From Streptomyces sp. DT2A-34 (lineage in GTDB: Bacteria; Actinomycetota; Actinomycetes; Streptomycetales; Streptomycetaceae), in contig NZ_JASTWJ010000001.1 in NCBI RefSeq assembly GCF_030499515.1, positions 6,552,001 to 6,616,000 of the forward strand: a stretch of 64,000 bases of DNA. Reading direction: 5' to 3'. Each line of letters begins with the position of its first letter. Within the stretch, counting starts at the first letter, position 1. The notes beneath the pieces were generated by a model, which had not been told where the DNA came from, ran no database searches, and saw only the letters and a program-made list of their open reading frames with translations. This document shows positions 1 through 64,000 of the stretch, piece after piece. The position numbers and the translations under genes are program-made.

Positions 1-2
1 CC

Positions 3-341
3 GTCGCCGTGCGGAACTACGACGAGTGCCTGCCGGGCACGCGGATCGGCAGCTGGGCCGACACCGCGCGGAGCCGCATCGCGGAGATGAGCACCATGGA
101 GCTGACACCCACCGGAGTACAGCGCGCTCTCGACCCCACCGGCAAACTCGGCCATTTCGACGTCAGGAGCGCCGAGCGCAGGGGACGTACCGCCACCGTC
201 ACCGTCCTGATCGAAGACAAATACGGGGCGGAGGCGCACGCCCCAGCCAAGCAGTGCTACCGGTTCGTCCGGGACCTCGGCGGCGAATACGGCGACGACG
301 TGACCAGCGTTCCGCTGAGCACCTGCCCAACGGCCACTTGA
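3..341 (+). CDS. 3' part of an unrecognised gene (truncated by window edge)
   Basis: The frame is open from the first bases of the window, so the true start is probably upstream, although a GTG at 9 could serve. About 110 residues are visible, polar and without a membrane segment, with two cysteines near the C-terminus (KQCYRFV and STCPTAT). Third positions are G/C rich, which supports coding. The Tyr/Cys-rich, charged character would suit the C-terminal part of a secreted or lipoprotein-type protein, but no family is recognised. Confidence 0.5.
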   Translation, partial: VAVRNYDECLPGTRIGSWADTARSRIAEMSTMELTPTGVQRALDPTGKLGHFDVRSAERRGRTATVTVLIEDKYGAEAHAPAKQCYRFVRDLGGEYGDDVTSVPLSTCPTAT

Positions 342-486
342 GGTGCGCACCCCCTGCCGAATCCCCCGTTCCGCGTCTATCACTGGCCCCACCGATGATT
401 TCCGGGCCCCGCTCCGGTCTCCATCGCCGTAATCACCCGAGCAGCTTCCGAGCGGCACCCGAGCGCAAGAACCAGGAGTGTCTTCC

Positions 487-1083
487 ATGCGCATCGTGAT
501 CACCGAGTTCATCAGCCTCGACGGCGTCGTCCAGGCCCCCGGCGGCCCCGAGGAGGACACCGACGGCGGCTTCGCGCACGGTGGCTGGTCGCACCCGTAC
601 TTCGACCCGGAGGTGCTCGGCGCCGCGTTCAGCGAGGGGCTGGAGAAGGCCGAGGCGCTGCTGTACGGGCGCCGTACGTATCTGACGATGGCGGGGGCCT
701 GGCCCGAGCGGGCCGGTGACCCCTTCGCCGACCGGCTGACCTCCCTGAAGAAGTACGTCGTGACCGACACCCTCGGTGACGACGAGCTGACCTGGAACAA
801 CACCACCCGCATAGCGGGCGGCGAGGCCGTCGCGCGGATCCGTGAGCTGCGTGAGCGCGAGGGCGGCGACCTGGCGATGATGGGCAGCCCCACCCTCGTG
901 CGGACCCTCATCCAGGAGGGTCTGGTCGACGAGCTCCAGCTGATCGTGATGCCGGTGCTGCTGGGCGGCGGCAAGTCGATCTTCCCCGAGGACGGCGGGA
1001 AGCGGCCGTTCGAGCTCGTGTCCACGGTCACCGGGAAGACGGGCGTACAGGTGTGCGTCTACCGGCCGGCCGCCGGGGACTAG
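487..1083 (+). CDS. Dihydrofolate reductase-family (RibD C-terminal-like) protein
   Basis: A 198-residue protein of the DHFR/RibD C-terminal superfamily, NADPH-dependent reductases that are often stand-alone in actinomycetes with unknown substrate. The N-terminus MRIVITEFISLDGVVQ is the usual first strand and loop. LLYGRRTYLTM and MMGSPTLVRTLIQEGLVDEL follow, and MPVLLGGGKSIF is the typical C-terminal strand-turn. ATG at 487 is chosen because AGGAG lies at 474-478, eight bases upstream; the GTG at 478 overlaps that site. It appears monocistronic. The family is clear, the substrate is not. Confidence 0.88.
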   Translation: MRIVITEFISLDGVVQAPGGPEEDTDGGFAHGGWSHPYFDPEVLGAAFSEGLEKAEALLYGRRTYLTMAGAWPERAGDPFADRLTSLKKYVVTDTLGDDELTWNNTTRIAGGEAVARIRELREREGGDLAMMGSPTLVRTLIQEGLVDELQLIVMPVLLGGGKSIFPEDGGKRPFELVSTVTGKTGVQVCVYRPAAGD

Positions 1084-1196
1084 GCGAGAACTTCTGACCG
1101 ACCCCGTGGACAACGGCAACCTGTGCTACAACGCCGACACACCAGCGAGGATTCCGCGCTGCTGACGCCCGTTCGCCGAAGCGGCCGTGGACGCCA

Positions 1197-1583
1197 CTAC
1201 TTCCCGGCCGCCCGCTTCGTGAGCACCGTCAGCACCACCGGGATCACCATCTCCACCACTCGGGACACGGCACCGGGCGCCAGCCCCGTTTTCCGGGCCA
1301 CCGCATGCGCGACCGGTTTGGCCTCCTCGGCCAGCAGCCCGGCCATCAGGCCGCCCGTCGCGAAGCCGCCCACGGTGGCCACGCCGGTGAGCGGGGCGTC
1401 GTGCGGGGTCGCCACGGCCTCCGCCTCGCCGGACAGCGCCGACACCGTCGTACACACCATCTGCCGGGCACCCGGCTCGTCGGTGCCCAGCAGCCCCGCG
1501 ATGTCGCCGATCCGGTCGTCACCGAGCTCGTCGAGTACGTCGTTCTGGAGAGATGTGAGGGGGTTTGCGTCTACTTCTGACAT
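1197..1583 (-). CDS. DUF937 (YidB-like) protein
   Basis: About 128 residues. The segment LTSLQNDVLDELGDDRIGDI followed by an alanine/glycine-rich stretch with GGFATGGLMAGLL matches DUF937 proteins of unknown function. The C-terminus ends in a hydrophobic helix (MVIPVVLTVLTKRAAGK), so it may touch the membrane. ATG at 1583 is preferred over one at 1619, which would add twelve atypical residues. Neither has a strong ribosome site. It faces the same way as the ribose operon but is separated from it by a hairpin. Confidence 0.75.
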   Translation of the reverse strand: MSEVDANPLTSLQNDVLDELGDDRIGDIAGLLGTDEPGARQMVCTTVSALSGEAEAVATPHDAPLTGVATVGGFATGGLMAGLLAEEAKPVAHAVARKTGLAPGAVSRVVEMVIPVVLTVLTKRAAGK

Positions 1584-1762
1584 ATCTGAAACGCTACGTC
1601 TGTTCGTATTTCCGGGCATGCCGAAGGTGGCGGGACGCGCCGGAAAAAAATCCGCGGAGACCGTACAACCCTTCCTCCACCCCGCCGGTCGTACTTGGCA
1701 TCAGGACTCTTGGAGGGGGATCCGGGGGGATCGCGGGGGTTCTGATGGGGAGGGGAAACCCC

Positions 1763-1792
1763 GAGGGGCTCGGTCGACGGACCGGGCCCCTC
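1763..1792 (-). terminator. Hairpin downstream of rbsD, probable operon terminator
   Basis: Arms 1763-1775 and 1780-1792 pair over 13 positions with one mismatch and a 4-nt loop. It begins 22 bases after the rbsD stop. There is no U-run, which is common for Streptomyces terminators. Confidence 0.6.
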
Positions 1793-1814
1793 GAAACGTT
1801 CGTACGCCGGCCCC

Positions 1815-2204
1815 TCAGAAGAAGACCCCGCAGCGCAGCAGCACATTCGCGTACGGCCGTGCCTCCCCGGTCCGTACGACCAGCCGCGCCCCGGCCGACA
1901 GCTCCTTGAGCCGCTCGTGCGTGACCAGCTCCAGCTCGGGAAACTCGCCCGCCAGCAGCGCGGCCGCCGCCGGATTGGCCTCGCGCACCTCCCGCGCCGC
2001 CGTCGCGCCCTCCACCGCCAGCTCGGCCAGCAGACCGTCCAGCACCTCGGCGAACGACGGCACCCCGGCCCGGAACGCCAGGTCGACCACTCGCGGACCG
2101 TCGGGTATCGGCATGCCGGCGTCGCACACCAGCACCCCGTCGCCGTGGCCCAGCTCGGCCAGGGCGCCGGAGAGGTGACGGTTCAGGATTCCGGCCTTCT
2201 TCAC
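1815..2204 (-). CDS. rbsD: D-ribose pyranase RbsD
   Basis: A 129-residue protein of the RbsD/FucU family, which interconverts the beta-pyranose and beta-furanose forms of ribose so that the kinase receives its preferred form. MKKAGILNRHLSGALAELGHGD contains the conserved N-terminal histidine (H10, HLSGALAELGH). CDAGMPIP and the C-terminal TGEARPYANVLLRCGVFF are diagnostic. The ATG overlaps the rbsK stop by 4 bp, so translation is probably coupled. It is the last gene of the operon before the 1763-1792 hairpin. Confidence 0.95.
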   Translation of the reverse strand: MKKAGILNRHLSGALAELGHGDGVLVCDAGMPIPDGPRVVDLAFRAGVPSFAEVLDGLLAELAVEGATAAREVREANPAAAALLAGEFPELELVTHERLKELSAGARLVVRTGEARPYANVLLRCGVFF

Positions 2205-3190
2205 AGCGCCTCACCTTGCCCCGACGCGCCGGGTGCGCCGGCCGACCCTCTGCCGGGGGTCCGGGGGGCGTCCCCCGGATTGGCACAGCACAGCGCCTCG
2301 ACCTCCGCCGCCGCCGGGAACGACTCCTGCGCGCCCTCCTTCGTGACCGCCGCCGCCCCGACCCGGGCCGCGTACGCCGCCGCCTCCGCCAGGGACGAGC
2401 CCGTCCCGAGCTTCCAGGCCAGCGCGGCCGTGAACGCGTCGCCCGCGCCTGTCGTGTCCACCGCGTCCACCCTCACGGAGGCAACCCGCGTCACACCGTC
2501 CGCGGAGGCCACCAGCGCACCCTCCGCGCCCAGGGTCACGACCACCGAGCGAGGGCCCTTGGCGAGCAGGATCCGCGCCCAGTCCTCGGGGGTGTCGCCG
2601 ACCGCGGAGTCGCCGAGGATCACCTTCGCCTCGTGCTCGTTCACGATCAGCGGGTCGCAGGCCGCCAGCACCTCGGCCGGCAGCGGGCGGGGCGGAGAGG
2701 GGTTGAGGACGAAGCGGCTGTCGTCCGCCAGGCTGCGTACGGCCTCGACGACCGTCTCCAGCGGGATCTCCAGCTGGGCCGACACCACCCGCGACGCCTG
2801 GAAGAGGCTCGCGGCGGCCCGTACGTCCTGCGGCGTGAGCCGTGCATTGGCGCCGGGCGAGACCACGATGCTGTTGTCCCCGGACGGGTCCACCGTGATC
2901 AGCGCGACCCCGGTCGGCGGGCCGCCGACCAGGACGCCCACCGTGTCGACGCCGGCCGCCCGCTGCGAGTCGAGCAGCAGCCGGCCGTACGCGTCGTCGC
3001 CGACGCGGGCCAGGAGGGCCGTACGGGCACCGAGCCGGGCGGCCGCGACCGCCTGGTTCGCGCCCTTGCCGCCCGGGTGGACGGCCAGATCGGAGCCGAG
3101 CACGGTCTCGCCGGCCCCCGGCCGACGCTCGACGCCGATCACCAGGTCGGCGTTGGCCGACCCCACGACCAGAAGGTCGTAGTCGTACAT
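2201..3190 (-). CDS. rbsK: Ribokinase RbsK
   Basis: A 329-residue PfkB-family kinase that makes ribose 5-phosphate from ribose and ATP. Visible motifs are VVGSANADLV at the N-terminus, HPGGKGANQAVAAARLG (PfkB signature 1, substrate binding), and VDTTGAGDAFTAAL around residue 260 with the catalytic Asp and anion hole. The C-terminus carries an extra Gly/Ala/Pro-rich tail beyond the usual ~300-residue fold. It lies between the transporter and rbsD and is separated from the transporter by about 100 bp holding a strong hairpin. Confidence 0.95.
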   Translation of the reverse strand: MYDYDLLVVGSANADLVIGVERRPGAGETVLGSDLAVHPGGKGANQAVAAARLGARTALLARVGDDAYGRLLLDSQRAAGVDTVGVLVGGPPTGVALITVDPSGDNSIVVSPGANARLTPQDVRAAASLFQASRVVSAQLEIPLETVVEAVRSLADDSRFVLNPSPPRPLPAEVLAACDPLIVNEHEAKVILGDSAVGDTPEDWARILLAKGPRSVVVTLGAEGALVASADGVTRVASVRVDAVDTTGAGDAFTAALAWKLGTGSSLAEAAAYAARVGAAAVTKEGAQESFPAAAEVEALCCANPGDAPRTPGRGSAGAPGASGQGEAL

Positions 3191-3230
3191 GAGATTGCTC
3201 CCCTAGTAGCGGTCCCCGTAAGTGACTTCA

Positions 3231-3280
3231 GGCGGGCGGTGCCGGAAGGAAACGATCGTCCTCCGCAAGCACCGCCCGCC
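3231..3280 (-). terminator. Intra-operon hairpin between rbsCB and rbsK
   Basis: Arms 3231-3242 and 3269-3280 are perfectly complementary over 12 bp, and inner bases extend the pairing imperfectly. It sits immediately after the fused transporter gene and before rbsK. It could attenuate or partly terminate transcription, or stabilise the upstream transporter mRNA relative to rbsK/rbsD. Confidence 0.55.
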
Positions 3281-3288
3281 CGTTCGTC

Positions 3289-5235
3289 TCAGCCCGTGAA
3301 GCCGGCCACGTTCTCCTTCGTGACCACCTTCACCGGCACCATCACCGACTTCTCGACCTTGTCGCCCGCGGCGGCCTTCACCGCGTTCTGGACGGCGATC
3401 CTGCCGAGCTCCGTCGGCTGCTGCGCCACCGACGCGTAGAGCGTGCCCGCCTCGACGGCCTTGAGACCGTCCGCGGTTCCGTCGAAGCCGATGACCTGGA
3501 CGGACTTGCCGGCCTTGGAGCCGAGCGCCTTGATCGCGCCGAGCGCCATCTCGTCGTTCTCCGCGAAGACGCCGTCGATGTCGGGGTTGGCCTGGAGCAG
3601 GTTCGTCATGACGTCCAGGCCCTTGGTGCGGTCCCAGTCGGCGGGCTGCTTGGCGACGACCTCGATGTCCGGGTAGGCCTTCAGGCCCTCGGCGAAGCCG
3701 GAGCCGCGCTCACGGCTGGCGGAGGTGCCCGCCTGGCCCTGCAGGATCACGATCTTGCCCTTGCCGCCCAGCTTCTCGGCGAGCGACTTGGCGGCGAGCT
3801 TGCCGCCGGTGACGTTGTCGGAGGCGACGAGCGCGGCGGTGGCGGCGTTGTTGACCGAGCGGTCGACGGCGACGAGCGGGATGTCCGACTTGTTGACGGC
3901 CTTCGCCGCCGGGGTCACCGCGTCGGAGTCCACCGGGTTGACGATGATCGTGCCGAGGCCCTCACTGGTGAAGTTCTGCAGCTGGTTGGCCTGCTGCGAG
4001 GCGTCGTTCTGCGCGTCGGTGACGGTCAGGTCCACGCCCAGCTTCTTCGCCTCGGCCTGCGCACCCGCCCGGATCTGCACGAAGAACGGGTTGTTGAGGG
4101 TCGACAGCGACAGCCCGATCTTCTGGCTCTTCGCCTCCGACGTGCCGCTGTGCAGGAAGGAGGTGGCGCCGACGATCGCCGCCGCGACGACGGCCGCGAG
4201 CAGATAGGTTGCCGCCTGCTTGCCCTTGTTGCCCCCGGTACCGGCCGCCACGGGAGTCGCCCCCGCCTTGCGCCGCACCGTGTCCAGCAGCACCGCCAGC
4301 GCGATCACGACACCGATGACGACCTGCTGCCAGAACGCGGACACCGAGAGGAGGTTGAGGCCGTTGCGCAGCACCGCCAGGATCAGCGCGCCGATCAGCG
4401 TCCCGGACGCCTTGCCCGTGCCGCCGGCCAGCGAGGCGCCGCCGATGACGACCGCCGCGATGGCGTCGAGCTCGTAGCCCTGCGCGGCCTGCGGCTGCGC
4501 GGAGGAGAGGCGGGCGGCGAGCACGACGCCCGCGGCGGCGGCGAACAGCCCGGAGAAGGCGTAGATCGCGAGCTTCTGCTTCTTCACCCGCAGACCGGAG
4601 AGCCGGGCCGCCTCCTCGTTGCCGCCGATCGCGTACATCGAGCGGCCGATGTACGTCCGCCCCAGCACGAACGCCGTGATCAGACCCATGCCGACCATCA
4701 CGAGCACCGGCACCGGCAGCCAGCCGCCGAGCGTGTCGCCGAGGTGCGAGACCGAGTCGGGGAAGGCGATGGGGGAGCCCTGCGAGATCACCAGGGACAG
4801 GCCACGGGCCACCGACAGCATGGCGAGCGTCGCGATGAACGGCGGGAGTTTGCCGTACGAGATCAGGATGCCGTTGACCAGGCCGCACGCTATGCCGGTC
4901 GCGATCGCGAGGACGACCGCCAGGACGACCGGCATGCCCTGCGAAGTCGCGCTCCAGGCGAGGACGGTGGCCGACAGGGCGGCGACCGAGCCGACGGACA
5001 GGTCGATGCCCGCCGAGACGATCACGAAGGTCACGCCGAAGGCGAGGATGGCGGTCACGGCCGCCTGGACGCCGACGTTGAGGAGGTTGTCCGTCGTCAT
5101 GAAGTCGCCGGACAGCGCCGACATGGCGATGACGAGGACGATCAGCGCGGTCAGCGCGCCGTTGTCGAGGAGGAGGCGGCGAAGCCCCGAGGCGCCACTC
5201 GCGCCCGTCGTGCTCTTGAGCGTGTCAGTGGCCAC
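3289..5235 (-). CDS. Fused ribose ABC permease-binding protein (RbsC-RbsB)
   Basis: A 648-residue protein. Residues ~1-325 are an RbsC-type permease with many hydrophobic helices and the cytoplasmic loop GGNEEAARLSGLRV that contacts the ATPase. Residues ~340-362 form one extra membrane helix (AATYLLAAVVAAAIVGATSF). Residues ~370-648 are a periplasmic-binding-protein domain of the ribose type (GLSLSTLNNPFFVQI, VFAENDEMALGAI, VIGFDGTADGL). The extra helix would place the binding domain outside, tethered to its own channel, replacing a separate lipoprotein RbsB. The GTG at 5235 overlaps the rbsA stop by 11 bp. No separate rbsB is present nearby. Confidence 0.93.
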   Translation of the reverse strand: MATDTLKSTTGASGASGLRRLLLDNGALTALIVLVIAMSALSGDFMTTDNLLNVGVQAAVTAILAFGVTFVIVSAGIDLSVGSVAALSATVLAWSATSQGMPVVLAVVLAIATGIACGLVNGILISYGKLPPFIATLAMLSVARGLSLVISQGSPIAFPDSVSHLGDTLGGWLPVPVLVMVGMGLITAFVLGRTYIGRSMYAIGGNEEAARLSGLRVKKQKLAIYAFSGLFAAAAGVVLAARLSSAQPQAAQGYELDAIAAVVIGGASLAGGTGKASGTLIGALILAVLRNGLNLLSVSAFWQQVVIGVVIALAVLLDTVRRKAGATPVAAGTGGNKGKQAATYLLAAVVAAAIVGATSFLHSGTSEAKSQKIGLSLSTLNNPFFVQIRAGAQAEAKKLGVDLTVTDAQNDASQQANQLQNFTSEGLGTIIVNPVDSDAVTPAAKAVNKSDIPLVAVDRSVNNAATAALVASDNVTGGKLAAKSLAEKLGGKGKIVILQGQAGTSASRERGSGFAEGLKAYPDIEVVAKQPADWDRTKGLDVMTNLLQANPDIDGVFAENDEMALGAIKALGSKAGKSVQVIGFDGTADGLKAVEAGTLYASVAQQPTELGRIAVQNAVKAAAGDKVEKSVMVPVKVVTKENVAGFTG

Positions 5236-6778
5236 GGGAGGCCTCCGTTCCGGTCTTCTCGGAGTTCTTCTCAGAGTTCTTCTCAGTGGTGGGGTTGCTG
5301 ACGGCGAGCGCCATCACGGCGTCCTGGGTGGCCTCGGCTGCCGGGAGTTCGCCCGCGATCCGGCCCTGGGCCATCACCAGGACCCGGTCGCTCATGCCGA
5401 GGACCTCCGGCAGATCACTGGAGATCATCAGGACGGCGGCGCCCTGAGCGGTGAGTTCGTTGATGAGCTGGTAGATCTCGACCTTGGCGCCGACGTCGAT
5501 GCCGCGCGTCGGCTCGTCGAGGATCAGCACCTTGGTGTCGGCGAGCAGCCACTTGCCGATGACGACCTTCTGCTGGTTGCCGCCGGAGAGCGTGCGCACG
5601 TGCTGACCGAGGCCCGCCATCCGCACGCCGAGCTGCCCCGCGATCCGCGCCGCCGCCTCGCGCTGGCCCTTGAGGTCGACGAGCCCCGCGCGCGTGGCCG
5701 AACGCAGCGTCACCAGGCCGAGGTTCTCCTCGACCGACGCGTCCAGCACCAGGCCCTGGCCCTTGCGGTCCTCCGGGATCAGCCCGATGCCCGCGGTCAT
5801 CGCCGCGTTGACGTCGTACTTGGGGAGGGAGGAACCGCCGACCTTCACGGCCCCCTTGTCGTACGGGTCCGCCCCGAACACGGCCCGCACGACCTCGGTA
5901 CGGCCGGCGCCGACGAGCCCAGCGATACCGACCACCTCACCGGCGTGCACCTCGAAGCTGACGTCGTGGAAGACGCCGTCCCGGGTCAGCCCCTCGACCG
6001 ACAGCAACGCGGCACCGCGGTCGGCCCGTTCACGCGGGTACTGCTGCTCGATGGAGCGCCCCACCATGAGCCGTACGAGCTCGTCCTCCGGCGTGGCGGC
6101 CGGGACCTGCCCGACGCTCCTGCCGTCCCGGATGACCGTCACCCGGTCGCCCAGCGCGGCGATCTCCTCCAGGTGGTGCGTGATGAAGACGATCCCGACG
6201 CCGTCCTCGCGCAGCTTGCGCACGATTCCGAAGAGCTTCTCGACCTCCTCGGAGGTGAGCACGGCGGTGGGCTCGTCCATGATCAGCACACGCGCGTTCA
6301 GGCTGAGCGCCTTCGCGATCTCGACCATCTGGAGGCGGGCGATGCCGAGTTCGCGGACACGCGCGCGTGGCGACACGTTCACGCCCACGCGCGCGAGGAG
6401 GACCTCGGCGTCGGCCTCCATCCGCTTCCGGTCGATCATCCCGAAACGGCGCGGCTGGCGCCCCAGGAAGATGTTCTCGGCGACCGTCAGATCGGGAACG
6501 AGGTTGAACTCCTGGTAGATGGTGGCGATCCCGAGGCGCTCGGAGTCCTGCGCACCATGGATGCGTGTCTCCTCGCCGCGGACCAGGATCCGCCCGGCGT
6601 CGGGCGTGTAGGCGCCGGAGAGCATCTTGATGAGGGTGCTCTTGCCCGCGCCGTTCTCGCCGAGCAGCACATGCACCTCGCCCCGGCGCAGATCGAAGTC
6701 GACGCCGTCCAGCGCGACCACGCCCGGGAAGGTCTTGCGTATGCCCTCGATGCGCAGCAACTCGTCCGCGTTGCTCAC
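5225..6778 (-). CDS. rbsA: Ribose ABC transporter ATP-binding protein RbsA
   Basis: A 517-residue protein with two fused ABC ATPase domains, as usual for RbsA. Domain 1 has GENGAGKSTLIKML (Walker A, ~residue 40) and LIMDEPTAVLT. Domain 2 has the degenerate first region typical of this family, then VRTLSGGNQQKVVIGKWL and LILDEPTRGIDVGAK. It powers sugar import through the fused permease. GTG at 6778 is chosen because the GTGA overlaps the regulator stop and AGGAG precedes it in the mRNA. A much longer in-frame extension upstream only runs antisense-framed through the regulator. Confidence 0.95.
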   Translation of the reverse strand: MSNADELLRIEGIRKTFPGVVALDGVDFDLRRGEVHVLLGENGAGKSTLIKMLSGAYTPDAGRILVRGEETRIHGAQDSERLGIATIYQEFNLVPDLTVAENIFLGRQPRRFGMIDRKRMEADAEVLLARVGVNVSPRARVRELGIARLQMVEIAKALSLNARVLIMDEPTAVLTSEEVEKLFGIVRKLREDGVGIVFITHHLEEIAALGDRVTVIRDGRSVGQVPAATPEDELVRLMVGRSIEQQYPRERADRGAALLSVEGLTRDGVFHDVSFEVHAGEVVGIAGLVGAGRTEVVRAVFGADPYDKGAVKVGGSSLPKYDVNAAMTAGIGLIPEDRKGQGLVLDASVEENLGLVTLRSATRAGLVDLKGQREAAARIAGQLGVRMAGLGQHVRTLSGGNQQKVVIGKWLLADTKVLILDEPTRGIDVGAKVEIYQLINELTAQGAAVLMISSDLPEVLGMSDRVLVMAQGRIAGELPAAEATQDAVMALAVSNPTTEKNSEKNSEKTGTEASRGH

Positions 6779-7812
6779 GACTGGCTCCTGTTCGTTACGG
6801 GGGACGGCTCCGACGAAGCCGGTGGTTCGCCGCAGGAGCGGCGTACGACGAGACGGGTGGGGAGGGTGACCGACTCGCCGGGCCGGCCCTCGATGCGGTC
6901 GACCAGGGCCCGTACGGCGGCCCGGCCCAGCTCGTCCGTCGGCTGGGCGATCGCGGTGATCGGCGGATCGGTGTGCACGAACCACCGGATGTCGTCGAAC
7001 GCCGCCAGCGCGAGGTCGTCCGGCACGCGCAGCCCACGCGCGCGTACGGCGTCCAGCGCGCCGAGCGCCATCAGGTTGTCGGCCGCGAAGACGACCTCGG
7101 GCGGCTCGGGCAGGTCGAGGAAGCCCTCGGTGACCCGGCGCCCGCTCTCGGCCTGGAAGTCGCCCTGCCCTATGTAGGCGTCGGGGAGTTCGAGTCCGTA
7201 GGTGCCGAGCGCCTCCCGGAAGGCCTCGACACGCTCCCGCCCGGTGGTGGTGGCCGCGGGGCCCGCGATGATGGCGAGCCTGCGATGCCCCAGCCCGTGC
7301 AGATGCGCGACGAGATCCCGTACGGCCGCCCGCCCGTCCGATCGCACCACCGGCACGTCCACGCCCGGGATCCACCGGTCCACGAAGACCATCGGCGTCC
7401 CCGCGCGCGCGGCGTCCAGCATCAGCGGCGAGCCGCCGTCGGTGGGGGAGACCAGCAGGCCGTCGATACGGCGGTCCAGCAGGTTCCGTACGTGGTGGTC
7501 CTGGAGATCGGGCCGCTCGTCGGCGTTGCCGATGATGACGCTGTAGCCGAGCGCACGGGCCTCCTCCTCGACGGAGCGGGCCAGCTCGGTGAAGTAGGGG
7601 TTCAACACGTCGCTGATGACCAGGCCGAGGGTGTGGGTCTGGTCGGTGCGCAGGGAGCGGGCGACGGCGTTCGGGCGGTAGCCCAGGGTCTCGACGGCGG
7701 CCAGCACGCGCGTGCGTGCCTCGGCGCTGACCGACGGATGGTCGTTCAGGACGCGCGAGACCGTGGCGACGGAGACGCCCGCCTCGGCAGCGACGTCCTT
7801 GATGCTCGCCAT
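6775..7812 (-). CDS. LacI-family regulator, probable ribose repressor RbsR
   Basis: A 345-residue LacI/GalR regulator. The N-terminal helix-turn-helix reads MASIKDVAAEAGVSVATVSR with hinge GYRPNAVARSLR, followed by a sugar-binding core (LGLVISDVLNPYFTELA, ADNLMALGAL). A strong AAGGAGGTG ribosome site precedes the ATG. It is first in the ribose operon and its stop overlaps rbsA. It likely binds the paired sites at 7877-7921 and is released by ribose or a phosphorylated sugar. The ligand is inferred from context only. Confidence 0.92.
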   Translation of the reverse strand: MASIKDVAAEAGVSVATVSRVLNDHPSVSAEARTRVLAAVETLGYRPNAVARSLRTDQTHTLGLVISDVLNPYFTELARSVEEEARALGYSVIIGNADERPDLQDHHVRNLLDRRIDGLLVSPTDGGSPLMLDAARAGTPMVFVDRWIPGVDVPVVRSDGRAAVRDLVAHLHGLGHRRLAIIAGPAATTTGRERVEAFREALGTYGLELPDAYIGQGDFQAESGRRVTEGFLDLPEPPEVVFAADNLMALGALDAVRARGLRVPDDLALAAFDDIRWFVHTDPPITAIAQPTDELGRAAVRALVDRIEGRPGESVTLPTRLVVRRSCGEPPASSEPSPVTNRSQS

Positions 7813-7876
7813 CGCCGCTCCACCTCCTTGTGGATCGTTCGATCGTTCGTGGAAACCGATGGTCGATGGGCCTCGT

Positions 7877-7921
7877 GGAATCGATTACATCGACGTGTAC
7901 GGAGGATTGGAATCGATTACA
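7877..7921. promoter_or_regulatory. Two LacI-type operator sites upstream of rbsR
   Basis: The 13-base sequence GGAATCGATTACA occurs at 7877-7889 and, identically, at 7909-7921. Each contains the palindrome AATCGATT with a central CG, as is usual for LacI-family operators. The repeats are 32 bp apart, about three helical turns. They lie 65-110 bp upstream of rbsR and 130-175 bp upstream of the divergent cupin gene, so the regulator could control both directions. Confidence 0.8.
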
Positions 7922-8052
7922 CCGGGGTTAATCAAGCCCTCAACCACATCCCGAGACCGGATCGTGATGTCGCGGCGCACTCCGTGCCGGTCCAGGCTGG
8001 ACGTGCGGGGATCGTTTCCTCAGGGCCCCGTGCGGGCCGGAGCGGAGGAGTC

Positions 8053-8418
8053 ATGACGGCAGCGACGCGCGACGACGTACCCGTCGCCCTCGCCGGTGAC
8101 GGCGTGGAGGTGCGCACCAAGCCCATGGGCGGCGGCATGTCCGTCGGCTACATCCGCCTGCCCGAGGGCACGGACATGGGCCCCGCCCTCAAGGGCCTCG
8201 ACGGCGACGCCTGCCAGTGCCCGCACTGGGGCCTGCTGTTGAAGGGCCGGCTGCGGGTGCTGACGGCCGAGGGCGAGGAGTACTACGAGGCGGGACAGAC
8301 GTACTACTGGGCGCCCGGCCATGTCCCCGTGGCCCTGGAGGACACCGAGTTCGTGGAGTTCTCGCCGACCGAGGACTTCCAGCAGGTGATCGACCACATC
8401 ACGGCGCAGGCGGGGTGA
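8053..8418 (+). CDS. Small cupin-like protein
   Basis: A 121-residue protein with a single cupin-like barrel. CQCPHWGLLLKGRLRVL resembles cupin motif 1, and YEAGQTYYWAPGHVPVALED is like the second strand pair with its proline-histidine turn. The C-terminus is VEFSPTEDFQQVIDHI. ATG at 8053 follows a clear GGAGGAG at 8044-8050; the frame extends far upstream but without matching start signals. It is divergent from rbsR across the operator region. Ligand and reaction are unknown. Confidence 0.8.
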   Translation: MTAATRDDVPVALAGDGVEVRTKPMGGGMSVGYIRLPEGTDMGPALKGLDGDACQCPHWGLLLKGRLRVLTAEGEEYYEAGQTYYWAPGHVPVALEDTEFVEFSPTEDFQQVIDHITAQAG

Positions 8419-8821
8419 CGGCCGGCGGGTGGCCCCGTCCGCCCTGGTCCCCCTCCACGCGCGCCAGTTCGGCGTCGTACCGGCGGGCTTCGAAGCGAAA
8501 CTCCGGTGGAGCGGCCGCCAGGTGCGGAACCTGCCAGTCCGTCCACTGCACGGTGTCCCCGACGCGCTGTACGACCACGGACAGGAAGCCGCAGCAGCCG
8601 CCTGTGCACTCGGGTTCCCCCAGCTCCACACGGCCGCCCTCGCCGGTTCCCCGCAGCGGGCTGGGGCCGCCGGCGGACAACAGTACGTCCGCCACGAGCG
8701 GCCCGCGGCCCCCCACGCCGGTCGCGCCCGCCACCACTTCCTCGCCGTTGACCCGGAACCGAAGCTGGGCACCCCACCGGGGCCCCGGTGGCAACACCCT
8801 GATCTCCAGCCGATCGAACAC
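8399..8821 (-). CDS. Conserved hypothetical protein
   Basis: About 140 residues with good coding character. Features are MFDRLEIRVLPPGPRWGAQL at the N-terminus, a Cys cluster ECTGGCCGFLSVVVQR around residue 73, and a Gly/Pro-rich tail. The central section VQWTDWQVPHLAAAPPEFRF followed by RRYDAELARVE looks like a beta-rich domain. No characterised family is recognised. Its 3' end overlaps the convergent cupin gene by 20 bp. Confidence 0.68.
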   Translation of the reverse strand: MFDRLEIRVLPPGPRWGAQLRFRVNGEEVVAGATGVGGRGPLVADVLLSAGGPSPLRGTGEGGRVELGEPECTGGCCGFLSVVVQRVGDTVQWTDWQVPHLAAAPPEFRFEARRYDAELARVEGDQGGRGHPPAVTPPAP

Positions 8822-8891
8822 CGGGCCACCCTACGACCGCCGGCGGCACGGGCCGCGGGGTCCTGTCGGTGCCGGGCGGTACCGTCGGATC

Positions 8892-11150
8892 ATGTCCAAT
8901 CAGGCGGGGGCTTCCACGGGCGAACGGCGGCTTGCGGTACTCGAAGGCGTCCTGGAGCGGATCACGTACGCCAACGAGGAGAACGGCTACACGGTCGCCC
9001 GCGTCGACACGGGGCGCGGCGGCGGCGACCTCCTCACGGTCGTCGGCGCGCTGCTCGGCGCCCAGGTCGGCGAGTCGCTGCGGATGGAGGGCCGTTGGGG
9101 CTCCCACCCGCAGTACGGCAAGCAGTTCACCGTGGAGAACTACACGACCGTCCTCCCGGCCACCGTCCAGGGCATTCGCCGCTACCTCGGCTCCGGGCTG
9201 GTCAAGGGCATCGGGCCGGTCTTCGCCGACCGCATCACCCAGCACTTCGGCCTGGACACCCTGAAGATCATCGAGGAGGAGCCCCAGCGGCTCGTCGAGG
9301 TCCCCGGCCTCGGCCCCAAGCGGACGAAGAAGATCGCCGACGCCTGGGAGGAGCAGAAGGCGATCAAGGAGGTCATGCTCTTCCTCCAGACGGTCGAGGT
9401 CTCGACGTCGATCGCGGTGCGCATCTACAAGAAGTACGGCGACGCCTCGATCTCCGTCGTGAAGAACCAGCCGTACCGGTTGGCGGCCGACGTCTGGGGC
9501 ATCGGCTTCCTCACCGCCGACAAGATCGCCCAGTCCGTCGGCATCCCGCACGACAGTCCGGAGCGCGTGAAGGCGGGCCTGCAGTACGCGCTGTCGCAGG
9601 CCACCGACCAGGGCAACTGCTACCTCCCCGAGGAGCGGTTGATCGCGGACGCGGTGAAGCTGCTCCAGGTCGACACCGGGCTCGTCATCGAGTGCCTGGC
9701 GGAGCTGGCCCAGGTGCCGGAGGAGGGCGGCGACCCCGGTGTCGTACGGGAGAAGGTCCCCGGTCCCGACGGCGGCTCGGGCGAGCCCGTCACCGCCGTC
9801 TACCTCGTCCCCTTCCACCGGGCCGAACTCTCCCTCTCCGCCCAGCTGTTGCGCCTGCTGCGCACCGACGGGGACCGGATGCCGGGCTTCCGTGACGTGG
9901 CCTGGGACAAGGCGCTGGGCTGGCTGAAGGGCCGTACCGGCGTCGACCTCGCCCCCGAGCAGGAGCAGGCCGTCCGCCTCGCGCTCACCGAGAAGGTCGC
10001 CGTCCTCACCGGAGGGCCCGGCTGCGGAAAGTCGTTCACGGTCCGGTCGATCGTGGAGCTGGCCCGCGCCAAGAAGGCCAGGGTCGTGCTGGCCGCCCCC
10101 ACCGGCCGCGCCGCCAAGCGCCTCGCCGAGCTCACCGGCGCCGAGGCCTCCACCGTCCACCGCCTCCTGGAGCTCAAGCCCGGCGGCGACGCGGCGTACG
10201 ACAAGGACCGTCCGCTCCAGGCCGACCTGGTGGTGGTCGACGAGGCGTCCATGCTGGACCTGTTGCTCGCCAACAAGCTGGTCAAAGCCGTACCGCCCGG
10301 TGCCCATCTGCTCTTCGTGGGGGACGTGGACCAGTTGCCGAGCGTCGGCGCGGGGGAGGTGCTGAGGGACCTCCTGGCGGACGGCAGCCCGATCCCGGCC
10401 GTGCGGCTGACCCGGGTCTTCCGCCAGGCCCAGCAATCCGGCGTGGTGACCAACGCGCACCGGATCAACGCCGGGCAGCACCCGGTCACGGACGGCATGA
10501 AGGACTTCTTCCTCTTCGTCGAGGACGACACGGAGGCGGCCGGACGGCTCACGGTGGACGTGGCGGCCCGTCGCATTCCGGCCAAGTTCGGCCTCGACCC
10601 GCGCCGGGACGTCCAGGTCCTGGCTCCCATGCACCGCGGGCCCGCCGGCGCGGGCACCCTGAACGGCCTGCTCCAGCAGGCCGTCACCCCCGGGCGCCCC
10701 GATCTGCCGGAGAAGCGGTTGGGCGGGCGGGTCTTCCGCGTCGGCGACAAGGTCACCCAGGTTCGCAACAATTACGAGAAGGGGAAGAACGGGGTCTTCA
10801 ACGGCACCGTGGGCGTGGTCACCTCGCTCGACCCGGTCGACCAGCGCCTGACGGTGCTGACGGACGAGGACGAGGAGGTTCCGTACGAATTCGATGAACT
10901 GGACGAACTGGTGCACGCGTACGCGGTGACGATCCACCGTTCACAGGGAAGTGAATATCCCGCCGTGGTGATCCCCGTCACCACCGGAGCATGGATGATG
11001 CTCCAGCGGAACCTGCTGTACACGGCGGTGACCCGCGCCAAGCAACTGGTCGTCCTCGTGGGTTCACGCAAGGCGATCGGCCAGGCGGTGCGCACGGTGT
11101 CGGCGGGGCGGCGCTGCACGGCGCTCGACTTCCGCCTCGCGGGCTCCTGA
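8892..11150 (+). CDS. recD2: RecD2-type ATP-dependent DNA helicase
   Basis: A 752-residue SF1B helicase of the RecD2/TraA branch, which translocates 5'-3' on single-stranded DNA and acts without RecBC. An N-terminal OB-like region (GVLERITYANEENGYTVARV) and helix-hairpin-helix-like repeats (GSGLVKGIGPVFADRI, EVPGLGPKRTKKI) precede the motor. Walker A is GGPGCGKS near residue 375 and motif II is VVDEASMLD near 449. The C-terminal motifs HAYAVTIHRSQGSEYP and LLYTAVTRAK complete it. ATG at 8892 is the first codon consistent with family length, and the longer open frame upstream is not coding-like. Confidence 0.93.
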   Translation: MSNQAGASTGERRLAVLEGVLERITYANEENGYTVARVDTGRGGGDLLTVVGALLGAQVGESLRMEGRWGSHPQYGKQFTVENYTTVLPATVQGIRRYLGSGLVKGIGPVFADRITQHFGLDTLKIIEEEPQRLVEVPGLGPKRTKKIADAWEEQKAIKEVMLFLQTVEVSTSIAVRIYKKYGDASISVVKNQPYRLAADVWGIGFLTADKIAQSVGIPHDSPERVKAGLQYALSQATDQGNCYLPEERLIADAVKLLQVDTGLVIECLAELAQVPEEGGDPGVVREKVPGPDGGSGEPVTAVYLVPFHRAELSLSAQLLRLLRTDGDRMPGFRDVAWDKALGWLKGRTGVDLAPEQEQAVRLALTEKVAVLTGGPGCGKSFTVRSIVELARAKKARVVLAAPTGRAAKRLAELTGAEASTVHRLLELKPGGDAAYDKDRPLQADLVVVDEASMLDLLLANKLVKAVPPGAHLLFVGDVDQLPSVGAGEVLRDLLADGSPIPAVRLTRVFRQAQQSGVVTNAHRINAGQHPVTDGMKDFFLFVEDDTEAAGRLTVDVAARRIPAKFGLDPRRDVQVLAPMHRGPAGAGTLNGLLQQAVTPGRPDLPEKRLGGRVFRVGDKVTQVRNNYEKGKNGVFNGTVGVVTSLDPVDQRLTVLTDEDEEVPYEFDELDELVHAYAVTIHRSQGSEYPAVVIPVTTGAWMMLQRNLLYTAVTRAKQLVVLVGSRKAIGQAVRTVSAGRRCTALDFRLAGS

Positions 11151-11283
11151 CCCTGTCCGGCCCGTCGGCGGGCCCCCTTCTGACCTGGCGGTTCGTGAGG
11201 CATCGAAAAAAATGATCGATCAAACGAGTCGTGAAGGTCACAGAGCACTTCCGGATGGGGAAAACAGGGGGCAGGATGACAAG

Positions 11284-11306
11284 TTGGCGGCACTCAGTGC
11301 CGCCAA
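11284..11306. promoter_or_regulatory. Perfect palindrome in the citA leader
   Basis: Arms TTGGCGGCAC (11284-11293) and GTGCCGCCAA (11297-11306) are perfectly complementary around a TCA centre, 107 bp before the citrate synthase start. The intergenic region is otherwise rather AT-rich for this genome. It could be an operator or an RNA hairpin; no known regulator consensus was matched. Confidence 0.6.
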
Positions 11307-11412
11307 TAGGCCCAATGGTCGACCCCGAGTGCACTCTCCTGAGCCGAATGGGGGAGGGTAGAGACAGTCAGGGCAACCTCGAAGATGAGGCACAACGTCG
11401 GTGAGGGAAGAC

Positions 11413-12702
11413 GTGAGCGACAACTCTGTAGTACTGCGGTACGGCGACGGCGAGTACACCTACCCGGTGATTGACAGCACCGTCGGCGACAAGGGCTTCG
11501 ACATCGGCAAGCTGCGCGCCCAGACCGGTCTGGTGACGCTGGACAGCGGCTACGGCAACACCGCCGCCTATAAATCCGCCGTCACCTACCTCGACGGCGA
11601 GGCGGGCATCCTCCGCTACCGCGGCTACCCGATCGAGCAGCTGGCCGAGCGCTCCACCTTCCTGGAGGTGGCCTACCTGCTGATCAACGGTGAGCTGCCC
11701 ACCGTCGACGAGCTCTCGACCTTCAAGAACGACATCACGCAGCACACCCTGCTGCACGAGGACGTCAAGAACTTCTACAAGGGCTTCCCGCGCGACGCCC
11801 ACCCGATGGCCATGCTGTCGTCGGTCGTCTCCGCGCTGTCCACGTTCTACCAGGACAGCCACAACCCGTTCGACGAGACGCAGCGCAACCTCTCGACGAT
11901 CCGGCTGCTCGCCAAGCTTCCGACGATCGCCGCGTACGCGTACAAGAAGTCGATCGGCCACCCGTTCGTCTACCCGCGCAACGACCTCGGTTACGTCGAG
12001 AACTTCCTGCGCATGACGTTCTCGGTGCCGGCGCAGGAGTACGACCTCGACCCGATCGTCGTCTCCGCCCTGGACAAGCTGCTGATTCTGCACGCGGACC
12101 ACGAGCAGAACTGTTCGACGTCCACGGTCCGCCTGGTCGGCTCGTCCCAGGCCAACATGTTCGCGTCGATCTCGGCCGGCATCAACGCGCTGTGGGGCCC
12201 GCTGCACGGCGGCGCCAACCAGTCCGTGCTGGAGATGCTCGAGGGCATCCGCGACGCGGGCGGCGACGTCGACTCCTTCATCCGCAAGGTGAAGAACAAG
12301 GAGGACGGCGTCCGCCTGATGGGCTTCGGCCACCGGGTCTACAAGAACTTCGACCCGCGCGCCAAGATCATCAAGGCCGCCGCGCACGACGTCCTCTCGG
12401 CCCTCGGCAAGTCCGACGAGCTGCTGGACATCGCCCTGAAGCTGGAGGAGCACGCGCTCTCCGACGACTACTTCGTCTCGCGCAGCCTCTACCCGAACGT
12501 CGACTTCTACACCGGCCTGATCTACCGGGCCATGGGCTTCCCGACCGAGATGTTCACGGTCCTGTTCGCCCTCGGCCGCCTCCCGGGCTGGATCGCCCAG
12601 TGGCACGAGATGATCAAGGAGCCGGGCTCCCGCATCGGCCGCCCGCGCCAGATCTACACGGGCGTCGTGGAGCGCGACTTCGTGCCGGTCGAGGAGCGCT
12701 GA
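11413..12702 (+). CDS. citA: Citrate synthase (type II)
   Basis: A 429-residue hexameric-type citrate synthase, condensing acetyl-CoA and oxaloacetate as the first step of the TCA cycle. GILRYRGYPIEQLAE, PLHGGANQSVLEML and GFGHRVYKNFDPRA supply the active-site histidines, and PNVDFYTGLIY the later active-site segment. GTG at 11413 is chosen because GAGGGAAG lies at 11403-11410 and gives the N-terminus MSDNSVVLRYGDGEYTYPV; a GTG at 11401 would add four residues. It is monocistronic. Confidence 0.96.
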   Translation: MSDNSVVLRYGDGEYTYPVIDSTVGDKGFDIGKLRAQTGLVTLDSGYGNTAAYKSAVTYLDGEAGILRYRGYPIEQLAERSTFLEVAYLLINGELPTVDELSTFKNDITQHTLLHEDVKNFYKGFPRDAHPMAMLSSVVSALSTFYQDSHNPFDETQRNLSTIRLLAKLPTIAAYAYKKSIGHPFVYPRNDLGYVENFLRMTFSVPAQEYDLDPIVVSALDKLLILHADHEQNCSTSTVRLVGSSQANMFASISAGINALWGPLHGGANQSVLEMLEGIRDAGGDVDSFIRKVKNKEDGVRLMGFGHRVYKNFDPRAKIIKAAAHDVLSALGKSDELLDIALKLEEHALSDDYFVSRSLYPNVDFYTGLIYRAMGFPTEMFTVLFALGRLPGWIAQWHEMIKEPGSRIGRPRQIYTGVVERDFVPVEER

Positions 12703-13385
12703 CACCTGCCGGTGAGGGGCGCCGGGTCACTGGCGCCCCGTGGGCGGGATCGTCCCCGCGTTTTGGGCCCCCGCTTCTCGGGTTTCGCGTAGAGAGCCCC
12801 GCGCACGGCTTCGGCCGGGTGTGGGGCTCTTGTGCATGTGCGGCCGGCGGATATGCGCGGATAGCAGAAGGCGCCCTGGCGGCGGTCCCCCCACGGGCCG
12901 ACGTCCAGGGCGCCTTCCCATGTCCCGGTGCGGATTCCCCCCACGGGATCCGGCCGGGCGTCTGAGAGACCAACGCCTGAATCGCTGTCTTTCGGTACTG
13001 CCGTTGAGCAGAACGAGCAAAACTCGTCGTACTCATGGGTGTGCGGTCTGCCGGGACAGCGCACACTCGGGAGGGCCGCTCAAAGCTTCCCGAAGTGCGT
13101 GCCCCGGCAACGCAACTCTGAGGAAGTCCCCCAAGACATCCCCAGATGCCAGGAAGTGCCCCCCAAGACGCCGCCTGACATCGTCAACTTAGACCTTCGA
13201 ACCCCTTCGATGGTTACCTTCACATCACTGTGATCTGCGTCTCTTGCATATGTCCGTTAGATGCGCAAGAGCCCCGATACGGCGATCGGGACCCAAGCGT
13301 AAGGATGATGCGTGAGCCTTGTGAAGAGCTTATGTGAGCTGGGCGTCGGACTCCAGAGGGGCCCAGTGGGGTTCTTACTACGAAT
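12703..13385. other. 683-bp gap without a supported gene; contains a hairpin
   Basis: No frame here has convincing codon bias. It holds a 12-bp perfect inverted repeat, two copies of a short C-rich direct repeat (CCCCCCACGGG) near 12886 and 12937, and an AT-richer part at 13180-13300 that could be a promoter. A GTG at 13312 with AAGGATGATGC upstream opens a plus-strand frame (MSLVKSLCELGV) that soon runs antisense into the copA remnant. It could be the start of a lost gene. Confidence 0.4.
12868..12916 (+). terminator. Hairpin downstream of citA
   Basis: AAGGCGCCCTGG (12868-12879) and CCAGGGCGCCTT (12905-12916) are a perfect 12-bp inverted repeat with a 25-nt loop, 166 bp after the citA stop. 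It has no U-run. It is the best terminator candidate in the gap. Confidence 0.5.
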
Positions 13386-14389
13386 TCACCGGAACGTCCT
13401 CAGCCGCAAGCTGTTCGTCACCACGAACACCGACGAGAAGGCCATCGCGGCCCCCGCGATCATCGGGTTCGGCAACCCCGCCGCGGCCAGCGGCAACGCG
13501 GCGACGTTGTACCCGAAGGCCCACACGAGGTTGCCCTTGATCGTGGCCAGCGTCTTCCGGGACAGCCGGATCGCGTCCGCCGCCACCCGCAGATCCCCGC
13601 GCACCAGCGTCAGATCGCCCGCCTCGATCGCCGCGTCAGTCCCGGTCCCCATGGCGAGACCCAGATCGGCGGTGGCGAGCGCGGCCGCGTCGTTGACGCC
13701 GTCGCCGACCATGGCGACGCACCGCCCCTCGCGCCGCAGTCGCCGTACCGCTTCGACCTTGTCCTCGGGCAGGGCCTCAGCGATCACCTGACCGATACCG
13801 ACCGCGTCCGCCAGCGCTTCGGCGACCGCCCGGTTGTCCCCGCTCAGCAGCACCGGAGCGAGCCCCAGCGCGCGCAACTCGCGCACCGCCTCGGCGCTGG
13901 TCTCCTTCACCGCGTCCGCGACGGCGACGACACCGCGTGCCGCTCCGTCCCACCCGACCACGACGGCCGTACGACCGTCCCTCTCGGCCTCCTCCTTGGC
14001 GCGGGCAATGGCGCCGGCGGTAGCCCCACCGGTTCGGGGTCTTCCGGCAGTTCGGGTTCTTCCGGCGCCGCTTGCGGCGCGGGTTCCGGCGGCGCCGGCT
14101 CCGCGGCCGTGTAGCCCGTCTTCACCACGGTGGCGATCAGGTCGGCGACCCGGATGCCCGCGGGGTAGCTGACCTTCGCCTTCTCCGTCGCGTAGTTCAC
14201 CGTGGCGGTCACGCCGTCCATGCGGTTGAGCTTCTTCTCGACGCGGGCCGCGCAGGAGGCGCAGGTCATCCCGCCGATGAGCAGCTCCACTTGGGAGGTG
14301 CCGGTCGTGCCGGTTGCGCCGGTCGCGCCGGTCGTGTCGGCCGTCTCGGCCGTCTCGGCTATCGGCGGTTCTTCGGTGGTGCGGGTCAT
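13386..14389 (-). pseudogene. copA: Copper P-type ATPase remnant (copA, middle deleted)
   Basis: The 5' part (from ATG 14389) encodes an intact heavy-metal-associated domain with GGMTCASCAARVEKK (Cys43, Cys46). Past about residue 105 it runs into a Pro/Glu linker. The 3' part, in another frame, encodes the end of a P1B ATPase: TAVVVGWDGAARGVVAVADA, the hinge GDGVNDAAALATADLGLAMG, and the last two membrane helices. Everything between is missing: the transmembrane CPC segment, the TGE loop and the phosphorylated DKTGT aspartate. Family members are ~750 residues, so roughly 1.2 kb is lost and the pieces are out of frame around 14010-14050. It cannot pump copper. Confidence 0.88.
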
Positions 14390-14397
14390 GGCCAGGC

Positions 14398-14640
14398 TCA
14401 GACCGTGCCGACCAGTTCGAAGCCGGCCTCGTCGACGGCCGCGCGCACGGCTTCCTCGTCCAGCGGGGCCGCGGAGACGACGGTGACCTCACCCGTCGCC
14501 GCTACGGCCTTCACCGAGCTCACACCGGGGAGCTCGGAGATCTCGCCGGAGACGGCACCCTCGCAGTGACCGCAGCTCATGCCGCTCACCTTGTAGACGG
14601 CGGTGGCGGAACCCGGGGTGGTGTCGGTCTGGGCGGTCAT
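14398..14640 (-). CDS. copZ: Copper chaperone CopZ
   Basis: An 80-residue heavy-metal-associated domain with GMSCGHCEGAVSGEI (Cys23, Cys26) that carries Cu(I) in the cytosol. PGVSSVKAVAATGEVTVVS and the C-terminal VDEAGFELVGTV complete the ferredoxin-like fold. It is intact and lies 8 bp upstream of the broken copA in the same direction. A CsoR-like palindrome sits about 100 bp upstream of its start. Confidence 0.93.
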   Translation of the reverse strand: MTAQTDTTPGSATAVYKVSGMSCGHCEGAVSGEISELPGVSSVKAVAATGEVTVVSAAPLDEEAVRAAVDEAGFELVGTV

Positions 14641-14734
14641 GTCGTTCTCCTCGTCGAGGCATGTGGGGTCGAGGCGCGCGGGGCCGCGGCATGTGGGGCC
14701 GACGGGACCAGGGGGGTCCCTCTACTACCACGCT

Positions 14735-14751
14735 ATACCCCCACGGGGTAT
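14735..14751. promoter_or_regulatory. CsoR-type copper operator
   Basis: ATACCCC (14735-14741) and GGGGTAT (14745-14751) form a perfect inverted repeat around CAC, 95 bp upstream of copZ. This A/T-flanked C-run/G-run form matches known operators of the Cu(I)-sensing repressor CsoR. No csoR gene lies in the window. Confidence 0.75.
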
Positions 14752-14862
14752 TTCTCCAAGCTTGAGATGCGGGGCTGTGCCCGGCGGTGGAGAGTGGATC
14801 GCGGTGGGGTTGCCTCGAACCCGGGAGCTGATTCATGCGCCCCTTGCGGAAGGCGATGTGCG

Positions 14863-15546
14863 TCAGGTTGCAGTTCGCGTCGTGTCGCCGCGTCCGAGTC
14901 GGGTGCCCACCAGTGGGTCGAGGTAACGGAACAGGGCGTTCTTCAGCTCCTGGACGTAGGCCTCGCGCTCGGCGCCCTCATGGGCGAGAACCAGTTCCAG
15001 GCCCGCCTTGTACAGGCCCAGGCACATGTGGGCGGTCCGGGTGAGGTCGGCCGGGGTGGCATCGGGCAGGAGTGAGGCGAGCAGGCCCTCGATCCGGGAC
15101 AGCAGCGTCGCGTGCAGGGCGTCGTGCTCCTCGGTGATGCGGCCGGGGATGTCGGGGCCGTGCATCAGCGCGAAGAACACCGGGTGCTCGCAGTTGAAGG
15201 CGATGAACCGGTCCACGGCCGCGCCGACGGCCTCCTCCAGGGGAGTCGTGGGGTCGACCGGGGTGAGTGCCTCGCCGTACGTCTCGCGCATCTCGTGCAT
15301 GAGCCGGTCGCCCAGCTCGATGGCGATCGCTTCCTTGTTCGGGAAGAACTGGTACAGCGTGCCCGGTGAGACGCCCGCCTCGCGGGCGATGGCGTTGGTG
15401 CTGGCGGCCGTGTAGCCGGTGGTGGTGAAGACGGCGGCCGCGGCCTCGAGCAGCTGGGCGATACGGCGCTCGCCGCGGGCCTGTCGGCGGCGCGGCTGGT
15501 CCTTCTCCTGCTGGTCCTGGTTGTCCTTCTCCCGGTTGGCGGGCAC
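14863..15546 (-). CDS. TetR-family transcriptional regulator
   Basis: A 227-residue TetR regulator. The N-terminal HTH is clear (RIAQLLEAAAAVFTTTGYTA, AIAREAGVSPGTLYQFFPNK), and a helical ligand domain follows. The first ~20 residues are very polar (Lys/Asp/Gln-rich). It is divergent from the MMPL exporter across a 161-bp region filled by a long inverted repeat, so it most likely represses both itself and the exporter until a small hydrophobic ligand binds. The GTG start at 15546 lacks a strong ribosome site. Confidence 0.9.
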   Translation of the reverse strand: MPANREKDNQDQQEKDQPRRRQARGERRIAQLLEAAAAVFTTTGYTAASTNAIAREAGVSPGTLYQFFPNKEAIAIELGDRLMHEMRETYGEALTPVDPTTPLEEAVGAAVDRFIAFNCEHPVFFALMHGPDIPGRITEEHDALHATLLSRIEGLLASLLPDATPADLTRTAHMCLGLYKAGLELVLAHEGAEREAYVQELKNALFRYLDPLVGTRLGRGDTTRTAT

Positions 15547-15574
15547 GCGTTATCCCCAGTTCTCCGAACGCGAT

Positions 15575-15635
15575 TGACAAACACGAGTGGTCGCTCGCAT
15601 TCTGGAGAAACGCGAGCGATGGCTCGTGTTTGTCA
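15575..15635. promoter_or_regulatory. 61-bp inverted repeat with two TetR operators and divergent promoter
   Basis: Arms 15575-15598 and 15612-15635 (24 nt each) are inverted copies differing at only three positions, with a 13-nt spacer. Each arm contains a smaller palindrome of the form CGAG-N6-CTCG. A perfect TTGACA at 15574-15579 is the likely -35 for the exporter. The mirror-image CTGACA on the other strand would serve tetR. Confidence 0.85.
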
Positions 15636-15707
15636 GTCTATGGCAGTGACGGCTTCATGCTGCCCGACCGCGCACAGCATGGATCAGGCTGAAGGGGACA
15701 CCGCACC

Positions 15708-18014
15708 ATGACCGAAGTCAACAGGCCGCCCCGGGTCGGAGGCTGGACCCGCTTCGTGACGGCCCGCCCCCGGTTGTCGCTGCTCGTGGCCCTGGTGATC
15801 ACCGCGCTCGCCGTGCTGGCCGGCAGCGGGGTCGCCGACCGCCTGGGCAGTGGCGGCTGGGAAGACCCACAGGCCGAGTCGACCTACGCGACCAAGGCGC
15901 TGGAGCGGGAGTTCCCCGCGTCCCAGCCCAACCTCCTGCTCCTCGTGGACGCGGGCAGCGCCTCCGTGGACGATCCCGCGGTCGCCGCCGAGGCCCAGCG
16001 GCTCGCGGCGCGGCTGGCCGGAGAGAAGGGCGTCACAGGGGTCGGCTCCTACTGGCAGGCGGACGCCTCGACGGCTCCCGCCCTGCGTGCCGAGGACGGT
16101 CATGAGGCGCTGATCGCCGCCCGCATCACCGGCGATGAGAAGCGGGCGGGGGAGACCCTGGACCGCATCGCGCCCGAGTTCCGGGGCGCGCACGGCCCGG
16201 TGGAGGTCGGCGTCGGCGGTCCGGTCGCCGTGCGGCACGAGATGCAGACGATCATCCAGGAGGACCTGGTCCGCGCCGAGGTGATCGCCCTGCCGGTCAC
16301 CCTGGTGCTGCTGGTCATGGTCTTCGGCAGCGCGGTCGCGGCCCTGCTGCCGCTCGGCATCGGCATCGTCGCGATCCTCGGCACGAACGCGGTGCTGCGC
16401 GGCCTGACCGAGTTCGCCGACGTGTCCGTCTTCGCGATGAACCTCACCACGGCCCTGGGCCTCGGTCTCGCCGTCGACTACGCCCTGTTCATCGTGCGCC
16501 GCTTCCGCGAGGAACTCGCCACCGGCGCCGAACCGTTGACCGCGGTCGGCACGACCCTGCGCACGGCCGGCCGTACGGTCCTGTTCTCGGCCCTCACGGT
16601 CGCGGTGTCCCTCGCGGCGATGCTGCTCTTCCCGCAGTACTTCCTGCGGTCCTTCGCCTACGCCGGGATCGCCGTGGTGCTGCTGGCCGCGGCGGCGGCG
16701 CTGATCCTGCTCCCGGCGGCACTGATCCTGCTCGGCCACCGGGTCAACTCCCTGGATCTGCGCCGCCTGTTCCGCCGCGGGCGGCCGAAACCGTCCGACG
16801 AGGCGTCCGACGAGGCGTTCGACGAGGCGTTCGACGAGGCGTCCGATGAGCCGTCCGATGAGCCGTCCGCTGACGTGTCCGGTACGACGGAGGGCAGGGC
16901 CTGGACCCGCACCGCGAGCCTCGTGATGCGCCGCGCCCCCTTCTTCGCCCTGGGCACCACCGCCGTCCTGGTCCTGCTCGGACTGCCCTTCCTGGGCGTG
17001 AAGTTCGGTACCGCCGACGACCGCCAGCTGCCGTCGAGCGCCGAGTCCCATGTCGTGCAGCAGCACATCCGCGACGGCTTCCCGGGCAGCCCCGGCGGCG
17101 GCCTGGAGGTGCTCGCCGAGGGCCGGGCCACGCCGGCGCAGTACGCCGCGTACAAGGAGCGGATCGCCGCCCTGCCGGAAGTGCTGCGGGTCGACGGGCC
17201 ACTGGTGCAGGGCGAGTCGGCGTACTTCACGGTGCTGCCGAAAGGCGAGGTGGTGGACGACCCGGCCCAGGGCCTGGTGGATGAACTGCGCGCCGCGCAG
17301 GCCCCGTTCGACACCAAGGTGACCGGCGCCGCGGCGGTCCTGGTCGACTCCAAGGACGCGATAGCCGAACGCCTGCCCCTGGCGGCCGCCTTCATAGCGA
17401 TCGTCACCCTGCTGCTGGTGTTTCTGCTGACGGGCAGCGTGCTGATCCCGATCCAGGCGGTGGTGCTCAACGCGCTCAGCCTGACGGCGATGTTCGGCGC
17501 GGTGGTCTGGGTCTTCCAGGACGGCCATCTGTCCGGCCTGCTCGGCTTCACCAGCCCCGGCTCGATCGAGACGACCCTCCCGGTGCTGATGTTCTGTGTC
17601 GCCTTCGGCCTGTCCATGGACTACGGCGTCTTCCTGCTGTCCCGCATCAAGGAGGAGTACGACGCGACCGGCGACCACGACCAGGCGGTCCGGTACGGCC
17701 TTCAGCGCACGGGCGGGCTGATCACCGCGGCCGCCGTGATCCTCGCGGTGGTGATGGTCGCGATAGGCACCTCCCGGGTGACCAACACCAAGATGCTCGG
17801 CCTCGGTATCGCCCTGGCGGTACTGATGGACGCGATGATCGTCCGCAGCCTCCTGGTCCCGGCGGTCATGCGCCTCACGGGCCGGGCGACCTGGTGGGCC
17901 CCGGGCCCGCTGCGCCGGTTCCACAGCCGCTTCGGCCTCAGCGAGGGCGAGCCGGCGGCGGCCCCGGCAGCCGAGCCCGCACAGGAGCGGGACAAGGTGA
18001 GCGCGCACGGCTGA
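15708..18014 (+). CDS. MMPL-family RND transporter
   Basis: A 768-residue membrane protein with the two-halved MMPL/RND layout: an N-terminal helix, a large extracytoplasmic loop, helices 2-6, then the same again. Proton-relay Asp-Tyr pairs are visible in GLGLAVDYALFIVRRF and FGLSMDYGVFLLSRIK. The cytoplasmic linker between the halves holds a tandem SDEA/FDEA repeat. It probably exports lipids, siderophores or drugs under the divergent TetR. AAGGGG precedes the ATG. Substrate unknown. Confidence 0.92.
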   Translation: MTEVNRPPRVGGWTRFVTARPRLSLLVALVITALAVLAGSGVADRLGSGGWEDPQAESTYATKALEREFPASQPNLLLLVDAGSASVDDPAVAAEAQRLAARLAGEKGVTGVGSYWQADASTAPALRAEDGHEALIAARITGDEKRAGETLDRIAPEFRGAHGPVEVGVGGPVAVRHEMQTIIQEDLVRAEVIALPVTLVLLVMVFGSAVAALLPLGIGIVAILGTNAVLRGLTEFADVSVFAMNLTTALGLGLAVDYALFIVRRFREELATGAEPLTAVGTTLRTAGRTVLFSALTVAVSLAAMLLFPQYFLRSFAYAGIAVVLLAAAAALILLPAALILLGHRVNSLDLRRLFRRGRPKPSDEASDEAFDEAFDEASDEPSDEPSADVSGTTEGRAWTRTASLVMRRAPFFALGTTAVLVLLGLPFLGVKFGTADDRQLPSSAESHVVQQHIRDGFPGSPGGGLEVLAEGRATPAQYAAYKERIAALPEVLRVDGPLVQGESAYFTVLPKGEVVDDPAQGLVDELRAAQAPFDTKVTGAAAVLVDSKDAIAERLPLAAAFIAIVTLLLVFLLTGSVLIPIQAVVLNALSLTAMFGAVVWVFQDGHLSGLLGFTSPGSIETTLPVLMFCVAFGLSMDYGVFLLSRIKEEYDATGDHDQAVRYGLQRTGGLITAAAVILAVVMVAIGTSRVTNTKMLGLGIALAVLMDAMIVRSLLVPAVMRLTGRATWWAPGPLRRFHSRFGLSEGEPAAAPAAEPAQERDKVSAHG
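16794..16865 (+). repeat. Six tandem 12-bp repeats inside the MMPL gene
   Basis: Unit TCCGACGAGGCG and variants (TTCGACGAGGCG, TCCGATGAGCCG) are repeated six times in frame, encoding S/F-D-E-A/P. They form an acidic low-complexity tract between the two transporter halves. Unit number could vary between strains without shifting the frame. Confidence 0.9.
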
Positions 18015-18044
18015 CCTCCCCGGAGGACGGGGGAAGTCAGGCGG

Positions 18045-18085
18045 GCGGGGCTGTGTCGACTCGCGGCTTCGCCGCGTGGGCGCAC
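18045..18085. repeat. Dispersed intergenic repeat, partial copy
   Basis: This carries a GGGGCTGT-N7-8-GCGGCT-CGCCGCGTGGGCGC pattern, which recurs at 27719-27803. It sits directly after the MMPL stop. The central GCGGC-TTC-GCCGC is a short hairpin. Confidence 0.7.
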
Positions 18086-18262
18086 CCGGTGGCAGCTCAC
18101 CCCGGCAGCTCACCCCGGCCGGTCAGCCCTGCCCTGCCGGTCGGCCCGGGCCTGCCGGTCGGCCCGGGCCGGCAGGGCACGCGTGCCGTGCCGCAGGCCG
18201 GGCGGAGCGTCTAGCGTTCGCGATGATCTCCGTGCAAGGGGCGCGGTCGAAAGGAGACGGGG

Positions 18263-19306
18263 ATGCGGGCAGTGGTGTTCGAGCGGTTCGGGGAACAGGC
18301 CGAGGTGCGTGAGGTGCCCGACCCCCACCCCGCCCCCCACGGAGTGACCGTGCGCGTCGAGGCGACGGGGCTGTGCCGCAGCGACTGGCACGGCTGGCAG
18401 GGCCACGACCCGGACATCACGCTGCCGCATGTGCCGGGTCATGAACTCGCCGGTGTCGTCGAGGCGGTGGGCGACCGGGTGACGCGCTGGGCCCCCGGCG
18501 ACCGGGTCACCGTGCCCTTCGTGTGCGCCTGCGGCAGCTGTGGGGCGTGCGCTGCGGGCGACCAGCAGGTGTGTGAGCGCCAGACCCAGCCCGGCTTCAC
18601 CCACTGGGGCTCCTTCGCCCAGTACGTGGCGCTGGACCACGCCGACGTCAACCTGGTCGCCGTTCCCGAGGAGATGTCCTTCGCGACCGCCGCCTCGCTC
18701 GGCTGCCGGTTCGCCACCGCGTTCCGGGCGGTCGTGCAGCAGGGCCGGGTGGCGGCGGGGGAGTGGGTCGCGGTCCACGGCTGCGGCGGGGTGGGCCTGT
18801 CGGCGGTGATGATCGCGGCGGCGTCGGGGGCGAGGGTCGTCGCGGTGGACGTCTCACCACAGGCCCTGGACCTGGCCCGGAAGTTCGGGGCGGCCGAGCG
18901 CCTGGACGCGTCGAGCACGCCGGACACGGCGGCGGCGATCCACGCCCTGACCGGCGGCGGCGCCCACCTCTCCCTGGACGCCCTCGGTTCACCCGCCACC
19001 TGCGCCGCGTCGGTGGGCGCCCTGCGCCGCCGGGGCCGGCACGTCCAGGTGGGCCTGCTGCCCTCGACGTCCGGCACGACCCCCGTCCCCATGGCCCGCG
19101 CGATCGCCCTCGAACTGGAACTCCTGGGCAGCCACGGCATGGCGGCGCACACCTACCCGCCGATGCTGGAGCTGGTACGGGCGGGTGTGCTGCGGCCGGA
19201 TCTGCTGGTGACGTCGACGATCCCGCTGGAGGCGGTGCCGCAGGCGTTGACGGCGATCGGGACGGCACCGGGGGCGGGGGTGACGGTGATCGAGCCGTGG
19301 AGCTGA
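18263..19306 (+). CDS. Zinc-dependent alcohol dehydrogenase (MDR family)
   Basis: A 347-residue medium-chain dehydrogenase. Catalytic zinc ligands are in [13 protein letters not shown] and [13 protein letters not shown]. Structural zinc cysteines are in [17 protein letters not shown], and the NAD(P)-binding loop is [26 protein letters not shown] lies 8 bp before the ATG. The preference for a small alcohol or aldehyde is unknown. It stands alone and is convergent with the acetyltransferase gene. Confidence 0.92.
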
Positions 19307-19313
19307 GGCTCCC

Positions 19314-19871
19314 TCACCGCCGGGGCAGGGCCGCCCACTCGCGGTCGAGTATGGCCATGACCACCGAGTCGACCCACTCGCCGTCCCTCAACTCGGCTTC
19401 CCGCCGAACCCCCTCCACCACGAAACCGACCTTCTCGTACACCCGCAGGGCGCGGTGGTTGTAGCTGTACGCCTCCAACTCGATGCGGTGCAGCCCGAGT
19501 TGCTCGAATCCGTGGCCGACGATGAGGCGGGTGGCCTCGGTGCCGAGTCCCCGGTCGCGCCCCCTGGGTCCGATGAGCGTGCGGAACGTACAACCGCGCG
19601 TCTGAGGGTCCCACTCGTGCAGGACGACCTCGCCGACGAGTTCGCCGGTGGCGCGGTCGGTGACGGCGAGGTCGAGGCGGTCGGGCTGGTCGGACCGGGA
19701 GCCGTACCAGGAACGCACCCGAGCCGGGGTGAGTTCACGGGAGGGCTCGCCGGTGAGGCGGATGACCTCGGGGTCTTCGATGATCTCCCACATGACGTCG
19801 GCGTCGGCCTCCGTGAACGGCCGGAGGACGGTCTTGTCGCCGGTGAGCGTGGGTTTGACGGAGAAGTCCAT
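19314..19871 (-). CDS. GNAT-family N-acetyltransferase (RimJ-like)
   Basis: A 185-residue acetyltransferase. LRPFTEADADVMWEIIEDPE is the usual RimJ/RimL-type start. The acetyl-CoA loop is GPRGRDRGLGTEATRLIVGH, followed by LGLHRIELEAYSYNHRALRVYEKVGF. The ATG at 19871 has no strong ribosome site, and a hairpin lies just upstream. The target amine (ribosomal protein, drug or metabolite) cannot be read from the sequence. Confidence 0.9.
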   Translation of the reverse strand: MDFSVKPTLTGDKTVLRPFTEADADVMWEIIEDPEVIRLTGEPSRELTPARVRSWYGSRSDQPDRLDLAVTDRATGELVGEVVLHEWDPQTRGCTFRTLIGPRGRDRGLGTEATRLIVGHGFEQLGLHRIELEAYSYNHRALRVYEKVGFVVEGVRREAELRDGEWVDSVVMAILDREWAALPRR

Positions 19872-19878
19872 CGGGCGA

Positions 19879-19907
19879 CTGTGCCCCACACGGCCGGTGG
19901 GGCACAG
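19879..19907 (-). terminator. Hairpin between merR-like and GNAT genes
   Basis: CTGTGCCCCAC (19879-19889) and GTGGGGCACAG (19897-19907) pair perfectly over 11 bp with a 7-nt loop. It falls between the stop of the small DNA-binding gene and the start of the acetyltransferase gene, so it can limit read-through between them. Confidence 0.6.
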
Positions 19908-19924
19908 CTGGTTTTTCCGGGAGG

Positions 19925-20125
19925 TCAGTCCGATCTGCGCCCTCGGTTTCCCGGCCGGGACGCCACCCAGGCCCGGACCGTGTCGGCGTACCAGAAGGGC
20001 TTGCCGCCCTCCACGTGGTCCGGCGGCGGCAGCAGCCCGTGCTTGCGGTACGACCGCACGGTGTCCGGCTGCACCTTGATGTGCGCCGCGATCTCCTTGT
20101 AGGACCAGAGCCTTCGGTCGGTCAT
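19925..20125 (-). CDS. Small MerR/excisionase-like DNA-binding protein
   Basis: About 66 residues, essentially one helix-turn-helix: RRLWSYKEIAAHIKVQPDTV then RSYRKHGLLPPPDH with the MerR-like turn, ending FWYADTVRAWVASRPGNRG. ATG at 20125 is preferred because GGGAGG lies eight bases upstream; a GTG three codons earlier overlaps that site. Similar small proteins act as regulators or excisionases. No integrase is near, so a regulatory role is more likely. Confidence 0.82.
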   Translation of the reverse strand: MTDRRLWSYKEIAAHIKVQPDTVRSYRKHGLLPPPDHVEGGKPFWYADTVRAWVASRPGNRGRRSD

Positions 20126-20263
20126 CAGTTGCACCTCCCTGCGCGCGCCGCGGCGGCGACCAGGAGCGGTCGTCGGGGGTACCGGGCGCTGCGCTGGCGA
20201 TCACAAAGCCTGTGTCCCGTGAAACGACGCGGCGTGAGGAGGAGCAAGGGCCTGTGCGCCGGG

Positions 20264-20323
20264 TGTGACACAAGACCCGCGTACTTGCGACATGCGTGAC
20301 AGGAAAGGTGCGTTTGTGACACA
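20264..20323. promoter_or_regulatory. Paired TGTGACACA palindromes upstream of iolC
   Basis: TGTGACACA (TGTG-N-CACA) occurs at 20264-20272 and 20315-20323, 51 bp apart. A partial GCGTGACAGG copy lies between them. They lie 165-220 bp upstream of iolC in the 352-bp gap shared with the divergent merR-like gene. The binding protein is unknown. Confidence 0.5.
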
Positions 20324-20412
20324 GCTGCCGCAAATGCACGCGGGCGCGAGGGTGCGGCGTTTTGGCAGACGCCGCCCCGGCCGGACCACGCACCCCAAAG
20401 GTCTGGTCCGAA

Positions 20413-20457
20413 TGTCTGGACAAAACATTGACAGGGCTGTGTGCGGCGGACTACAAA
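20413..20457 (+). promoter_or_regulatory. Probable iol promoter with GntR-like site
   Basis: TTGACA at 20428-20433 is followed after 18 bp by TACAAA at 20452-20457. Directly upstream lies the palindrome TGTCTGGACA (20413-20422), which resembles GntR-family operators. Inositol operons in other actinobacteria are controlled by GntR-type IolR. No such gene is in the window. Confidence 0.6.
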
Positions 20458-20486
20458 GCCGGGAGAGCCGATACGAAGGGAACGCG

Positions 20487-21437
20487 ATGGCCTACGACCT
20501 GATCACCATGGGGCGGATCGGAGTGGACCTCTACCCGCTGCAGACCGGCGTCCCGCTGCCGCAGGTCACGTCCTTCGGCAAGTTCCTCGGCGGCTCGGCG
20601 ACGAACGTCGCGGTCGCCGCGGCCCGCCTGGGACGGCGTACCGCGGTGATCACCCGCACCGGCGACGACCCCTTCGGCACCTACCTGCACGAGGCCCTCC
20701 AGGGCTTCGGCGTCGACGACCGCTGGGTCACCCCGGTCCCGGGCCTGCCCACCCCGGTCACCTTCTGCGAGGTCTTCCCGCCGGACGACTTCCCGCTGTA
20801 CTTCTACCGGCGGCCCAAGGCCCCGGACCTGGAGATCGACGCCCACGAGCTCGACCTGGACGCCATCCGCGACGCCCGTATCTTCTGGATCACCGGCACC
20901 GGTCTGAGCGAGGAGCCCAGCCGTACGGCGACGCTCGCGGCCCTCGCCCACCGAGCCAAGTCCGGTACGACGGTCTTCGACCTCGACTGGCGCCCCATGT
21001 TCTGGAGCGACCCGGACGCGGCCCGCCCCTTCTACGCCGAGGCCCTGAAGCACACCACCGTCGCCGTCGGCAACCTCGACGAGGTGGAGGTCGCGACCGG
21101 CGTGCGCGAGCCCCATGCCGCCGCCCGCGCGCTCCTCGACGCCGGCGTCGAGATCGCCGTCGTCAAGCAGGGCCCGAAGGGTGTCCTCGCCGTCAACAGC
21201 AAGGGCGACCAGGCCGAGGTCCCGCCCCTCCCCGTGAACGTCCTCAACGGCCTCGGCGCCGGTGACGCCTTCGGCGGCTCGCTCTGCCACGGCCTGCTGG
21301 AGGGCTGGGACCTGGAGAAGATCATGCGGCACGCCAACGCCGCCGGCGCCATCGTCGCCTCCCGCCTGGAGTGCTCCTCCGCGATGCCGACGCCGGACGA
21401 GATCGAGGCCGCCATCGCCGCGGGGGCCGTCAAGTGA
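20487..21437 (+). CDS. iolC: 5-dehydro-2-deoxygluconokinase IolC
   Basis: A 316-residue PfkB-family kinase that phosphorylates 2-deoxy-5-keto-gluconate in inositol breakdown. LITMGRIGVDLYPLQTGVPL is the characteristic IolC start, GKFLGGSATNVAVAAARLG is PfkB signature 1, and NGLGAGDAFGGSLCHGL is the catalytic signature. The segment FYRRPKAPDLEI is also typical of IolC. GAAGGGA precedes the ATG. It is first in the iol operon, and its stop overlaps the next gene by 4 bp. Confidence 0.93.
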   Translation: MAYDLITMGRIGVDLYPLQTGVPLPQVTSFGKFLGGSATNVAVAAARLGRRTAVITRTGDDPFGTYLHEALQGFGVDDRWVTPVPGLPTPVTFCEVFPPDDFPLYFYRRPKAPDLEIDAHELDLDAIRDARIFWITGTGLSEEPSRTATLAALAHRAKSGTTVFDLDWRPMFWSDPDAARPFYAEALKHTTVAVGNLDEVEVATGVREPHAAARALLDAGVEIAVVKQGPKGVLAVNSKGDQAEVPPLPVNVLNGLGAGDAFGGSLCHGLLEGWDLEKIMRHANAAGAIVASRLECSSAMPTPDEIEAAIAAGAVK

Positions 21438-22315
21438 CCGTCGACATCGCGGAACTCGTCCGTCTCCGCACCCAGCGCCCCGAGGCGATCGCGGAGGCCG
21501 CCGCCCGCCGCACCCGGCGGTCCCTCCTCGGCGACTCCGGCCGGCTGATGATCGTCGCCGCCGACCACCCGGCCCGCGGCGCCCTCGGCGTCGGCGACCG
21601 GCGGCTCGCCATGGCCAACCGCGCCGACCTGCTCGAACGCCTCTGCCTCGCGCTGGCCCGCCCCGGTGTCGACGGCGTTCTCGCGACCGCCGACATCCTC
21701 GACGACCTGCTGCTGCTCGGCGCCCTCGACGGCAAGGTCGTCATGGGCTCCATGAACCGCGGCGGCCTCCAGGGCGCGAGCTTCGAACTCGACGACCGCT
21801 TCACGGGCCACCGCCCCGAGGACATCCAGCGCCTCGGCTTCGACGCCGGCAAGCTGCTCCTGCGCATCGACTACGACGACCCGGGCTCCCTCACCACCAT
21901 GGAGTCCACCGCCCGCGCCATCGACGAGATGGCCGCACGCAGGCTCCCGGTCTTCGTCGAGCCGTTCATCAGCCGCCGCACCCCGGAGGGCAAGGTCGTC
22001 AACGACCTGGCCGCCGAGGCGGTCACCAAATCCATCGCCATCTCCTCCGGCCTGGGCGGCACCTCCGCCTACACCTGGCTGAAGGTGCCGGTCACCGACA
22101 ACCCCGACGACATGGCCGAGGTCATGGCGACCTCGACGCTCCCGGCCGTGCTGCTGGGCGGCGAGGTCGGCGACGACCAGGACGGGGCATACGAGAAGTG
22201 GCGGGGCGCTCTCCAACTGCCCACCGTGCGGGGCCTGGTGGTCGGCCGTTCACTGCTCTACCCGGCGGACGGGGACGTTGTCGCCGCGGTGGACACTGCC
22301 GTAGGACTGCTGTGA
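21434..22315 (+). CDS. Class I aldolase-like (beta/alpha)8 protein of the iol operon
   Basis: A 293-residue protein that sits with iolC in many actinomycete inositol operons. MIVAADHPARGALGVGDR and MGSMNRGGLQGASFELDDRF are typical of this DeoC/LacD-like barrel, and a lysine in DAGKLLLRIDYDD or AVTKSIAISSGLG could form the Schiff base. It may cleave the IolC product (the IolJ role), but that is inference. The GTG start at 21434 overlaps the iolC stop (GTGA). Confidence 0.85.
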   Translation: MTVDIAELVRLRTQRPEAIAEAAARRTRRSLLGDSGRLMIVAADHPARGALGVGDRRLAMANRADLLERLCLALARPGVDGVLATADILDDLLLLGALDGKVVMGSMNRGGLQGASFELDDRFTGHRPEDIQRLGFDAGKLLLRIDYDDPGSLTTMESTARAIDEMAARRLPVFVEPFISRRTPEGKVVNDLAAEAVTKSIAISSGLGGTSAYTWLKVPVTDNPDDMAEVMATSTLPAVLLGGEVGDDQDGAYEKWRGALQLPTVRGLVVGRSLLYPADGDVVAAVDTAVGLL

Positions 22316-22322
22316 GGTCCCC

Positions 22323-22595
22323 ATGTCCACGAGCCGTACGTTCGACCAAGAACGACCCGTACATGCACGACGCGTAGTTCCCCGTCGGCTCTCCCCGCGG
22401 AGCGCCGGCGCACAGATCGCCTCCGGCGCGGGTGGCCGCTTTGCTTTGGCAGGAGCGAAGTGCGAGCGAAGACTCCCCGCCCGCTACGGCCCCGCGCCGG
22501 AGGTCCGTCGAGTCGTACGGGGCGGTGGAGCCGTACGGGAGTGGTGGATCTGCTTCCATCCGGCCCACGTAGAAGGCACAGGGGGTTATCGATGA
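22323..22595 (+). pseudogene. iolB: iolB remnant (5-deoxyglucuronate isomerase)
   Basis: A 90-codon frame between the aldolase-like gene and iolD, exactly where iolB belongs. Codons ~36-60 encode GGRFALAGAKCERRLPARYG and PAPEV, an excellent match to an internal IolB segment. The last ~20 codons (REWWICFHPAH) resemble the IolB C-terminus (R-W-IC-P-AH pattern). IolB is normally ~290 residues, so most of the cupin core and the N-terminal barrel are gone. The stop still overlaps the iolD start as ATGA, so the 3' coupling survives. It is surely inactive as an isomerase. Confidence 0.8.
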
Positions 22596-24478
22596 CCTCA
22601 ACGACGAGGCTCACGGTCGCACAGGCGCTCGTCCGCTTCCTGTCCGCCCAGTACACCGAGCGCGACGGCGTACGACAGCGCCTGATCGGCGCCACCTGGG
22701 GCATCTTCGGCCACGGCAACGTGGCCGGGATCGGCCAGGCGCTGATCGAGTACGGCGATGAGATGCCGTACCACCAGGGCCGTAACGAACAGGCCATGGT
22801 GCACGCGGCCGTCGGTTACGCCCGCCAGTCCAACCGTCTCTCCACCCACGCCGTGACCACCTCCATCGGCCCCGGCGCGACCAACCTCGTCACCGGCGCC
22901 GCGCTCGCGACCATCAACCACCTCCCGGTCCTGCTCCTCCCCGGCGACATCTTCGCCACCCGCCCCGCCGACCCGGTCCTGCAGCAGCTCGAAGTGCCGT
23001 ACGCGGGCGATGTGTCGGTCAACGACTGTCTGCGCCCGGTGTCGAAGTACTTCGACCGGATCACCCGGCCGGAAGCCCTGATCCCCTCCGCCCTGAACGC
23101 CATGCGCGTGCTGACGGACCCCGTCGAGACCGGCGCCGTGACGCTGGCGCTCCCGCAGGACGTGCAGGCCGAGGCGTACGACTGGCCGGACGAGTTCTTC
23201 GCCGAGCGCACCTGGGTGGTCCGCCGGCCGGGCGCCGACCCGACAGAACTCGCCCAGGCCGTCCGGGCGATCAGGTCCGCCCGCAGGCCCCTGGTCGTCG
23301 CGGGCGGCGGCGTCCACCACAGCCGCGCCGAGGAAGCGCTCGCCGAGTTCGCGGAGGTCACCCGCATCCCGGTCGCCTCCACCCAGGCCGGAAAGGGCTC
23401 CCTGCGCTTCGACCACCCCCAGGACGTCGGCGGAGTCGGCCACACCGGCACCGCCACCGCCGACGAACTCGCCCGCACCGCCGACCTGGTGATCGGCGTG
23501 GGGACCAGGTACACCGACTTCACCACCGCCTCCGGCACCCTGTTCAGCAACCCGGACGTCCGCTTCCTCAACCTCAACATCGCGCCCTTCGACGGCCACA
23601 AGCTCGCCGGGATGCCGCTGATCGCGGACGCCCGCACCGGCCTGGAGGAGCTGACCGGGAGGCTGGAGATGCACGGCCACCGGGTCGCCGACTCCTACGT
23701 CACCGAGTACACCGAGGACAAGGACCGCTGGGAGCACCGCGTCGACGCCTGCTACGAGGCGGACGAGCCCGACGTACGCCCGACCCAGCCGCAGGTCCTG
23801 GGCGCGCTGGACGCGATCGTCGACGAGTCGGACGTGATCATCAACGCGGCCGGTTCCCTCCCCGGCGACCTGCACAAACTCTGGCGGGCGCGCTCGCGGG
23901 ACCAGTACCACCTGGAGTACGGCTACTCCTGCATGGGCTACGAGATCCCGGCCGCCATCGGCGTGAAGATGGCCGCCCCGGAGCGGCCCGTGTGGGCGCT
24001 GGTCGGCGACGGCACCTATCTGATGATGCCGACGGAGATCGTGACGGCCGTGCAGGAGGGCGTCGCGATCAAGGTGTTGCTCGTGCAGAACCACGGGTAC
24101 GCGTCCATCGGCGGACTGTCGGAGGAGACGGGCGCCGAGCGCTTCGGTACGGCGTACCGGTATCGCGCGGAGGACGGTGCCTTCACGGGCGCCCCGCTCC
24201 CCGTCGACCTGGCCGCCAACGCCGCGAGCCTCGGCATGCGGGTGCTGCGCGCGAAGACCGTACGGGACCTGCGCGAGGCGCTCGCTCAGGCCCGCGCGGC
24301 CGACACTCCCACATGTGTCTACGTCGAGACCGAAACGGCAGACACTGTGTCGGGCCCGCCGCCCGCGCAGGCCTGGTGGGATGTTCCTGTGGCCGAGACC
24401 GCGACCCGAGCGTCGGCGGTCAAGGCGCGTGAGCTGTACGAACGGCACGTCTCGACCCGACGCCGCCATCTGTGCTGA
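22592..24478 (+). CDS. iolD: 3D-(3,5/4)-trihydroxycyclohexane-1,2-dione hydrolase IolD
   Basis: A 628-residue thiamine-diphosphate enzyme that opens the ring of the inositol-derived diketone. Visible features are TWGIFGHGNVAGIGQAL, the ThDP-activating Glu in YHQGRNEQAMVHAAVGYA, TTSIGPGATNLVTGAALA, and the ThDP/Mg motif GDGTYLMMPTE through VQNHGYASIGGLS. ATG at 22592 overlaps the iolB-remnant stop. With iolB broken, the upstream isomerisation step would have to be supplied elsewhere. It is followed by mmsA after ~130 bp. Confidence 0.94.
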   Translation: MTSTTRLTVAQALVRFLSAQYTERDGVRQRLIGATWGIFGHGNVAGIGQALIEYGDEMPYHQGRNEQAMVHAAVGYARQSNRLSTHAVTTSIGPGATNLVTGAALATINHLPVLLLPGDIFATRPADPVLQQLEVPYAGDVSVNDCLRPVSKYFDRITRPEALIPSALNAMRVLTDPVETGAVTLALPQDVQAEAYDWPDEFFAERTWVVRRPGADPTELAQAVRAIRSARRPLVVAGGGVHHSRAEEALAEFAEVTRIPVASTQAGKGSLRFDHPQDVGGVGHTGTATADELARTADLVIGVGTRYTDFTTASGTLFSNPDVRFLNLNIAPFDGHKLAGMPLIADARTGLEELTGRLEMHGHRVADSYVTEYTEDKDRWEHRVDACYEADEPDVRPTQPQVLGALDAIVDESDVIINAAGSLPGDLHKLWRARSRDQYHLEYGYSCMGYEIPAAIGVKMAAPERPVWALVGDGTYLMMPTEIVTAVQEGVAIKVLLVQNHGYASIGGLSEETGAERFGTAYRYRAEDGAFTGAPLPVDLAANAASLGMRVLRAKTVRDLREALAQARAADTPTCVYVETETADTVSGPPPAQAWWDVPVAETATRASAVKARELYERHVSTRRRHLC

Positions 24479-24608
24479 ATCTCCCGGGGGCTGCATTCGA
24501 TGTGCGGCTACCGCCGCGCGGCCCCCGGACCCCCAGCAGAAAAGCAGGTTGGCCGCCGTGACCGGCGCGGACATCGCGAGGCACACCTGAGTGAAGGAGT
24601 ATCTGGGC

Positions 24609-26111
<1,503 letters not shown>

Positions 26112-26141
26112 CACCGAGCGTCGCTACCGGCGCCGGCGTCC

Positions 26142-26174
26142 GGGGCCGTCCGCATCGCGGACGGCCCCATTTTT
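26142..26174 (+). terminator. Strong rho-independent terminator after mmsA
   Basis: GGGGCCGTCCGC (26142-26153) pairs perfectly with GCGGACGGCCCC (26157-26168) around a 3-nt loop and is followed by ATTTTT. This is the clearest intrinsic terminator in the window and marks the end of the iol operon. Confidence 0.92.
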
Positions 26175-26328
26175 CTGCGGGCACGCGCTGCGGTTCCCGC
26201 ACGTCCGGAAGTCGCCCTGAGGGTGGCCTTGATGCGACGCTAACGCGCGTAAAGTCGATCTCCAGCAACGAATTCCGTAGGTAAACACCCATTGACGTGA
26301 CGGTTTCCGTCGATGTTGCATCCCCCTC

Positions 26329-27717
26329 GTGACCGACACCCTCACCCCAGTCGAGGGCGCCGTCGTCGAGGCGTCGGACAGCCCTCAGAAGCTCAAGCGC
26401 TCGATCGGCGTCATCGGCGGCACCCTGCTCACGCTCTCCTGCGTGACCCCCGCCTCCACCCTCTTCGTGGTCGTCCCCGACCTGTTCGGCTCGCTCGGCA
26501 CCGCCACCGCCCTGACGATCGCCATCGGCTCCCTGCTCTGTATCGCCGTGGCGTTCTGCTACTCGGAGCTGGGCACCCTGATCCCCAGCGCGGGCGGCGA
26601 GTACGCGATGGTCTCCACGCTGGCCGGACGGCTCGCGGGCTGGCTGGTCTTCGTGCTCTCCCTGCTGGTCGTCATGATCGTCCCGCCGGTGATCGCGATG
26701 GGCACGGCCGACTACCTCGCCCCGATCGTCCACCTCGACCCGTCCATGGCCGGTGCCGGCGTCATGCTGCTCGCCACCCTCGCCGGCCTGCTCGACCTGC
26801 GCGCCAACGCCTGGATCACCGGCGTCTTCCTGGTCCTGGAGGTCATCGCGGCGGCCGTCGTGGCGGTGCTGGGCTTCGCGCACGCCGAGCGCGGCCCCGG
26901 CAGCCTGGTCTCGATGGAGGTGGCCGGCGCGGACGGCCGTACCGACACCGTGACGGCGCTGCTGATCGTCTCCGGCCTCGCGATCGCCCTCTTCGTCACG
27001 CAGGGCTTCTCGACCGCCGTCTACCTCTCCGAGGAAATGGAGAACCCGCGCCGCAACGTCGCCCGCACGGTCCTCGCCACCCTCGGCATCTCCGCCGTGA
27101 TCATCCTGGTCCCGGTCGCCGCCATCACCCTGGGCGCGTCGAACCTCGACGAACTGACCGGCGGCGACATCAGCACCATGGTCACCGCCTGGTCCAACTC
27201 CGCCGTCGGCACCTTCGTCAGCCTCTGCGTGGCCCTCGCGATCATCAACGCGGGCATCGTCATGGTCATCCAGAACTCCCGCGTCCTGTTCGCCTCGGCC
27301 CGCGACAAGGCCTGGCCCGAGCCGGTCAACAACGTCCTCGCCAAGCTCGGCCGCTTCGGCTCCCCGTGGGTCGCCACCCTCACGGTCGGCGTCCCCGGCG
27401 CCGCCCTGTGCTTCGTGAACCTCGACACCCTGTACGGCATCACGGGCGTCTCGGTGACGGGCATGTACCTGCTCGTCGCCATCGCCGCACTGCTGTCCCG
27501 CCGAGGCGCCCACCAGCACACGTCCGCCTGGCGTATGCCGCTGTGGCCGGCGATGCCGGTGCTGCTGATCGTGGTGCTGGTGTACATCCTGAGCCGGCAG
27601 GAGACGAGTTACCTGCTGTGGACGGGCGGCATAACGGCCGCAGCGACCCTGTACTGGGCGCTGTACCTCCGCCCCCGTAGGGAAACCCGCTGGTTGGTAT
27701 CGATCCCGGAGGCGTGA
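26329..27717 (+). CDS. APC-family amino acid/polyamine permease
   Basis: A 462-residue permease with about 12 hydrophobic helices. The APC start motif is visible (SIGVIGGTLLTLSCVTPAST with the Gly-rich unwound helix 1). YSELGTLIPSAGGEYAMVS is the classic helix 2-3 loop and YLSEEMENPRRNVARTVL the helix 6-7 region. Start is GTG at 26329. An AT-richer 26230-26320 stretch probably holds its promoter. The substrate is not predictable; proximity to the iol operon is not informative because a terminator intervenes. Confidence 0.9.
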   Translation: MTDTLTPVEGAVVEASDSPQKLKRSIGVIGGTLLTLSCVTPASTLFVVVPDLFGSLGTATALTIAIGSLLCIAVAFCYSELGTLIPSAGGEYAMVSTLAGRLAGWLVFVLSLLVVMIVPPVIAMGTADYLAPIVHLDPSMAGAGVMLLATLAGLLDLRANAWITGVFLVLEVIAAAVVAVLGFAHAERGPGSLVSMEVAGADGRTDTVTALLIVSGLAIALFVTQGFSTAVYLSEEMENPRRNVARTVLATLGISAVIILVPVAAITLGASNLDELTGGDISTMVTAWSNSAVGTFVSLCVALAIINAGIVMVIQNSRVLFASARDKAWPEPVNNVLAKLGRFGSPWVATLTVGVPGAALCFVNLDTLYGITGVSVTGMYLLVAIAALLSRRGAHQHTSAWRMPLWPAMPVLLIVVLVYILSRQETSYLLWTGGITAAATLYWALYLRPRRETRWLVSIPEA

Positions 27718-27718
27718 G

Positions 27719-27803
27719 CGCGCCCCATAGGGGCGCGGGGCTGTACCGATTTGCGGCTCCGCCGCGTGGGCGCGACAAGCCCCGACGAACCCGCACCCGG
27801 CAG
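27719..27803. repeat. Dispersed Streptomyces intergenic repeat
   Basis: It begins with an inverted pair (GCGCGCCCC-ATA-GGGGCGCG) and then the GGGGCTGT...GCGGCTCCGCCGCGTGGGCGC core also seen at 18045-18085. From general experience, closely similar sequences follow many genes in Streptomyces genomes. It may function as a terminator-like element or be a non-autonomous repeat. Confidence 0.8.
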
Positions 27804-27941
27804 ACCACAGGACGGCCCGAGCTCTCCCCCGCGCTACCACGAACGCGGTAGACAAATCCCCCGCCGTACCCCCACGGAAGGGCCCGGGATTCAGCCCCCG
27901 GTCGATAACTGTCCGACAGGTTCACCCCGTACGGTTGAAGC

Positions 27942-30599
27942 ATGGATCTTCGACTGCCCGCCCTGCGAGGGCGCGTACGGAGGCCGCGACGGTGGCTCGC
28001 CGCCGCGGCCTCCGTCGTCGTCCTCGCCGGCGCCGGTACATGGACGGCCGTCGCCGACGACGACGCGCCACAGGTGCGCCGCGCCGACCGGGTCATGGAC
28101 ATGGGAGACGGGGTACGCGTCGACACCTCGTACTTCACGTCGGGTCCCTCCGGACGCCGCCCGGCCGTCCTGCTGGGACACGGCTTCGGCGGCAGCAAGG
28201 ACGACGCACGGCAGCAGGCGGAGGACCTCGCCCGGGACGGCTACGCCGTACTGACCTGGTCGGCCCGCGGCTTCGGGAAGTCCACCGGCAAGATCGGGCT
28301 GAACGACCCCAAGGGCGAGGTCGCCGACGTCTCCAAGCTGCTCGACTGGCTGGCGAAGCAGCCCCAGGTCGAACTCGACAAGACCGGCGACCCGCGGGTC
28401 GGCATGGCGGGCGGCTCCTACGGCGGCGCCATCGCGCTGCTCGCCGCCGGCCACGACGCCCGGGTGGACGCCATCGCCCCGGCGATCACGTACTGGAACC
28501 TCGCGGACGCCCTGTTCCCGAACGGCGTCTTCAAGAAGCTCTGGGCGGGCATCTTCGTCAACTCCGGCGGCGGCTGCGACAAGTTCGAGACGCGGATCTG
28601 CGAGATGTACGACCGGGTCGCCGAGTCCGGCACCCCGGACGCCGAGGCCCGCACCATGCTGGAGGAGCGCTCGCCGTCCGCGGTCGGCGACCGCATCGAC
28701 GTGCCCACCCTGCTGATGCAGGGCCAGACCGACTCCCTCTTCCCGCTGGACCAGGCCGACGCCGCCGCGAAGGCGATCCGCGCCAACGGCGCGCCCGTGG
28801 ACGTCGACTGGATCGCGGGCGGGCACGACGGCGGCGACATGGAGACGGGCCGGATCCAGGAGCGCGTGAACTCCTGGTTCGACCGCTACCTCAAGGACGA
28901 CAAGAGCGTCGACACCGGCCCCGCCTTCCGCGTCACCCGCACCCTCGGCGCCGGTACCGGAGACGGCGAGACCCGGCTGAGCGGCGTGAGCGAGGACGAG
29001 TACCCCGGCCTGGAGGGCAGCGCGCGCTCGATCGCCCTCACCGGGCGGGAGCAGAGCTTCGCCAACCCGGCCGGCGCCAACCCGCCCGCCGTGTCGGCCC
29101 TGCCCGGATTCGGCAGCGCCGGCGGCCTCGCCCAGCTGTCCTCGCTCGGCATCGGCGTCTCCCTCGACTTCCCGGGCCAGTTCGCCGCGTTCGAGTCGGC
29201 GCCCGTCCAGGAGGACGTGCAGATCACCGGGTCGCCCAAGGTCACCGTCCATGTGAGGTCCACCAGCGACGACGCGGTGCTCTTCGCCAAGGTGTACGAC
29301 GTCGGCCCGGGCGGCCAGGGCGCGCAGGTGCTGCCCTCGCAGCTCGTCGAGCCCATCCGCGTCGAGGGCGCGAAGGCCGGCAAGGACGTCACGATCACCC
29401 TCCCGGCGATCGACCACGAGGTCGACGACGGCCACCGCCTGCGCCTGGTCCTCGCCTCCACCGACCTCGGCTACGCCTCACCGGCGGCCCCGGCGACGTA
29501 CACCGTCTCCCTCAAGGGCGACCTGAAGGTGCCGACGTCGCTCGGCGACACGAACGGGCCGGCGTCGCTGCCCGCCTGGGTGTGGTGGCTGCCGCTCACC
29601 GGCGCCCTGATCGCGCTCGCACTGCTGGTGACCGGACGCCGCCGGACCGCGGCACCCGCCGCGCCCGACCCGGAACTGGCCGAAGTGCCGCTCCAGATCA
29701 CGGACCTGAGCAAGCGCTACGCCAAGTCCGCCGACCGTTACGCCGTCAAGGACCTGTCCTTCCGGGTGGAGAAGGGCCAGGTGCTCGGCCTGCTCGGCCC
29801 GAACGGCGCTGGCAAGACGACGACCCTGCGCATGCTGATGGGCCTGATCAAGCCGGACGGCGGCGAGATCCGCGTCTTCGGCCACGCGATCGCGCCGGGC
29901 GCCCCCGTGCTCTCCCGCGTCGGCGCCTTCGTCGAGGGCGCGGGCTTCCTCCCGCACCTGTCCGGCCGGGAGAACCTGGACCTGTACTGGCGTGCCACCG
30001 GCCGCCCGCCCGAGGACGCCCACCTGGACGAGGCCCTGCAGATAGCGGGACTCGGCGACGCGCTCGCCCGCGCGGTGCGCACCTACTCGCAGGGCATGCG
30101 CCAGCGCCTCGCCATCGCCCAGGCCATGCTCGGCCTGCCGGACCTGCTCATCCTCGACGAACCCACCAACGGGCTCGACCCGCCGCAGATCCGCGAGATG
30201 CGCGAGGTAATGATCCGCTACGCCGCCGCCGGGCGCACGGTCATCGTCTCCAGCCACCTCCTCGCGGAGGTCGAGCAGACCTGCACCCACCTGGTCGTGA
30301 TGGACCACGGACAGCTCGTCCAGGCGGGCCCGGTCGAGGACATCGTCGGCTCGGGCGACACCCTCCTCGTGGGCACCGCCACGCCCGTGGAGGAGCCCGT
30401 CCTGGAGAAGGTCGCCGCCCTGCCCGGCGTCGCCTCCGCCGTGCGCGCCGACGAGGGCCTGCTGGTCCAGCTCGACGCCGACGGCACCCCGCAACGCCTG
30501 GTCGCCGACCTCGTACGACTGGACGTGCCCGTGCGGTCGGTCGGCCCGCACCGCCGCCTGGAGGACGCCTTCCTCACCCTGATCGGAGCCGAAGCATGA
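27942..30599 (+). CDS. Alpha/beta hydrolase-ABC ATPase fusion membrane protein
   Basis: An 885-residue two-part protein. After a short basic N-terminus and a signal anchor (~18-37), residues ~45-530 form a CocE/X-Pro-peptidase-like hydrolase with GHGFGGSKDD, nucleophile Ser159 in GGSYGGAIAL, and likely Asp and His in QTDSLFP (~263) and GGHDGGD (~293), plus the beta-sandwich C-terminal part. A second membrane helix (~544-565, WVWWLPLTGALIALALLV) leads to an ABC ATPase with GPNGAGKTTTLRML (~618), signature YSQGMRQRLAIAQ and LLILDEPTNGLD. Topology puts the hydrolase outside and the ATPase inside. The ATGA overlap couples it to a permease. Confidence 0.9.
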   Translation: MDLRLPALRGRVRRPRRWLAAAASVVVLAGAGTWTAVADDDAPQVRRADRVMDMGDGVRVDTSYFTSGPSGRRPAVLLGHGFGGSKDDARQQAEDLARDGYAVLTWSARGFGKSTGKIGLNDPKGEVADVSKLLDWLAKQPQVELDKTGDPRVGMAGGSYGGAIALLAAGHDARVDAIAPAITYWNLADALFPNGVFKKLWAGIFVNSGGGCDKFETRICEMYDRVAESGTPDAEARTMLEERSPSAVGDRIDVPTLLMQGQTDSLFPLDQADAAAKAIRANGAPVDVDWIAGGHDGGDMETGRIQERVNSWFDRYLKDDKSVDTGPAFRVTRTLGAGTGDGETRLSGVSEDEYPGLEGSARSIALTGREQSFANPAGANPPAVSALPGFGSAGGLAQLSSLGIGVSLDFPGQFAAFESAPVQEDVQITGSPKVTVHVRSTSDDAVLFAKVYDVGPGGQGAQVLPSQLVEPIRVEGAKAGKDVTITLPAIDHEVDDGHRLRLVLASTDLGYASPAAPATYTVSLKGDLKVPTSLGDTNGPASLPAWVWWLPLTGALIALALLVTGRRRTAAPAAPDPELAEVPLQITDLSKRYAKSADRYAVKDLSFRVEKGQVLGLLGPNGAGKTTTLRMLMGLIKPDGGEIRVFGHAIAPGAPVLSRVGAFVEGAGFLPHLSGRENLDLYWRATGRPPEDAHLDEALQIAGLGDALARAVRTYSQGMRQRLAIAQAMLGLPDLLILDEPTNGLDPPQIREMREVMIRYAAAGRTVIVSSHLLAEVEQTCTHLVVMDHGQLVQAGPVEDIVGSGDTLLVGTATPVEEPVLEKVAALPGVASAVRADEGLLVQLDADGTPQRLVADLVRLDVPVRSVGPHRRLEDAFLTLIGAEA

Positions 30600-31462
30600 G
30601 CAAGCTCGCCGAGCCGCCCGTCGAGGTCGCCGACGGCTACCGCGCGGGCCGCACCCTGCCCGTGCGGGTCGAGCTGGTCCGGCAGCTGAAGCGGCGCCGC
30701 ACGCTCGTCATGGGCGGCATCCTGTTCGCCCTGCCGATCGTCCTGCTCGTCGCCTTCCAGGTGGGCGGCGAGCCGGGCCAGGGCAACGCCCGCACGAACC
30801 TCATGGACACGGCCACGGTGTCCGGGGCCAACTTCGCGGCCGTCAACCTCTTCGCCTCCGCGGGCTTCCTGCTCGTCATCCCCGTGGCGCTGTTCTGCGG
30901 GGACACGGTCGCCTCGGAGGCGAGCTGGTCGTCCCTGCGCTATCTGCTCGCGGCGCCCGTGCCCCGGGGCCGGCTGCTGTGGTCCAAGCTCGCCGTCGGA
31001 CTGAGCCTCAGCCTGGCCGCGCTCGTCCTGCTCCCGGTCGTCGCCCTCGCCGTCGGCACGGCGGCCTACGGCTGGGGCCCGCTCCAGCTGCCCACCGGCG
31101 GCGCCCTGGACACCGGCACCGCGGCGCAGCGCCTGCTGATCGTCGTCGCCTACATCATGGTGTCCCAACTGGTCACCGCCGCCCTGGCGTTCTGGCTGTC
31201 GACCCGGACGGACGCACCGCTCGGCGCGGTCGGCGGCGCGGTGTTCCTGACCATCATCGGCAACGTCCTCGACGAGGTGACGGCCCTCGGCGACTGGCGC
31301 CACTTCCTGCCCGCGCACTGGCAGTACGCCTGGCTCGACGCCGTGCGGCCCCAACTGGACTGGTCCGACATGATCCAGGGCACGTCCCTGTCGGTAACGT
31401 ACGCCCTCGTGCTGTTCGCGCTGGCCTTCCGCGGTTTCGCCCGCAAGGACATCGTGTCGTAG
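30596..31462 (+). CDS. ABC-2 type transporter permease
   Basis: A 288-residue membrane protein with six predicted helices. It starts with a cytoplasmic stretch (LPVRVELVRQLKRRRTLVMG), followed by FALPIVLLVAFQV, then SAGFLLVIPVALFCGDTVASEASWSSLRYLLAAPVPRGR, an ABC-2 permease hallmark region. Its ATG overlaps the stop of the hydrolase-ATPase fusion, so the two surely form one exporter. Substrate unknown. The outer hydrolase suggests processing of, or release from, an exported peptide or lipid. Confidence 0.9.
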   Translation: MSKLAEPPVEVADGYRAGRTLPVRVELVRQLKRRRTLVMGGILFALPIVLLVAFQVGGEPGQGNARTNLMDTATVSGANFAAVNLFASAGFLLVIPVALFCGDTVASEASWSSLRYLLAAPVPRGRLLWSKLAVGLSLSLAALVLLPVVALAVGTAAYGWGPLQLPTGGALDTGTAAQRLLIVVAYIMVSQLVTAALAFWLSTRTDAPLGAVGGAVFLTIIGNVLDEVTALGDWRHFLPAHWQYAWLDAVRPQLDWSDMIQGTSLSVTYALVLFALAFRGFARKDIVS

Positions 31463-31606
31463 GTCAACGGAAGATCACCCACCGGTCTCGACAGGCGGCC
31501 TCCGTGCCCTCTTCGAGACTCATCCGCAACGCTCCGTAGCGCACGTTCCGGCCCCCTGGCCCGTCACAGTCACAGAAGTCGACGTCAACGGACCAAGGGA
31601 GCACGG

Positions 31607-33175
31607 ATGATGGAGCGGTACCGCATACGAAGGCTGCGCGCCGCCCTGCTCGCACTCACCGCGGCAGGCGGCCTGCTGCTCACCGGCTGCGGCGCCGGAG
31701 AGGGCAGCGACAGCGGGGGCCACCAGGCGGAGGACGGCAGCAACGGCGCCTTCCCCGCCCCCGACTACGACAGCGGCGGCGGAACGGGCGAGCAGAAGGA
31801 CACCGACGGCTCCGACGACACCGACGACCCGGACTCCCGCGAGTTCGCGCCCGCCCCCGACTACCTCTCCACCTTCGCCCTGGACGTCGACACCGCCTCC
31901 TACGGCTACGCCCGCCGCACCCTCGCCGAGGGCCGGCTGCCCGACCCGTCGACGGTCCGCCCCGAGGAGTTCGTCAACAGCTTCCGCCAGGACTACGACC
32001 GCCCCGACGGCAACGGCTTCACGGTCACCGTCGACGGCGCCCGCACCGACCGCGAGGACTGGTCCCTGGTCCGCGTGGGCCTGGCCACCCGCCCCGCCGC
32101 CGACGCCGGGGAACGCCCGCCCGCCGCCCTCACCTTCGTCATCGACATCTCCGGCTCCATGGCCGAACCGGGCCGCCTCGACCTCGCCAAGGACTCCCTC
32201 GGCGTCATGACGAACCGACTCCGCGACGACGACTCGGTCGCCATCGTCACCTTCAGCGACGAGGCCGAGACGGTCCTGCCGATGACCCGCCTCGACGGCA
32301 ACCGCGACGACATCCACGACGCGATCGACAGCCTGGAGCCCACCGACTCCACCAACCTGGGAGCGGGCATGGAGACGGGCTACGAAACGGCCGAGGAGGG
32401 TCTTCGAGAGGGCGCCACGAACCGCGTCGTACTCGTCTCCGACGCCCTGGCCAACACCGGCGACACCGACGCGGACACCATCCTCGAACGCATCGCCTCC
32501 GAACGCCGCGAACACGGCATCACCCTCTTCGGCGTCGGGGTCGGCAGCGACTACGGCGACGCCCTCATGGAACGCCTGGCCGACAAGGGCGACGGCCACA
32601 CGGTCTACGTCTCCGACGAGGACGACGCCCGGAAGGTCTTCTGCGACGACCTCCCCCGCAACATCGACCTGACCGCCCGCGACGCCAAGGCCCAGGTCGC
32701 GTTCGACCAGGCCACCGTCTCCGACTTCCGCCTCATCGGCTACGACAACCGCCAGGTCGCCGACGAGGACTTCCGTGACGACAGCGTCGACGGCGGCGAG
32801 ATCGGCCCCGGCCACACGGTCACCGCCCTCTACGCCGTCCACACCAGGCCCGGCACCTCAGGCCACCTCGCCACGGCGAGCGTCCGCTGGCTCGACCCGA
32901 AGACCCGCGCCCCGCACGAGGAGTCGGGCCGCCTGGAGACCGGCGCCCTGCACGACTCCCTGGGCGACGCCTCCCCGAGGTTCCAGGTGACCGCGACCGC
33001 CGCCTATTTCGCCGACGTCCTGCGCGACGGCGACGACCCCCGCAGCTCCCTGCCCGGTGCCCCGTCCCTCCGCGAACTCAAGGAGACCGCCGAGGACCTG
33101 GCGAAGAAGACGGAGGACGGCGCGGTGCGCCGGCTCGCCGAGACCATCGGCCGGGCGGACCGGGCGATGGACTGA
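31607..33175 (+). CDS. VWA-domain lipoprotein (YfbK-like)
   Basis: A 522-residue surface lipoprotein. The signal peptide ends in a lipobox, LLLTGCGAG (Cys28), followed by a long Gly/Asp/Ser-rich spacer. An N-terminal VWA-associated region (STFALDVDTASYGYARRTL) precedes a von Willebrand A domain with the MIDAS motif DISGSM near residue 180, VAIVTFSDEA and TNLGAGMETGYE. The C-terminal part matches the domain found in YfbK-type proteins. It probably binds another cell-surface protein through a metal. The ATG at 31607 is followed directly by a second ATG. Confidence 0.9.
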   Translation: MMERYRIRRLRAALLALTAAGGLLLTGCGAGEGSDSGGHQAEDGSNGAFPAPDYDSGGGTGEQKDTDGSDDTDDPDSREFAPAPDYLSTFALDVDTASYGYARRTLAEGRLPDPSTVRPEEFVNSFRQDYDRPDGNGFTVTVDGARTDREDWSLVRVGLATRPAADAGERPPAALTFVIDISGSMAEPGRLDLAKDSLGVMTNRLRDDDSVAIVTFSDEAETVLPMTRLDGNRDDIHDAIDSLEPTDSTNLGAGMETGYETAEEGLREGATNRVVLVSDALANTGDTDADTILERIASERREHGITLFGVGVGSDYGDALMERLADKGDGHTVYVSDEDDARKVFCDDLPRNIDLTARDAKAQVAFDQATVSDFRLIGYDNRQVADEDFRDDSVDGGEIGPGHTVTALYAVHTRPGTSGHLATASVRWLDPKTRAPHEESGRLETGALHDSLGDASPRFQVTATAAYFADVLRDGDDPRSSLPGAPSLRELKETAEDLAKKTEDGAVRRLAETIGRADRAMD

Positions 33176-33191
33176 GGCACGCGCCGGCGGT

Positions 33192-33809
33192 TCAGCCCGC
33201 GCAGACCGAGGGCAGCGCCCGCACGAGCCCCTCCTCGTGCAGCGCGTCCAGCTCATGGCCGTACGCGGACCGGACGGCGGCGACCCCCAGCCGAGGCTCG
33301 CACGACGGCGACGTCCGCAGCCGCCGGGTGTCCTTCAGGGCGTCCAGCACCTGCGTGGTGATGCGGTCGAGCACCGGGCGCACCTCCTTGACCAGGTCCG
33401 GTCGCTCGGTGGGCCGCTCCTCGGGATGCGCGTCCCAGCGCGCGTACAGCCCGCGCTGCACCAGCTTGTTCGCCTCGATCTGGTCCCGGAAGACGGCCCG
33501 CACCGCCTCCGGGTCCAGCCCGAGCCCGGTCGCCCGCGCGCCGACGTCGTCCAGGATCTGCTGCTCGCGCACCGGGTCGTCGATCGGCTTGTCCGTGCCG
33601 TACTTGGCGGCGGCCACCTTGTCGGCGACCAGCAGCCGCTCGGCGAACAGGTCGGTCAGCGGGGTGAGTCCGGGGGCGACGGCGGCCGCGCGAACCGGAG
33701 GCGAGGTGTGGGCGGCGGCCGGTGCGGCGCCGGCGAGGGACACGGCCGCGACGGCGCAGACGGCGACCAGGGCGGACCGGAGACGTCGGGAGTGCATCGG
33801 GGACTGCAC
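33192..33809 (-). CDS. Secreted chorismate mutase (AroQ gamma class)
   Basis: A ~205-residue protein with a signal peptide (HSRRLRSALVAVCAVAAVSL, cleavage near AAPAAA|HT). It is followed by the helical AroQ fold: LFAERLLVADKVAAAKYGTD, PVREQQILDDVGARA, FRDQIEANKLVQRGLYARW. Secreted chorismate mutases of this class occur in mycobacteria and Streptomyces, where their extracytoplasmic role is unsettled. GTG at 33809 is chosen for the GGAAGG site upstream; the ATG at 33797 is an alternative. Two cysteines near the C-terminus may pair. Confidence 0.88.
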   Translation of the reverse strand: MQSPMHSRRLRSALVAVCAVAAVSLAGAAPAAAHTSPPVRAAAVAPGLTPLTDLFAERLLVADKVAAAKYGTDKPIDDPVREQQILDDVGARATGLGLDPEAVRAVFRDQIEANKLVQRGLYARWDAHPEERPTERPDLVKEVRPVLDRITTQVLDALKDTRRLRTSPSCEPRLGVAAVRSAYGHELDALHEEGLVRALPSVCAG

Positions 33810-33943
33810 AGGGGTTCCTTCCGTGGGGGGCGTACAGCAATGTACAGATGCCCACTCCTTTGCGACGTCCCGACCCATTGACCTTCCGTTACGCACGAGG
33901 AAGTTGACCTCTCGGTAGGTTTGACCGGGCACCGGGAGCCGTC

Positions 33944-33976
33944 ATGGGCGTACGCAAGGACGTCAACCGCCTGCTA
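33944..33976 (+). pseudogene. 5' stub of a small gene cut by the IS element
   Basis: ATG at 33944 with GGGAG six bases upstream begins MGVRKDVNRLL, which has the look of a small HicA-like or DUF protein start. After ~11 codons the frame enters the tnpB 3' region and continues as nonsense to a stop at 34075. The element's right edge therefore probably lies at about 33973-33980. Confidence 0.45.
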
Positions 33977-35128
33977 AGTCAGCGGGCTTGCGCAACGGGC
34001 ATCACTGGCGGTGATGCTGCGTTCGCGTCCAACCCCGCCCGGGCGTGTGCCCTCCGGTGGGGCAGGGGCCGTTGACTCGGCCCCGCGTCGCCACAACTCC
34101 CACGCGCGGGCGCGGATGTTGCGGGAGCCGTTCCGGTCCGCGTGCGCAACGACGCCGCAGGACCGGCACGCGAACCAGGCCTGGGAGACCCGGTTCGCCT
34201 TGTCGATGTGGCCGCACTCGGCGCAGGTGCGGGAGGTGTACGCCGGATCGACGTACACCAACGGCACTCCCGCTCGGCGGGCTTTGTACGCGATGAACTG
34301 CCCCAGCTGGGCGAACGACCAGCTGGAGTGGGTGGCCCGTTGGGGCTTGCGAAGCCGTACCCGCTCGCGGATCCCTGTGAGGTTTTCCAGGGCGATTCCG
34401 CGACCGGTGCGTTCTGCCTCGGCCACCACATGTTTCGCGATCTTGTGGTTGATGTCCTTCGCCCGCCGTGCCTCCTTGCGTCGTCGCTTCTTCAGACGCC
34501 GTTTGGCGGACGGAGTGTTCCTCTTCTGCAGCGCGATGCCCAGGTCGACTCCAAGGAAGTCCACCGGCTCAGTGCTCGGCGGCACTTCGGGAACCTCACA
34601 GGTGGCCAGCAGAAACCACATGCCGTCCCGGCACACGAGATCGGACTCGCCCTTGCGATACAGCGCCAGTGTGGCCAATTGCTCTGGGCCGGCGGTGAAC
34701 GCCACGTCCTTCACCCGGCCGTACACGGTCCAGATCGACACCCGGCGCTCCGTGATCTGCCAGGACAGCATCCGGTCGTCGTACGGCTGTGCGCTCTCAG
34801 GTCGGAAAGCGACAGGCTTCTCGTTGGCCTTCCGGTACCGCTTGGAGCCGGGCATGCCCAGGTTCCCGGCCCTCAGATTCGCCTTGAGAGTGGCGTACGC
34901 GTCACACGTCTTCTTGATCACATGCTGGGCCGCCTGCGCCCCCAGCCCCCAACGCGCCTTCGCTTCGTCGTAGGTGAGCCTGCGAAGCGCGAAGTTATTC
35001 TTCACATCCTTTTCGAAGGCGATCTGGCTGGCCCACGTCGCCGCCTCATTGCAGGCGCGCAGGGTCGCCTGAAGCGCCGTCGCCTGAACGGGTTTCAACA
35101 GCAGCTTTACCTGCACAACCAGCTTCAC
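33974..35128 (-). CDS. tnpB: TnpB RNA-guided nuclease, shortened near RuvC-I
   Basis: About 384 residues. RuvC-I Asp195 lies in FLGVDLGIALQKRN, RuvC-II Glu248 in GIALENLTGIRERV, zinc-ribbon pairs in TCAECG and CRSCG, and RuvC-III Asp331 in HADRNGSRNI. Directly after DLGIA, homologues carry about 35 residues (NIATTSDG... through a basic helix) before QKKNTPSAKRRLKK. Here the text jumps straight to LQKRNTPSAKRRLKK, suggesting an in-frame deletion. All catalytic acids remain but activity is doubtful. GTG at 35128 gives the usual KLVVQVKLLLKP start. Confidence 0.85.
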   Translation of the reverse strand: MKLVVQVKLLLKPVQATALQATLRACNEAATWASQIAFEKDVKNNFALRRLTYDEAKARWGLGAQAAQHVIKKTCDAYATLKANLRAGNLGMPGSKRYRKANEKPVAFRPESAQPYDDRMLSWQITERRVSIWTVYGRVKDVAFTAGPEQLATLALYRKGESDLVCRDGMWFLLATCEVPEVPPSTEPVDFLGVDLGIALQKRNTPSAKRRLKKRRRKEARRAKDINHKIAKHVVAEAERTGRGIALENLTGIRERVRLRKPQRATHSSWSFAQLGQFIAYKARRAGVPLVYVDPAYTSRTCAECGHIDKANRVSQAWFACRSCGVVAHADRNGSRNIRARAWELWRRGAESTAPAPPEGTRPGGVGRERSITASDARCASPLT

Positions 35129-35200
35129 ACCCGCGATGCTACCCGGCCTTTCATATCTCCATATTCGAACATGGAAAACCCGAGTCTTCGCGTTTAGCTG
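33974..35200 (-). mobile_element. IS200/IS605-type element (tnpB only)
   Basis: A single tnpB fills the element; no tnpA (Y1 transposase) is present. The right end has a short perfect hairpin (GCATCAC 33999-34005 with GTGATGC 34011-34017), as expected where the omega-RNA scaffold lies near tnpB's 3' end. The left edge lies between the tnpB start at 35128 and the fadD homology beginning at ~35202, and an AT-rich stretch fills that interval. Exact ends and target cannot be fixed from one copy. Confidence 0.75.
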
Positions 35201-35201
35201 C

Positions 35202-35798
35202 CCCGGCGCCGCCGTCCGCATCGCCGACGACGGCGAGGTGCTCATCAAGGGCGGCATCGTCTTCGGCTCGTACTGGAACAACCCGGCCGCCACCGACGCC
35301 GTCCTGCGGGACGACTGGTTCGCCACCGGCGACCTCGGCTCCCTCGACGAGGACGGCTACCTCACCATCACCGGCCGCAAGAAGGACATCCTCGTCACCT
35401 CCGGCGGCAAGAACGTCTCCCCGGCCGTCCTGGAGGACCGCCTGCGCAGCCGCCCGCCCGTCGGCCAGTGCGTCGTCGTCGGCGACAACCGCCCCTTCGT
35501 CGCCGCCCTGATCACCCTCGACCCGGACGCGGTGACCCACTGGCTCGCCGTACGCAAGATGCCCACCGACACCCCGCTCGCCGAGGTGATCCAGGACCCC
35601 CGGATGCGCGCCGACGTCCAGAAGGCCGTCGACTACGCCAACGAGGCCGTCTCCCGGGCCGAGTCGATCCGCGCGTTCACCCTGGTCGAGGGCGAGTTCA
35701 CCGAGGACAACGGCATGCTCACCCCGTCCCTGAAGGTCAAACGGCACGCGGTGACGGCGGCGTACGCGCGGGAGATCGAGGAGCTGTACGGCAACTGA
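35202..35798 (+). pseudogene. 3' fragment of a long-chain acyl-CoA ligase (FadD-type)
   Basis: About 199 codons of the C-terminal domain of an AMP-forming ligase: VRIADDGEVLIKGGIVFGSY, the hinge/A8 motif DDWFATGDLGSLDEDGYLTI with TGRKKDILVTSGGKNVSP, and the catalytic lysine region TPSLKVKRHAV. The N-terminal two thirds, including the P-loop and the acyl pocket, are absent. The homology starts abruptly at the edge of the IS element. It cannot be active. The missing 5' half is not on the other side of the element, so DNA was also lost. Confidence 0.85.
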
Positions 35799-35943
35799 GG
35801 GCCCCTCAGCGGCACACACCCCCGGCGCTCGCCGGGTCACTCGTGCGGGCGATCCCTGCCAAGCCACCGTACTCAATCGGTGGAATAAGCGTATATATGC
35901 CCATGAGTCATCAATGAGGGAGGAGCCGCCCGAGGGAGGATGC

Positions 35944-37194
35944 ATGGCCCCTGACCACCGCCGGTCCGTCGTCAGGCGGCTGGCGTCCATCACCGCCGCG
36001 ATGGCCGTGTCGGCGGTTCTCGTTCCGGGCCCCGCCTTCCCCGCCGGGGCCGCATCCCACCCCGACCCGCCGCGCCCCGCGCCGGACGCCGGGCACTCGC
36101 CTGAGGAAAGGATCGCGCGCCTGCCCGCGTTCGGCGCGTACCTCCACTACGGGCCCGCCGGACTGGAGCGCATGAAGGAGCTCGGCCGCTGGCTGGGCGG
36201 CCACGAACCGCGCGTGGGGCACACGTATCTGCCGGGGGACCTGTGGCGCAACATCGAGGGCGGACACGGCTTCCTCGACAGCTGGGCCGAGTGGCGGCAG
36301 GACAAGGCCGACCGGATGCTCGTGCTCAACGTCCCGATGATGGAACGCAACGAGGAGAACGTCCCCGACGCGGAGGTCAGGCACCTGCTGCGGCGCGCCG
36401 CGGACGGCGAGTTCGACGACCACTTCGAGGTGCTCGCCGAGCGGCTGGTCGATCTCGGTGTGCAGGACACGGTCATCGTGCTCGGCTGGGAGATGAACGG
36501 CGTCACCTACACCCATCGCTGCGCCCCCGACCCGGAGAGCTGGAAGGAGTACTGGAGGCGCATCGTCACCGTCATGCGCTCGGTCCCCGGACAGGACTTC
36601 AGGTTCGACTTCGCCCCGAGCCGGGGCAGGGACGCCATTCCCTGGACCCAGTGCTATCCCGGCGACGACTTCGTCGACATCGTCGGCATGGACGCCTACG
36701 ACCAGCCACGCGGACTCAGCTTCGACGAGCAGGTGTCCGAGCCCTACGGCCTGCAGCACCACGTGGACTTCGCGCGGGCGCACGACAAGCCGATCTCGTA
36801 TCCCGAATGGGGCCTGTTCCGCAACGGCGACAACATCAGGTGGATGCTGCGCATGCTCGCGTGGATGGACGAGCACAAACCGCTGTACAACACGATCACC
36901 GACTACTGCCCGCACGGCGTCTGGCTGTGCTCCGACAATCCCCGCGCCTCCGCCCTGTACCGCCTGCTGCTGTCCAGCCCCTTCGTCCCGGAGCCGGAAC
37001 CACACCCGGAACCGGGGCCGCGACCGCGGCCGGAACCGGAACCGGAACCGTCGGCCCCCGTCCCGACCGCGCCCACGACGCCCACACCGATGCCCTCCAA
37101 GCTGCCCTACTGCACGCCGCTGGACCTCGCGCAGTGGTCCGGGCAGCAGATCGGCGGCAGACCCACCGCCTGCCTGCAGGGGGCGGAGCGCTAA
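35944..37194 (+). CDS. Secreted GH26-like glycoside hydrolase
   Basis: A 416-residue protein with a signal peptide (RRLASITAAMAVSAVLVPGP, cleavage near AGAASH). It has a GH26-like barrel: acid/base Glu183 in VIVLGWEMNG and nucleophile Glu288 in KPISYPEWGL, with FRFDFAPSRG between. The C-terminus has a Pro/Glu/Arg-rich linker and a short Cys-containing tail. GAGGGAGGA at 35932-35940 supports ATG 35944 over an ATG at 35914. An AT-rich TATATAT near 35892 may be its promoter. It converges on the polysaccharide operon, so it may trim that polymer. Confidence 0.85.
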   Translation: MAPDHRRSVVRRLASITAAMAVSAVLVPGPAFPAGAASHPDPPRPAPDAGHSPEERIARLPAFGAYLHYGPAGLERMKELGRWLGGHEPRVGHTYLPGDLWRNIEGGHGFLDSWAEWRQDKADRMLVLNVPMMERNEENVPDAEVRHLLRRAADGEFDDHFEVLAERLVDLGVQDTVIVLGWEMNGVTYTHRCAPDPESWKEYWRRIVTVMRSVPGQDFRFDFAPSRGRDAIPWTQCYPGDDFVDIVGMDAYDQPRGLSFDEQVSEPYGLQHHVDFARAHDKPISYPEWGLFRNGDNIRWMLRMLAWMDEHKPLYNTITDYCPHGVWLCSDNPRASALYRLLLSSPFVPEPEPHPEPGPRPRPEPEPEPSAPVPTAPTTPTPMPSKLPYCTPLDLAQWSGQQIGGRPTACLQGAER

Positions 37195-38306
37195 CGGCGA
37201 CCGGGCGGACCGGCGTTCGGGCGCAGGACCTGCTTGGCCCGGTGCCGCGCGGCCGCCTCGCCGGCCGCGGCCGCCAGCAGCGGGACGGTGCGGCGCCGGG
37301 CCAGCAGAAAACGCTGGTTGGGGACCGTCTCGGGGTGCCAGCGGTACTTGTACGGTTCGTCGCCGCGCAACAGGCTCAGCACCCGGGGCCCGCCGCCGGA
37401 CGCGAGGCGCTCGGTGGACGCGTGCAGCAGCATCGCCGTCACGTCCACCTTCCGCTCCTCCCGCAACCGCGGGTGAAAGCCGTACAGGTACGTGCCCGCC
37501 AGCCGTCCTGACACCACGTTCAGATTGACCGCCACCACCTCCCCGTCGAGCCGGAACTGCGTCACCGCCGCCTCGCCGGACCGGGCCATGGGGACCACCG
37601 AGCGGACCAGGTGCTCCAGGAACCGCGGCCGGGCGTGCTCCGGCGACATCCCCCGGCCCTGCCACTGCAGTCGGTGCAGTGCGAGGAGCCGGCGCAGCGC
37701 GTCCCCGGCGTCGTCGGGGCTCACGTCGTGCCACTCGACGCCGAGCCGGGCGAGCCGGTTCACCTTGTTGCGGACCCGCTGGGCGTGCCGCGACGACAGC
37801 CGCTCGACCAACTCGCCCATGGGGACGGCCGGCAACTCCAGGCACACGGAGTCGCGCACCCGGTGACGCGGGCCGCGCCAGCACAGGTAGACCCGCTCCA
37901 TCGCACCGCCCGGCCGCACCTCACGGAAGTCGATCAGGGCGGTGCGCGCCATGTCGGCCAGGGCGTCCGCCAGCGCCCCGGCGCCCTGAGGGGCCGCCGC
38001 CGCGTCGATGAGCACATCGCAGAAGTCGGTGATGGCACCGCCGATCGGCACCAGCGCCGGCAGCGGGCGACGCACCCGCATCAGCGGGGCCACCGCCACC
38101 AGTTCACCGCCCCTGCGCACCAGGACGAGCCGCAGCCTGCCGGGGCTGCCGTACGACAGCCACCACGAGTGCAGCCAGGCATGGCTCTGGAACGGCGTCG
38201 CCGACGGGCACGCCCGGTACAGGCGGTCCCACTCCCCGGCCAGCTCCGCGAAGGCGCGCTCCTCGGTGCACACCTCCACCGACAGCGCACGGCCGGAGGC
38301 GGTCAT
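37191..38306 (-). CDS. FemX/BioF2-like GNAT acyltransferase
   Basis: About 371 residues of the duplicated GNAT type found in polysaccharide operons (BioF2-like/CelD). FAELAGEWDRLYRACPSATP and FQSHAWLHSWWLSYG form the first half, and VRNKVNRLARLGVEW and YLYGFHPRLREERKVDVTAM the second. It likely transfers an acyl or aminoacyl group onto a sugar. It is last in the operon. Its ATG overlaps the upstream stop (ATGA), and its own stop overlaps the convergent GH26 stop. Confidence 0.82.
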   Translation of the reverse strand: MTASGRALSVEVCTEERAFAELAGEWDRLYRACPSATPFQSHAWLHSWWLSYGSPGRLRLVLVRRGGELVAVAPLMRVRRPLPALVPIGGAITDFCDVLIDAAAAPQGAGALADALADMARTALIDFREVRPGGAMERVYLCWRGPRHRVRDSVCLELPAVPMGELVERLSSRHAQRVRNKVNRLARLGVEWHDVSPDDAGDALRRLLALHRLQWQGRGMSPEHARPRFLEHLVRSVVPMARSGEAAVTQFRLDGEVVAVNLNVVSGRLAGTYLYGFHPRLREERKVDVTAMLLHASTERLASGGGPRVLSLLRGDEPYKYRWHPETVPNQRFLLARRRTVPLLAAAAGEAAARHRAKQVLRPNAGPPGRR

Positions 38307-38974
38307 CCAAGCGTCCCGCGGGCTTCGGCGGCGTTGGCCGGGCCGGGTACGGAGGCCACGCACCGGTCGTCGTCCTCGGCGGGCCGCCGCGGCCGGGCCA
38401 GCAGCGCGAGGCCGCCCAGCAGACCTCCGGCGCTCGCGCCGACGAGCGAGGTCAGCGCCGGTGACGCGGACGACGGCTCGGTGGGCTTCAGGGCACGGGC
38501 GAGGCGCTCCAGCTTGATGCCGGTGTCGGCCTTGGTGTGGTCCGCCTGCGTCACCAGCGCGCGGGACACGGCGTTGGCCATGTCGACGGCCTGGGCGGGC
38601 TTCGACGAGGTCGCCGAGACCGCGACCATCGGCGCGTCCGGCGACGTCGCGACCTGCACGCTCTCGCGCAGCGTCGCGACCGGAACGCCCGCCCACATCT
38701 GGGCGTCCCCGAGCACCGCGAGCTGGGGGGCCACCCGGCCGTACGCCTGTGCGAAGCCGAGCGCATCGGTGCAGTCGGCCTCGGTCTCGCCGGTCGCCAC
38801 CGCGACGACGGAGCTGGTCGCCGTGTACTGCGGCGGCCTCAGCTGGCCGTACGCGCCGCCGGCCACGGCACCGAGCAGCGCGCCGGCGGGCAGCAGCCAC
38901 CACGAGGGCCGCCGCTTCACAGAGGTGCCCGTACGGTCGGACAGCGGGGCACGCTGATCGGGGTTGTCGGTCAT
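38303..38974 (-). CDS. Wzz-like polysaccharide chain-length protein
   Basis: About 223 residues with the Wzz/YveK layout: an N-terminal helix after a short polar stretch (RRPSWWLLPAGALLGAVAGG), an extracytoplasmic helical domain, and a second helix near the C-terminus (LTSLVGASAGGLLGGLALL) followed by RPRR. LRPPQYTATSSVVAVATGET is the typical first strand. No kinase domain is attached. It would set polymer length with the O-antigen-type polymerase. ATG at 38974 overlaps the glycosyltransferase stop. Confidence 0.85.
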   Translation of the reverse strand: MTDNPDQRAPLSDRTGTSVKRRPSWWLLPAGALLGAVAGGAYGQLRPPQYTATSSVVAVATGETEADCTDALGFAQAYGRVAPQLAVLGDAQMWAGVPVATLRESVQVATSPDAPMVAVSATSSKPAQAVDMANAVSRALVTQADHTKADTGIKLERLARALKPTEPSSASPALTSLVGASAGGLLGGLALLARPRRPAEDDDRCVASVPGPANAAEARGTLG

Positions 38975-40113
38975 CAGGAACTCACTTCCAGGGTCGAGCC
39001 GGACAGAGCGGCCGTGTACAGATCCATCAGCTGCCGGGCGGTGCACGCGATGTCGTAGCGGCGTACGACGTCCGGGGCGGTCCGCTCGCCCGGCCCTGCC
39101 GCTCGCAGCCGCAGCAGTTCACGTACGTACGCTTCGGTGCCGCCCGTGACGCGCCGGGCACCGGGTGCCGCGTCCGGCGGCAGGTCCTCGACGGCGGGGC
39201 AGCTCGCGTACAGCACGGGGAGCCCGGCCGCCAGGGCCTCCACCACGGCCAGGCCGAAGCACTCCTCCGGCGACGGCGAGGCGAGCACGTCCATCGCGGA
39301 CAGCAGGGCGACCAGGTCGGGTGCGTCGTCACCGGGGTCGGGCAGATACGGCCGCTCGCCGGTCAGCACCAAGCGGTCCGCGACCCCCAGCCCCAGGGCG
39401 ATGCGCCGCAGCGGCCACTGAGCGGGGCCGTCGCCGACCAGCAACAGCCTCACATCACCCGGGAGTTGGGTGAGAGCCCGGACGAGTACGTCGAAGTGCT
39501 TGCCGGGGGCGAGGCGCCCCACACCCCCGACGACGTACGCGTCGTCCGGCAGCCCGTAGAACGCCCGTGCCTCCCTGCGGCGCGCCTCGTCGAAGCGGAA
39601 CCGGGGCGCGTCGATGCCGTTCGGGATGACCCGGATGCGCGGTCCGGGCACACCCCAGTGCCGCAGCCGCTGCGCCACCGTCGGCGAGACGGCGACCGTG
39701 GCGCGGCCGAGGCGCTCGCCGGCCAGGTACAGCGCGCGGACGCCCCCGGTCAGCGGCCGGCCCTCCAGCCGGGTGGCGCCGATGGAGTGCTCGGTGGCCA
39801 CGACGGTCCGGACTCCCGCGAGCCGCGCCGCGATCCGGCCGTAGAGGCAGGCCCGGTACAGGTGGGTGTGGACGAGGTCGTAGCCGCCGGCGCGGATCAG
39901 CCGGGCCAGGCGCGGCAGTGCGCGCAGGTCGCGGTTGCCGTCCATCCCGAGGTGGGTGACGTGGACGCCGTCGGCGGCCAGGCCCGCGGCGACCGGGCCG
40001 GGGTTGGTCAGCGCCACCACGTCGCACTGCGCGGGGAGATGCCGCAGCAGGAGCCGCAGTTGCTGTTCCGCCCCGCCCACGCCGAGGCCGGTGATGATGT
40101 GCAGGGCCCTCAC
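38974..40113 (-). CDS. Glycosyltransferase family 4-type
   Basis: About 379 residues with a GT-B fold. HIITGLGVGGAEQQLRLLLR is the acceptor-side start and VIPNGIDAPRFRFDEARR the domain junction. GGVGRLAPGKHFDVLVRAL and SPSPEECFGLAVVEALAAGL form the nucleotide-sugar site with the EX7E-type motif. It adds one sugar to the lipid-linked repeat unit. GTG at 40113 overlaps the deacetylase stop as GTGA. Confidence 0.9.
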   Translation of the reverse strand: MRALHIITGLGVGGAEQQLRLLLRHLPAQCDVVALTNPGPVAAGLAADGVHVTHLGMDGNRDLRALPRLARLIRAGGYDLVHTHLYRACLYGRIAARLAGVRTVVATEHSIGATRLEGRPLTGGVRALYLAGERLGRATVAVSPTVAQRLRHWGVPGPRIRVIPNGIDAPRFRFDEARRREARAFYGLPDDAYVVGGVGRLAPGKHFDVLVRALTQLPGDVRLLLVGDGPAQWPLRRIALGLGVADRLVLTGERPYLPDPGDDAPDLVALLSAMDVLASPSPEECFGLAVVEALAAGLPVLYASCPAVEDLPPDAAPGARRVTGGTEAYVRELLRLRAAGPGERTAPDVVRRYDIACTARQLMDLYTAALSGSTLEVSS

Positions 40114-40901
40114 ACGGCCTCCAGGGCACGGCCGTAGAACCGGGCCAGGCGCCGCTTCAGCTCCAGCCGCACCGAGGTGTCCGCCTCCCCGAGGTGGATG
40201 CGGGGCAGCGCGAAGTCGCCGGAGCCGGCCGGGCCGGGGTCGATCGCGCAGGCGTAGCGGTAACCGGCCCGGCGTACGGCGTCGGCGGCACGCTCGTCGA
40301 GACGGCCGTACGGGTAGCAGAACCCCTCGATGTCCTCGCCGACGATCCCGGCGAGCCGGTTCCGGCTGTCGTTGACCTCGCTGTGCAGCACCTGGTCGGT
40401 GGCCTCGGTCAGATCGACGTGGGTCAGGCCGTGCGAGGCGATCTCCATGCCCGCGGCCACGGCTCGGCGGATGCCGTCGGCGTCGAGCAGCGGCTTGCGC
40501 GGGCCGGTCGGCTCCCACGCGTTCGCGCCGCCGAGCCGCCCGGGCAGCACGAACACGGTCGCCGTGAAACCCCGGCGGCGCAGCACGGGCAGGGCGGCGG
40601 TGACGAAGTCGGTGTACCCGTCGTCGAAGGTGAGCCCCACCAGCCCGCCCTCGGCGCCACGGGCGCGCGCCGCGAGCAGCTCACGGACGCTCACCCCGCG
40701 CAGGCCGCGGCGGGCCATCCAGGTGAGCTGCCGCTCCAGGCGCGCGGGCGTGACGGTGACGTTGTACGGGTCGTCCCGGCAGTCCGAGACGGAGTGGTAC
40801 ATGGCCACCCAGGCGGCGGGGCGCCGCTTTCGGCGTCCTTCCGCGATCGGTGGGGGAGCGGGCTCGTCCGCGCGTGGCGCGGCGGAGATGTCAGTGACCA
40901 T
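40110..40901 (-). CDS. Polysaccharide deacetylase (NodB domain)
   Basis: About 263 residues of the CE4 family. LVGLTFDDGYTDFVTAALPV carries the catalytic Asp pair, MEIASHGLTHVDLTEAT the zinc-binding His-x3-His motif, and FCYPYGRLDERAADAVRRAG the third motif. It removes N-acetyl groups from the polymer or from a precursor. No signal peptide is evident, although the N-terminus is long and polar. Its start overlaps the flippase stop by 11 bp. Confidence 0.9.
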   Translation of the reverse strand: MVTDISAAPRADEPAPPPIAEGRRKRRPAAWVAMYHSVSDCRDDPYNVTVTPARLERQLTWMARRGLRGVSVRELLAARARGAEGGLVGLTFDDGYTDFVTAALPVLRRRGFTATVFVLPGRLGGANAWEPTGPRKPLLDADGIRRAVAAGMEIASHGLTHVDLTEATDQVLHSEVNDSRNRLAGIVGEDIEGFCYPYGRLDERAADAVRRAGYRYACAIDPGPAGSGDFALPRIHLGEADTSVRLELKRRLARFYGRALEAV

Positions 40902-42585
40902 GGCGGGGCTTTCGTGTGACGGAGCGACGGAACGAATGCGCGACGGAACGTGCGACGGAAAGGAGCAGGGACCGGGCGTCGGCCGTGTCGAGGATCCAGG
41001 TCAGCAGCAGGAAGACGGCGGTCACGCAGGTGCCGCAGACGGCGACGGCCGCCACGGGCGAGGCGAACATCCCCGCGCAGACCAGCCCGGCTCCGGTGGC
41101 GCACACGGCCGCGTACACCGGTCCGGCCAGTCCGGCGACGACCCGGCGCACGCGCACGGGCACGGTGCGCGGGCCCAGGCCGTGCAGCAGGAGCAGCGCG
41201 GTGAGGGTGATGCCGGCCGCGTTGGCCCCGGCGATGCCGCGCGCCCCCCAGGGACCCACGGCCCAGACACTGAGGACGACGGTGGCGAGCGTGCCCGCGC
41301 CCATCGCGCCCAGCGGGTACCAGGTGGTACGGCCGGTCGAGAAGTACGACTGGACGAGCGCCCCCACCAGCGTGTGCCCGAGCAGCCCGACCGCGTACAC
41401 CCGCATGACGGCGGCGGTCGCGGCGGTGTCCTGGGCCGTGAACGCGCCGCGCTGGAACAGGAGTTGGGTGATCTGCGGCGCGCAGGCCACGACCACGGCG
41501 GCGCCGAGCAGCACCAGACAGGCCGTCAGCACCAGGTCCCGCTCGACCCGGTCCCTGGCCCGCCGCGTGTCGCCGTCGGCGAGGGCCCGCGCCACCACCG
41601 GGAAGGTGACGACGCACACCATCAGCGACAGCGACATCGGCAACTGGGCGACCTTCTGGGCGTAGTTGAGGTGCGAGATGGCACCGGCGGGCAGCCCGGA
41701 AGCGAAGTAGCGCTCGATGAGGACCTGCGACTGCCGGCACAGGGCGAAGAGCAGGACCGCGCAGACGAGGCCGACCGCGAGCCGCCGACCCCCGTCCCCG
41801 TCGTACGGCGCCCCGGACGCGGACCGGCCAAGCCGCCCGGCGATCCGCCGCCACAGCGACGGTGCCTGTACGGCGGCCATGAGGCACCCGCCGAGCGCGA
41901 CCCCGAGAGCGGCGGAGCGCACGCCCCAGCGGGCGGCGAGCACGACCATCGTGGCGATGATCGCGGCGTTGTACGCGATGTAGATCGAGCCCGGCGCGAA
42001 ATAGCTGCGGTGCGCCCGCAGCGCCGCGCTGCAGTACCCGGCCAGCCCGAAACTCAGCACGCAGGTCGCGGTCAGCCGGGTGCAGGACACGGCCAGGGAC
42101 GGGTCGGGCAGCCCGGGCGCGAGGACGGAGACCAGCAGCGGCGCCCCGGCCGCGAGCAGGGCGGCCGCGCCGGCGAGGGCGAGGCACAGCCGCGGCAGCG
42201 TGGCGGCGACCAGGGCCTGCACGGGGTCGGGGGCGCCGATGCCGCCCGCCCGCCGGGCCAGCGCCATGCTGAACGCCGGTACGAGCACGAACGCCATACC
42301 GTCCTCGATCAGCAGCGTCGACGCCATCTCCGGCAACGTCCAGGCCACCAGAAACGCGTCGGTGTCCGCCCCGGCCCCGAAGAGGTGCGCCAGCGCCTGA
42401 TCCCGCCCCAGCCCCAGCAGCGCCCCGACCATCGACAGCGCGGCGGACAACAAGGTCGCCCTGGCGAGAAAGCGCCCCGAGGGGGCCGCCCCGGGGCGGG
42501 GCCCTGCCGTATCGCCCTTGCCTCCGTCGAGGAGCCCGGCGTCCATGCCGGGAGCGTCGCCGGGCGGCACCGGGCGGAGCCTCAT
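40891..42585 (-). CDS. MurJ/MviN-like polysaccharide lipid flippase
   Basis: About 564 residues with ~14 hydrophobic helices of the MOP superfamily. ATLLSAALSMVGALLGLGRD, FLVAWTLPEMASTLLIEDGM and ISHLNYAQKVAQLPMSLSLM resemble MurJ. In this operon it most likely flips the lipid-linked oligosaccharide rather than lipid II. ATG at 42585 overlaps the polymerase stop. The C-terminus ends in an Arg/Ser-rich tail. Confidence 0.88.
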   Translation of the reverse strand: MRLRPVPPGDAPGMDAGLLDGGKGDTAGPRPGAAPSGRFLARATLLSAALSMVGALLGLGRDQALAHLFGAGADTDAFLVAWTLPEMASTLLIEDGMAFVLVPAFSMALARRAGGIGAPDPVQALVAATLPRLCLALAGAAALLAAGAPLLVSVLAPGLPDPSLAVSCTRLTATCVLSFGLAGYCSAALRAHRSYFAPGSIYIAYNAAIIATMVVLAARWGVRSAALGVALGGCLMAAVQAPSLWRRIAGRLGRSASGAPYDGDGGRRLAVGLVCAVLLFALCRQSQVLIERYFASGLPAGAISHLNYAQKVAQLPMSLSLMVCVVTFPVVARALADGDTRRARDRVERDLVLTACLVLLGAAVVVACAPQITQLLFQRGAFTAQDTAATAAVMRVYAVGLLGHTLVGALVQSYFSTGRTTWYPLGAMGAGTLATVVLSVWAVGPWGARGIAGANAAGITLTALLLLHGLGPRTVPVRVRRVVAGLAGPVYAAVCATGAGLVCAGMFASPVAAVAVCGTCVTAVFLLLTWILDTADARSLLLSVARSVAHSFRRSVTRKPRHGH

Positions 42586-43937
42586 CGCGGGCCCGCTTCC
42601 GCGGCCGGGGGCGTCGTCGCGTCGCGTGCCAGCGCCCACCAGGCGGCGAGGCCGAAGCAGATCGCCGTAAGGACGGTGGAGGGCCCGCCGATGTCGGCGT
42701 ACAGGAAGTTGACGAGCTGCCACAGCAGCAGCCCGCAGGCCGGGAGCGCGCAGTCCCGGCCCACGCGTCCGCTCCGCCGCAGCCGGCGCAGTGCGCACAC
42801 CAGCAGGGCCAGCCAGCCGCCCGCCACCGTGAGCAGCCCCAGCAGGCCCTGCTCGCTGAGCAGCAGCAGGTACATGTTGTGCGGGGACAGCAGGGGCTGG
42901 CGCCGGAAGGCCTGGCCCGCTCCCTGAGTGTCGCTGCCCGACGACAGCGCCAGCGAGGCATGGCCGTCCCGGTGTGCGGGAAAGGCCTTCAGCCCCACGC
43001 CCGTCACCGGGTGCCCGCGCCACATGTCGGCGGCCGCCGCCCACATGGTGTACCGGTCGACGACCGACTGGTCCGGCGCCTCGGCGACCTGCGTGATGCT
43101 GGTCAGCCGCTCCTGCAACGCCGCGGCGCCCACGCCGAGCCCTCCCACCAGCACCACCGAGGCCGCCACCGCCGCCGCGAACACCTTCACCGCGAGCCGC
43201 ACCCCGGCCAGCACCAGCTGCGCCCCGCAGGCGACCGCCGTGGCGATCCAGGCACCCCGGCTGAAGGACAGCGCGAGCGGCACGAGCAGCACCAGCGCAC
43301 ATCCGACCGCCACGGCCCGCTGCCGCCGCGCCCGCGTCCCGAGGGCGAGACCGGTCGCCGCCACCACGCCGCAGGCGACGACGCTCGCCATCCCCATCAC
43401 GTCGGACGGCCCGAACGTGCCCACCGCCCGGATGTCCGCTCCCTGGTACAAGGCCCCGGTCCCGGTGAGGTACTGGCGCACCCCGACCGCGCCCTGCCAC
43501 AGCGCGAGGCCGACCAGGGACCACAGCACCAGCCGCGCGCCCCGCCGGTCACGCACCAGCAGCACCACCGCGACCGGGACGAGCACGAACACCTGCAGGT
43601 AACGACCCAGTCCCGCAATCGCGTCGCCGGTGGTCAAGGCCCCCGCCGCGGCGACCGCGATACCCACCACGGGCAGCCCCAGCACGACAGCCGCCGTCCG
43701 CGTCAGCGGGCGCCGCGCCCGCCGTACGGTGTCCACGACCGCCCACAGCACGAGCAGCCCCGAGGCCGCGTCGGCGGGTGTGGCGGCGCTGTCCGGTGCG
43801 ACCGGCAGCCCCAGCAGGACGACGACCGCCACGACCGGCAGGACGGACACGACGGATCCGGCCCGCCGCGACGGCGACGGCGGCGGCGCCGGCAGCGGCG
43901 GTGCGAGCGGGGGAGAGGCCGCCGAGGAAGTACTCAC
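42582..43937 (-). CDS. O-antigen ligase/polymerase-like membrane protein
   Basis: A 451-residue protein with ~10 helices and a large loop carrying the Wzy_C/WaaL-type pattern. VVDRYTMWAAAADMWRGHPV and TGVGLKAFPAHRDGH precede LLSPHNMYLLLLSEQGLLGL, where the histidine is expected to be catalytic. It would polymerise repeat units outside the membrane. The Pro-rich N-terminus (residues 8-22) is low complexity. It starts 6 bp after the glycosylphosphotransferase stop. Confidence 0.88.
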   Translation of the reverse strand: MSTSSAASPPLAPPLPAPPPSPSRRAGSVVSVLPVVAVVVLLGLPVAPDSAATPADAASGLLVLWAVVDTVRRARRPLTRTAAVVLGLPVVGIAVAAAGALTTGDAIAGLGRYLQVFVLVPVAVVLLVRDRRGARLVLWSLVGLALWQGAVGVRQYLTGTGALYQGADIRAVGTFGPSDVMGMASVVACGVVAATGLALGTRARRQRAVAVGCALVLLVPLALSFSRGAWIATAVACGAQLVLAGVRLAVKVFAAAVAASVVLVGGLGVGAAALQERLTSITQVAEAPDQSVVDRYTMWAAAADMWRGHPVTGVGLKAFPAHRDGHASLALSSGSDTQGAGQAFRRQPLLSPHNMYLLLLSEQGLLGLLTVAGGWLALLVCALRRLRRSGRVGRDCALPACGLLLWQLVNFLYADIGGPSTVLTAICFGLAAWWALARDATTPPAAEAGPR

Positions 43938-43943
43938 CGGTGC

Positions 43944-45410
43944 TCAGCTCCCCGTCGGCCGTACGAACTGTGCCGCCGTGCGCAACAGGATGCAGACGTC
44001 CTGCCACAGCGACCAGTTGTCGATGTAGGCGTTGTCGTAGCGGCACCGGTCCTCGATCGAGGTGTCGCCGCGCAGCCCGTGGATCTGGGCGAGCCCGGTC
44101 ATCCCGGTGCGCATCCGGTGGCGGGCCGGGTAGCCCGGATGGGCCTGGCTGAACTTGGCGACGAAATAGGGCCGTTCGGGCCTCGGGCCGACCAGGCTCA
44201 TGTCACCGCGGAAGACGTTCCACAGCTGCAGCAGCTCGTCCAGCGAGGTCCGGCGCAGGAAGTGGCAGAAACGGCTCATGTCCTGCTCGTTGGCCACACT
44301 CCAGCGGGTCGCCGCCTCGTGCGCGCTGGCGGGCCGGTGGGTGCGCAGCTTCAGCATCGTGAACGGCCGCCCGTCCTTGCCGATCCGCTCCTGCCGGAAC
44401 ACCACGCCCGGCCCCTCCATGACCCGCAGCACGACCCCGCACACCAGCAGCACCGGGCCGGCCAGCACCAGCAGCGAGCCCGAGAGCACCACGTCCAGCG
44501 CCCGCTTGCCCACGCTGCCGCGCCGCCGTCCGCCCCTCGGCCACAGCAACCTCCGCGAGAAACCGGCCAGATGCCCCACCCCCTGGCGGCCCCCGCCGAG
44601 TCCGTACCAGGGGGAGTCGGCGTCCAGCTCCCACAGCACACATCCGTACGCGGCCAGCCCCCGCAGCACAGCGGCCTTCTCCACCCGGGTCGCGGCCCCC
44701 ACGACGAGCACCGTCTCCACACCGTTCTGGACGAGCGCCCGACGCGCGTCCTGCGCCGTGGTGAGTACCGGCAGACCGGGCTCGTCGTCCATGGCACCGA
44801 GGACTTCCGGGGTGTCGGCCACGACACCCACCGGCCGTACCCCGCAGTCCGGTCGGCGCAACAACGCGGCCGCGACCCGCCGGGCCTCCGTGACCGGCCC
44901 GACCACCAGGGCGGGACAGGGCCTGCGCCGCAGTGCCCGGCGCCGACCGCCGTGCACCGCCGCACGGCCCGCGCAGGCCGCCACGCAGTGCACGGTGACC
45001 GCGACGACCAGCACGGTCATCGACAGCGACCGCAGCGGCGACAGCGCCACGACGGCCGCCCAGCCGACGGCGATCCGGCCACAGACGGCCGGGAGTTCGT
45101 CGAACACGCCGGGGACGACCGAGGTGTCGTACAACGAGGCCCGCCGGTTCAGACCGATCACACCGAGGGCCAGCAGCGCGAAGACCAGCGGATACCTGTG
45201 CGGCGCGGGCACGACCAGGGCGCCCAGCAGGCCGGCGCCGCCGTCGACGAGCCCCAGGAGCGCCCCGGAGACCCGCCGCGGACGCCGGGCACCCCGCCCG
45301 GCGGGCGCCCGGGGTCCCGCGGCGAGGCCGCGCGGGCCGAGAACGGAGCCGGCGCCCTCGGGCGCCGGCTGCTGCCCCGCGGGCGAGGCGACGGTGCTGT
45401 CCGCGGTCAT
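43944..45410 (-). CDS. Polyprenyl glycosylphosphotransferase (exopolysaccharide initiation)
   Basis: About 488 residues of the WbaP/CpsE type. The variable N-terminal half has membrane helices and a CoA-binding-like fold. The C-terminal bacterial sugar transferase domain has KRALDVVLSGSLLVLAGPVL, VFRQERIGKDGRPFTMLKLR, SLDELLQLWNVFRGDMSLVG, and PRPERPYF then HRMRTGMTGLAQIHGLRGD. It loads the first sugar-1-phosphate onto undecaprenyl phosphate. Its start overlaps the upstream glycosyltransferase stop (ATGA). Confidence 0.93.
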   Translation of the reverse strand: MTADSTVASPAGQQPAPEGAGSVLGPRGLAAGPRAPAGRGARRPRRVSGALLGLVDGGAGLLGALVVPAPHRYPLVFALLALGVIGLNRRASLYDTSVVPGVFDELPAVCGRIAVGWAAVVALSPLRSLSMTVLVVAVTVHCVAACAGRAAVHGGRRRALRRRPCPALVVGPVTEARRVAAALLRRPDCGVRPVGVVADTPEVLGAMDDEPGLPVLTTAQDARRALVQNGVETVLVVGAATRVEKAAVLRGLAAYGCVLWELDADSPWYGLGGGRQGVGHLAGFSRRLLWPRGGRRRGSVGKRALDVVLSGSLLVLAGPVLLVCGVVLRVMEGPGVVFRQERIGKDGRPFTMLKLRTHRPASAHEAATRWSVANEQDMSRFCHFLRRTSLDELLQLWNVFRGDMSLVGPRPERPYFVAKFSQAHPGYPARHRMRTGMTGLAQIHGLRGDTSIEDRCRYDNAYIDNWSLWQDVCILLRTAAQFVRPTGS

Positions 45411-46546
45411 GGGGTGATGTACTTCCTGCCCTCGTCGGTGACGACCGACGTGGTGGCGAAGCCGAGCAGCTCGCGGTACACATCGGTCACTGCGTCCGTG
45501 GCGCGCCGCAGGTCGTGGGCAGCGAGCACATGGGCCCGGCCCCGTGCGCCCAGCGCCGTGCGCAGCGGTTCGTCCCCAAGCAGTGCCGTGAGCGCCCGGG
45601 CCAGCGCACCGGGGTCCTCCGGCGGCACCAGGCAGGACGGCGGACGGCCGGGCGGAAGGCTCTCGCGCGCCCCGGCCACATCCGTGACGACGACCGGCCG
45701 ACCGCACGCCATGGCCTCCAGCGGGGCGAGCGCCATGCCCTCCCAGCGGGACGGCAGGACCACCACGTCGGCGGCCCGGTACCAGGGGGCGGCGTCGGAC
45801 GTCGCGCCGGCGAACTCCACCGACGCGGGCGCCCCCGAGCGCAGCCGGTCCGCGTCCGGACCGTCGCCGACCAGCACCAGCCGGGCGCCGGTCACCTGCC
45901 GTGCCACTTCGGGCCAGGCCGCCAGCAGCACGTCCTGCCCCTTCTGGCGGCACAGCCGGCCCACGCACACCACGAGCGGCCTCGCCCCGGACCGGGCTCT
46001 GGCTCCCTCCGGCCGGAACCTGTGGGTGTCCACGCCGTTGGGGACCACCCGCCACGCGGCGCTGATCCCGCACCGCTCCCCGGTACGCCGCTCGGCCTCG
46101 CTCACACACAGAACGCGCGTCGCCCACCGCGCCCCGAGCCGCTCCCAGCCCCGCGCCAGGTGCGCCACGACACCGTTCGCGGCCTCGAACGACCAGGCGT
46201 GCGGCTGGAAGACGGTCGGAAGGCGGCCGCGCACCGCGAGCCGGGCCGCGAGCCCGGCCTTCGCGCTGTGCGCGTGCACCAGGTCCGGCTGCACCTCGCC
46301 CACCAGCCGCGCCAACAGCCGCACCTCGCCCGGAAGCCGGGGCCCCGGTGAGCGGGTGGCGTCCCAGCGGAGCACCGTGCATTCCGGCCCGCGCAGGGCG
46401 TCCGCCAGCGTGCCGCCCTCGGGACAGGCGACCGTCACGCGCAGCCCTTCGGCGAGCTGTGCCGTCGCCAGGTCCGTCACGACCCGCGCGACTCCGCCCT
46501 CGACGGGCTGGGCGACATGCAGAATGTGCGGCACGGAACTGCGCAT
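45407..46546 (-). CDS. Glycosyltransferase family 4-type, first gene of EPS operon
   Basis: About 379 residues, GT-B. HILHVAQPVEGGVARVVTDL at the N-terminus, DLVHAHSAKAGLAARLAVRG, VVPNGVDTHRFRPEG, and VVLPSRWEGMALAPLEAMAC with GRPVVVTDVAG. ATG at 46546 is taken because it gives the canonical N-terminus; GGAAGGG lies 11 bp upstream. A GTG 15 codons earlier has no ribosome site. The operon promoter should lie in the AT-richer 46600-46720 region. Confidence 0.9.
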   Translation of the reverse strand: MRSSVPHILHVAQPVEGGVARVVTDLATAQLAEGLRVTVACPEGGTLADALRGPECTVLRWDATRSPGPRLPGEVRLLARLVGEVQPDLVHAHSAKAGLAARLAVRGRLPTVFQPHAWSFEAANGVVAHLARGWERLGARWATRVLCVSEAERRTGERCGISAAWRVVPNGVDTHRFRPEGARARSGARPLVVCVGRLCRQKGQDVLLAAWPEVARQVTGARLVLVGDGPDADRLRSGAPASVEFAGATSDAAPWYRAADVVVLPSRWEGMALAPLEAMACGRPVVVTDVAGARESLPPGRPPSCLVPPEDPGALARALTALLGDEPLRTALGARGRAHVLAAHDLRRATDAVTDVYRELLGFATTSVVTDEGRKYITP

Positions 46547-46966
46547 GAGCGAGGCTGCCCTTCCGAAGGAGAGAGTCCGAACCAGCAACACGATGTGTGG
46601 CTCGCGTTCGGCTTCCTGGAGTCATGGGACGAGCAGCACCAGCCACTTATCCATATTTATCTGCCAACCGGCCAACGGTGTCGGAATGATCGCGTTTTCT
46701 GAGTGGTTTCTCGTACGGGACCACCCGTTTGGGGCCATGGGCCGTTCGGGGTGACCGGCGGGTGATCACATGATGTGAAACTCCCGCACCCGCGGCGCAG
46801 CGGGTCTTTTCGTATGAGTTCCTGGAACTTGTCGGCAGCAGAGTTTCCACCGGGATCCCCTCTCGTTAGCCCAGGAGAACCGAGACCGAGTCACTCGCGA
46901 CGCGCCAGGCGCGAAATCCCTTCCGGCGGACGCGAGTTACGGAAGTCGAGTCCCCACGAAAGGAAC
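46547..46966. promoter_or_regulatory. 420-bp divergent intergenic region (EPS operon / small secreted gene)
   Basis: No supported gene. It is AT-rich for this genome around 46600-46720, which suggests promoters for the minus-strand polysaccharide operon. A hairpin (ACCCGC 46788-46793 with GCGGGT 46800-46805, then CTTTTC) could terminate a short plus-strand leader. The right part leads to the secreted-protein gene with GAAAGGA at 46958-46964. Confidence 0.5.
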
Positions 46967-47272
46967 ATGATGAAGAACCTGAAGGCTGCTGCCGTCGTCG
47001 TCGGCTCCCTCGCTGTCGCCGGAGTCGCCGGCCCCGCCGCCGCGGTGGACATGCCGGCGTCGGGCCTCGTCGACAACGGGAAGACCGTCGCCCGCAGCCT
47101 CCCCAACGCCGCCAAGCTGCCGACGGGCTACGTGGGCAACAACGTGAAGCGCACGGCGGACGGCGTGAAGCAGGGCGTGAAGAAGTCCTCCGTGGTGAAG
47201 ACCCCCGTCTTCGGCGGCACCCTGCCGAACCCCGTCGACGGCCAGCTGCTCGGCGGACTTCCGATCAGGTAG
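46967..47272 (+). CDS. Small secreted protein, unknown function
   Basis: About 101 residues. The signal peptide is MKNLKAAAVVVGSLAVAGVA with cleavage near GPAAA|VDM. The mature ~75 residues are basic and polar with no cysteine (ADGVKQGVKKSSVVKTPVFG) and end NPVDGQLLGGLPIR. Tandem ATG codons at 46967 and 46970 follow GAAAGGA. A strong terminator follows at 47329. It is the only plus-strand member of a group of five small secreted proteins and is not visibly homologous to the others. Confidence 0.85.
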   Translation: MMKNLKAAAVVVGSLAVAGVAGPAAAVDMPASGLVDNGKTVARSLPNAAKLPTGYVGNNVKRTADGVKQGVKKSSVVKTPVFGGTLPNPVDGQLLGGLPIR

Positions 47273-47328
47273 GCGATCAGGTAGGCGATTCGTTTCCTCG
47301 ACTTCGTCGCCCATCGGCTCGACGTTCC

Positions 47329-47361
47329 GGGCCGGCTCCATCTCTCCCGGAGCCGGCCCTT
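47329..47361 (+). terminator. Terminator of the small secreted gene
   Basis: GGGCCGGCTCC (47329-47339) and GGAGCCGGCCC (47349-47359) pair perfectly over 11 bp with a 9-nt loop, followed by TTCGG. It lies 56 bp after the stop. Confidence 0.8.
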
Positions 47362-47509
47362 CGGCATGTTCGGGAATTACCCGTGCTCTTCGCCGCATGG
47401 AGCTTGCCGCATTGGGCCAAACGAAGGAATCAGGGTGACCACGGATGGCCCAGCTTCGTTGTTCCTGTCGAATGGGCGCTCATTCCTCCTTGTTGGCGCT
47501 CCCTCATCC

Positions 47510-47543
47510 GGGCCCTGTCTGCACACCGACGCAGACAGGGCCC
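47510..47543. other. Unassigned perfect hairpin
   Basis: GGGCCCTGTCTGC (47510-47522) and GCAGACAGGGCCC (47531-47543) pair perfectly over 13 bp with an 8-nt loop. It lies between the terminators of two convergent genes and belongs to neither. It could be a third terminator, part of a small RNA, or a protein-binding palindrome. Confidence 0.7.
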
Positions 47544-47586
47544 ACGAGCTTGGTACGGCTCGGTACCGAAAATCTCCGCGCACAAA

Positions 47587-47630
47587 AGCCGATGGCGGCC
47601 GGCCGGGATTCCGGCGGGCCGCCATCGGCT
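47587..47630 (-). terminator. Terminator of the last secreted paralogue
   Basis: A 13-bp perfect stem (47587-47599 with 47618-47630) contains an inner CCGG-GATT-CCGG. On the minus strand it is followed by TTTTG, giving a rho-independent terminator 12 bp after the 47642 stop. Confidence 0.88.
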
Positions 47631-47641
47631 GGAGCCACTGC

Positions 47642-47962
47642 TCAGAACAGCAGGCCGCCCACGTACGGGGCGTTCTGCGCCTGGTCGACCTTGGCCGTGT
47701 TGCAGGCCGCGTAGTGCGAGTTCGGAGCAGCGACGCCACCGAGAACGGCTCCGTTGGACCACGGGGCGAGGCAGCGAGCGTCGAGGAGGGCGCCGTTGAC
47801 GACGGCGATCCCCTGCTGGGGTTCGTTCACGACGACCGGAGACGTCGAGAAGCCGCTACCGCCCTTGACCGTGGTGGTGTCACCGTCGGCCGCGGCGGTG
47901 CCGCCGGTCGCGAGGACGATGCCCGCGGCGATGGCGGAGATGGCCGTAACCTTCTTACGCAT
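47642..47962 (-). CDS. Small secreted two-cysteine protein, paralogue 1
   Basis: A 106-residue protein. The signal peptide is MRKKVTAISAIAAGIVLATG with cleavage near GTAAA|DGD. The mature region begins TTTVKGGSGFSTSPVVV, then Cys64 in DARCLAPWSNGAVLGGV, Cys87 in NSHYAACNTAK, and a C-terminal GGLLF. The two cysteines, 23 residues apart, probably form a disulphide outside the cell. It is the third of three tandem copies read leftward and ends at a strong terminator. GGAAAGG precedes the ATG. No known family; the chaplin cysteine pattern and beta motifs are absent. Confidence 0.9.
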   Translation of the reverse strand: MRKKVTAISAIAAGIVLATGGTAAADGDTTTVKGGSGFSTSPVVVNEPQQGIAVVNGALLDARCLAPWSNGAVLGGVAAPNSHYAACNTAKVDQAQNAPYVGGLLF

Positions 47963-47996
47963 AAGTTGAGCCTTTCCGGGCTGCGTTCGGGATTTA

Positions 47997-48020
47997 CCTG
48001 CTCCGAATGCTCGGAGCAGG
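47997..48020 (-). terminator. Hairpin between secreted paralogues 2 and 1
   Basis: CCTGCTCCGA (47997-48006) and TCGGAGCAGG (48011-48020) pair perfectly over 10 bp with a 4-nt loop, two bases after the paralogue 2 stop. It probably attenuates transcription or stabilises the upstream message; it has no U-run. Confidence 0.7.
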
Positions 48021-48022
48021 AG

Positions 48023-48343
48023 TCAGAACAGCAGGCCGCCCTTGTACAGGGCGTTCTGCGACTGGTCGATCTTGGCCGTGTTGCAGGCGGCGTAGTGCGA
48101 GTTCGGCGCCACGACGCCGCCGAGGACGGCTCCGTTGGACCACGGCACGGCACAGCGCAGGTCGACGGCCGTGCCGTTCACGATGACAGCGCCCTGCTGG
48201 GGCTCGTTCACGACGACCGGGGACGTCGAGAAGCCGCTACCGCCCTTGACGGTGGTGGTGTCGGCGTCGGCCGCGGCGGTGCCGCCGGTCGCGAGGGCGA
48301 TGCCTGCCGCGAGCGCGGAGATGGCCGTAACCTTCTTACGCAT
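48023..48343 (-). CDS. Small secreted two-cysteine protein, paralogue 2
   Basis: A 106-residue protein whose signal peptide is nearly identical to paralogue 1 (MRKKVTAISALAAGIALATG). Mature features are the same: TTTVKGGSGFSTSPVVVNEP, Cys64 in DLRCAVPWSNGAVLGGVV, Cys87 in NSHYAACNTAK, and C-terminal GGLLF. The DNA is also very similar, so the duplication is recent or under conversion. Variation is concentrated at residues 52-66 (GAVIVNGTAVDLRCA against GIAVVNGALLDARCL). GAAAGG precedes the ATG. Confidence 0.9.
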   Translation of the reverse strand: MRKKVTAISALAAGIALATGGTAAADADTTTVKGGSGFSTSPVVVNEPQQGAVIVNGTAVDLRCAVPWSNGAVLGGVVAPNSHYAACNTAKIDQSQNALYKGGLLF

Positions 48344-48398
48344 GAGTTGCGCCTTTCGGGCTGCGTTGGGGTGATTCAGGTGCTGCGAACAGCAGAGG

Positions 48399-48734
48399 TC
48401 AGAACAGCAGGCCGCCCGCGTACGGGGCGTTCTGCGACTGGTTGACCTCGGCCGTGTTGCAGGCGGCGTAGTGCGAGTTCGGTGGGACGACGCCGCCGAG
48501 AACGGCTCCGTTGGACCACGGGGCGAGGCAGCGACCGTCGACGACGGTGCCGTTGACGATGAGAACGCCCTGCTGGGGCGCGTTCACGACGACGGGGGCA
48601 GTCGAGAATCCGCCACCGCCCTTGACGGTGGTGGTCTTGCCGTTGCCGTCGTATTCACCAGCAGAGGCAAGGCCTGCAGTTCCGACGACGGTGCTGAGGG
48701 CGAGGGCCGTGATGACCGCGAACTTCTTGGGCAA
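48399..48734 (-). CDS. Small secreted two-cysteine protein, paralogue 3
   Basis: A 111-residue protein with a different signal peptide (KKFAVITALALSTVVGTAGL, cleavage near ASA|GEY) but the same mature plan: KTTTVKGGGGFSTAPVVVNA, Cys69 in GRCLAPWSNGAVLGGV, Cys92 in NSHYAACNTAE, and GGLLF. The start is TTG at 48734 with GGAAGGA upstream, so translation may be weak or regulated. It is first of the tandem set. An AT-rich stretch with TGCATGCA (48790-48797) lies upstream and is a likely promoter region. Confidence 0.88.
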   Translation of the reverse strand: MPKKFAVITALALSTVVGTAGLASAGEYDGNGKTTTVKGGGGFSTAPVVVNAPQQGVLIVNGTVVDGRCLAPWSNGAVLGGVVPPNSHYAACNTAEVNQSQNAPYAGGLLF

Positions 48735-49215
48735 CTCGGTTCCTTCCTGAATTCACGGTTGCGCACGCTTACGAAAAGGAAACCCGTATATGCATGCATA
48801 AGTCACGGCGGGAACATTCAAACGTGGCCAGATTCCTTCGGATGGCGCAACGCAGCGTCCCAGCCGCCGACCCGCTTTACGCTCATTCCCGGGAAGGTCC
48901 GAGAAGGTCCGGGACGGGCGGAACCGAGGCGGAATCCGCGTGGTGTTCCGGGGGAATTCCGGTGCGTTGGGCCGAATGGAGCCGGCCGGAGAGCGGGCCG
49001 ACATGCGTCCGGCCCACCGGCAGGGGGAGGGCCGGTGGGCCGGACAGAATGGTTCGCGGGGGCGCGGGCCCGTGGGCCCGCCGTGTGCGGAGGTGGAGCT
49101 GCGGGTCCGGATCCAGCGTCTGGGCCTGCTGTCGGTCTCCGGCTCCCGAGAACCGGATCAGAGTCTCAGAATTCCGGGCCCAGCTCTGTCCCGCGAACGG
49201 GCGGGACCAAGGGCT
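48735..49215. other. 481-bp gap upstream of the paralogue cluster
   Basis: No supported gene on either strand. It carries the presumed promoter of the tandem secreted genes near 48770-48830, a short direct repeat (AAGGTCCG twice near 48893-48910) and the strong hairpin at 49007-49045. Confidence 0.5.
49007..49045 (-). terminator. Long perfect hairpin downstream of the 130-aa secreted gene
   Basis: Arms 49007-49021 and 49031-49045 are perfectly complementary over 15 bp with a 9-nt purine loop. It lies 170 bp after the 49216 stop and has no U-run. It probably isolates the upstream gene from the tandem paralogues. Confidence 0.65.
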
Positions 49216-49608
49216 TCACTTCTTCGGGAGCAAGGTGCCGAGGCCCGCGGCGGTCGGCGCATGCAGCGGGTGCACCTGGACCGTGCCGCTCCCGGCCGGG
49301 TTCTTCACCGGAATCGTGGGCTTCTTGGCGGCATTCGGGTCCATTCCGTCCAGGTAAATGCCGGACATTCCCCCGGACTTGTTCTTGTCGAACGCGCTGC
49401 CCTTCGCAACCCCGCCTTCGCGGGCCAGTCGCGTCACGGCATCGGCCGCGGGCAGGACCGCCGGGCTCACTTTGGTCGGGGACATGAGCCCGCCGAGCGG
49501 GCTGGTGGAGATTCCCGATCCCCCGGCGGCCGACGCCGCAGCGGCGGAGCCACCCACAAGACCCGCACCGATCGCCAACGCAGCCGTGGTGAAAACTGCC
49601 TTCTTCAT
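49216..49608 (-). CDS. Small secreted protein with GGSG-STSP motif
   Basis: A 130-residue protein. The signal peptide is MKKAVFTTAALAIGAGLVGG with cleavage near ASA|AGG. The mature N-terminus GGSGISTSPLGG repeats the GGSG-x-STSP motif of the tandem paralogues, but the rest differs: a Pro/Ala/Lys-rich segment, GGMSGIYLDGMDPNAAKKPT, and a C-terminal LGTLLPKK. It has no cysteines. AGGTGA precedes the ATG. It likely shares a secretion- or surface-related role with its neighbours. No family known. Confidence 0.86.
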   Translation of the reverse strand: MKKAVFTTAALAIGAGLVGGSAAAASAAGGSGISTSPLGGLMSPTKVSPAVLPAADAVTRLAREGGVAKGSAFDKNKSGGMSGIYLDGMDPNAAKKPTIPVKNPAGSGTVQVHPLHAPTAAGLGTLLPKK

Positions 49609-49841
49609 GATTCACCTCGCTTGAAAGTACCTCTGATCCAACGGTTGGAGAACATAGCAGTCCAAGACCGCTGCAAAAGCGACGCGTTGCTCCATACGCG
49701 TGAAAAACGCAGGGGTGAAGAATGGAATGCACAGAGGCATTCGGAGGGATTGGCATCTGGTCCACGAATCCATTGATCGTATGGTGCGTCCGGCTCGGTC
49801 GACCGCCTGCGCGATCCGAAAGAGGAATTACCCTCGGCGCC

Positions 49842-50579
49842 ATGACCACCGACAGCGTCAAGTCCACTCCGGCCGTGACCGCCGACAGGTCGCTCATCTG
49901 GTCGGAGGAGTTCAGCGCCCCGATCGCCTGGGGCGCCAAATGGGTCGGCGACCGGTCGAGCGCCTACCGCTACCGCGACCACAACCCGGACGACAACAAG
50001 CTCGACTGGCTCACCCCCGGCTGCGTGACCGTCTCGGGCGGTGTGGCGACCTTCACCGCCACACCGTCCGGCCACACCCTGGAGAACGGCCGGCAGGCCT
50101 GGCACACCGGCCTGCTCACCACCGAGTACTCCGACGAGGGCTTCCGGGTGAGGACCGGCGACTACGTCGAGACCCGCGTCCGACTGCCCTCCGGGACCGG
50201 AGCCTGGCCGGCGCTGTGGACTTGGAAGGACGGCGAGAACGAGGTCGACTCCTTCGAGTACCACCCGGACAATCCGCACCTGCTGGAGCTGTCCAACCAC
50301 GTCAACCGCGGTGCGACGTACTACACCGACGCGGACGCGATCGCCCCGGACCGGTGGGTCACCATCGGCACCCGCTACGGCGCGTGTTCCGTCGAGTGGT
50401 ACGTCAATGGCGCGGGTGTCTTCTCCGACGGCACCGGCGTCGGCGCCGACTGGTCGGCGTACCTGATCCTCAACCTGTCGGTGTGCGCCGGCCGGTACCA
50501 CCCGGCGCCCTGCGGCTCGGCCCCGATCACCTTAGGCGTCGACCACCTCCGCGTCCACCGCGAGGCCGCGCGGTGGTGA
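49842..50579 (+). CDS. GH16-like beta-glucanase, contains a TTA codon
   Basis: About 245 residues of the GH16 jelly-roll type. The active-site motif is GENEVDSFEYH (Glu134, Asp136, Glu139), flanked by TGAWPALWTWKD and YVETRVRLPSGTG. It lacks a recognisable signal peptide from ATG 49842; a longer start at 49722 does not supply one. Leu231 is encoded by TTA (50532-50534), the rare codon read by the bldA tRNA in Streptomyces, so expression may be tied to development. GTGA at its end overlaps the next gene. Confidence 0.8.
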   Translation: MTTDSVKSTPAVTADRSLIWSEEFSAPIAWGAKWVGDRSSAYRYRDHNPDDNKLDWLTPGCVTVSGGVATFTATPSGHTLENGRQAWHTGLLTTEYSDEGFRVRTGDYVETRVRLPSGTGAWPALWTWKDGENEVDSFEYHPDNPHLLELSNHVNRGATYYTDADAIAPDRWVTIGTRYGACSVEWYVNGAGVFSDGTGVGADWSAYLILNLSVCAGRYHPAPCGSAPITLGVDHLRVHREAARW

Positions 50580-51178
50580 CCCCGGCGCCGGGCACGCGGC
50601 AGGCCGTGGGCGGCGGCCGGGCGTTCGCCCTGCTGCTGGTGCTCACCGGGGCGGCCGGGCTGCTGGCCTCCTGGGTCATCACCCTCGACAAGTTCAAGCT
50701 CCTCGAAGACCCGGACTTCACCCCGGGCTGCAGCCTGAACCCGGTGGTGTCCTGCGGCAGTGTGATGGAGAGCGACCAGGCCGAGGCCTTCGGGTTCCCC
50801 AACCCGATGCTGGGCCTGGTGGCCTACGGCATCGTGATCTGCGTCGGCATGAGCCTGCTGGCCGGGGCCGCCTTCCCGCGCTGGTACTGGCTGACCTTCG
50901 AGGCCGGATGTCTCTTCGGGATCGGGTTCGTCTCCTGGCTGCAGTTCGAGTCCCTGTACCGGATCAACGCGCTGTGCCTGTGGTGCTGCCTGGCCTGGCT
51001 CGCGACGATCCCGCTGTTCTGGTATGTCACCTCCTTCCTCGTGCGGAACTCCTTCCTGCCCGCGCCGGGTCCGGTGAAGGCCTTCCTCGCGGAGTTCACC
51101 TGGGTGCTTGCGCTGCTGCACATCGGGATCGTCGGGATGCTGATCCTGACCCGTTGGTGGGACTTCTGGACGAGTTGA
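50576..51178 (+). CDS. VKOR-family (vitamin K epoxide reductase-like) protein
   Basis: About 200 residues with four to five membrane helices. Active-site CXXC is Cys134/Cys137 in NALCLWCCLAW, and the shuttle cysteines are Cys52 and Cys60 in PGCSLNPVVSCGSV. Bacterial VKOR homologues reoxidise DsbA-type proteins through quinone, so this enzyme can drive disulphide formation in secreted proteins. GTG at 50576 overlaps the GH16 stop, suggesting co-translation. Confidence 0.92.
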   Translation: MTPAPGTRQAVGGGRAFALLLVLTGAAGLLASWVITLDKFKLLEDPDFTPGCSLNPVVSCGSVMESDQAEAFGFPNPMLGLVAYGIVICVGMSLLAGAAFPRWYWLTFEAGCLFGIGFVSWLQFESLYRINALCLWCCLAWLATIPLFWYVTSFLVRNSFLPAPGPVKAFLAEFTWVLALLHIGIVGMLILTRWWDFWTS

Positions 51179-51278
51179 GGCCGACCGGGTGACACCGCCG
51201 TATGGGCTTCCGGCGGTGACCGTGCGGCGTCCTGGACGGTTACTCGTACGAACAGCCGAACCGTACGAGGAGTGAGCG

Positions 51279-51776
51279 ATGGCCGTCAGCGCAGACGGAG
51301 TGTCGGTGGGTGCTGTACAGGGGGCGGGCACCCCGGTGAGCGGGGAGCCGGAGCGGCGGACACGGCGGGAGGCGGCGCGGATGCTGCTCGCCTCCGCCGC
51401 GGTGGCGCTCACGCCGGTGCTCGCCGCCTCCCGGCCCTCGCGGTCCGTGGAGGGGCAGCGGGAGTCCGACACCCCTTTCGACGAGACCTACCGCGGCCGC
51501 CGTATCCAGGGCGCCCCGCTTCCCTTCGAGGGCCTCAGCGCTCTCGGCGCCGAATGGCGCGTCACCGTGGACGGCCGCCCGCTGCACCTGATGCGCCGTG
51601 CCGACGGCACCTGGCTGAGCATGATCGACCACTACAGCTGGTACCGGACCCCGCTGGAGGCGACCCGCGCGGCCGTCGACGAGCTCGGGCCCCGCCGACG
51701 GCTGCTCGACCTGGCTCCCGGACCGTTCCACGGCGGGCATCTGCACATGGAGGCGCAGCATGGTGTACGTGCGTAA
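51279..51776 (+). CDS. melC1: Tyrosinase copper chaperone MelC1-type
   Basis: A 165-residue tyrosinase cofactor protein. After a twin-Arg-like N-terminus (ERRTRREAARMLLASAAVAL) come FDETYRGRRIQGAP, VDGRPLHLMRRADGTWLSMI and DHYSWYRTPLEATRAAVDEL, the conserved MelC1 core. It delivers copper to tyrosinase and can carry it through the Tat route. Its 3' end overlaps melC2 by 17 bp. A GAGGAGTGAGCG ribosome-site region lies just before the ATG. Confidence 0.92.
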   Translation: MAVSADGVSVGAVQGAGTPVSGEPERRTRREAARMLLASAAVALTPVLAASRPSRSVEGQRESDTPFDETYRGRRIQGAPLPFEGLSALGAEWRVTVDGRPLHLMRRADGTWLSMIDHYSWYRTPLEATRAAVDELGPRRRLLDLAPGPFHGGHLHMEAQHGVRA

Positions 51777-52620
51777 GAACGTCAGCAAGCTGACCCGCAC
51801 CGAGCGGCGGCGGTTCGTCGAGGCGCTGCTCGAACTCAAACGCACCGGTGAGTACGACGAGTTCGTACGGCTGCACATCGAGTACTTCGTCGGTGACGGC
51901 GACCGAGGCCTGCGCGCCGCCCATATGTCGCCCTCCTTCCTGCCCTGGCACCGCCGGTTCGTGCTGGACCTGGAGAGCGCCCTGCAGCGTGTCGACTCCT
52001 CGGTGACGGTGCCGTACTGGGACTGGACCCGGGACCGTTCGACCACCTCGGTGCCGTGGACCGACGATCTGCTCGGCGGCACCGGGCGCCCCGTGGACCG
52101 GCAGGTGATGACCGGGCCGTTCGCCTACCGGACGGGCAACTGGACCATCACAGAGAGCATCACCAACGTCGAGTTCCTCACCCGGAGCCTGGGCCGCCCG
52201 CGCGATCCGATCGACCTGCCCACCCGGGACGATCTGAACTGGGCGCTGAAGGACCCCGTCTATGACGTCGCCCCGTGGGACTCGACGGTCACCAAGGGCT
52301 TCCGGAACAAGATGGAGGGGTGGGGCAACGGCCGGGTCGTCTGGCGCAACCACAACCGGGTGCATCGCTGGGTCGGGGGAGTCATGCTCGGCGGCGCGTC
52401 CGTCAACGACCCCGTCTTCTGGCTGGTCCACGCCTTCATGGACATGCAGTGGCAACGCTGGCAGCGGCGCCACCGCAAACACCGCTACCTGCCGGCGAAG
52501 CCACCCGGCCGCAGCAGCGCGCAGTACGGCCGGATCGTCGCCCGGCACGAGCGGCTGCCGCCGTGGGACGTGACTCCGGACGAGCTGGAGGACATGTCCG
52601 AGATCTACCGGTACGCCTGA
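51760..52620 (+). CDS. melC2: Tyrosinase MelC2/MelD2-type
   Basis: A 286-residue type-3 copper monophenol oxidase for melanin formation. CuA ligands are His39 (RLHIEYF), His55 (RAAHMSPSF) and His64 (PWHRRF). CuB ligands are His198 and His202 (NHNRVHRWVGG) and His224 (FWLVHAFMD). All six are present. The usual His-His before CuB ligand 3 is Val-His here, and the region around residues 125-180 departs from classic MelC2, so it resembles the second Streptomyces tyrosinase type. GTG start inside melC1. Confidence 0.92.
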   Translation: MVYVRKNVSKLTRTERRRFVEALLELKRTGEYDEFVRLHIEYFVGDGDRGLRAAHMSPSFLPWHRRFVLDLESALQRVDSSVTVPYWDWTRDRSTTSVPWTDDLLGGTGRPVDRQVMTGPFAYRTGNWTITESITNVEFLTRSLGRPRDPIDLPTRDDLNWALKDPVYDVAPWDSTVTKGFRNKMEGWGNGRVVWRNHNRVHRWVGGVMLGGASVNDPVFWLVHAFMDMQWQRWQRRHRKHRYLPAKPPGRSSAQYGRIVARHERLPPWDVTPDELEDMSEIYRYA

Positions 52621-52640
52621 GGCCGGCCCTTCACGGGAAG

Positions 52641-52666
52641 AGCCCCGGCGCTCGGGCGCGGGGGCT
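52641..52666. terminator. Bidirectional terminator between melC2 and the dehydrogenase
   Basis: AGCCCCGGCGC and GCGCGGGGGCT form an 11-bp stem with one mismatch and a TCGG loop, between two convergent genes. Confidence 0.65.
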
Positions 52667-52732
52667 CGTCGGCACGTGCAGCCGGAGGCGAGGACGTCGA
52701 CGACCTCGACTGACCGCCGCCGGATCGCCGGG

Positions 52733-53692
52733 TCAGGGCAGCCGTCGTACCGGTGAACCCGCCAGGTACGCCTGGATGTTCTCGACCGCCTGGCCGTAGT
52801 ACGTCGCGTAGTTGGCCTGCGAGACATAGCCCAGGTGGGGTGTGGCGAGCAGGCGCGGGGCCGTGCGCATCGGGTGGTCGGCGGGGAGGGGCTCGACGTC
52901 GAAGACATCGATGCCGGCGCCGGCGATGCGGCCCTCGTGCAGGGCGGTGAGCAGGGCGTCCTGGTCGACGATCGCCGCGCGCGAGGTGTTGATCAGATAC
53001 GCCGTCGGCTTGAGCAGGGCGAGTTCGGGCGCGCCGAGCAGGCCTCGGGTGCGGTCGCTCAGGGCCAGGTGGACGGAGACGAAGTCGCTGTCGGCGAGCA
53101 ACTCCTCCTTGGACGCGGCCAGATGGACGCCCACCTCGTCGGCGTACTCCTTGGTGAGGTTCTGGCTCCAGGCGCCGACGTGCATGCCGAAGGCGAGGCC
53201 GACCCGGGCCACCCGGCTGCCGATCTTGCCCAGACCGAGCAGTCCCAGGCGGCGCCCGTGCAGATCGGCGCCGACCGTCTGCTGCCAGGGGCCGCCGGTG
53301 CGCACGGCGTTGCTCTCCCGGACGATGCCGCGGGCGAGGCCGAGCAGCAGGGCCCAGGTGAGTTCGACGGGCGGGGTCGAGGAGCTCGCCGTACCGCAGA
53401 CGGTGACACCGTGCGCCTCGGCGGCGGCGTAGTCGATGACCGAGTTGCGCATACCGGAGGCGATCAGCAGCTTCAGCCGGGGGAGACGGGCGATCAGGGA
53501 GGCGGGGAAGGGGACGCGTTCCCGCAGCGTGACGACGATGTCGAAGTCGGCCAGGGCCGCGGCGAGGGCGTCCTCGTCGGGGAAGTGGGTCGTGAAGGGG
53601 ACGACCTCCACGTCGTCCGCGAGCGGCGAGAAGTCGGCGACCTCGGTCGCCACGTTCTGGAAGTCGTCGAGCACAGCACAGCGCAGCCGCAC
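52733..53692 (-). CDS. D-2-hydroxyacid dehydrogenase
   Basis: A 319-residue NAD-dependent dehydrogenase of the SerA/PdxB-like family. LGLLGLGKIGSRVARVGLAF is the Rossmann motif; catalytic Arg is in INTSRAAIVDQDAL, Glu in GIDVFDVEPLPADHP and His in LLATPHLGYVSQANY. It has no ACT domain, so it is unlikely to be SerA. The substrate is unknown. It is monocistronic and ends at a shared terminator. Confidence 0.92.
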   Translation of the reverse strand: MRLRCAVLDDFQNVATEVADFSPLADDVEVVPFTTHFPDEDALAAALADFDIVVTLRERVPFPASLIARLPRLKLLIASGMRNSVIDYAAAEAHGVTVCGTASSSTPPVELTWALLLGLARGIVRESNAVRTGGPWQQTVGADLHGRRLGLLGLGKIGSRVARVGLAFGMHVGAWSQNLTKEYADEVGVHLAASKEELLADSDFVSVHLALSDRTRGLLGAPELALLKPTAYLINTSRAAIVDQDALLTALHEGRIAGAGIDVFDVEPLPADHPMRTAPRLLATPHLGYVSQANYATYYGQAVENIQAYLAGSPVRRLP

Positions 53693-53816
53693 GGTGGTTC
53701 CTTTCCATGGCCAGGTGGAACGACTGTACGGAAGCGGGGCGGAGGGGCGCCGCGTGGAGCGGTGGGTCGCGTGGTGGGGGGCGGTTAAAACCGACTGGCC
53801 GGTTTAGTTACGGGCC

Positions 53817-54154
53817 GGTGTTCGCTGACTCTGCATCACGGGTGCGGCGCCCCCGGCGGAGTCCGCCTCGCAGTCCGCCTCGCATTCGAGGAACACCCGC
53901 TCACCCCGCTCCGGGGAGAGGTCCAGCGCGGACAGCATCGCGGGCGTGGAGATGCTCGGCAGGTGCACAGCCCCTGCTGGATCGAGGCCTGTGCCCTGGC
54001 GAAGGACGACCTCGACCCGGCCCGGGTGCGGGTACGGGGCCTGCAGGGCGGGCGCGAGGTCTTCCGCAGTACCGTGACGGTCACGGCGCCTGAGCCCGGC
54101 GTAGCCGCCATCGTCCTCGGCGGCCCCTGGAGCGGGTCCGTCACCGATCGTTGA
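53817..54154. pseudogene. Two abutting gene fragments (decayed region)
   Basis: On the minus strand from ~53960 to 53817 a short coding-like stretch (LPSISTPAMLSALDLSPERG) weakly recalls the start of an isoaspartate-type methyltransferase, but stops soon. On the plus strand 53963-54154 encodes HSPCWIEACALAKDDLDPAR and more with strong G/C third positions and no plausible upstream part, so it looks like a C-terminal piece. The switch of coding strand at ~53961 suggests a deletion junction. Neither family is certain. Confidence 0.4.
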
Positions 54155-54212
54155 CCGCTGCGCGCGGTTCGTCGGCCGAGGCGGTCCGTCGGCCGGCAGG
54201 GAGGAACTCACC

Positions 54213-55169
54213 TTGTCACCACGCATCCTCGTCACCGGTGCCGGCGGCTTCATCGGAGGCCATGTCGTCGCGGCCCTCGGGGAGTCGCAGGACGTGCCGC
54301 CGTCCCGGATCCGGCTCCTGCTGCGCGACCCCGGGAAGCTGCCACCGGGCGGCGGCCCCGGCGCAGGGGCCCCGGCGGCGGACGTCGTACGCGCGGACCT
54401 CGCCGACCCGGCGTCCCTGCGCGGCATCTGCGACGGCATCGACGTCGTACTGCACTGCGCCTCCCACATCGGCGACGACGACCACCGCACCGAGACCGTC
54501 AACGACCACGGCACCCGCGCCCTCGTCGAGGAGGCGACGCGCGCGGGTGCGTCTCGTGTCGTCTACGTGAGTACGGCCGCCGTATACGGTCGAGGTCCCT
54601 TCACCGCCGCGCTCCCCGGCCGGCTGCCGCTCGCCCCGGTCTCGCCGACCAGCCGTTCCCGCGCCGCCGCCGAGCGGCATGTGCTGGACGCCGGCGGAGT
54701 CGTGCTGCGCCCGCACCTCGTGCTCGGGACCGGCGACCGATGGGTGGTGCCCGGGCTGGTCCGACTGCTGGGGCTGCTGTCGGCGGGCCTGAAGGGCTGC
54801 ACCGCCCGGCACTCCATGGTCGACGTACGGGCGTTGGGGCGCGCGGTGGTCGCCGCCGGACTGTCGGACCGGGACCTGGCGGGCGTACATCACGTCAACC
54901 ACCCGGATCCGGTGGACTGTTCGGAACTCCTGGACACGCTGGCCCACCGACTCGGCCTGCGTCTGCCGGGCGCACCCCTGGACATCGACGAGGCCCGAAC
55001 CCGGCTCGCGGGACAGCCGCGCGCACTGCACCACCTCGGCATGCTCGCCGTGGACCACTGGTTCGCGGACGACGGGTTCTGGGGCGGTGTCGGGGCCGAT
55101 CCCGGAGCGGGGTACGCGCGGAGCCTGGCCGAACATGCCCTGTGGTATCGGCAGTTCGTGGGCCGGTGA
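54213..55169 (+). CDS. NAD-dependent epimerase/dehydratase-like protein lacking the catalytic Tyr
   Basis: A 318-residue extended-SDR protein. The dinucleotide motif is RILVTGAGGFIGGHVVAAL, with DVVLHCASHIGDDDHRT and VVYVSTAAVYGRG as usual. Where family members have Y-x3-K, this one reads SPTSRSRAAAERHVL, so Tyr is replaced and Lys is Arg. It may bind NAD(P) without acting as a classic epimerase. The start is TTG at 54213, supported by GGGAGGA at 54200-54206. The C-terminal part (GFWGGVGADPGAGY) is less conserved. Confidence 0.85.
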   Translation: MSPRILVTGAGGFIGGHVVAALGESQDVPPSRIRLLLRDPGKLPPGGGPGAGAPAADVVRADLADPASLRGICDGIDVVLHCASHIGDDDHRTETVNDHGTRALVEEATRAGASRVVYVSTAAVYGRGPFTAALPGRLPLAPVSPTSRSRAAAERHVLDAGGVVLRPHLVLGTGDRWVVPGLVRLLGLLSAGLKGCTARHSMVDVRALGRAVVAAGLSDRDLAGVHHVNHPDPVDCSELLDTLAHRLGLRLPGAPLDIDEARTRLAGQPRALHHLGMLAVDHWFADDGFWGGVGADPGAGYARSLAEHALWYRQFVGR

Positions 55170-55177
55170 CGGGCGTG

Positions 55178-55299
55178 CTTTCTCTCCCCTGATTCCTTCT
55201 TCGTTCCTTCCTTGTTCCTTCCTCGTTGTTCGTCCTTCGGTCCTTCTTCGAGCCTTCTTCGGTCCCTCTACGGTCTCTCTTCGTTCTCTTCTTCCTTCG
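55178..55299 (+). repeat. 122-bp pyrimidine-rich tract upstream of the SDR gene
   Basis: Almost pure C/T with TTCCTTC, TTCGTTCC and TTCTTCG units repeated imperfectly. It is strikingly T-rich for this genome and is followed within 16 bp by the SDR start codon. It looks like a slippage-generated leader and has no coding bias. Confidence 0.85.
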
Positions 55300-55314
55300 A
55301 CACACAAGGTCCAC

Positions 55315-56100
55315 GTGGATATCCAACGCACACTGACGGGCAAGATCGCACTGGTCACCGGGGCCGGCCGGGGGATCGGCAGAGCCATCGCCGGGCGGCT
55401 CGCCCACGACGGGGCGCTCGTCGGCGTCCATTACGGCCACAGCGCGGCCGCCGCCCAGGAGGTCGTGGCGGAGATACGCGAGAACGGCGGGCGTGCCTTC
55501 CCGGTGGAGGCGGAGCTCGGGGTGCCGGGCGACGCCGCCGCGGTCTTCGCGGCCTTCGACGCCGGGTTGGAGGGAAGCGACGTGGGCGCCGGCGTCGGGG
55601 GCTCGCTCGACATCCTGGTGAACAACGCGGGGGTGAGCGGTTCGGGGCCGGTGGGTCAGGCGGTTCCCGAGGTCTTCGACCGCATGATCGCCGTCAATGC
55701 CAAGGCGCCGTTCTTCCTCGTGCAGGGCGCGCTGCCGCGGATGCGTGACGGCGGGCGCATCATCAACATCTCCTCGCTCGCCTCACGGCGGGCCTTTCCC
55801 GAGTCCGTCGCGTACGCCATGTCCAAGGGCGCGCTGGACACGATGACCCTGTGCCTGGCGAAGGAACTCGGCGGTCGCGGCATCACCGTCAACACGGTCG
55901 GGCCGGGTTTCATCGAGACGGACATGAACGCCCGGCGCAGAACCACGCCCGAGGCGCGGGCCGCCCTGGCCGCACGGTCCGTCTTCGACCGGATCGGCAG
56001 GCCCTCCGACGTGGCGGACGTGGTGGCGTTCCTCGCCTCCGACGACTCCCGCTGGATCACCGGTCAGTACCTGGACGTCAGCGGGGGCACCGACTTGTGA
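55315..56100 (+). CDS. Short-chain dehydrogenase/reductase
   Basis: About 261 residues, classic SDR. ALVTGAGRGIGRAIAGRLAH is the cofactor loop, LDILVNNAGVSGSG the NNAG motif, IINISSLASRRAFPESVAYA the catalytic Ser region, with YAMSK giving Tyr and Lys, and GPGFIETDM following. GTG at 55315 with AAGG five bases upstream is chosen; longer frames run through the pyrimidine tract. It resembles FabG-like reductases. A Gly-rich insert (~residues 85-97) is unusual. Confidence 0.9.
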   Translation: MDIQRTLTGKIALVTGAGRGIGRAIAGRLAHDGALVGVHYGHSAAAAQEVVAEIRENGGRAFPVEAELGVPGDAAAVFAAFDAGLEGSDVGAGVGGSLDILVNNAGVSGSGPVGQAVPEVFDRMIAVNAKAPFFLVQGALPRMRDGGRIINISSLASRRAFPESVAYAMSKGALDTMTLCLAKELGGRGITVNTVGPGFIETDMNARRRTTPEARAALAARSVFDRIGRPSDVADVVAFLASDDSRWITGQYLDVSGGTDL

Positions 56101-56127
56101 CGACGGCAACCCGGAGAGCAAAAGGGC

Positions 56128-56146
56128 GCCCTCCCTGGGGGAGGGC
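56128..56146. terminator. Bidirectional terminator after the SDR gene
   Basis: GCCCTCCC-TGG-GGGAGGGC is a perfect 8-bp stem. On the minus strand it is followed by GCGCCCTTTT. It serves the convergent SDR gene and small membrane-protein gene. Confidence 0.75.
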
Positions 56147-56206
56147 GGAGACTGGGCGCCCCCGGCAGGGCTCGCTGCATTTCCATGGAGTGCAGGGTGT
56201 CGTTCG

Positions 56207-56377
56207 TCATCGGAGGGGGCGGTGACCGGTGCGCCGGGACCAGCGGACGGCGATGAGGCCCAGCGCAGCCACAAGGATCACGATGCCGATGATCAACAAG
56301 TAGCCCAGCCCCTCCGCCGCCACTCCGATGATTCCCAGCACGACGGCGACCAGAAGGAGAAACAGCAAGAGGGCCAT
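56207..56377 (-). CDS. Small two-helix membrane protein
   Basis: A 56-residue, mostly hydrophobic protein: MALLLFLLLVAVVLGIIGVA and GYLLIIGIVILVAALGLIAV, ending in a basic tail RWSRRTGHRPLR. GGGAGG lies eight bases before ATG 56377. It is read just after the PRC-barrel gene in the same direction, 38 bp apart. Many Streptomyces have such genes next to stress-related proteins. The function is unknown. Confidence 0.82.
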   Translation of the reverse strand: MALLLFLLLVAVVLGIIGVAAEGLGYLLIIGIVILVAALGLIAVRWSRRTGHRPLR

Positions 56378-56415
56378 GACGCGTACACCTCCCTTGGGTG
56401 GCTGAGCGTGGGGGA

Positions 56416-56772
56416 TCAGCGGCGCGCGAGTTGCCGCTCGCCGCCTGCGCCTGCCTGGTAGGGCATGTGGTAGTGCTGGAAGATCGCTTCCTCCGACTCG
56501 GCGGGCAGGATGTCGTCCATGCCGACCGAGGGCGCTTTCTTCACCAGCGTCTTGGTGTAGGAGACCTTGACGTAGTCCGGTCCGAGGGTCGCCTCGTCGA
56601 GGGGAACGAAGGCCAGGTGGTGGCGGGTGGGGAGGCCGGTGCGGACCGTGGCCATGGCCGGTTCGTCGGTGGTGGTGTCGACGTAGACCGCTTCGAGCAC
56701 GCCGATCTTGTGGCCCTTCGGGTCGACGACGCTGCGGTTGCGCCACTCACGGATATCGGCTGAATGGATCAT
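56416..56772 (-). CDS. PRC-barrel domain protein
   Basis: A 118-residue protein: IREWRNRSVVDPKGHKIGVL then EAVYVDTTTDEPAMATVRTG is the PRC-barrel fold, and VKVSYTKTLVKKAPSVGMDD leads to a conserved C-terminal tail (EEAIFQHYHMPYQAG). PRC-barrels often bind RNA or proteins or act in stress. AGGAGG lies seven bases before the ATG. A truncated relative of its C-terminal third occurs at 59210-59338. Confidence 0.9.
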   Translation of the reverse strand: MIHSADIREWRNRSVVDPKGHKIGVLEAVYVDTTTDEPAMATVRTGLPTRHHLAFVPLDEATLGPDYVKVSYTKTLVKKAPSVGMDDILPAESEEAIFQHYHMPYQAGAGGERQLARR

Positions 56773-56931
56773 GGCTTGCCTCCTGAGCCGTTGATCCGGG
56801 CCGGTGCGAGCCGCCCCCTCGGGCAGTCGCAGCCCGCTGAGCCCGGTAGCCCTTTGTTCTTCCAGGTTATCCGGGAATCTCTGCGTCGCGCCCTCGCGCG
56901 GCAAGGGTTCCGAACGTGGTAGTCGACAGGC

Positions 56932-57765
56932 ATGTCGATGAAGCCTTCCGGTGCCGCGGACCGTTCATCTCGGTTCGGGCCGCTGCGCCAAATGATCAGC
57001 CGTTCGCCCGTCGGGCGCGGATGGCGGCGGAGCAGGGAAACGGAGCTGTGGTCGCGCTCGCTGGGCTTTGCCGCGCTGGGGTTTCTCACGCTGGTGCCGC
57101 TGCTGATCATTGTCTCCTCTGCCGACCCCGAGCACGGGCGGGGGTTCGCACAGTGGCTGGGGGAAGGGCTTGGCGTGTCGACGTCCTCCAGGCAGCAGGT
57201 CGAGCAGTTGTTCATCCGGCCCGGCCAGGCACTGCGGACCACGACCGCGTTCGGTATCGCCGCCCTTGCCGTGTTCGGTCTGAGCTTCGGGGCGGCGGTG
57301 CAGACAGGCTATGAGAAGGTCTGGGACCTGCCTCCGGCCCGCTGGTGGGCCAGGTGGCGGCATGCGGTGTGGCTCGGTGTCCTCACCGGATACCTCTACG
57401 TCTCCGCCACCACCACGCTGCGGCGTGAACCTCTGGCAGGTGGGGCCGTCGCGTCGCTGAGTGCCGTGCTGTTGCTGTGGTGGTCCCAGCGCCTGCTCCT
57501 CGGCGGGAGGATCCGCTGGCGTGCCCTGTTGCCCGGCGCCGTGGCCACCGTGATCGGGCTGATCGGCCTGAGGGTCTTCTCCAGGCTCGTCTTCTCGCCA
57601 TTGATCGCATCCAACGCAGTCACCTTCGGACCTGTCGGAACTGTCCTGGTCATCCAGTCCTGGCTGGTCGGCGTGGGTGTCGTCGTCTTCGGCGGGGCGC
57701 TGGTCGGCCGACTGCTGTACGAGGAACTCCCACGCACGGCACACGCACTGAAACGGCGCAGATGA
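56932..57765 (+). CDS. YihY/virulence factor BrkB-like membrane protein
   Basis: A 277-residue membrane protein with six hydrophobic helices. SRSLGFAALGFLTLVPLLII is helix 1; the YEKVWDLPPARWWARW loop and LLLWWSQRLLLGG are typical of YihY (UPF0761) proteins. FSRLVFSPLIASNAVTFGPV and VVVFGGALVGRLLYEELP close it. The family was once misnamed ribonuclease BN; its role is unclear. ATG at 56932, with a second ATG at 56938. Confidence 0.85.
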   Translation: MSMKPSGAADRSSRFGPLRQMISRSPVGRGWRRSRETELWSRSLGFAALGFLTLVPLLIIVSSADPEHGRGFAQWLGEGLGVSTSSRQQVEQLFIRPGQALRTTTAFGIAALAVFGLSFGAAVQTGYEKVWDLPPARWWARWRHAVWLGVLTGYLYVSATTTLRREPLAGGAVASLSAVLLLWWSQRLLLGGRIRWRALLPGAVATVIGLIGLRVFSRLVFSPLIASNAVTFGPVGTVLVIQSWLVGVGVVVFGGALVGRLLYEELPRTAHALKRRR

Positions 57766-58022
57766 GGTGCGGCCCTGCAACTGGTCATGCGAGGCGGCTC
57801 CTGGGCCACCGGCACCGACGAACTGCTCCTGGATGGCGGCCTAGTGGTGCTGCCCGGACATCGCCGTCGTGACGGGCCGAGGGCACGGGCGCGTCCTTGG
57901 CTTTGTCGCCGGCCTGTTTCAGGCTTCCGGAGAGCAGGCCGGTCCCGCGTGTCCGCTGGACGGGCTCCCGCGAGTGATCGCCGTACAGGGTCGTTCCCGC
58001 GTGGGATGGGGCGTGGAGTGGA

Positions 58023-58403
58023 TTATCTGCGGCTGCGGCTGTACCGGTGCCTGCCACCGCTGCCTCCACGCACTGCGAAGCCGACGATCCAGAGGGCCAC
58101 CAGGATCACCAGAGGGAGACGAATCCAGAGCACTGCCGGGCCTTCAGGTAGCGGGGATTTCCTTGATTCCGCGGGGGCCGGGCGAGCGGGAAAGCTGGCA
58201 ACGTCCGTTGTCAACGCAGCGCCGGCACTGAGGAGTTCTGGGAGCCGGGCAGGAGCCGCCGGCGTGAACGGGGCTTCGGCGGGGGCTTCGGCGGACTCGG
58301 TCGGCGGCGTCGGCAGGGTGTGGTCCTCCCACCAGGACAGGGCCATCACGGTGGCGAGCAGGAGGACGAAGGGGGGCGAAGCGGGAACGATCAGCGCGTA
58401 CAT
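58023..58403 (-). CDS. Hypothetical membrane protein
   Basis: About 126 residues with an N-terminal helix (MYALIVPASPPFVLLLATVM), a Pro/Ala-rich middle (PTESAEAPAEAPFTPAAP) and a C-terminal helix (LPLVILVALWIVGFAV) with a basic Arg/Ser tail. CAGGCGG lies five bases before the ATG. The frame extends upstream but with less coding-like bias. No family is recognised. The 382 bp on its 5' side hold nothing else supported. Confidence 0.55.
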   Translation of the reverse strand: MYALIVPASPPFVLLLATVMALSWWEDHTLPTPPTESAEAPAEAPFTPAAPARLPELLSAGAALTTDVASFPARPAPAESRKSPLPEGPAVLWIRLPLVILVALWIVGFAVRGGSGGRHRYSRSRR

Positions 58404-58785
58404 GTGTACCGCCTGGTGGGGGATGCGTGCGACGCGGCGGGCGGCAGACCGGTACCCGCTCGGGGCGCATCGGGGCGCGACCGGATCGCGTGGCGATGGG
58501 CGCGTACGGACCGGCCTCGCTCGTGACGCGGCGGGTTCCGGCACCGATGCGCAGGGTGCGCCCCCTGGAGAGCGCGCTGGCGGCGCGTCGCTGCCGGGGG
58601 GCAGGGGCGGCATGTCGCACGCTAGACCTCGCCGTAGCTCCCGAACAGGTCTCAAGCAGCCATCCATGCCGGGCAGGACGCGCTCACGTCGCACGCTATC
58701 CGCAACCATTGGGCAGGACTACGCTGTGGGGTGAGGCCCCAGTCCCCGGTATCGATGCTGTGTCCCGCTCCCGGGGAGGCCCACC

Positions 58786-59070
58786 GTGTTCGTCCTGCTC
58801 CTCATCCTCATCGCGGTCCTGTTCGGCTTCGGCTTCCTCGATCCCATTTGGTGGGTGGCTGCGGCGGTGCTGGTCTATGCCGCCACCCGACACGGCCGCG
58901 ATCGTGGCGGCGGCCGGAGCCGCAGCGGCAGTTCCGATCTCGGGCACTACCGGGACTACCAGGAGCGCCGGAATCGCCAGGAACGCTGGGACCGCCGCTA
59001 CAACCGTCAGAACCGGGCGCGCTGGCGGCGCGAGGACCGTCGGGACCGCGAACACCGCGGGTACCCGTGA
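58786..59070 (+). CDS. Small membrane protein with basic Arg-rich tail
   Basis: A 94-residue protein. One hydrophobic hairpin (FVLLLILIAVLFGFGFLDP, IWWVAAAVLVYAATRHGRD) is followed by an Arg/Tyr/Gln/Asp-rich tail (YRDYQERRNRQERWDRRYNR). The GTG start follows GGGAGG by seven bases. The charged tail could contact RNA or the envelope. It is a type seen often in Streptomyces, function unknown. Confidence 0.8.
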   Translation: MFVLLLILIAVLFGFGFLDPIWWVAAAVLVYAATRHGRDRGGGRSRSGSSDLGHYRDYQERRNRQERWDRRYNRQNRARWRREDRRDREHRGYP

Positions 59071-59209
59071 AGTGGCCGGGTAGCCACGGGTTGCGTTCGG
59101 AGGCGGCCGGGCCCTGGTCGCCGCCTGGGAGGGCAGGTCGCTCCCGATGCGGATGCAGCGTGCTCTGCGGCGATTTCACGCGGAGAACCACGGGGGGTGA
59201 CTCACGACG

Positions 59210-59338
59210 GTGAAGGAGGCCCCCTCGATCGGTACCGACGATGTGCTGCCCGCCGAGCAGGAGGAAGCGGTCTTCAAGCACTACGGACTGCCCTACAAGC
59301 CCGGTGCGGCCGACGAACGGCAACTGGCGCGCCGCTGA
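59210..59338 (+). pseudogene. C-terminal fragment of a PRC-barrel paralogue
   Basis: Forty-two codons from GTG 59210: KEAPSIGTDDVLPAEQEEAV, then FKHYGLPYKPG and ERQLARR. It aligns end to end with the last ~41 residues of the PRC-barrel protein at 56416-56772 (KKAPSVGMDDILPAESEEAI). The barrel itself is missing, with a stop just upstream at 59198. It is the relic of a tandem or inverted duplicate. Confidence 0.85.
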
Positions 59339-59378
59339 TCACCCACGGACGGGATGACTGCCCTGTGAGGTACGGACC

Positions 59379-59738
59379 ATGCACCGAATGACCCCGCCCA
59401 GTGAAGAACAGCGGCTGTTGAGGACTGTGCCCTCTGAGGGGGACGCGGTGTTGCTGGCCGAGGTCGTCGAACTGCGGGCCAGGAACGATCAGTTGGGTCG
59501 GGCGCTGGCGAGCCGTGCGGTCATCGACCAGGCACGAGGCATGGTGATGGCCCTGGCGCCGTGTTCCAGCGAGAGGGCCTGGGACTTGCTGGTGGACGTG
59601 TCGCAGCACTGCAACATCAAGCTCCGTGACGTGGCCGCGGCCCTGGTCGCCACGACCAAGGGCCGGATACTCCCGGAACCGATACAGCGGGAGCTTCGCC
59701 GAGCACTGAGGCGCCTCCACGCGGCGGACCGGAGATGA
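59379..59738 (+). CDS. ANTAR-domain RNA-binding protein
   Basis: A 119-residue protein consisting of a short coiled-coil (AVLLAEVVELRARNDQLGRA) and an ANTAR domain (RAVIDQARGMVMALAPCSSE, ending IKLRDVAAALVATTK). ANTAR domains bind paired stem-loops in leader RNA to prevent termination. It has no receiver or GAF sensor of its own. GAGG lies seven bases before the ATG. It is convergent with the GAF-ANTAR genes. Confidence 0.88.
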   Translation: MHRMTPPSEEQRLLRTVPSEGDAVLLAEVVELRARNDQLGRALASRAVIDQARGMVMALAPCSSERAWDLLVDVSQHCNIKLRDVAAALVATTKGRILPEPIQRELRRALRRLHAADRR

Positions 59739-59897
59739 CGGCGTGCGCACCCGGCGAACGGCACCGGGAGGTGTGAGCTCAACTCTCCGGTGCCTTCGTC
59801 CAGGACGGCCGTCGGACGCCTGTGTTGTGTAGTCCGCCTCGTGGATCTCAAACACCGCTTCGACGCAGAGCAGTAGCCGGCTCCGGCAAGGCGTGGG

Positions 59898-60614
59898 TCA
59901 GGACCCCAGGCCGGTGAGGGGTTCGGAGCTGTCGATGAGGGCGCGGGCCACATCCGCCAGGCGCCGGTTGTGGGCGCGGGCGTAGCTGCGCAGCGCGGTG
60001 AACGCCTGCTCCATGTCGATGTCCTGGCGTTCGGCGAGCTTCCCCTTGGCCTGTTCGATCAGTACCCGGCTGTTCAGCGCCGTCTGCAGTTGTTCGTTGA
60101 GCACCGTGCTGCGCTGAGCGGTGCGTTGTTGCAGCAGGCTGATGGTGGCGACGTCGGCCAGGGCCTGGGCGACGGGTGCGGCGGCCGGGTCGAAGGGGCC
60201 GGAGGCGGTGCGGAAGAGGTTCAGGGCGCCGACGATCTCGTCCCGCAAACGCATGGGCAGGGCCTGGACCGACCCGAACCCGCTGCGCTGGGCCGCCACC
60301 GCGAAGCGCGGCCAGCGAGCGGTCGCCGTACCGAGGTCGGGGACGATCACCGGTGCACCGGTGCGGAAGCACTCGAGGCAGGGGCCTTCGTCGTTCTGGA
60401 GCTGGAAGAGCTCCAGCAGGCGCACCTGTTCGTCGGAGGCGGCCATGACGCGGAGTTTGCCGTCCCGGTCGGCGAGCAGCACCCCGGCGGCGCTCGCGTC
60501 GAGCATGTCGACACAGCGATCGGTCAGCAGGCGCAGGAAATCGATGAGGTCGAAGTCGGCGACCAGATTGTCGGCCAACTCGACGAAGGTCTTGGCCAGA
60601 AGCTGTTGATCCAT
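59898..60614 (-). CDS. GAF-ANTAR regulator 1
   Basis: About 238 residues. The N-terminal GAF domain has DFLRLLTDRCVDMLDASAAG, GPCLECFRTGAPVIVPDLGT and FGSVQALPMRLRDEIVGAL. A C-terminal ANTAR domain has NSRVLIEQAKGKLAERQDID and EQAFTALRSYARAHNRRLAD. It probably controls leader-RNA antitermination in response to a small ligand. ATG at 60614 or GTG at 60623 are both possible. Confidence 0.9.
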   Translation of the reverse strand: MDQQLLAKTFVELADNLVADFDLIDFLRLLTDRCVDMLDASAAGVLLADRDGKLRVMAASDEQVRLLELFQLQNDEGPCLECFRTGAPVIVPDLGTATARWPRFAVAAQRSGFGSVQALPMRLRDEIVGALNLFRTASGPFDPAAAPVAQALADVATISLLQQRTAQRSTVLNEQLQTALNSRVLIEQAKGKLAERQDIDMEQAFTALRSYARAHNRRLADVARALIDSSEPLTGLGS

Positions 60615-60635
60615 CGTGGGCACCCTCGATTGAGA

Positions 60636-61484
60636 CTAGTCCCTGCCCGCAGGGGCGGGAAGTACGGCACGTTCCTCGGCCGGCACCGAGGCGTCAGGTT
60701 TCCTCCTCGGCCTGATACGGCTCCCCGTCCGGGGGAAACGAAGCCGTCGGGCCACCACGTCGGCGGCCACGTCCGCGAGCCGGCGTCCCTGCGCATAGGC
60801 GTAGGCACGGAGCCGGACGAAGGCTTCTTCGATGCCGACTCCGAGCTGAGTAGTGAGCATTCCGCTGGCCTGGTCGATCTCCGCTCGGTATGCGCCCAGG
60901 TCCTCGAAGCCGCGGTCCGCCATCGGCCCGCCGGCCGACACGCCCGCCTCGTCGATCCTTGCGTCGAGCAGGAGAAGCGTCGCGAGATCGGCGAACGCCA
61001 TAGCGTCGGCCAGTTCCTCCGCGTCCAGTACGGTCGGAATGTTGGCGTACAGGTCCAGAACTCCCGGGCTGATCGCCCCCTCCTGCAGGGGCAGCGAGAA
61101 CACCGCGCGGGCTCCGGCTTCCAGGGCCGCATCGGCGAACACGGCCCAGTGATCCTGAAGTTCAGTGGTGAGCAGATCGGGTGTCAGGACGGCCGAGCCG
61201 CGTACAAAGGCGTCCACGCAGGGCCCCTCTCCCAGCGTGAGCTGGAGTTCCTCCAGTTGCTCGCTGATGTCGTCGGTGCTGCACAACGGATGGCTCGGCG
61301 CGGTCGGGGACATCGCCGACAGCCCGGCCCCGCCGACCGGCAGCGCGGCCACGGCCGCGGTGCATACGTCCACCACACTCACCGGGGCACCTCGTCGGAC
61401 CGCCTGCTCGGCCACCAGCATCCGAATGCGGGTCGACCGCCTGTCAGGCCCCACTGGGGCCACCGTCTCCGGGCATCGTGACAA
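60636..61484 (-). CDS. GAF-ANTAR regulator 2 (divergent GAF)
   Basis: About 282 residues. The N-terminal region is a diverged GAF (LQLTLGEGPCVDAFVRGSAV, AGARAVFSLPLQEG). The C-terminal ANTAR has LGAYRAEIDQASGMLTTQLG and EEAFVRLRAYAYAQGRRLAD. A TTG start at 61484 has GGAGGG just upstream and overlaps the upstream gene by 41 bp; an ATG at 61421 is the alternative. It probably belongs to one transcript with the next three genes upstream. Confidence 0.85.
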   Translation of the reverse strand: MSRCPETVAPVGPDRRSTRIRMLVAEQAVRRGAPVSVVDVCTAAVAALPVGGAGLSAMSPTAPSHPLCSTDDISEQLEELQLTLGEGPCVDAFVRGSAVLTPDLLTTELQDHWAVFADAALEAGARAVFSLPLQEGAISPGVLDLYANIPTVLDAEELADAMAFADLATLLLLDARIDEAGVSAGGPMADRGFEDLGAYRAEIDQASGMLTTQLGVGIEEAFVRLRAYAYAQGRRLADVAADVVARRLRFPRTGSRIRPRRKPDASVPAEERAVLPAPAGRD

Positions 61485-62115
61485 GGCCCTCCAGCCTCGC
61501 CGTGGTGCGTTCCCCGAAGGGAAGTACCAGCGCGCGGAATGGGGTGGCGCCCGCCGGCCTGCGAAGCTCTCCGATGTCCAGCCACCCCCAGGAGCGGAGC
61601 GCAGCGAGGGTTGGGCGATCGGCCCGGTCCACCAGGGTGGCGCCGAGCGACGCCTGATGGTCCGTCAGCAGCCGCTCCTGCACGCGGCGGGCCAGTTCCC
61701 GGTCCTGCGGATGCGGCCGGATCAGAATGGCGGCGAACGCGAAGACACTGCCGGACGCTGTGAGTTGCTCGATGCTGCGCGGCAAAACTCCGTCGAAGCC
61801 GAGCCACCAGGAGCCGTCGCCGCCTACGGGGAATCCGAAGGCGCATCCCGTCAGGCTGTCCGTCTCGGCGATCACCATGGCGAATCCTGGGCGGCGCATG
61901 TCCACGGTGAGACGGTTCAGGTAGTCCTGGCGGCTGGGACGGCGGTATGGCTCACCCGGCGGCGTTGCGCGGGACTCCACATACAGAGCCACCAGATCCT
62001 CACGCAGGCCCTCCACCAGCCAACGGCTCAGCCGACGCAACCGCGCCGGAGCCACGGCGGACGGCTCGCCGTCCCCCGGCTTCCGTGACTGTCCCCGCCC
62101 GGGTTCGGCCGTCAT
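61444..62115 (-). CDS. GNAT-like protein
   Basis: A 223-residue protein: RRLSRWLVEGLREDLVALYV and DMRRPGFAMVIAETDSLTGC then AFGFPVGG are the first strands. QDRELARRVQERLLTDHQAS resembles the acetyl-CoA-binding helix, and LAALRSWGWLDIGELRRPAG the C-terminal strands. The acetyl-CoA loop is diverged (no R/Q-x2-G-x-G/A). It sits between STAS and ANTAR genes, and its ATG overlaps the STAS stop (ATGA), so it belongs to this regulatory operon. Function unknown. Confidence 0.7.
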   Translation of the reverse strand: MTAEPGRGQSRKPGDGEPSAVAPARLRRLSRWLVEGLREDLVALYVESRATPPGEPYRRPSRQDYLNRLTVDMRRPGFAMVIAETDSLTGCAFGFPVGGDGSWWLGFDGVLPRSIEQLTASGSVFAFAAILIRPHPQDRELARRVQERLLTDHQASLGATLVDRADRPTLAALRSWGWLDIGELRRPAGATPFRALVLPFGERTTARLEGLVTMPGDGGPSGA

Positions 62116-62537
62116 CGCACATCACCCGAGAGAACAGGCGCAGGCGGGAGAGACCGGTGCGGCGGGGCTGGACGGGGCGCGGTCGGGGTGTCGCCGAGAG
62201 GTGGTGGCAGGTGGCCGCACGGAAGGCCGAGGAGCAGGAGCCCGCAGCCGGCGAGGTCGAGAATCCGAGCCAGTGTCGTCGGCGGATGGTGCAGTCGCAG
62301 GGTCCCACCGGCCACGGTGGTCTGCTGCGCGGCGTGGAGGAACGCGTTGAGTCCGCTGCAGTCGCAGAAGGTGACGGGGGTGAGGTCGACGTCGATGGTG
62401 CGGATACCGTCCCGCAGGCACCGCTCCAGGGACTCGCGCACCAACGGCGCGGATTCGAGGTCGATCTCACCGGACAGGGTGATCAGCGCCTGTTTCCCTT
62501 GGTCATGGCGGTGGACGGTGAGCTGTGAGAGGGGCAT
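62112..62537 (-). CDS. STAS-domain anti-sigma factor antagonist
   Basis: About 141 residues. LITLSGEIDLESAPLVRESL and VDLTPVTFCDCSGLNAFLHA show the STAS fold with phosphorylatable Ser61. After the domain comes a Pro/His-rich tail. It would be phosphorylated by an RsbW-type kinase and dephosphorylated by a PP2C phosphatase such as the next gene upstream. The kinase is not in the window. ATG at 62537. Confidence 0.9.
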   Translation of the reverse strand: MPLSQLTVHRHDQGKQALITLSGEIDLESAPLVRESLERCLRDGIRTIDVDLTPVTFCDCSGLNAFLHAAQQTTVAGGTLRLHHPPTTLARILDLAGCGLLLLGLPCGHLPPPLGDTPTAPRPAPPHRSLPPAPVLSGDVR

Positions 62538-62904
62538 GACGCCTCGGTTCGGAAGAGCATCCGGCAGCGGCACGGTGAGCCGGAGTTCCGGCCCCCTGGG
62601 CGCGCTCTCGGCAGGGGCGTACTTTCGGCGGAGGCAGAGCATCGGCCGGTCCGACCCAGCCTGCGCAGCAGGACAGAGGACCCACCCGGTTCCCTCCGGG
62701 GAAGCTCCGGGTGACAGACGAAGAGTCCGCACCCCGCAGCCATCTGTGTTCAGCAACAGCATGCCGCCGGGGTCTGGGACGTCTACACAGCAGCGTAGTC
62801 CTCGCATCGGGTGACGGACGGTCCGAAGCAGCCCAATCCCAGGATATGGACGGTGCAAAACACGCGGTGGCTCGCATGACGGAGCCGGTCGTGCGGTTGC
62901 CGGC
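62538..62904. other. 367-bp gap between the PP2C and STAS genes
   Basis: No supported gene. A minus-strand frame continues upstream of the STAS start but lacks codon bias. The promoter for the STAS/GNAT/ANTAR operon should lie here; no consensus was recognised. Confidence 0.45.
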
Positions 62905-64000
62905 TCACTCCAGGAGCACGAGGTGGTCGGCGGCGCCCCCTCGCCATTCGATCAGGAAGAGGGTCGCGTCGTCGGTGGTGCGGCCGCCCCGTTGCTGCTT
63001 CAGGGCGTGGGAGAGTGAGCGCACCACCGCTCGTACTCCCTTCTCTGTGTGTTCGATGCGGTTGACCCAGTGGATGAGTTGTTCTTCGCCGAATTGTTCT
63101 TCGCCGGCTTCGTGCTCCTCGATCAGGCCGTCGGTGAAGCACAGCACTCGGTCGCCGCGTTGGAGCCTCTGCCGGCTGATCCGGGGCTCTTCACCGCCGA
63201 AGCCGACGGGCAAGGTGGTCGGGCCGCCCAGTTGCCGGACGACCTTGTGGTCACGGATCAGCAGCGGTGCGGGGTGGCCCGCGTTGACCCACTGCAGGTG
63301 GCCCGTCGTGATGTTCAGACGCATCATCTGGGCGGTGACGAAGTGGTCGGGCCCGAACTGCTCGGCGATGGCCCGGTCCATGAACGTGTAGATCTCGGAC
63401 AGGCCGATGCCGGCACGCCTGGCGTGCCGGTAGGCCCCGACGGCGACGGTCGCCATCGTGGCGGCGTCCAGGCCGTGGCCCATCGCATCGACCATGGCCA
63501 CGTGCAGGATGTCCTCATTGAGGGCGTAGTCGAAGCTGTCGCCTGCGACGTCGTAGGCGGGCTCCAGGATTCCGGCAACCGCGACCTGCGGGACGGACAT
63601 CGCCAGCGGCGGCAGCAGGGACCACTGGATCTCCGCGGCCAAGCTCATCGGTTCGCGGCGCCGGGCGAAGAAGAACTGATCGGTGTAGCTGTGCTTGGTG
63701 ACCAGCATGTCGGCGACCAGGCCGGCGAGCCTGCGCAGCAGCCGCCGGTCGTCGTCATCGACGGTGTCCAGGGTGAGGGCCATTACGCCCACCTGGTCGC
63801 TGCCGTCCAGCAACGGCAGGTACATCCGGACGCCGTCGGACTGCGGCACCTCGACAGTGGTCGCGTGCAGAAAGGCTGTGCCGGCGGGAGAGTCACCGAT
63901 CGGCTCAGGCTCGCCGACCATCAGCCGCTGACCCGGCAACGGCACCAACACCAGCTGGCCATAGTCCTGCAGCAGGATCGAGACGTCGCGGCCACCGACC
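62905..64000 (-). CDS. GAF-PP2C (SpoIIE/RsbU-like) phosphatase, partial
   Basis: At least 365 residues, continuing past the window end. The end of a GAF domain (VRMYLPLLDGSDQVGVMALT) is followed by the linker FARRREPMSLAAEIQWSLLP and a PP2C domain. Metal-binding Asp residues are in DVAGDSFDYA and MVDAMGHGLDAATM; CFTDGLIEEHEAG and TTDDATLFLIEW follow. It would dephosphorylate an STAS protein, plausibly the neighbour at 62112. The frame remains open at position 64000 (the complement reads SILLQDYGQLVLV). Confidence 0.92.
   Translation of the reverse strand, partial: VGGRDVSILLQDYGQLVLVPLPGQRLMVGEPEPIGDSPAGTAFLHATTVEVPQSDGVRMYLPLLDGSDQVGVMALTLDTVDDDDRRLLRRLAGLVADMLVTKHSYTDQFFFARRREPMSLAAEIQWSLLPPLAMSVPQVAVAGILEPAYDVAGDSFDYALNEDILHVAMVDAMGHGLDAATMATVAVGAYRHARRAGIGLSEIYTFMDRAIAEQFGPDHFVTAQMMRLNITTGHLQWVNAGHPAPLLIRDHKVVRQLGGPTTLPVGFGGEEPRISRQRLQRGDRVLCFTDGLIEEHEAGEEQFGEEQLIHWVNRIEHTEKGVRAVVRSLSHALKQQRGGRTTDDATLFLIEWRGGAADHLVLLE

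Follow-up and report, generated by a model that had tools for sequence, protein, structure and literature searches.

Three tandem genes in Streptomyces sp. DT2A-34 encode small proteins (copies A, B, and C) that, judged from their sequences, form a real and undescribed protein family, and this family and the rodlins nearly exclude each other across Streptomyces, a relationship shown here as a correlation. We see roughly an even chance that its products make up an extracellular coat on aerial hyphae or spores, in place of the rodlin (rodlet) layer and beside a small chaplin set. The window is the whole analyzed stretch of 64,000 nucleotides, and its relevant features are listed in Table 1.

Table 1 Features of the triplet locus and its neighbors (window positions; EPS: exopolysaccharide).
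Feature	Position	Strand	Details
Polysaccharide deacetylase, EPS operon	40110..40901	-	
MurJ/Wzx-type flippase, EPS operon	40894..42585 (approximate bounds)	-	
Wzy/O-antigen ligase-type protein, EPS operon	42582..43937	-	27/38 loci
Bacterial sugar transferase, EPS operon	43944..45377	-	24/38 loci at ≥55% identity
Glycosyltransferase family 4	45407..46591	-	directly downstream; 33/38 loci
Promoter/leader block 5' of g5	46855..46963	+	conserved, 25 sequences aligned
g5	46964..47272	+	secreted, about 102 aa from first of two Met codons; separate family
Inverted repeat 3' of copy A	47587..47630	-	20 bp, then short T run
Copy A	47642..47962	-	106 aa, secreted; signal peptide, then two-Cys core
B-A spacer	47963..48022	-	10-bp stem-loop, by eye; identical stem in loci L016 and L017
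Copy B	48023..48343	-	106 aa, secreted
C-B spacer	48344..48398	-	short stem-loop, by eye in window
Copy C	48399..48734	-	111 aa, secreted; TTG start, own signal-peptide lineage
Promoter/leader block 5' of copy C	48735..48870	-	conserved, 38 sequences aligned
g4	49216..49608	-	130 aa, secreted, Cys-free; separate family
Promoter/leader block 5' of g4	49609..49720	-	conserved, 38 sequences aligned
VKOR-family disulfide enzyme	50567..51178	+	18/38 loci

The first-pass annotation had described three tandem minus-strand ORFs for secreted two-cysteine proteins of 106–111 residues, and these were confirmed at the positions in Table 1 (signal peptides of A, B, and C were assigned by eye from the sequence). 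Copies A and B share 87% DNA identity in the window (A/C: 78%, B/C: 77%). A cysteine distance of exactly 23 residues and a GGLLF C-terminus, both put forward as invariant, hold for the three window copies, whereas in the family the distance is 23 in 34/38 A, 35/39 B, and 34/38 C copies (24, 27, or 28 in the remainder), and GGLLF ends 25/38 A, 28/39 B, and 23/38 C copies. In 21 of 39 B copies, but not in the window B copy, the mature protein has more than two cysteines, and in eight listed examples the additional ones directly follow the signal peptide. All 38 copies C in the named Streptomyces loci have a TTG start codon.

Homologues of the triplet proteins numbered 239 at E ≤1e-3, and a profile search returned 274 at E ≤1 (the best 120 of each set were listed), with a plan that is conserved far beyond chance. 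A signature of PQQG-x4-NG, RC-x2-PWSNG, and a Y-x2-C core behind the signal peptide was found in the window copies and in near-invariant alignment columns. Most of the 38 named Streptomyces loci retain the gene order g4-C-B-A, g5, glycosyltransferase. The family is present in 27 of 392 sampled Streptomyces genomes (about 7%), not counting G051 because its match (E 1e-4) falls mainly on the signal peptide. At least three copies occur in 26 of the 27 positive genomes (the third is partial in G280); the exception, G022, has two copies, located at a contig end. As had been suggested, the triplet falls outside the curated families searched: no model of Pfam, NCBIfam, or PADLOC matched it at threshold. 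PADLOC matched none of the five proteins encoded at the locus, and a PDB sequence search gave just a weak match to PsbQ' (E 0.16) over residues 5–55, which include the signal peptide. Two AlphaFold runs (mean pLDDT 43.8 and 44.9) yielded no confident fold.

The two flanking small genes belong to separate families. The description of g4 as a cysteine-free neighbor stands, and it adjoins the triplet in 37/38 loci; the motif said to be common to g4 and the triplet occurs in just 11/38 orthologues. Accordingly, g4 was rejected as a fourth, motif-sharing family member, and the common motif is lineage-specific. Among the matches listed for the 88 g4 homologues, all organism names are Streptomyces. 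The divergent g5 was confirmed; it is divergently transcribed and was found in 35/38 loci.

Hairpins reported between the units proved to be real: across species, a perfect stem of at least 7 bp is present in 38 of 73 intercistronic spacers compared to 49 of 730 shuffled sequences. The 20-bp inverted repeat and T run behind copy A are likely a rho-independent terminator. Rfam models at gathering thresholds had no match in positions 46700–49900. A BldN-type promoter was rejected, with 3 to 5 mismatches of 12 to the consensus at the best sites 5' of the five window genes; one g5 locus has a site with 2 mismatches of 12.

The three copies evolve mainly in concert: their C-terminal thirds are homogenized within each genome, silent sites included, whereas signal peptides are copy-specific. 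In the C-terminal third, amino acid differences were 0.158 within genomes vs 0.323 in permuted pairs, and differences at fourfold sites were 0.188 vs 0.273, with 0 of 200 permutations as low as the within-genome value (L045, L052, and the near-duplicate L023 were left out of the codon analysis, and L024, whose copy C lies off the contig, was left out of the comparison of three copies). Signal peptides differed by 0.474 within genomes and 0.496 in permuted pairs. The nearest neighbor was the same copy for 102 of 107 sequences in the N-terminal tree and still for 84 of 107 in the C-terminal tree, which argues that gene conversion is intermittent. Variation that had been described as limited to one segment is a gradient from a copy-specific N-terminus to a partly homogenized C-terminus. 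The idea of duplication under selection gave way to concerted evolution, since the median pairwise dN/dS of orthologues is 0.42–0.44 (highest pair: 1.41), and positive selection across the whole gene is likewise unsupported. We infer that the reason for the C-terminal homogenization is a matched assembly surface, which gene conversion would maintain among the three copies of each genome while their N-termini stay specialized.

An antagonistic or toxin-like role, among the functions first proposed, would suit proteins that are small, secreted, disulfide-capable, and patchily distributed, and copy A has a sub-threshold lactococcin-972 match (E = 0.12, 12.6 bits, residues 1–39). That match falls on the signal-peptide end and lies below the NCBIfam model cut-off of 32.1 bits, by which lactococcin-972 membership was rejected, and none of the five proteins matched a recognized toxin, immunity, or defense family at threshold. 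Because three-copy synteny is steady and the copies are homogenized, a structural role is indicated instead; we consider toxin-like peptides very unlikely, and a surface role is still the best fit among the proposed functions.

Two families of surface proteins invite comparison. Chaplins (PF03777) are also small and secreted and usually have two cysteines, and some members of the triplet family carry the UniRef labels ‘Chaplin domain-containing protein’, ‘Chaplin’, or ‘Small secreted domain’, as would be expected if the triplet were divergent chaplins. However, the cysteines of aligned two-Cys chaplins are 18 residues apart vs 23 in most triplet members, none of 81 members matched PF03777 at E ≤0.1, and a search of the own genome with PF03777 at E ≤10 gave no match at the locus. 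Together with an hhalign probability of 0.1 over 1 column (shallow profiles with Neff about 2, run without a positive control), these PF03777 and profile comparisons led us to reject chaplin membership, and we consider a divergent chaplin origin very unlikely. Rodlins (RdlA/RdlB) are likewise small secreted two-Cys Streptomyces proteins, usually in several copies, with a motif order that looks alike by eye (rodlins: PQ...QG-x5-C...N-x2-C-x2-N; triplet: PQQG...NG-x6-C...N-x5-C-N). They differ from the triplet family in their nearly exclusive distribution and in that the latter adjoins EPS genes. Rodlin membership was rejected (hhalign probability 0.3, E 0.21, 16 columns; shallow profiles without a positive control).

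According to one study, rodlins coat almost all streptomycetes and mediate flagellar hitchhiking (PMC8397704), and another describes them as ‘lost readily’ (PMC4255298). Of the 27 family-positive genomes, 1 has rodlins, vs 273 among the 365 other Streptomyces (p 7e-14 by a Fisher test that ignores the tree). Among 38 named positive genomes, which partly coincide with the 27, rodlins are present in 3. The positives that keep rodlins are G280, S. viridochromogenes NRRL 3413, S. cellostaticus, and S. violascens. Family positives cluster on the rpoBC tree. With the tree taken into account, the association persists (p about 0.002 to 0.009), both in a Pagel likelihood-ratio test (p = 0.0018, 78 genomes) and against simulations in which rodlins evolve independently (17 of 2000 as extreme as observed), on a one-locus tree with oversampled positives, non-random negatives, and G403 (L023) left out. 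The triplet family is no precondition for rodlin loss, because 92 of the 365 negative genomes lack both. Chaplins persist in family positives as a small, uniform set: the median is 6 chaplin domains (exactly 6 in 21/27) vs 10 in rodlin-positive genomes, and counts are no different from those of genomes with neither family nor rodlins (p = 0.37).

Co-occurrence with the EPS operon, as suggested by the first-pass annotation, is strong, with the Wzy gene at 27/38 loci and the glycosyltransferase at 33/38, but not absolute. Four of the 11 loci without the Wzy gene are cut by a contig end, whereas seven (L028, L033, L039, L041, L045, L046, and L052) extend 7.6 kb or more past the cluster. The suggested co-occurrence with VKOR is only loose (18/38 loci within the flanks examined). 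Extracellular matrix proteins of the TasA/RbmA type are encoded beside EPS operons; the triplet proteins resemble them as small exported proteins encoded near polysaccharide synthesis genes and differ in having no Pfam match at threshold. The triplet could consist of EPS matrix proteins that bind or organize the product of the adjacent operon, with no special link to spores or rodlins, given that EPS genes adjoin most clusters. The seven long-flank loci without an adjacent Wzy gene (a count that covers flanks only) speak against this explanation, as does the rodlin exclusion that it leaves unexplained, and we find it doubtful.

A rodlin-like function is proposed on the basis of the mutual exclusion. 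In the coat interpretation, A, B, and C would be exported through their signal peptides, the two conserved cysteines would form or exchange a disulfide, and the three proteins would assemble together at the surface, partnered by g4, g5, and frequently the neighboring polysaccharide. The resulting coat may replace the rodlin layer beside the chaplins, as the exclusion suggests. As a special case of this coat, the g4-C-B-A/g5 unit might build spiny or hairy spore ornamentation, that is, act as a spiny-spore determinant and alternative to the rodlin layer in which gene conversion keeps three subunits co-assembling. All five positives for which a description was found are reported to be spiny (S. 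cellostaticus, S. spinosisporus, S. sediminimaris, S. viridochromogenes, and S. chartreusis), in a search that favored spiny species and could miss smooth positives. The S. chartreusis evidence concerns an isolate assigned to that species, S. cellostaticus is spiny yet retains one rodlin, and no surface description was found for the positive S. monashensis. Hosts also include S. spinosirectus and S. spinoverrucosus, names that mean spiny. We advance the spine determinant tentatively, as a rather unlikely specialization of the coat. Spiny spores are also described for S. echinatus and S. naphthomycinicus, which lie outside the five positives counted above.

The homogenized C-termini and private N-termini suggest a three-subunit assembly with a testable interface, and the triplet family is a candidate rodlin stand-in for about 7% of sampled Streptomyces genomes. 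If it does provide an alternative surface, spines included, a trait used in streptomycete taxonomy would gain candidate genes that are genetically testable, and spore dispersal could be compared between two coat types.

The window's five small proteins, namely a tandem triplet of secreted two-cysteine proteins (copies A, B, and C), a cysteine-free neighbor (g4), and a divergent neighbor (g5), had been assigned to no known family in the first-pass annotation, and none has an at-threshold match in Pfam, NCBIfam, or PADLOC. The host genome (10.3 Mb, two contigs) groups near S. muensis in an rpoBC tree, in a clade that also includes S. cyaneus and S. regalis, and contains no additional family member in a search at E<=10. 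Searching 5.8 billion proteins returned 239 homologues, and 274 were found with a profile of the family; every organism name displayed among the best 120 of each set was Streptomyces. The 88 homologues of g4, all listed, belong to species of the same kinds as the triplet hosts. Among 392 sampled Streptomyces genomes, 28 match the family (27 after removing G051, which matches mainly in the signal peptide). The tandem triplet is the rule: 26 of the 27 carry three or more copies (the third is partial in G280), the sole exception being G022, with two copies at a contig end. In one genome (G146), three copies are accompanied by a diverged solo relative whose core is shorter.

Coordinates of the triplet unit, its putative regulatory features, and variant loci
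Feature	Location	Strand or position	Details
Triplet, gene order C-B-A	window 47642-48734	-	111, 106, 106 residues; signal peptides by eye
g4	window 49216-49608	upstream of triplet	130 aa
g5	window 46964-47272	divergent	about 102 aa counted from first of two Met codons
TTG start of copy C	window 48734		
Strongly conserved promoter-like blocks	window 46855-46963 (g5), 48735-48870 (C), 49609-49720 (g4)	upstream of each gene	
S. melanogenes unit	L052 8643-10296		g4 and two copies only (C and one other)
S. violascens disturbed unit	L045 10969-12644		copies B and A separated by an IS3-like OrfA (by eye)
Diverged solo relative	L082 (G146) about 4998-5240	-	12 residues between core cysteines

This three-copy unit has recurring partners. 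Across 38 named loci, the order g4-C-B-A-g5 followed by a glycosyltransferase family 4 gene is mostly retained, and, at the identity thresholds set in our script, g4 was present in 37, g5 in 35, and the glycosyltransferase in 33. Suggested co-occurrence with the exopolysaccharide (EPS) operon or the VKOR disulphide enzyme gene was partial (EPS marker gene Wzy: 27/38; VKOR: 18/38, at the same thresholds). Wzy is absent in seven loci despite at least 7.6 kb of flank, so the unit can do without an adjoining EPS operon. The most deviant loci are those of S. violascens and S. melanogenes, whose ample flanks contain neither g5 nor the glycosyltransferase nor EPS genes. The S. melanogenes arrangement, with 9.6 kb of further flank, may represent a simpler version of the unit. 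In S. violascens, copy A is joined to an extended repeat rich in Gly and Thr (TGTG, GNLTG) and has its own signal peptide, so that the family core can sit on a stalk. Adjoining the EPS operon of the window is an ORF with a Cas12f1-like TNB domain (33977-35326, minus strand; PF07282, E 4e-22; TnpB-type), probably a transposon gene. A tyrosinase pair, melC1/melC2 (51279-52620), adjoins VKOR, and this neighborhood recurs in another locus (L028) on the opposite side of the cluster, thus VKOR and melC may travel together.

The family core is PQQG-x4-NG-x5-RC-x2-PWSNG-...-Y-x2-C, with two conserved cysteines. Their spacing, described initially as exactly 23 residues, holds in most copies (A: 34/38, B: 35/39, C: 34/38) and differs in the remainder, and the mature protein carries more than two cysteines in 21 of 39 B copies (CNCT and DNCT types among the examples printed). 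All 38 C copies start with TTG, possibly a translational brake, whereas A and B of the window begin with ATG. By eye, the promoter-like blocks of g5, C, and g4 have a TTTCGTA-like core in common. Hairpins do separate the units, as first noticed: 38 of 73 intercistronic spacers contain a perfect hairpin (shuffled: 49/730), with differing stem sequences. This pattern fits a putative C-B-A operon with processing or stabilizing hairpins and a terminator after A.

Copies were compared in 35 genomes with all three (L023, L024, L045, and L052 excluded). The C-terminal third is homogenized within genomes: amino acid differences between same-genome copies versus permuted genomes were 0.158/0.323 there and 0.474/0.496 in the signal peptide, and fourfold-degenerate sites gave 0.188/0.273 and 0.290/0.298, respectively; because the permutation takes no account of relatedness, the evidence is the contrast between segments. 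All 35 C copies form one pure clade in the N-terminal-half tree, whereas the largest pure C clade in the C-terminal-half tree has 6 of 35. Among 107 sequences, the nearest neighbor was the same copy in 102 and the same genome in 5 (N-terminal tree), compared to 84 and 12 (C-terminal tree); the persisting same-copy majority indicates that conversion is intermittent and homogenization not full. Silent sites are homogenized as well, which favors gene conversion over an explanation by selection alone; the earlier reading of duplication under selection is not supported.

Rodlins, a known spore-coat protein family, are statistically excluded from family-positive genomes. Our rodlin profile was built from 13 rodlins retrieved by a sequence query. 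Scoring at most 10 candidates per genome, it matches 274 of 392 genomes, comprising 1 of 27 positives versus 273 of 365 others. With all first-look candidates scored, rodlins occur in three of 38 named positive genomes (a set overlapping the 27), including S. violascens with its disturbed unit. On a 78-genome rpoBC tree (44 family-positive and 34 family-negative), the dependent family/rodlin model was better than independence (p=0.0018), and when rodlins were simulated as evolving independently, 17 of 2000 runs were equally extreme; this is a single-locus tree with positives oversampled and negatives non-random. With up to 16 candidates considered in each genome, chaplin domains are sparse and even in number among positives: there are exactly six in 21 of 27, with a median of 6 versus 10 in rodlin-positive genomes. 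Rodlin-less negatives are also chaplin-poor (median 7; p=0.37 versus positives), 30 of 92 having fewer than six. None of 81 family members matches chaplin PF03777 at E<=0.1, and hhalign gave probabilities of 0.3 against rodlins and 0.1 against chaplins; given three shallow profiles and no positive control, this sequence comparison excludes only recognizable homology, very remote homology being outside their reach.

Passages of PMC4255298 confine obvious rodlins to streptomycetes and call them 'lost readily' (e.g., S. avermitilis, S. griseoflavus, S. hygroscopicus), and parts of PMC8397704 state that rodlins coat the spores of almost all streptomycetes and mediate flagellar hitchhiking. Available excerpts describe spiny spores for five family-positive species: S. 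cellostaticus (PMC11061393), S. spinosisporus and S. sediminimaris (PMC12166134), S. chartreusis (an isolate; PMC7145952), and S. viridochromogenes (one isolate attributed to it, plus a column of a table read as that species under a heading outside the excerpt; PMC12705811), a five-of-five count biased by a search that mostly used the word 'spiny'. The available text of PMC6395624 gave no spore-surface description for family-positive S. monashensis. Our search found no paper that joined four or more of the topics Streptomyces, spore ornamentation, spines, sheath, and rodlet, and none on the triplet family, a weak sign because there is no established name to look for.

AlphaFold predicted, with low confidence, only a single tentative beta-hairpin, which spans residues 27-36 of the mature chain. 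Judging from signal peptides recognized by eye, A, B, and C would be exported. They may form a disulphide and co-assemble, presumably at the cell surface. There, the unit may replace the rodlet layer and might build spines.
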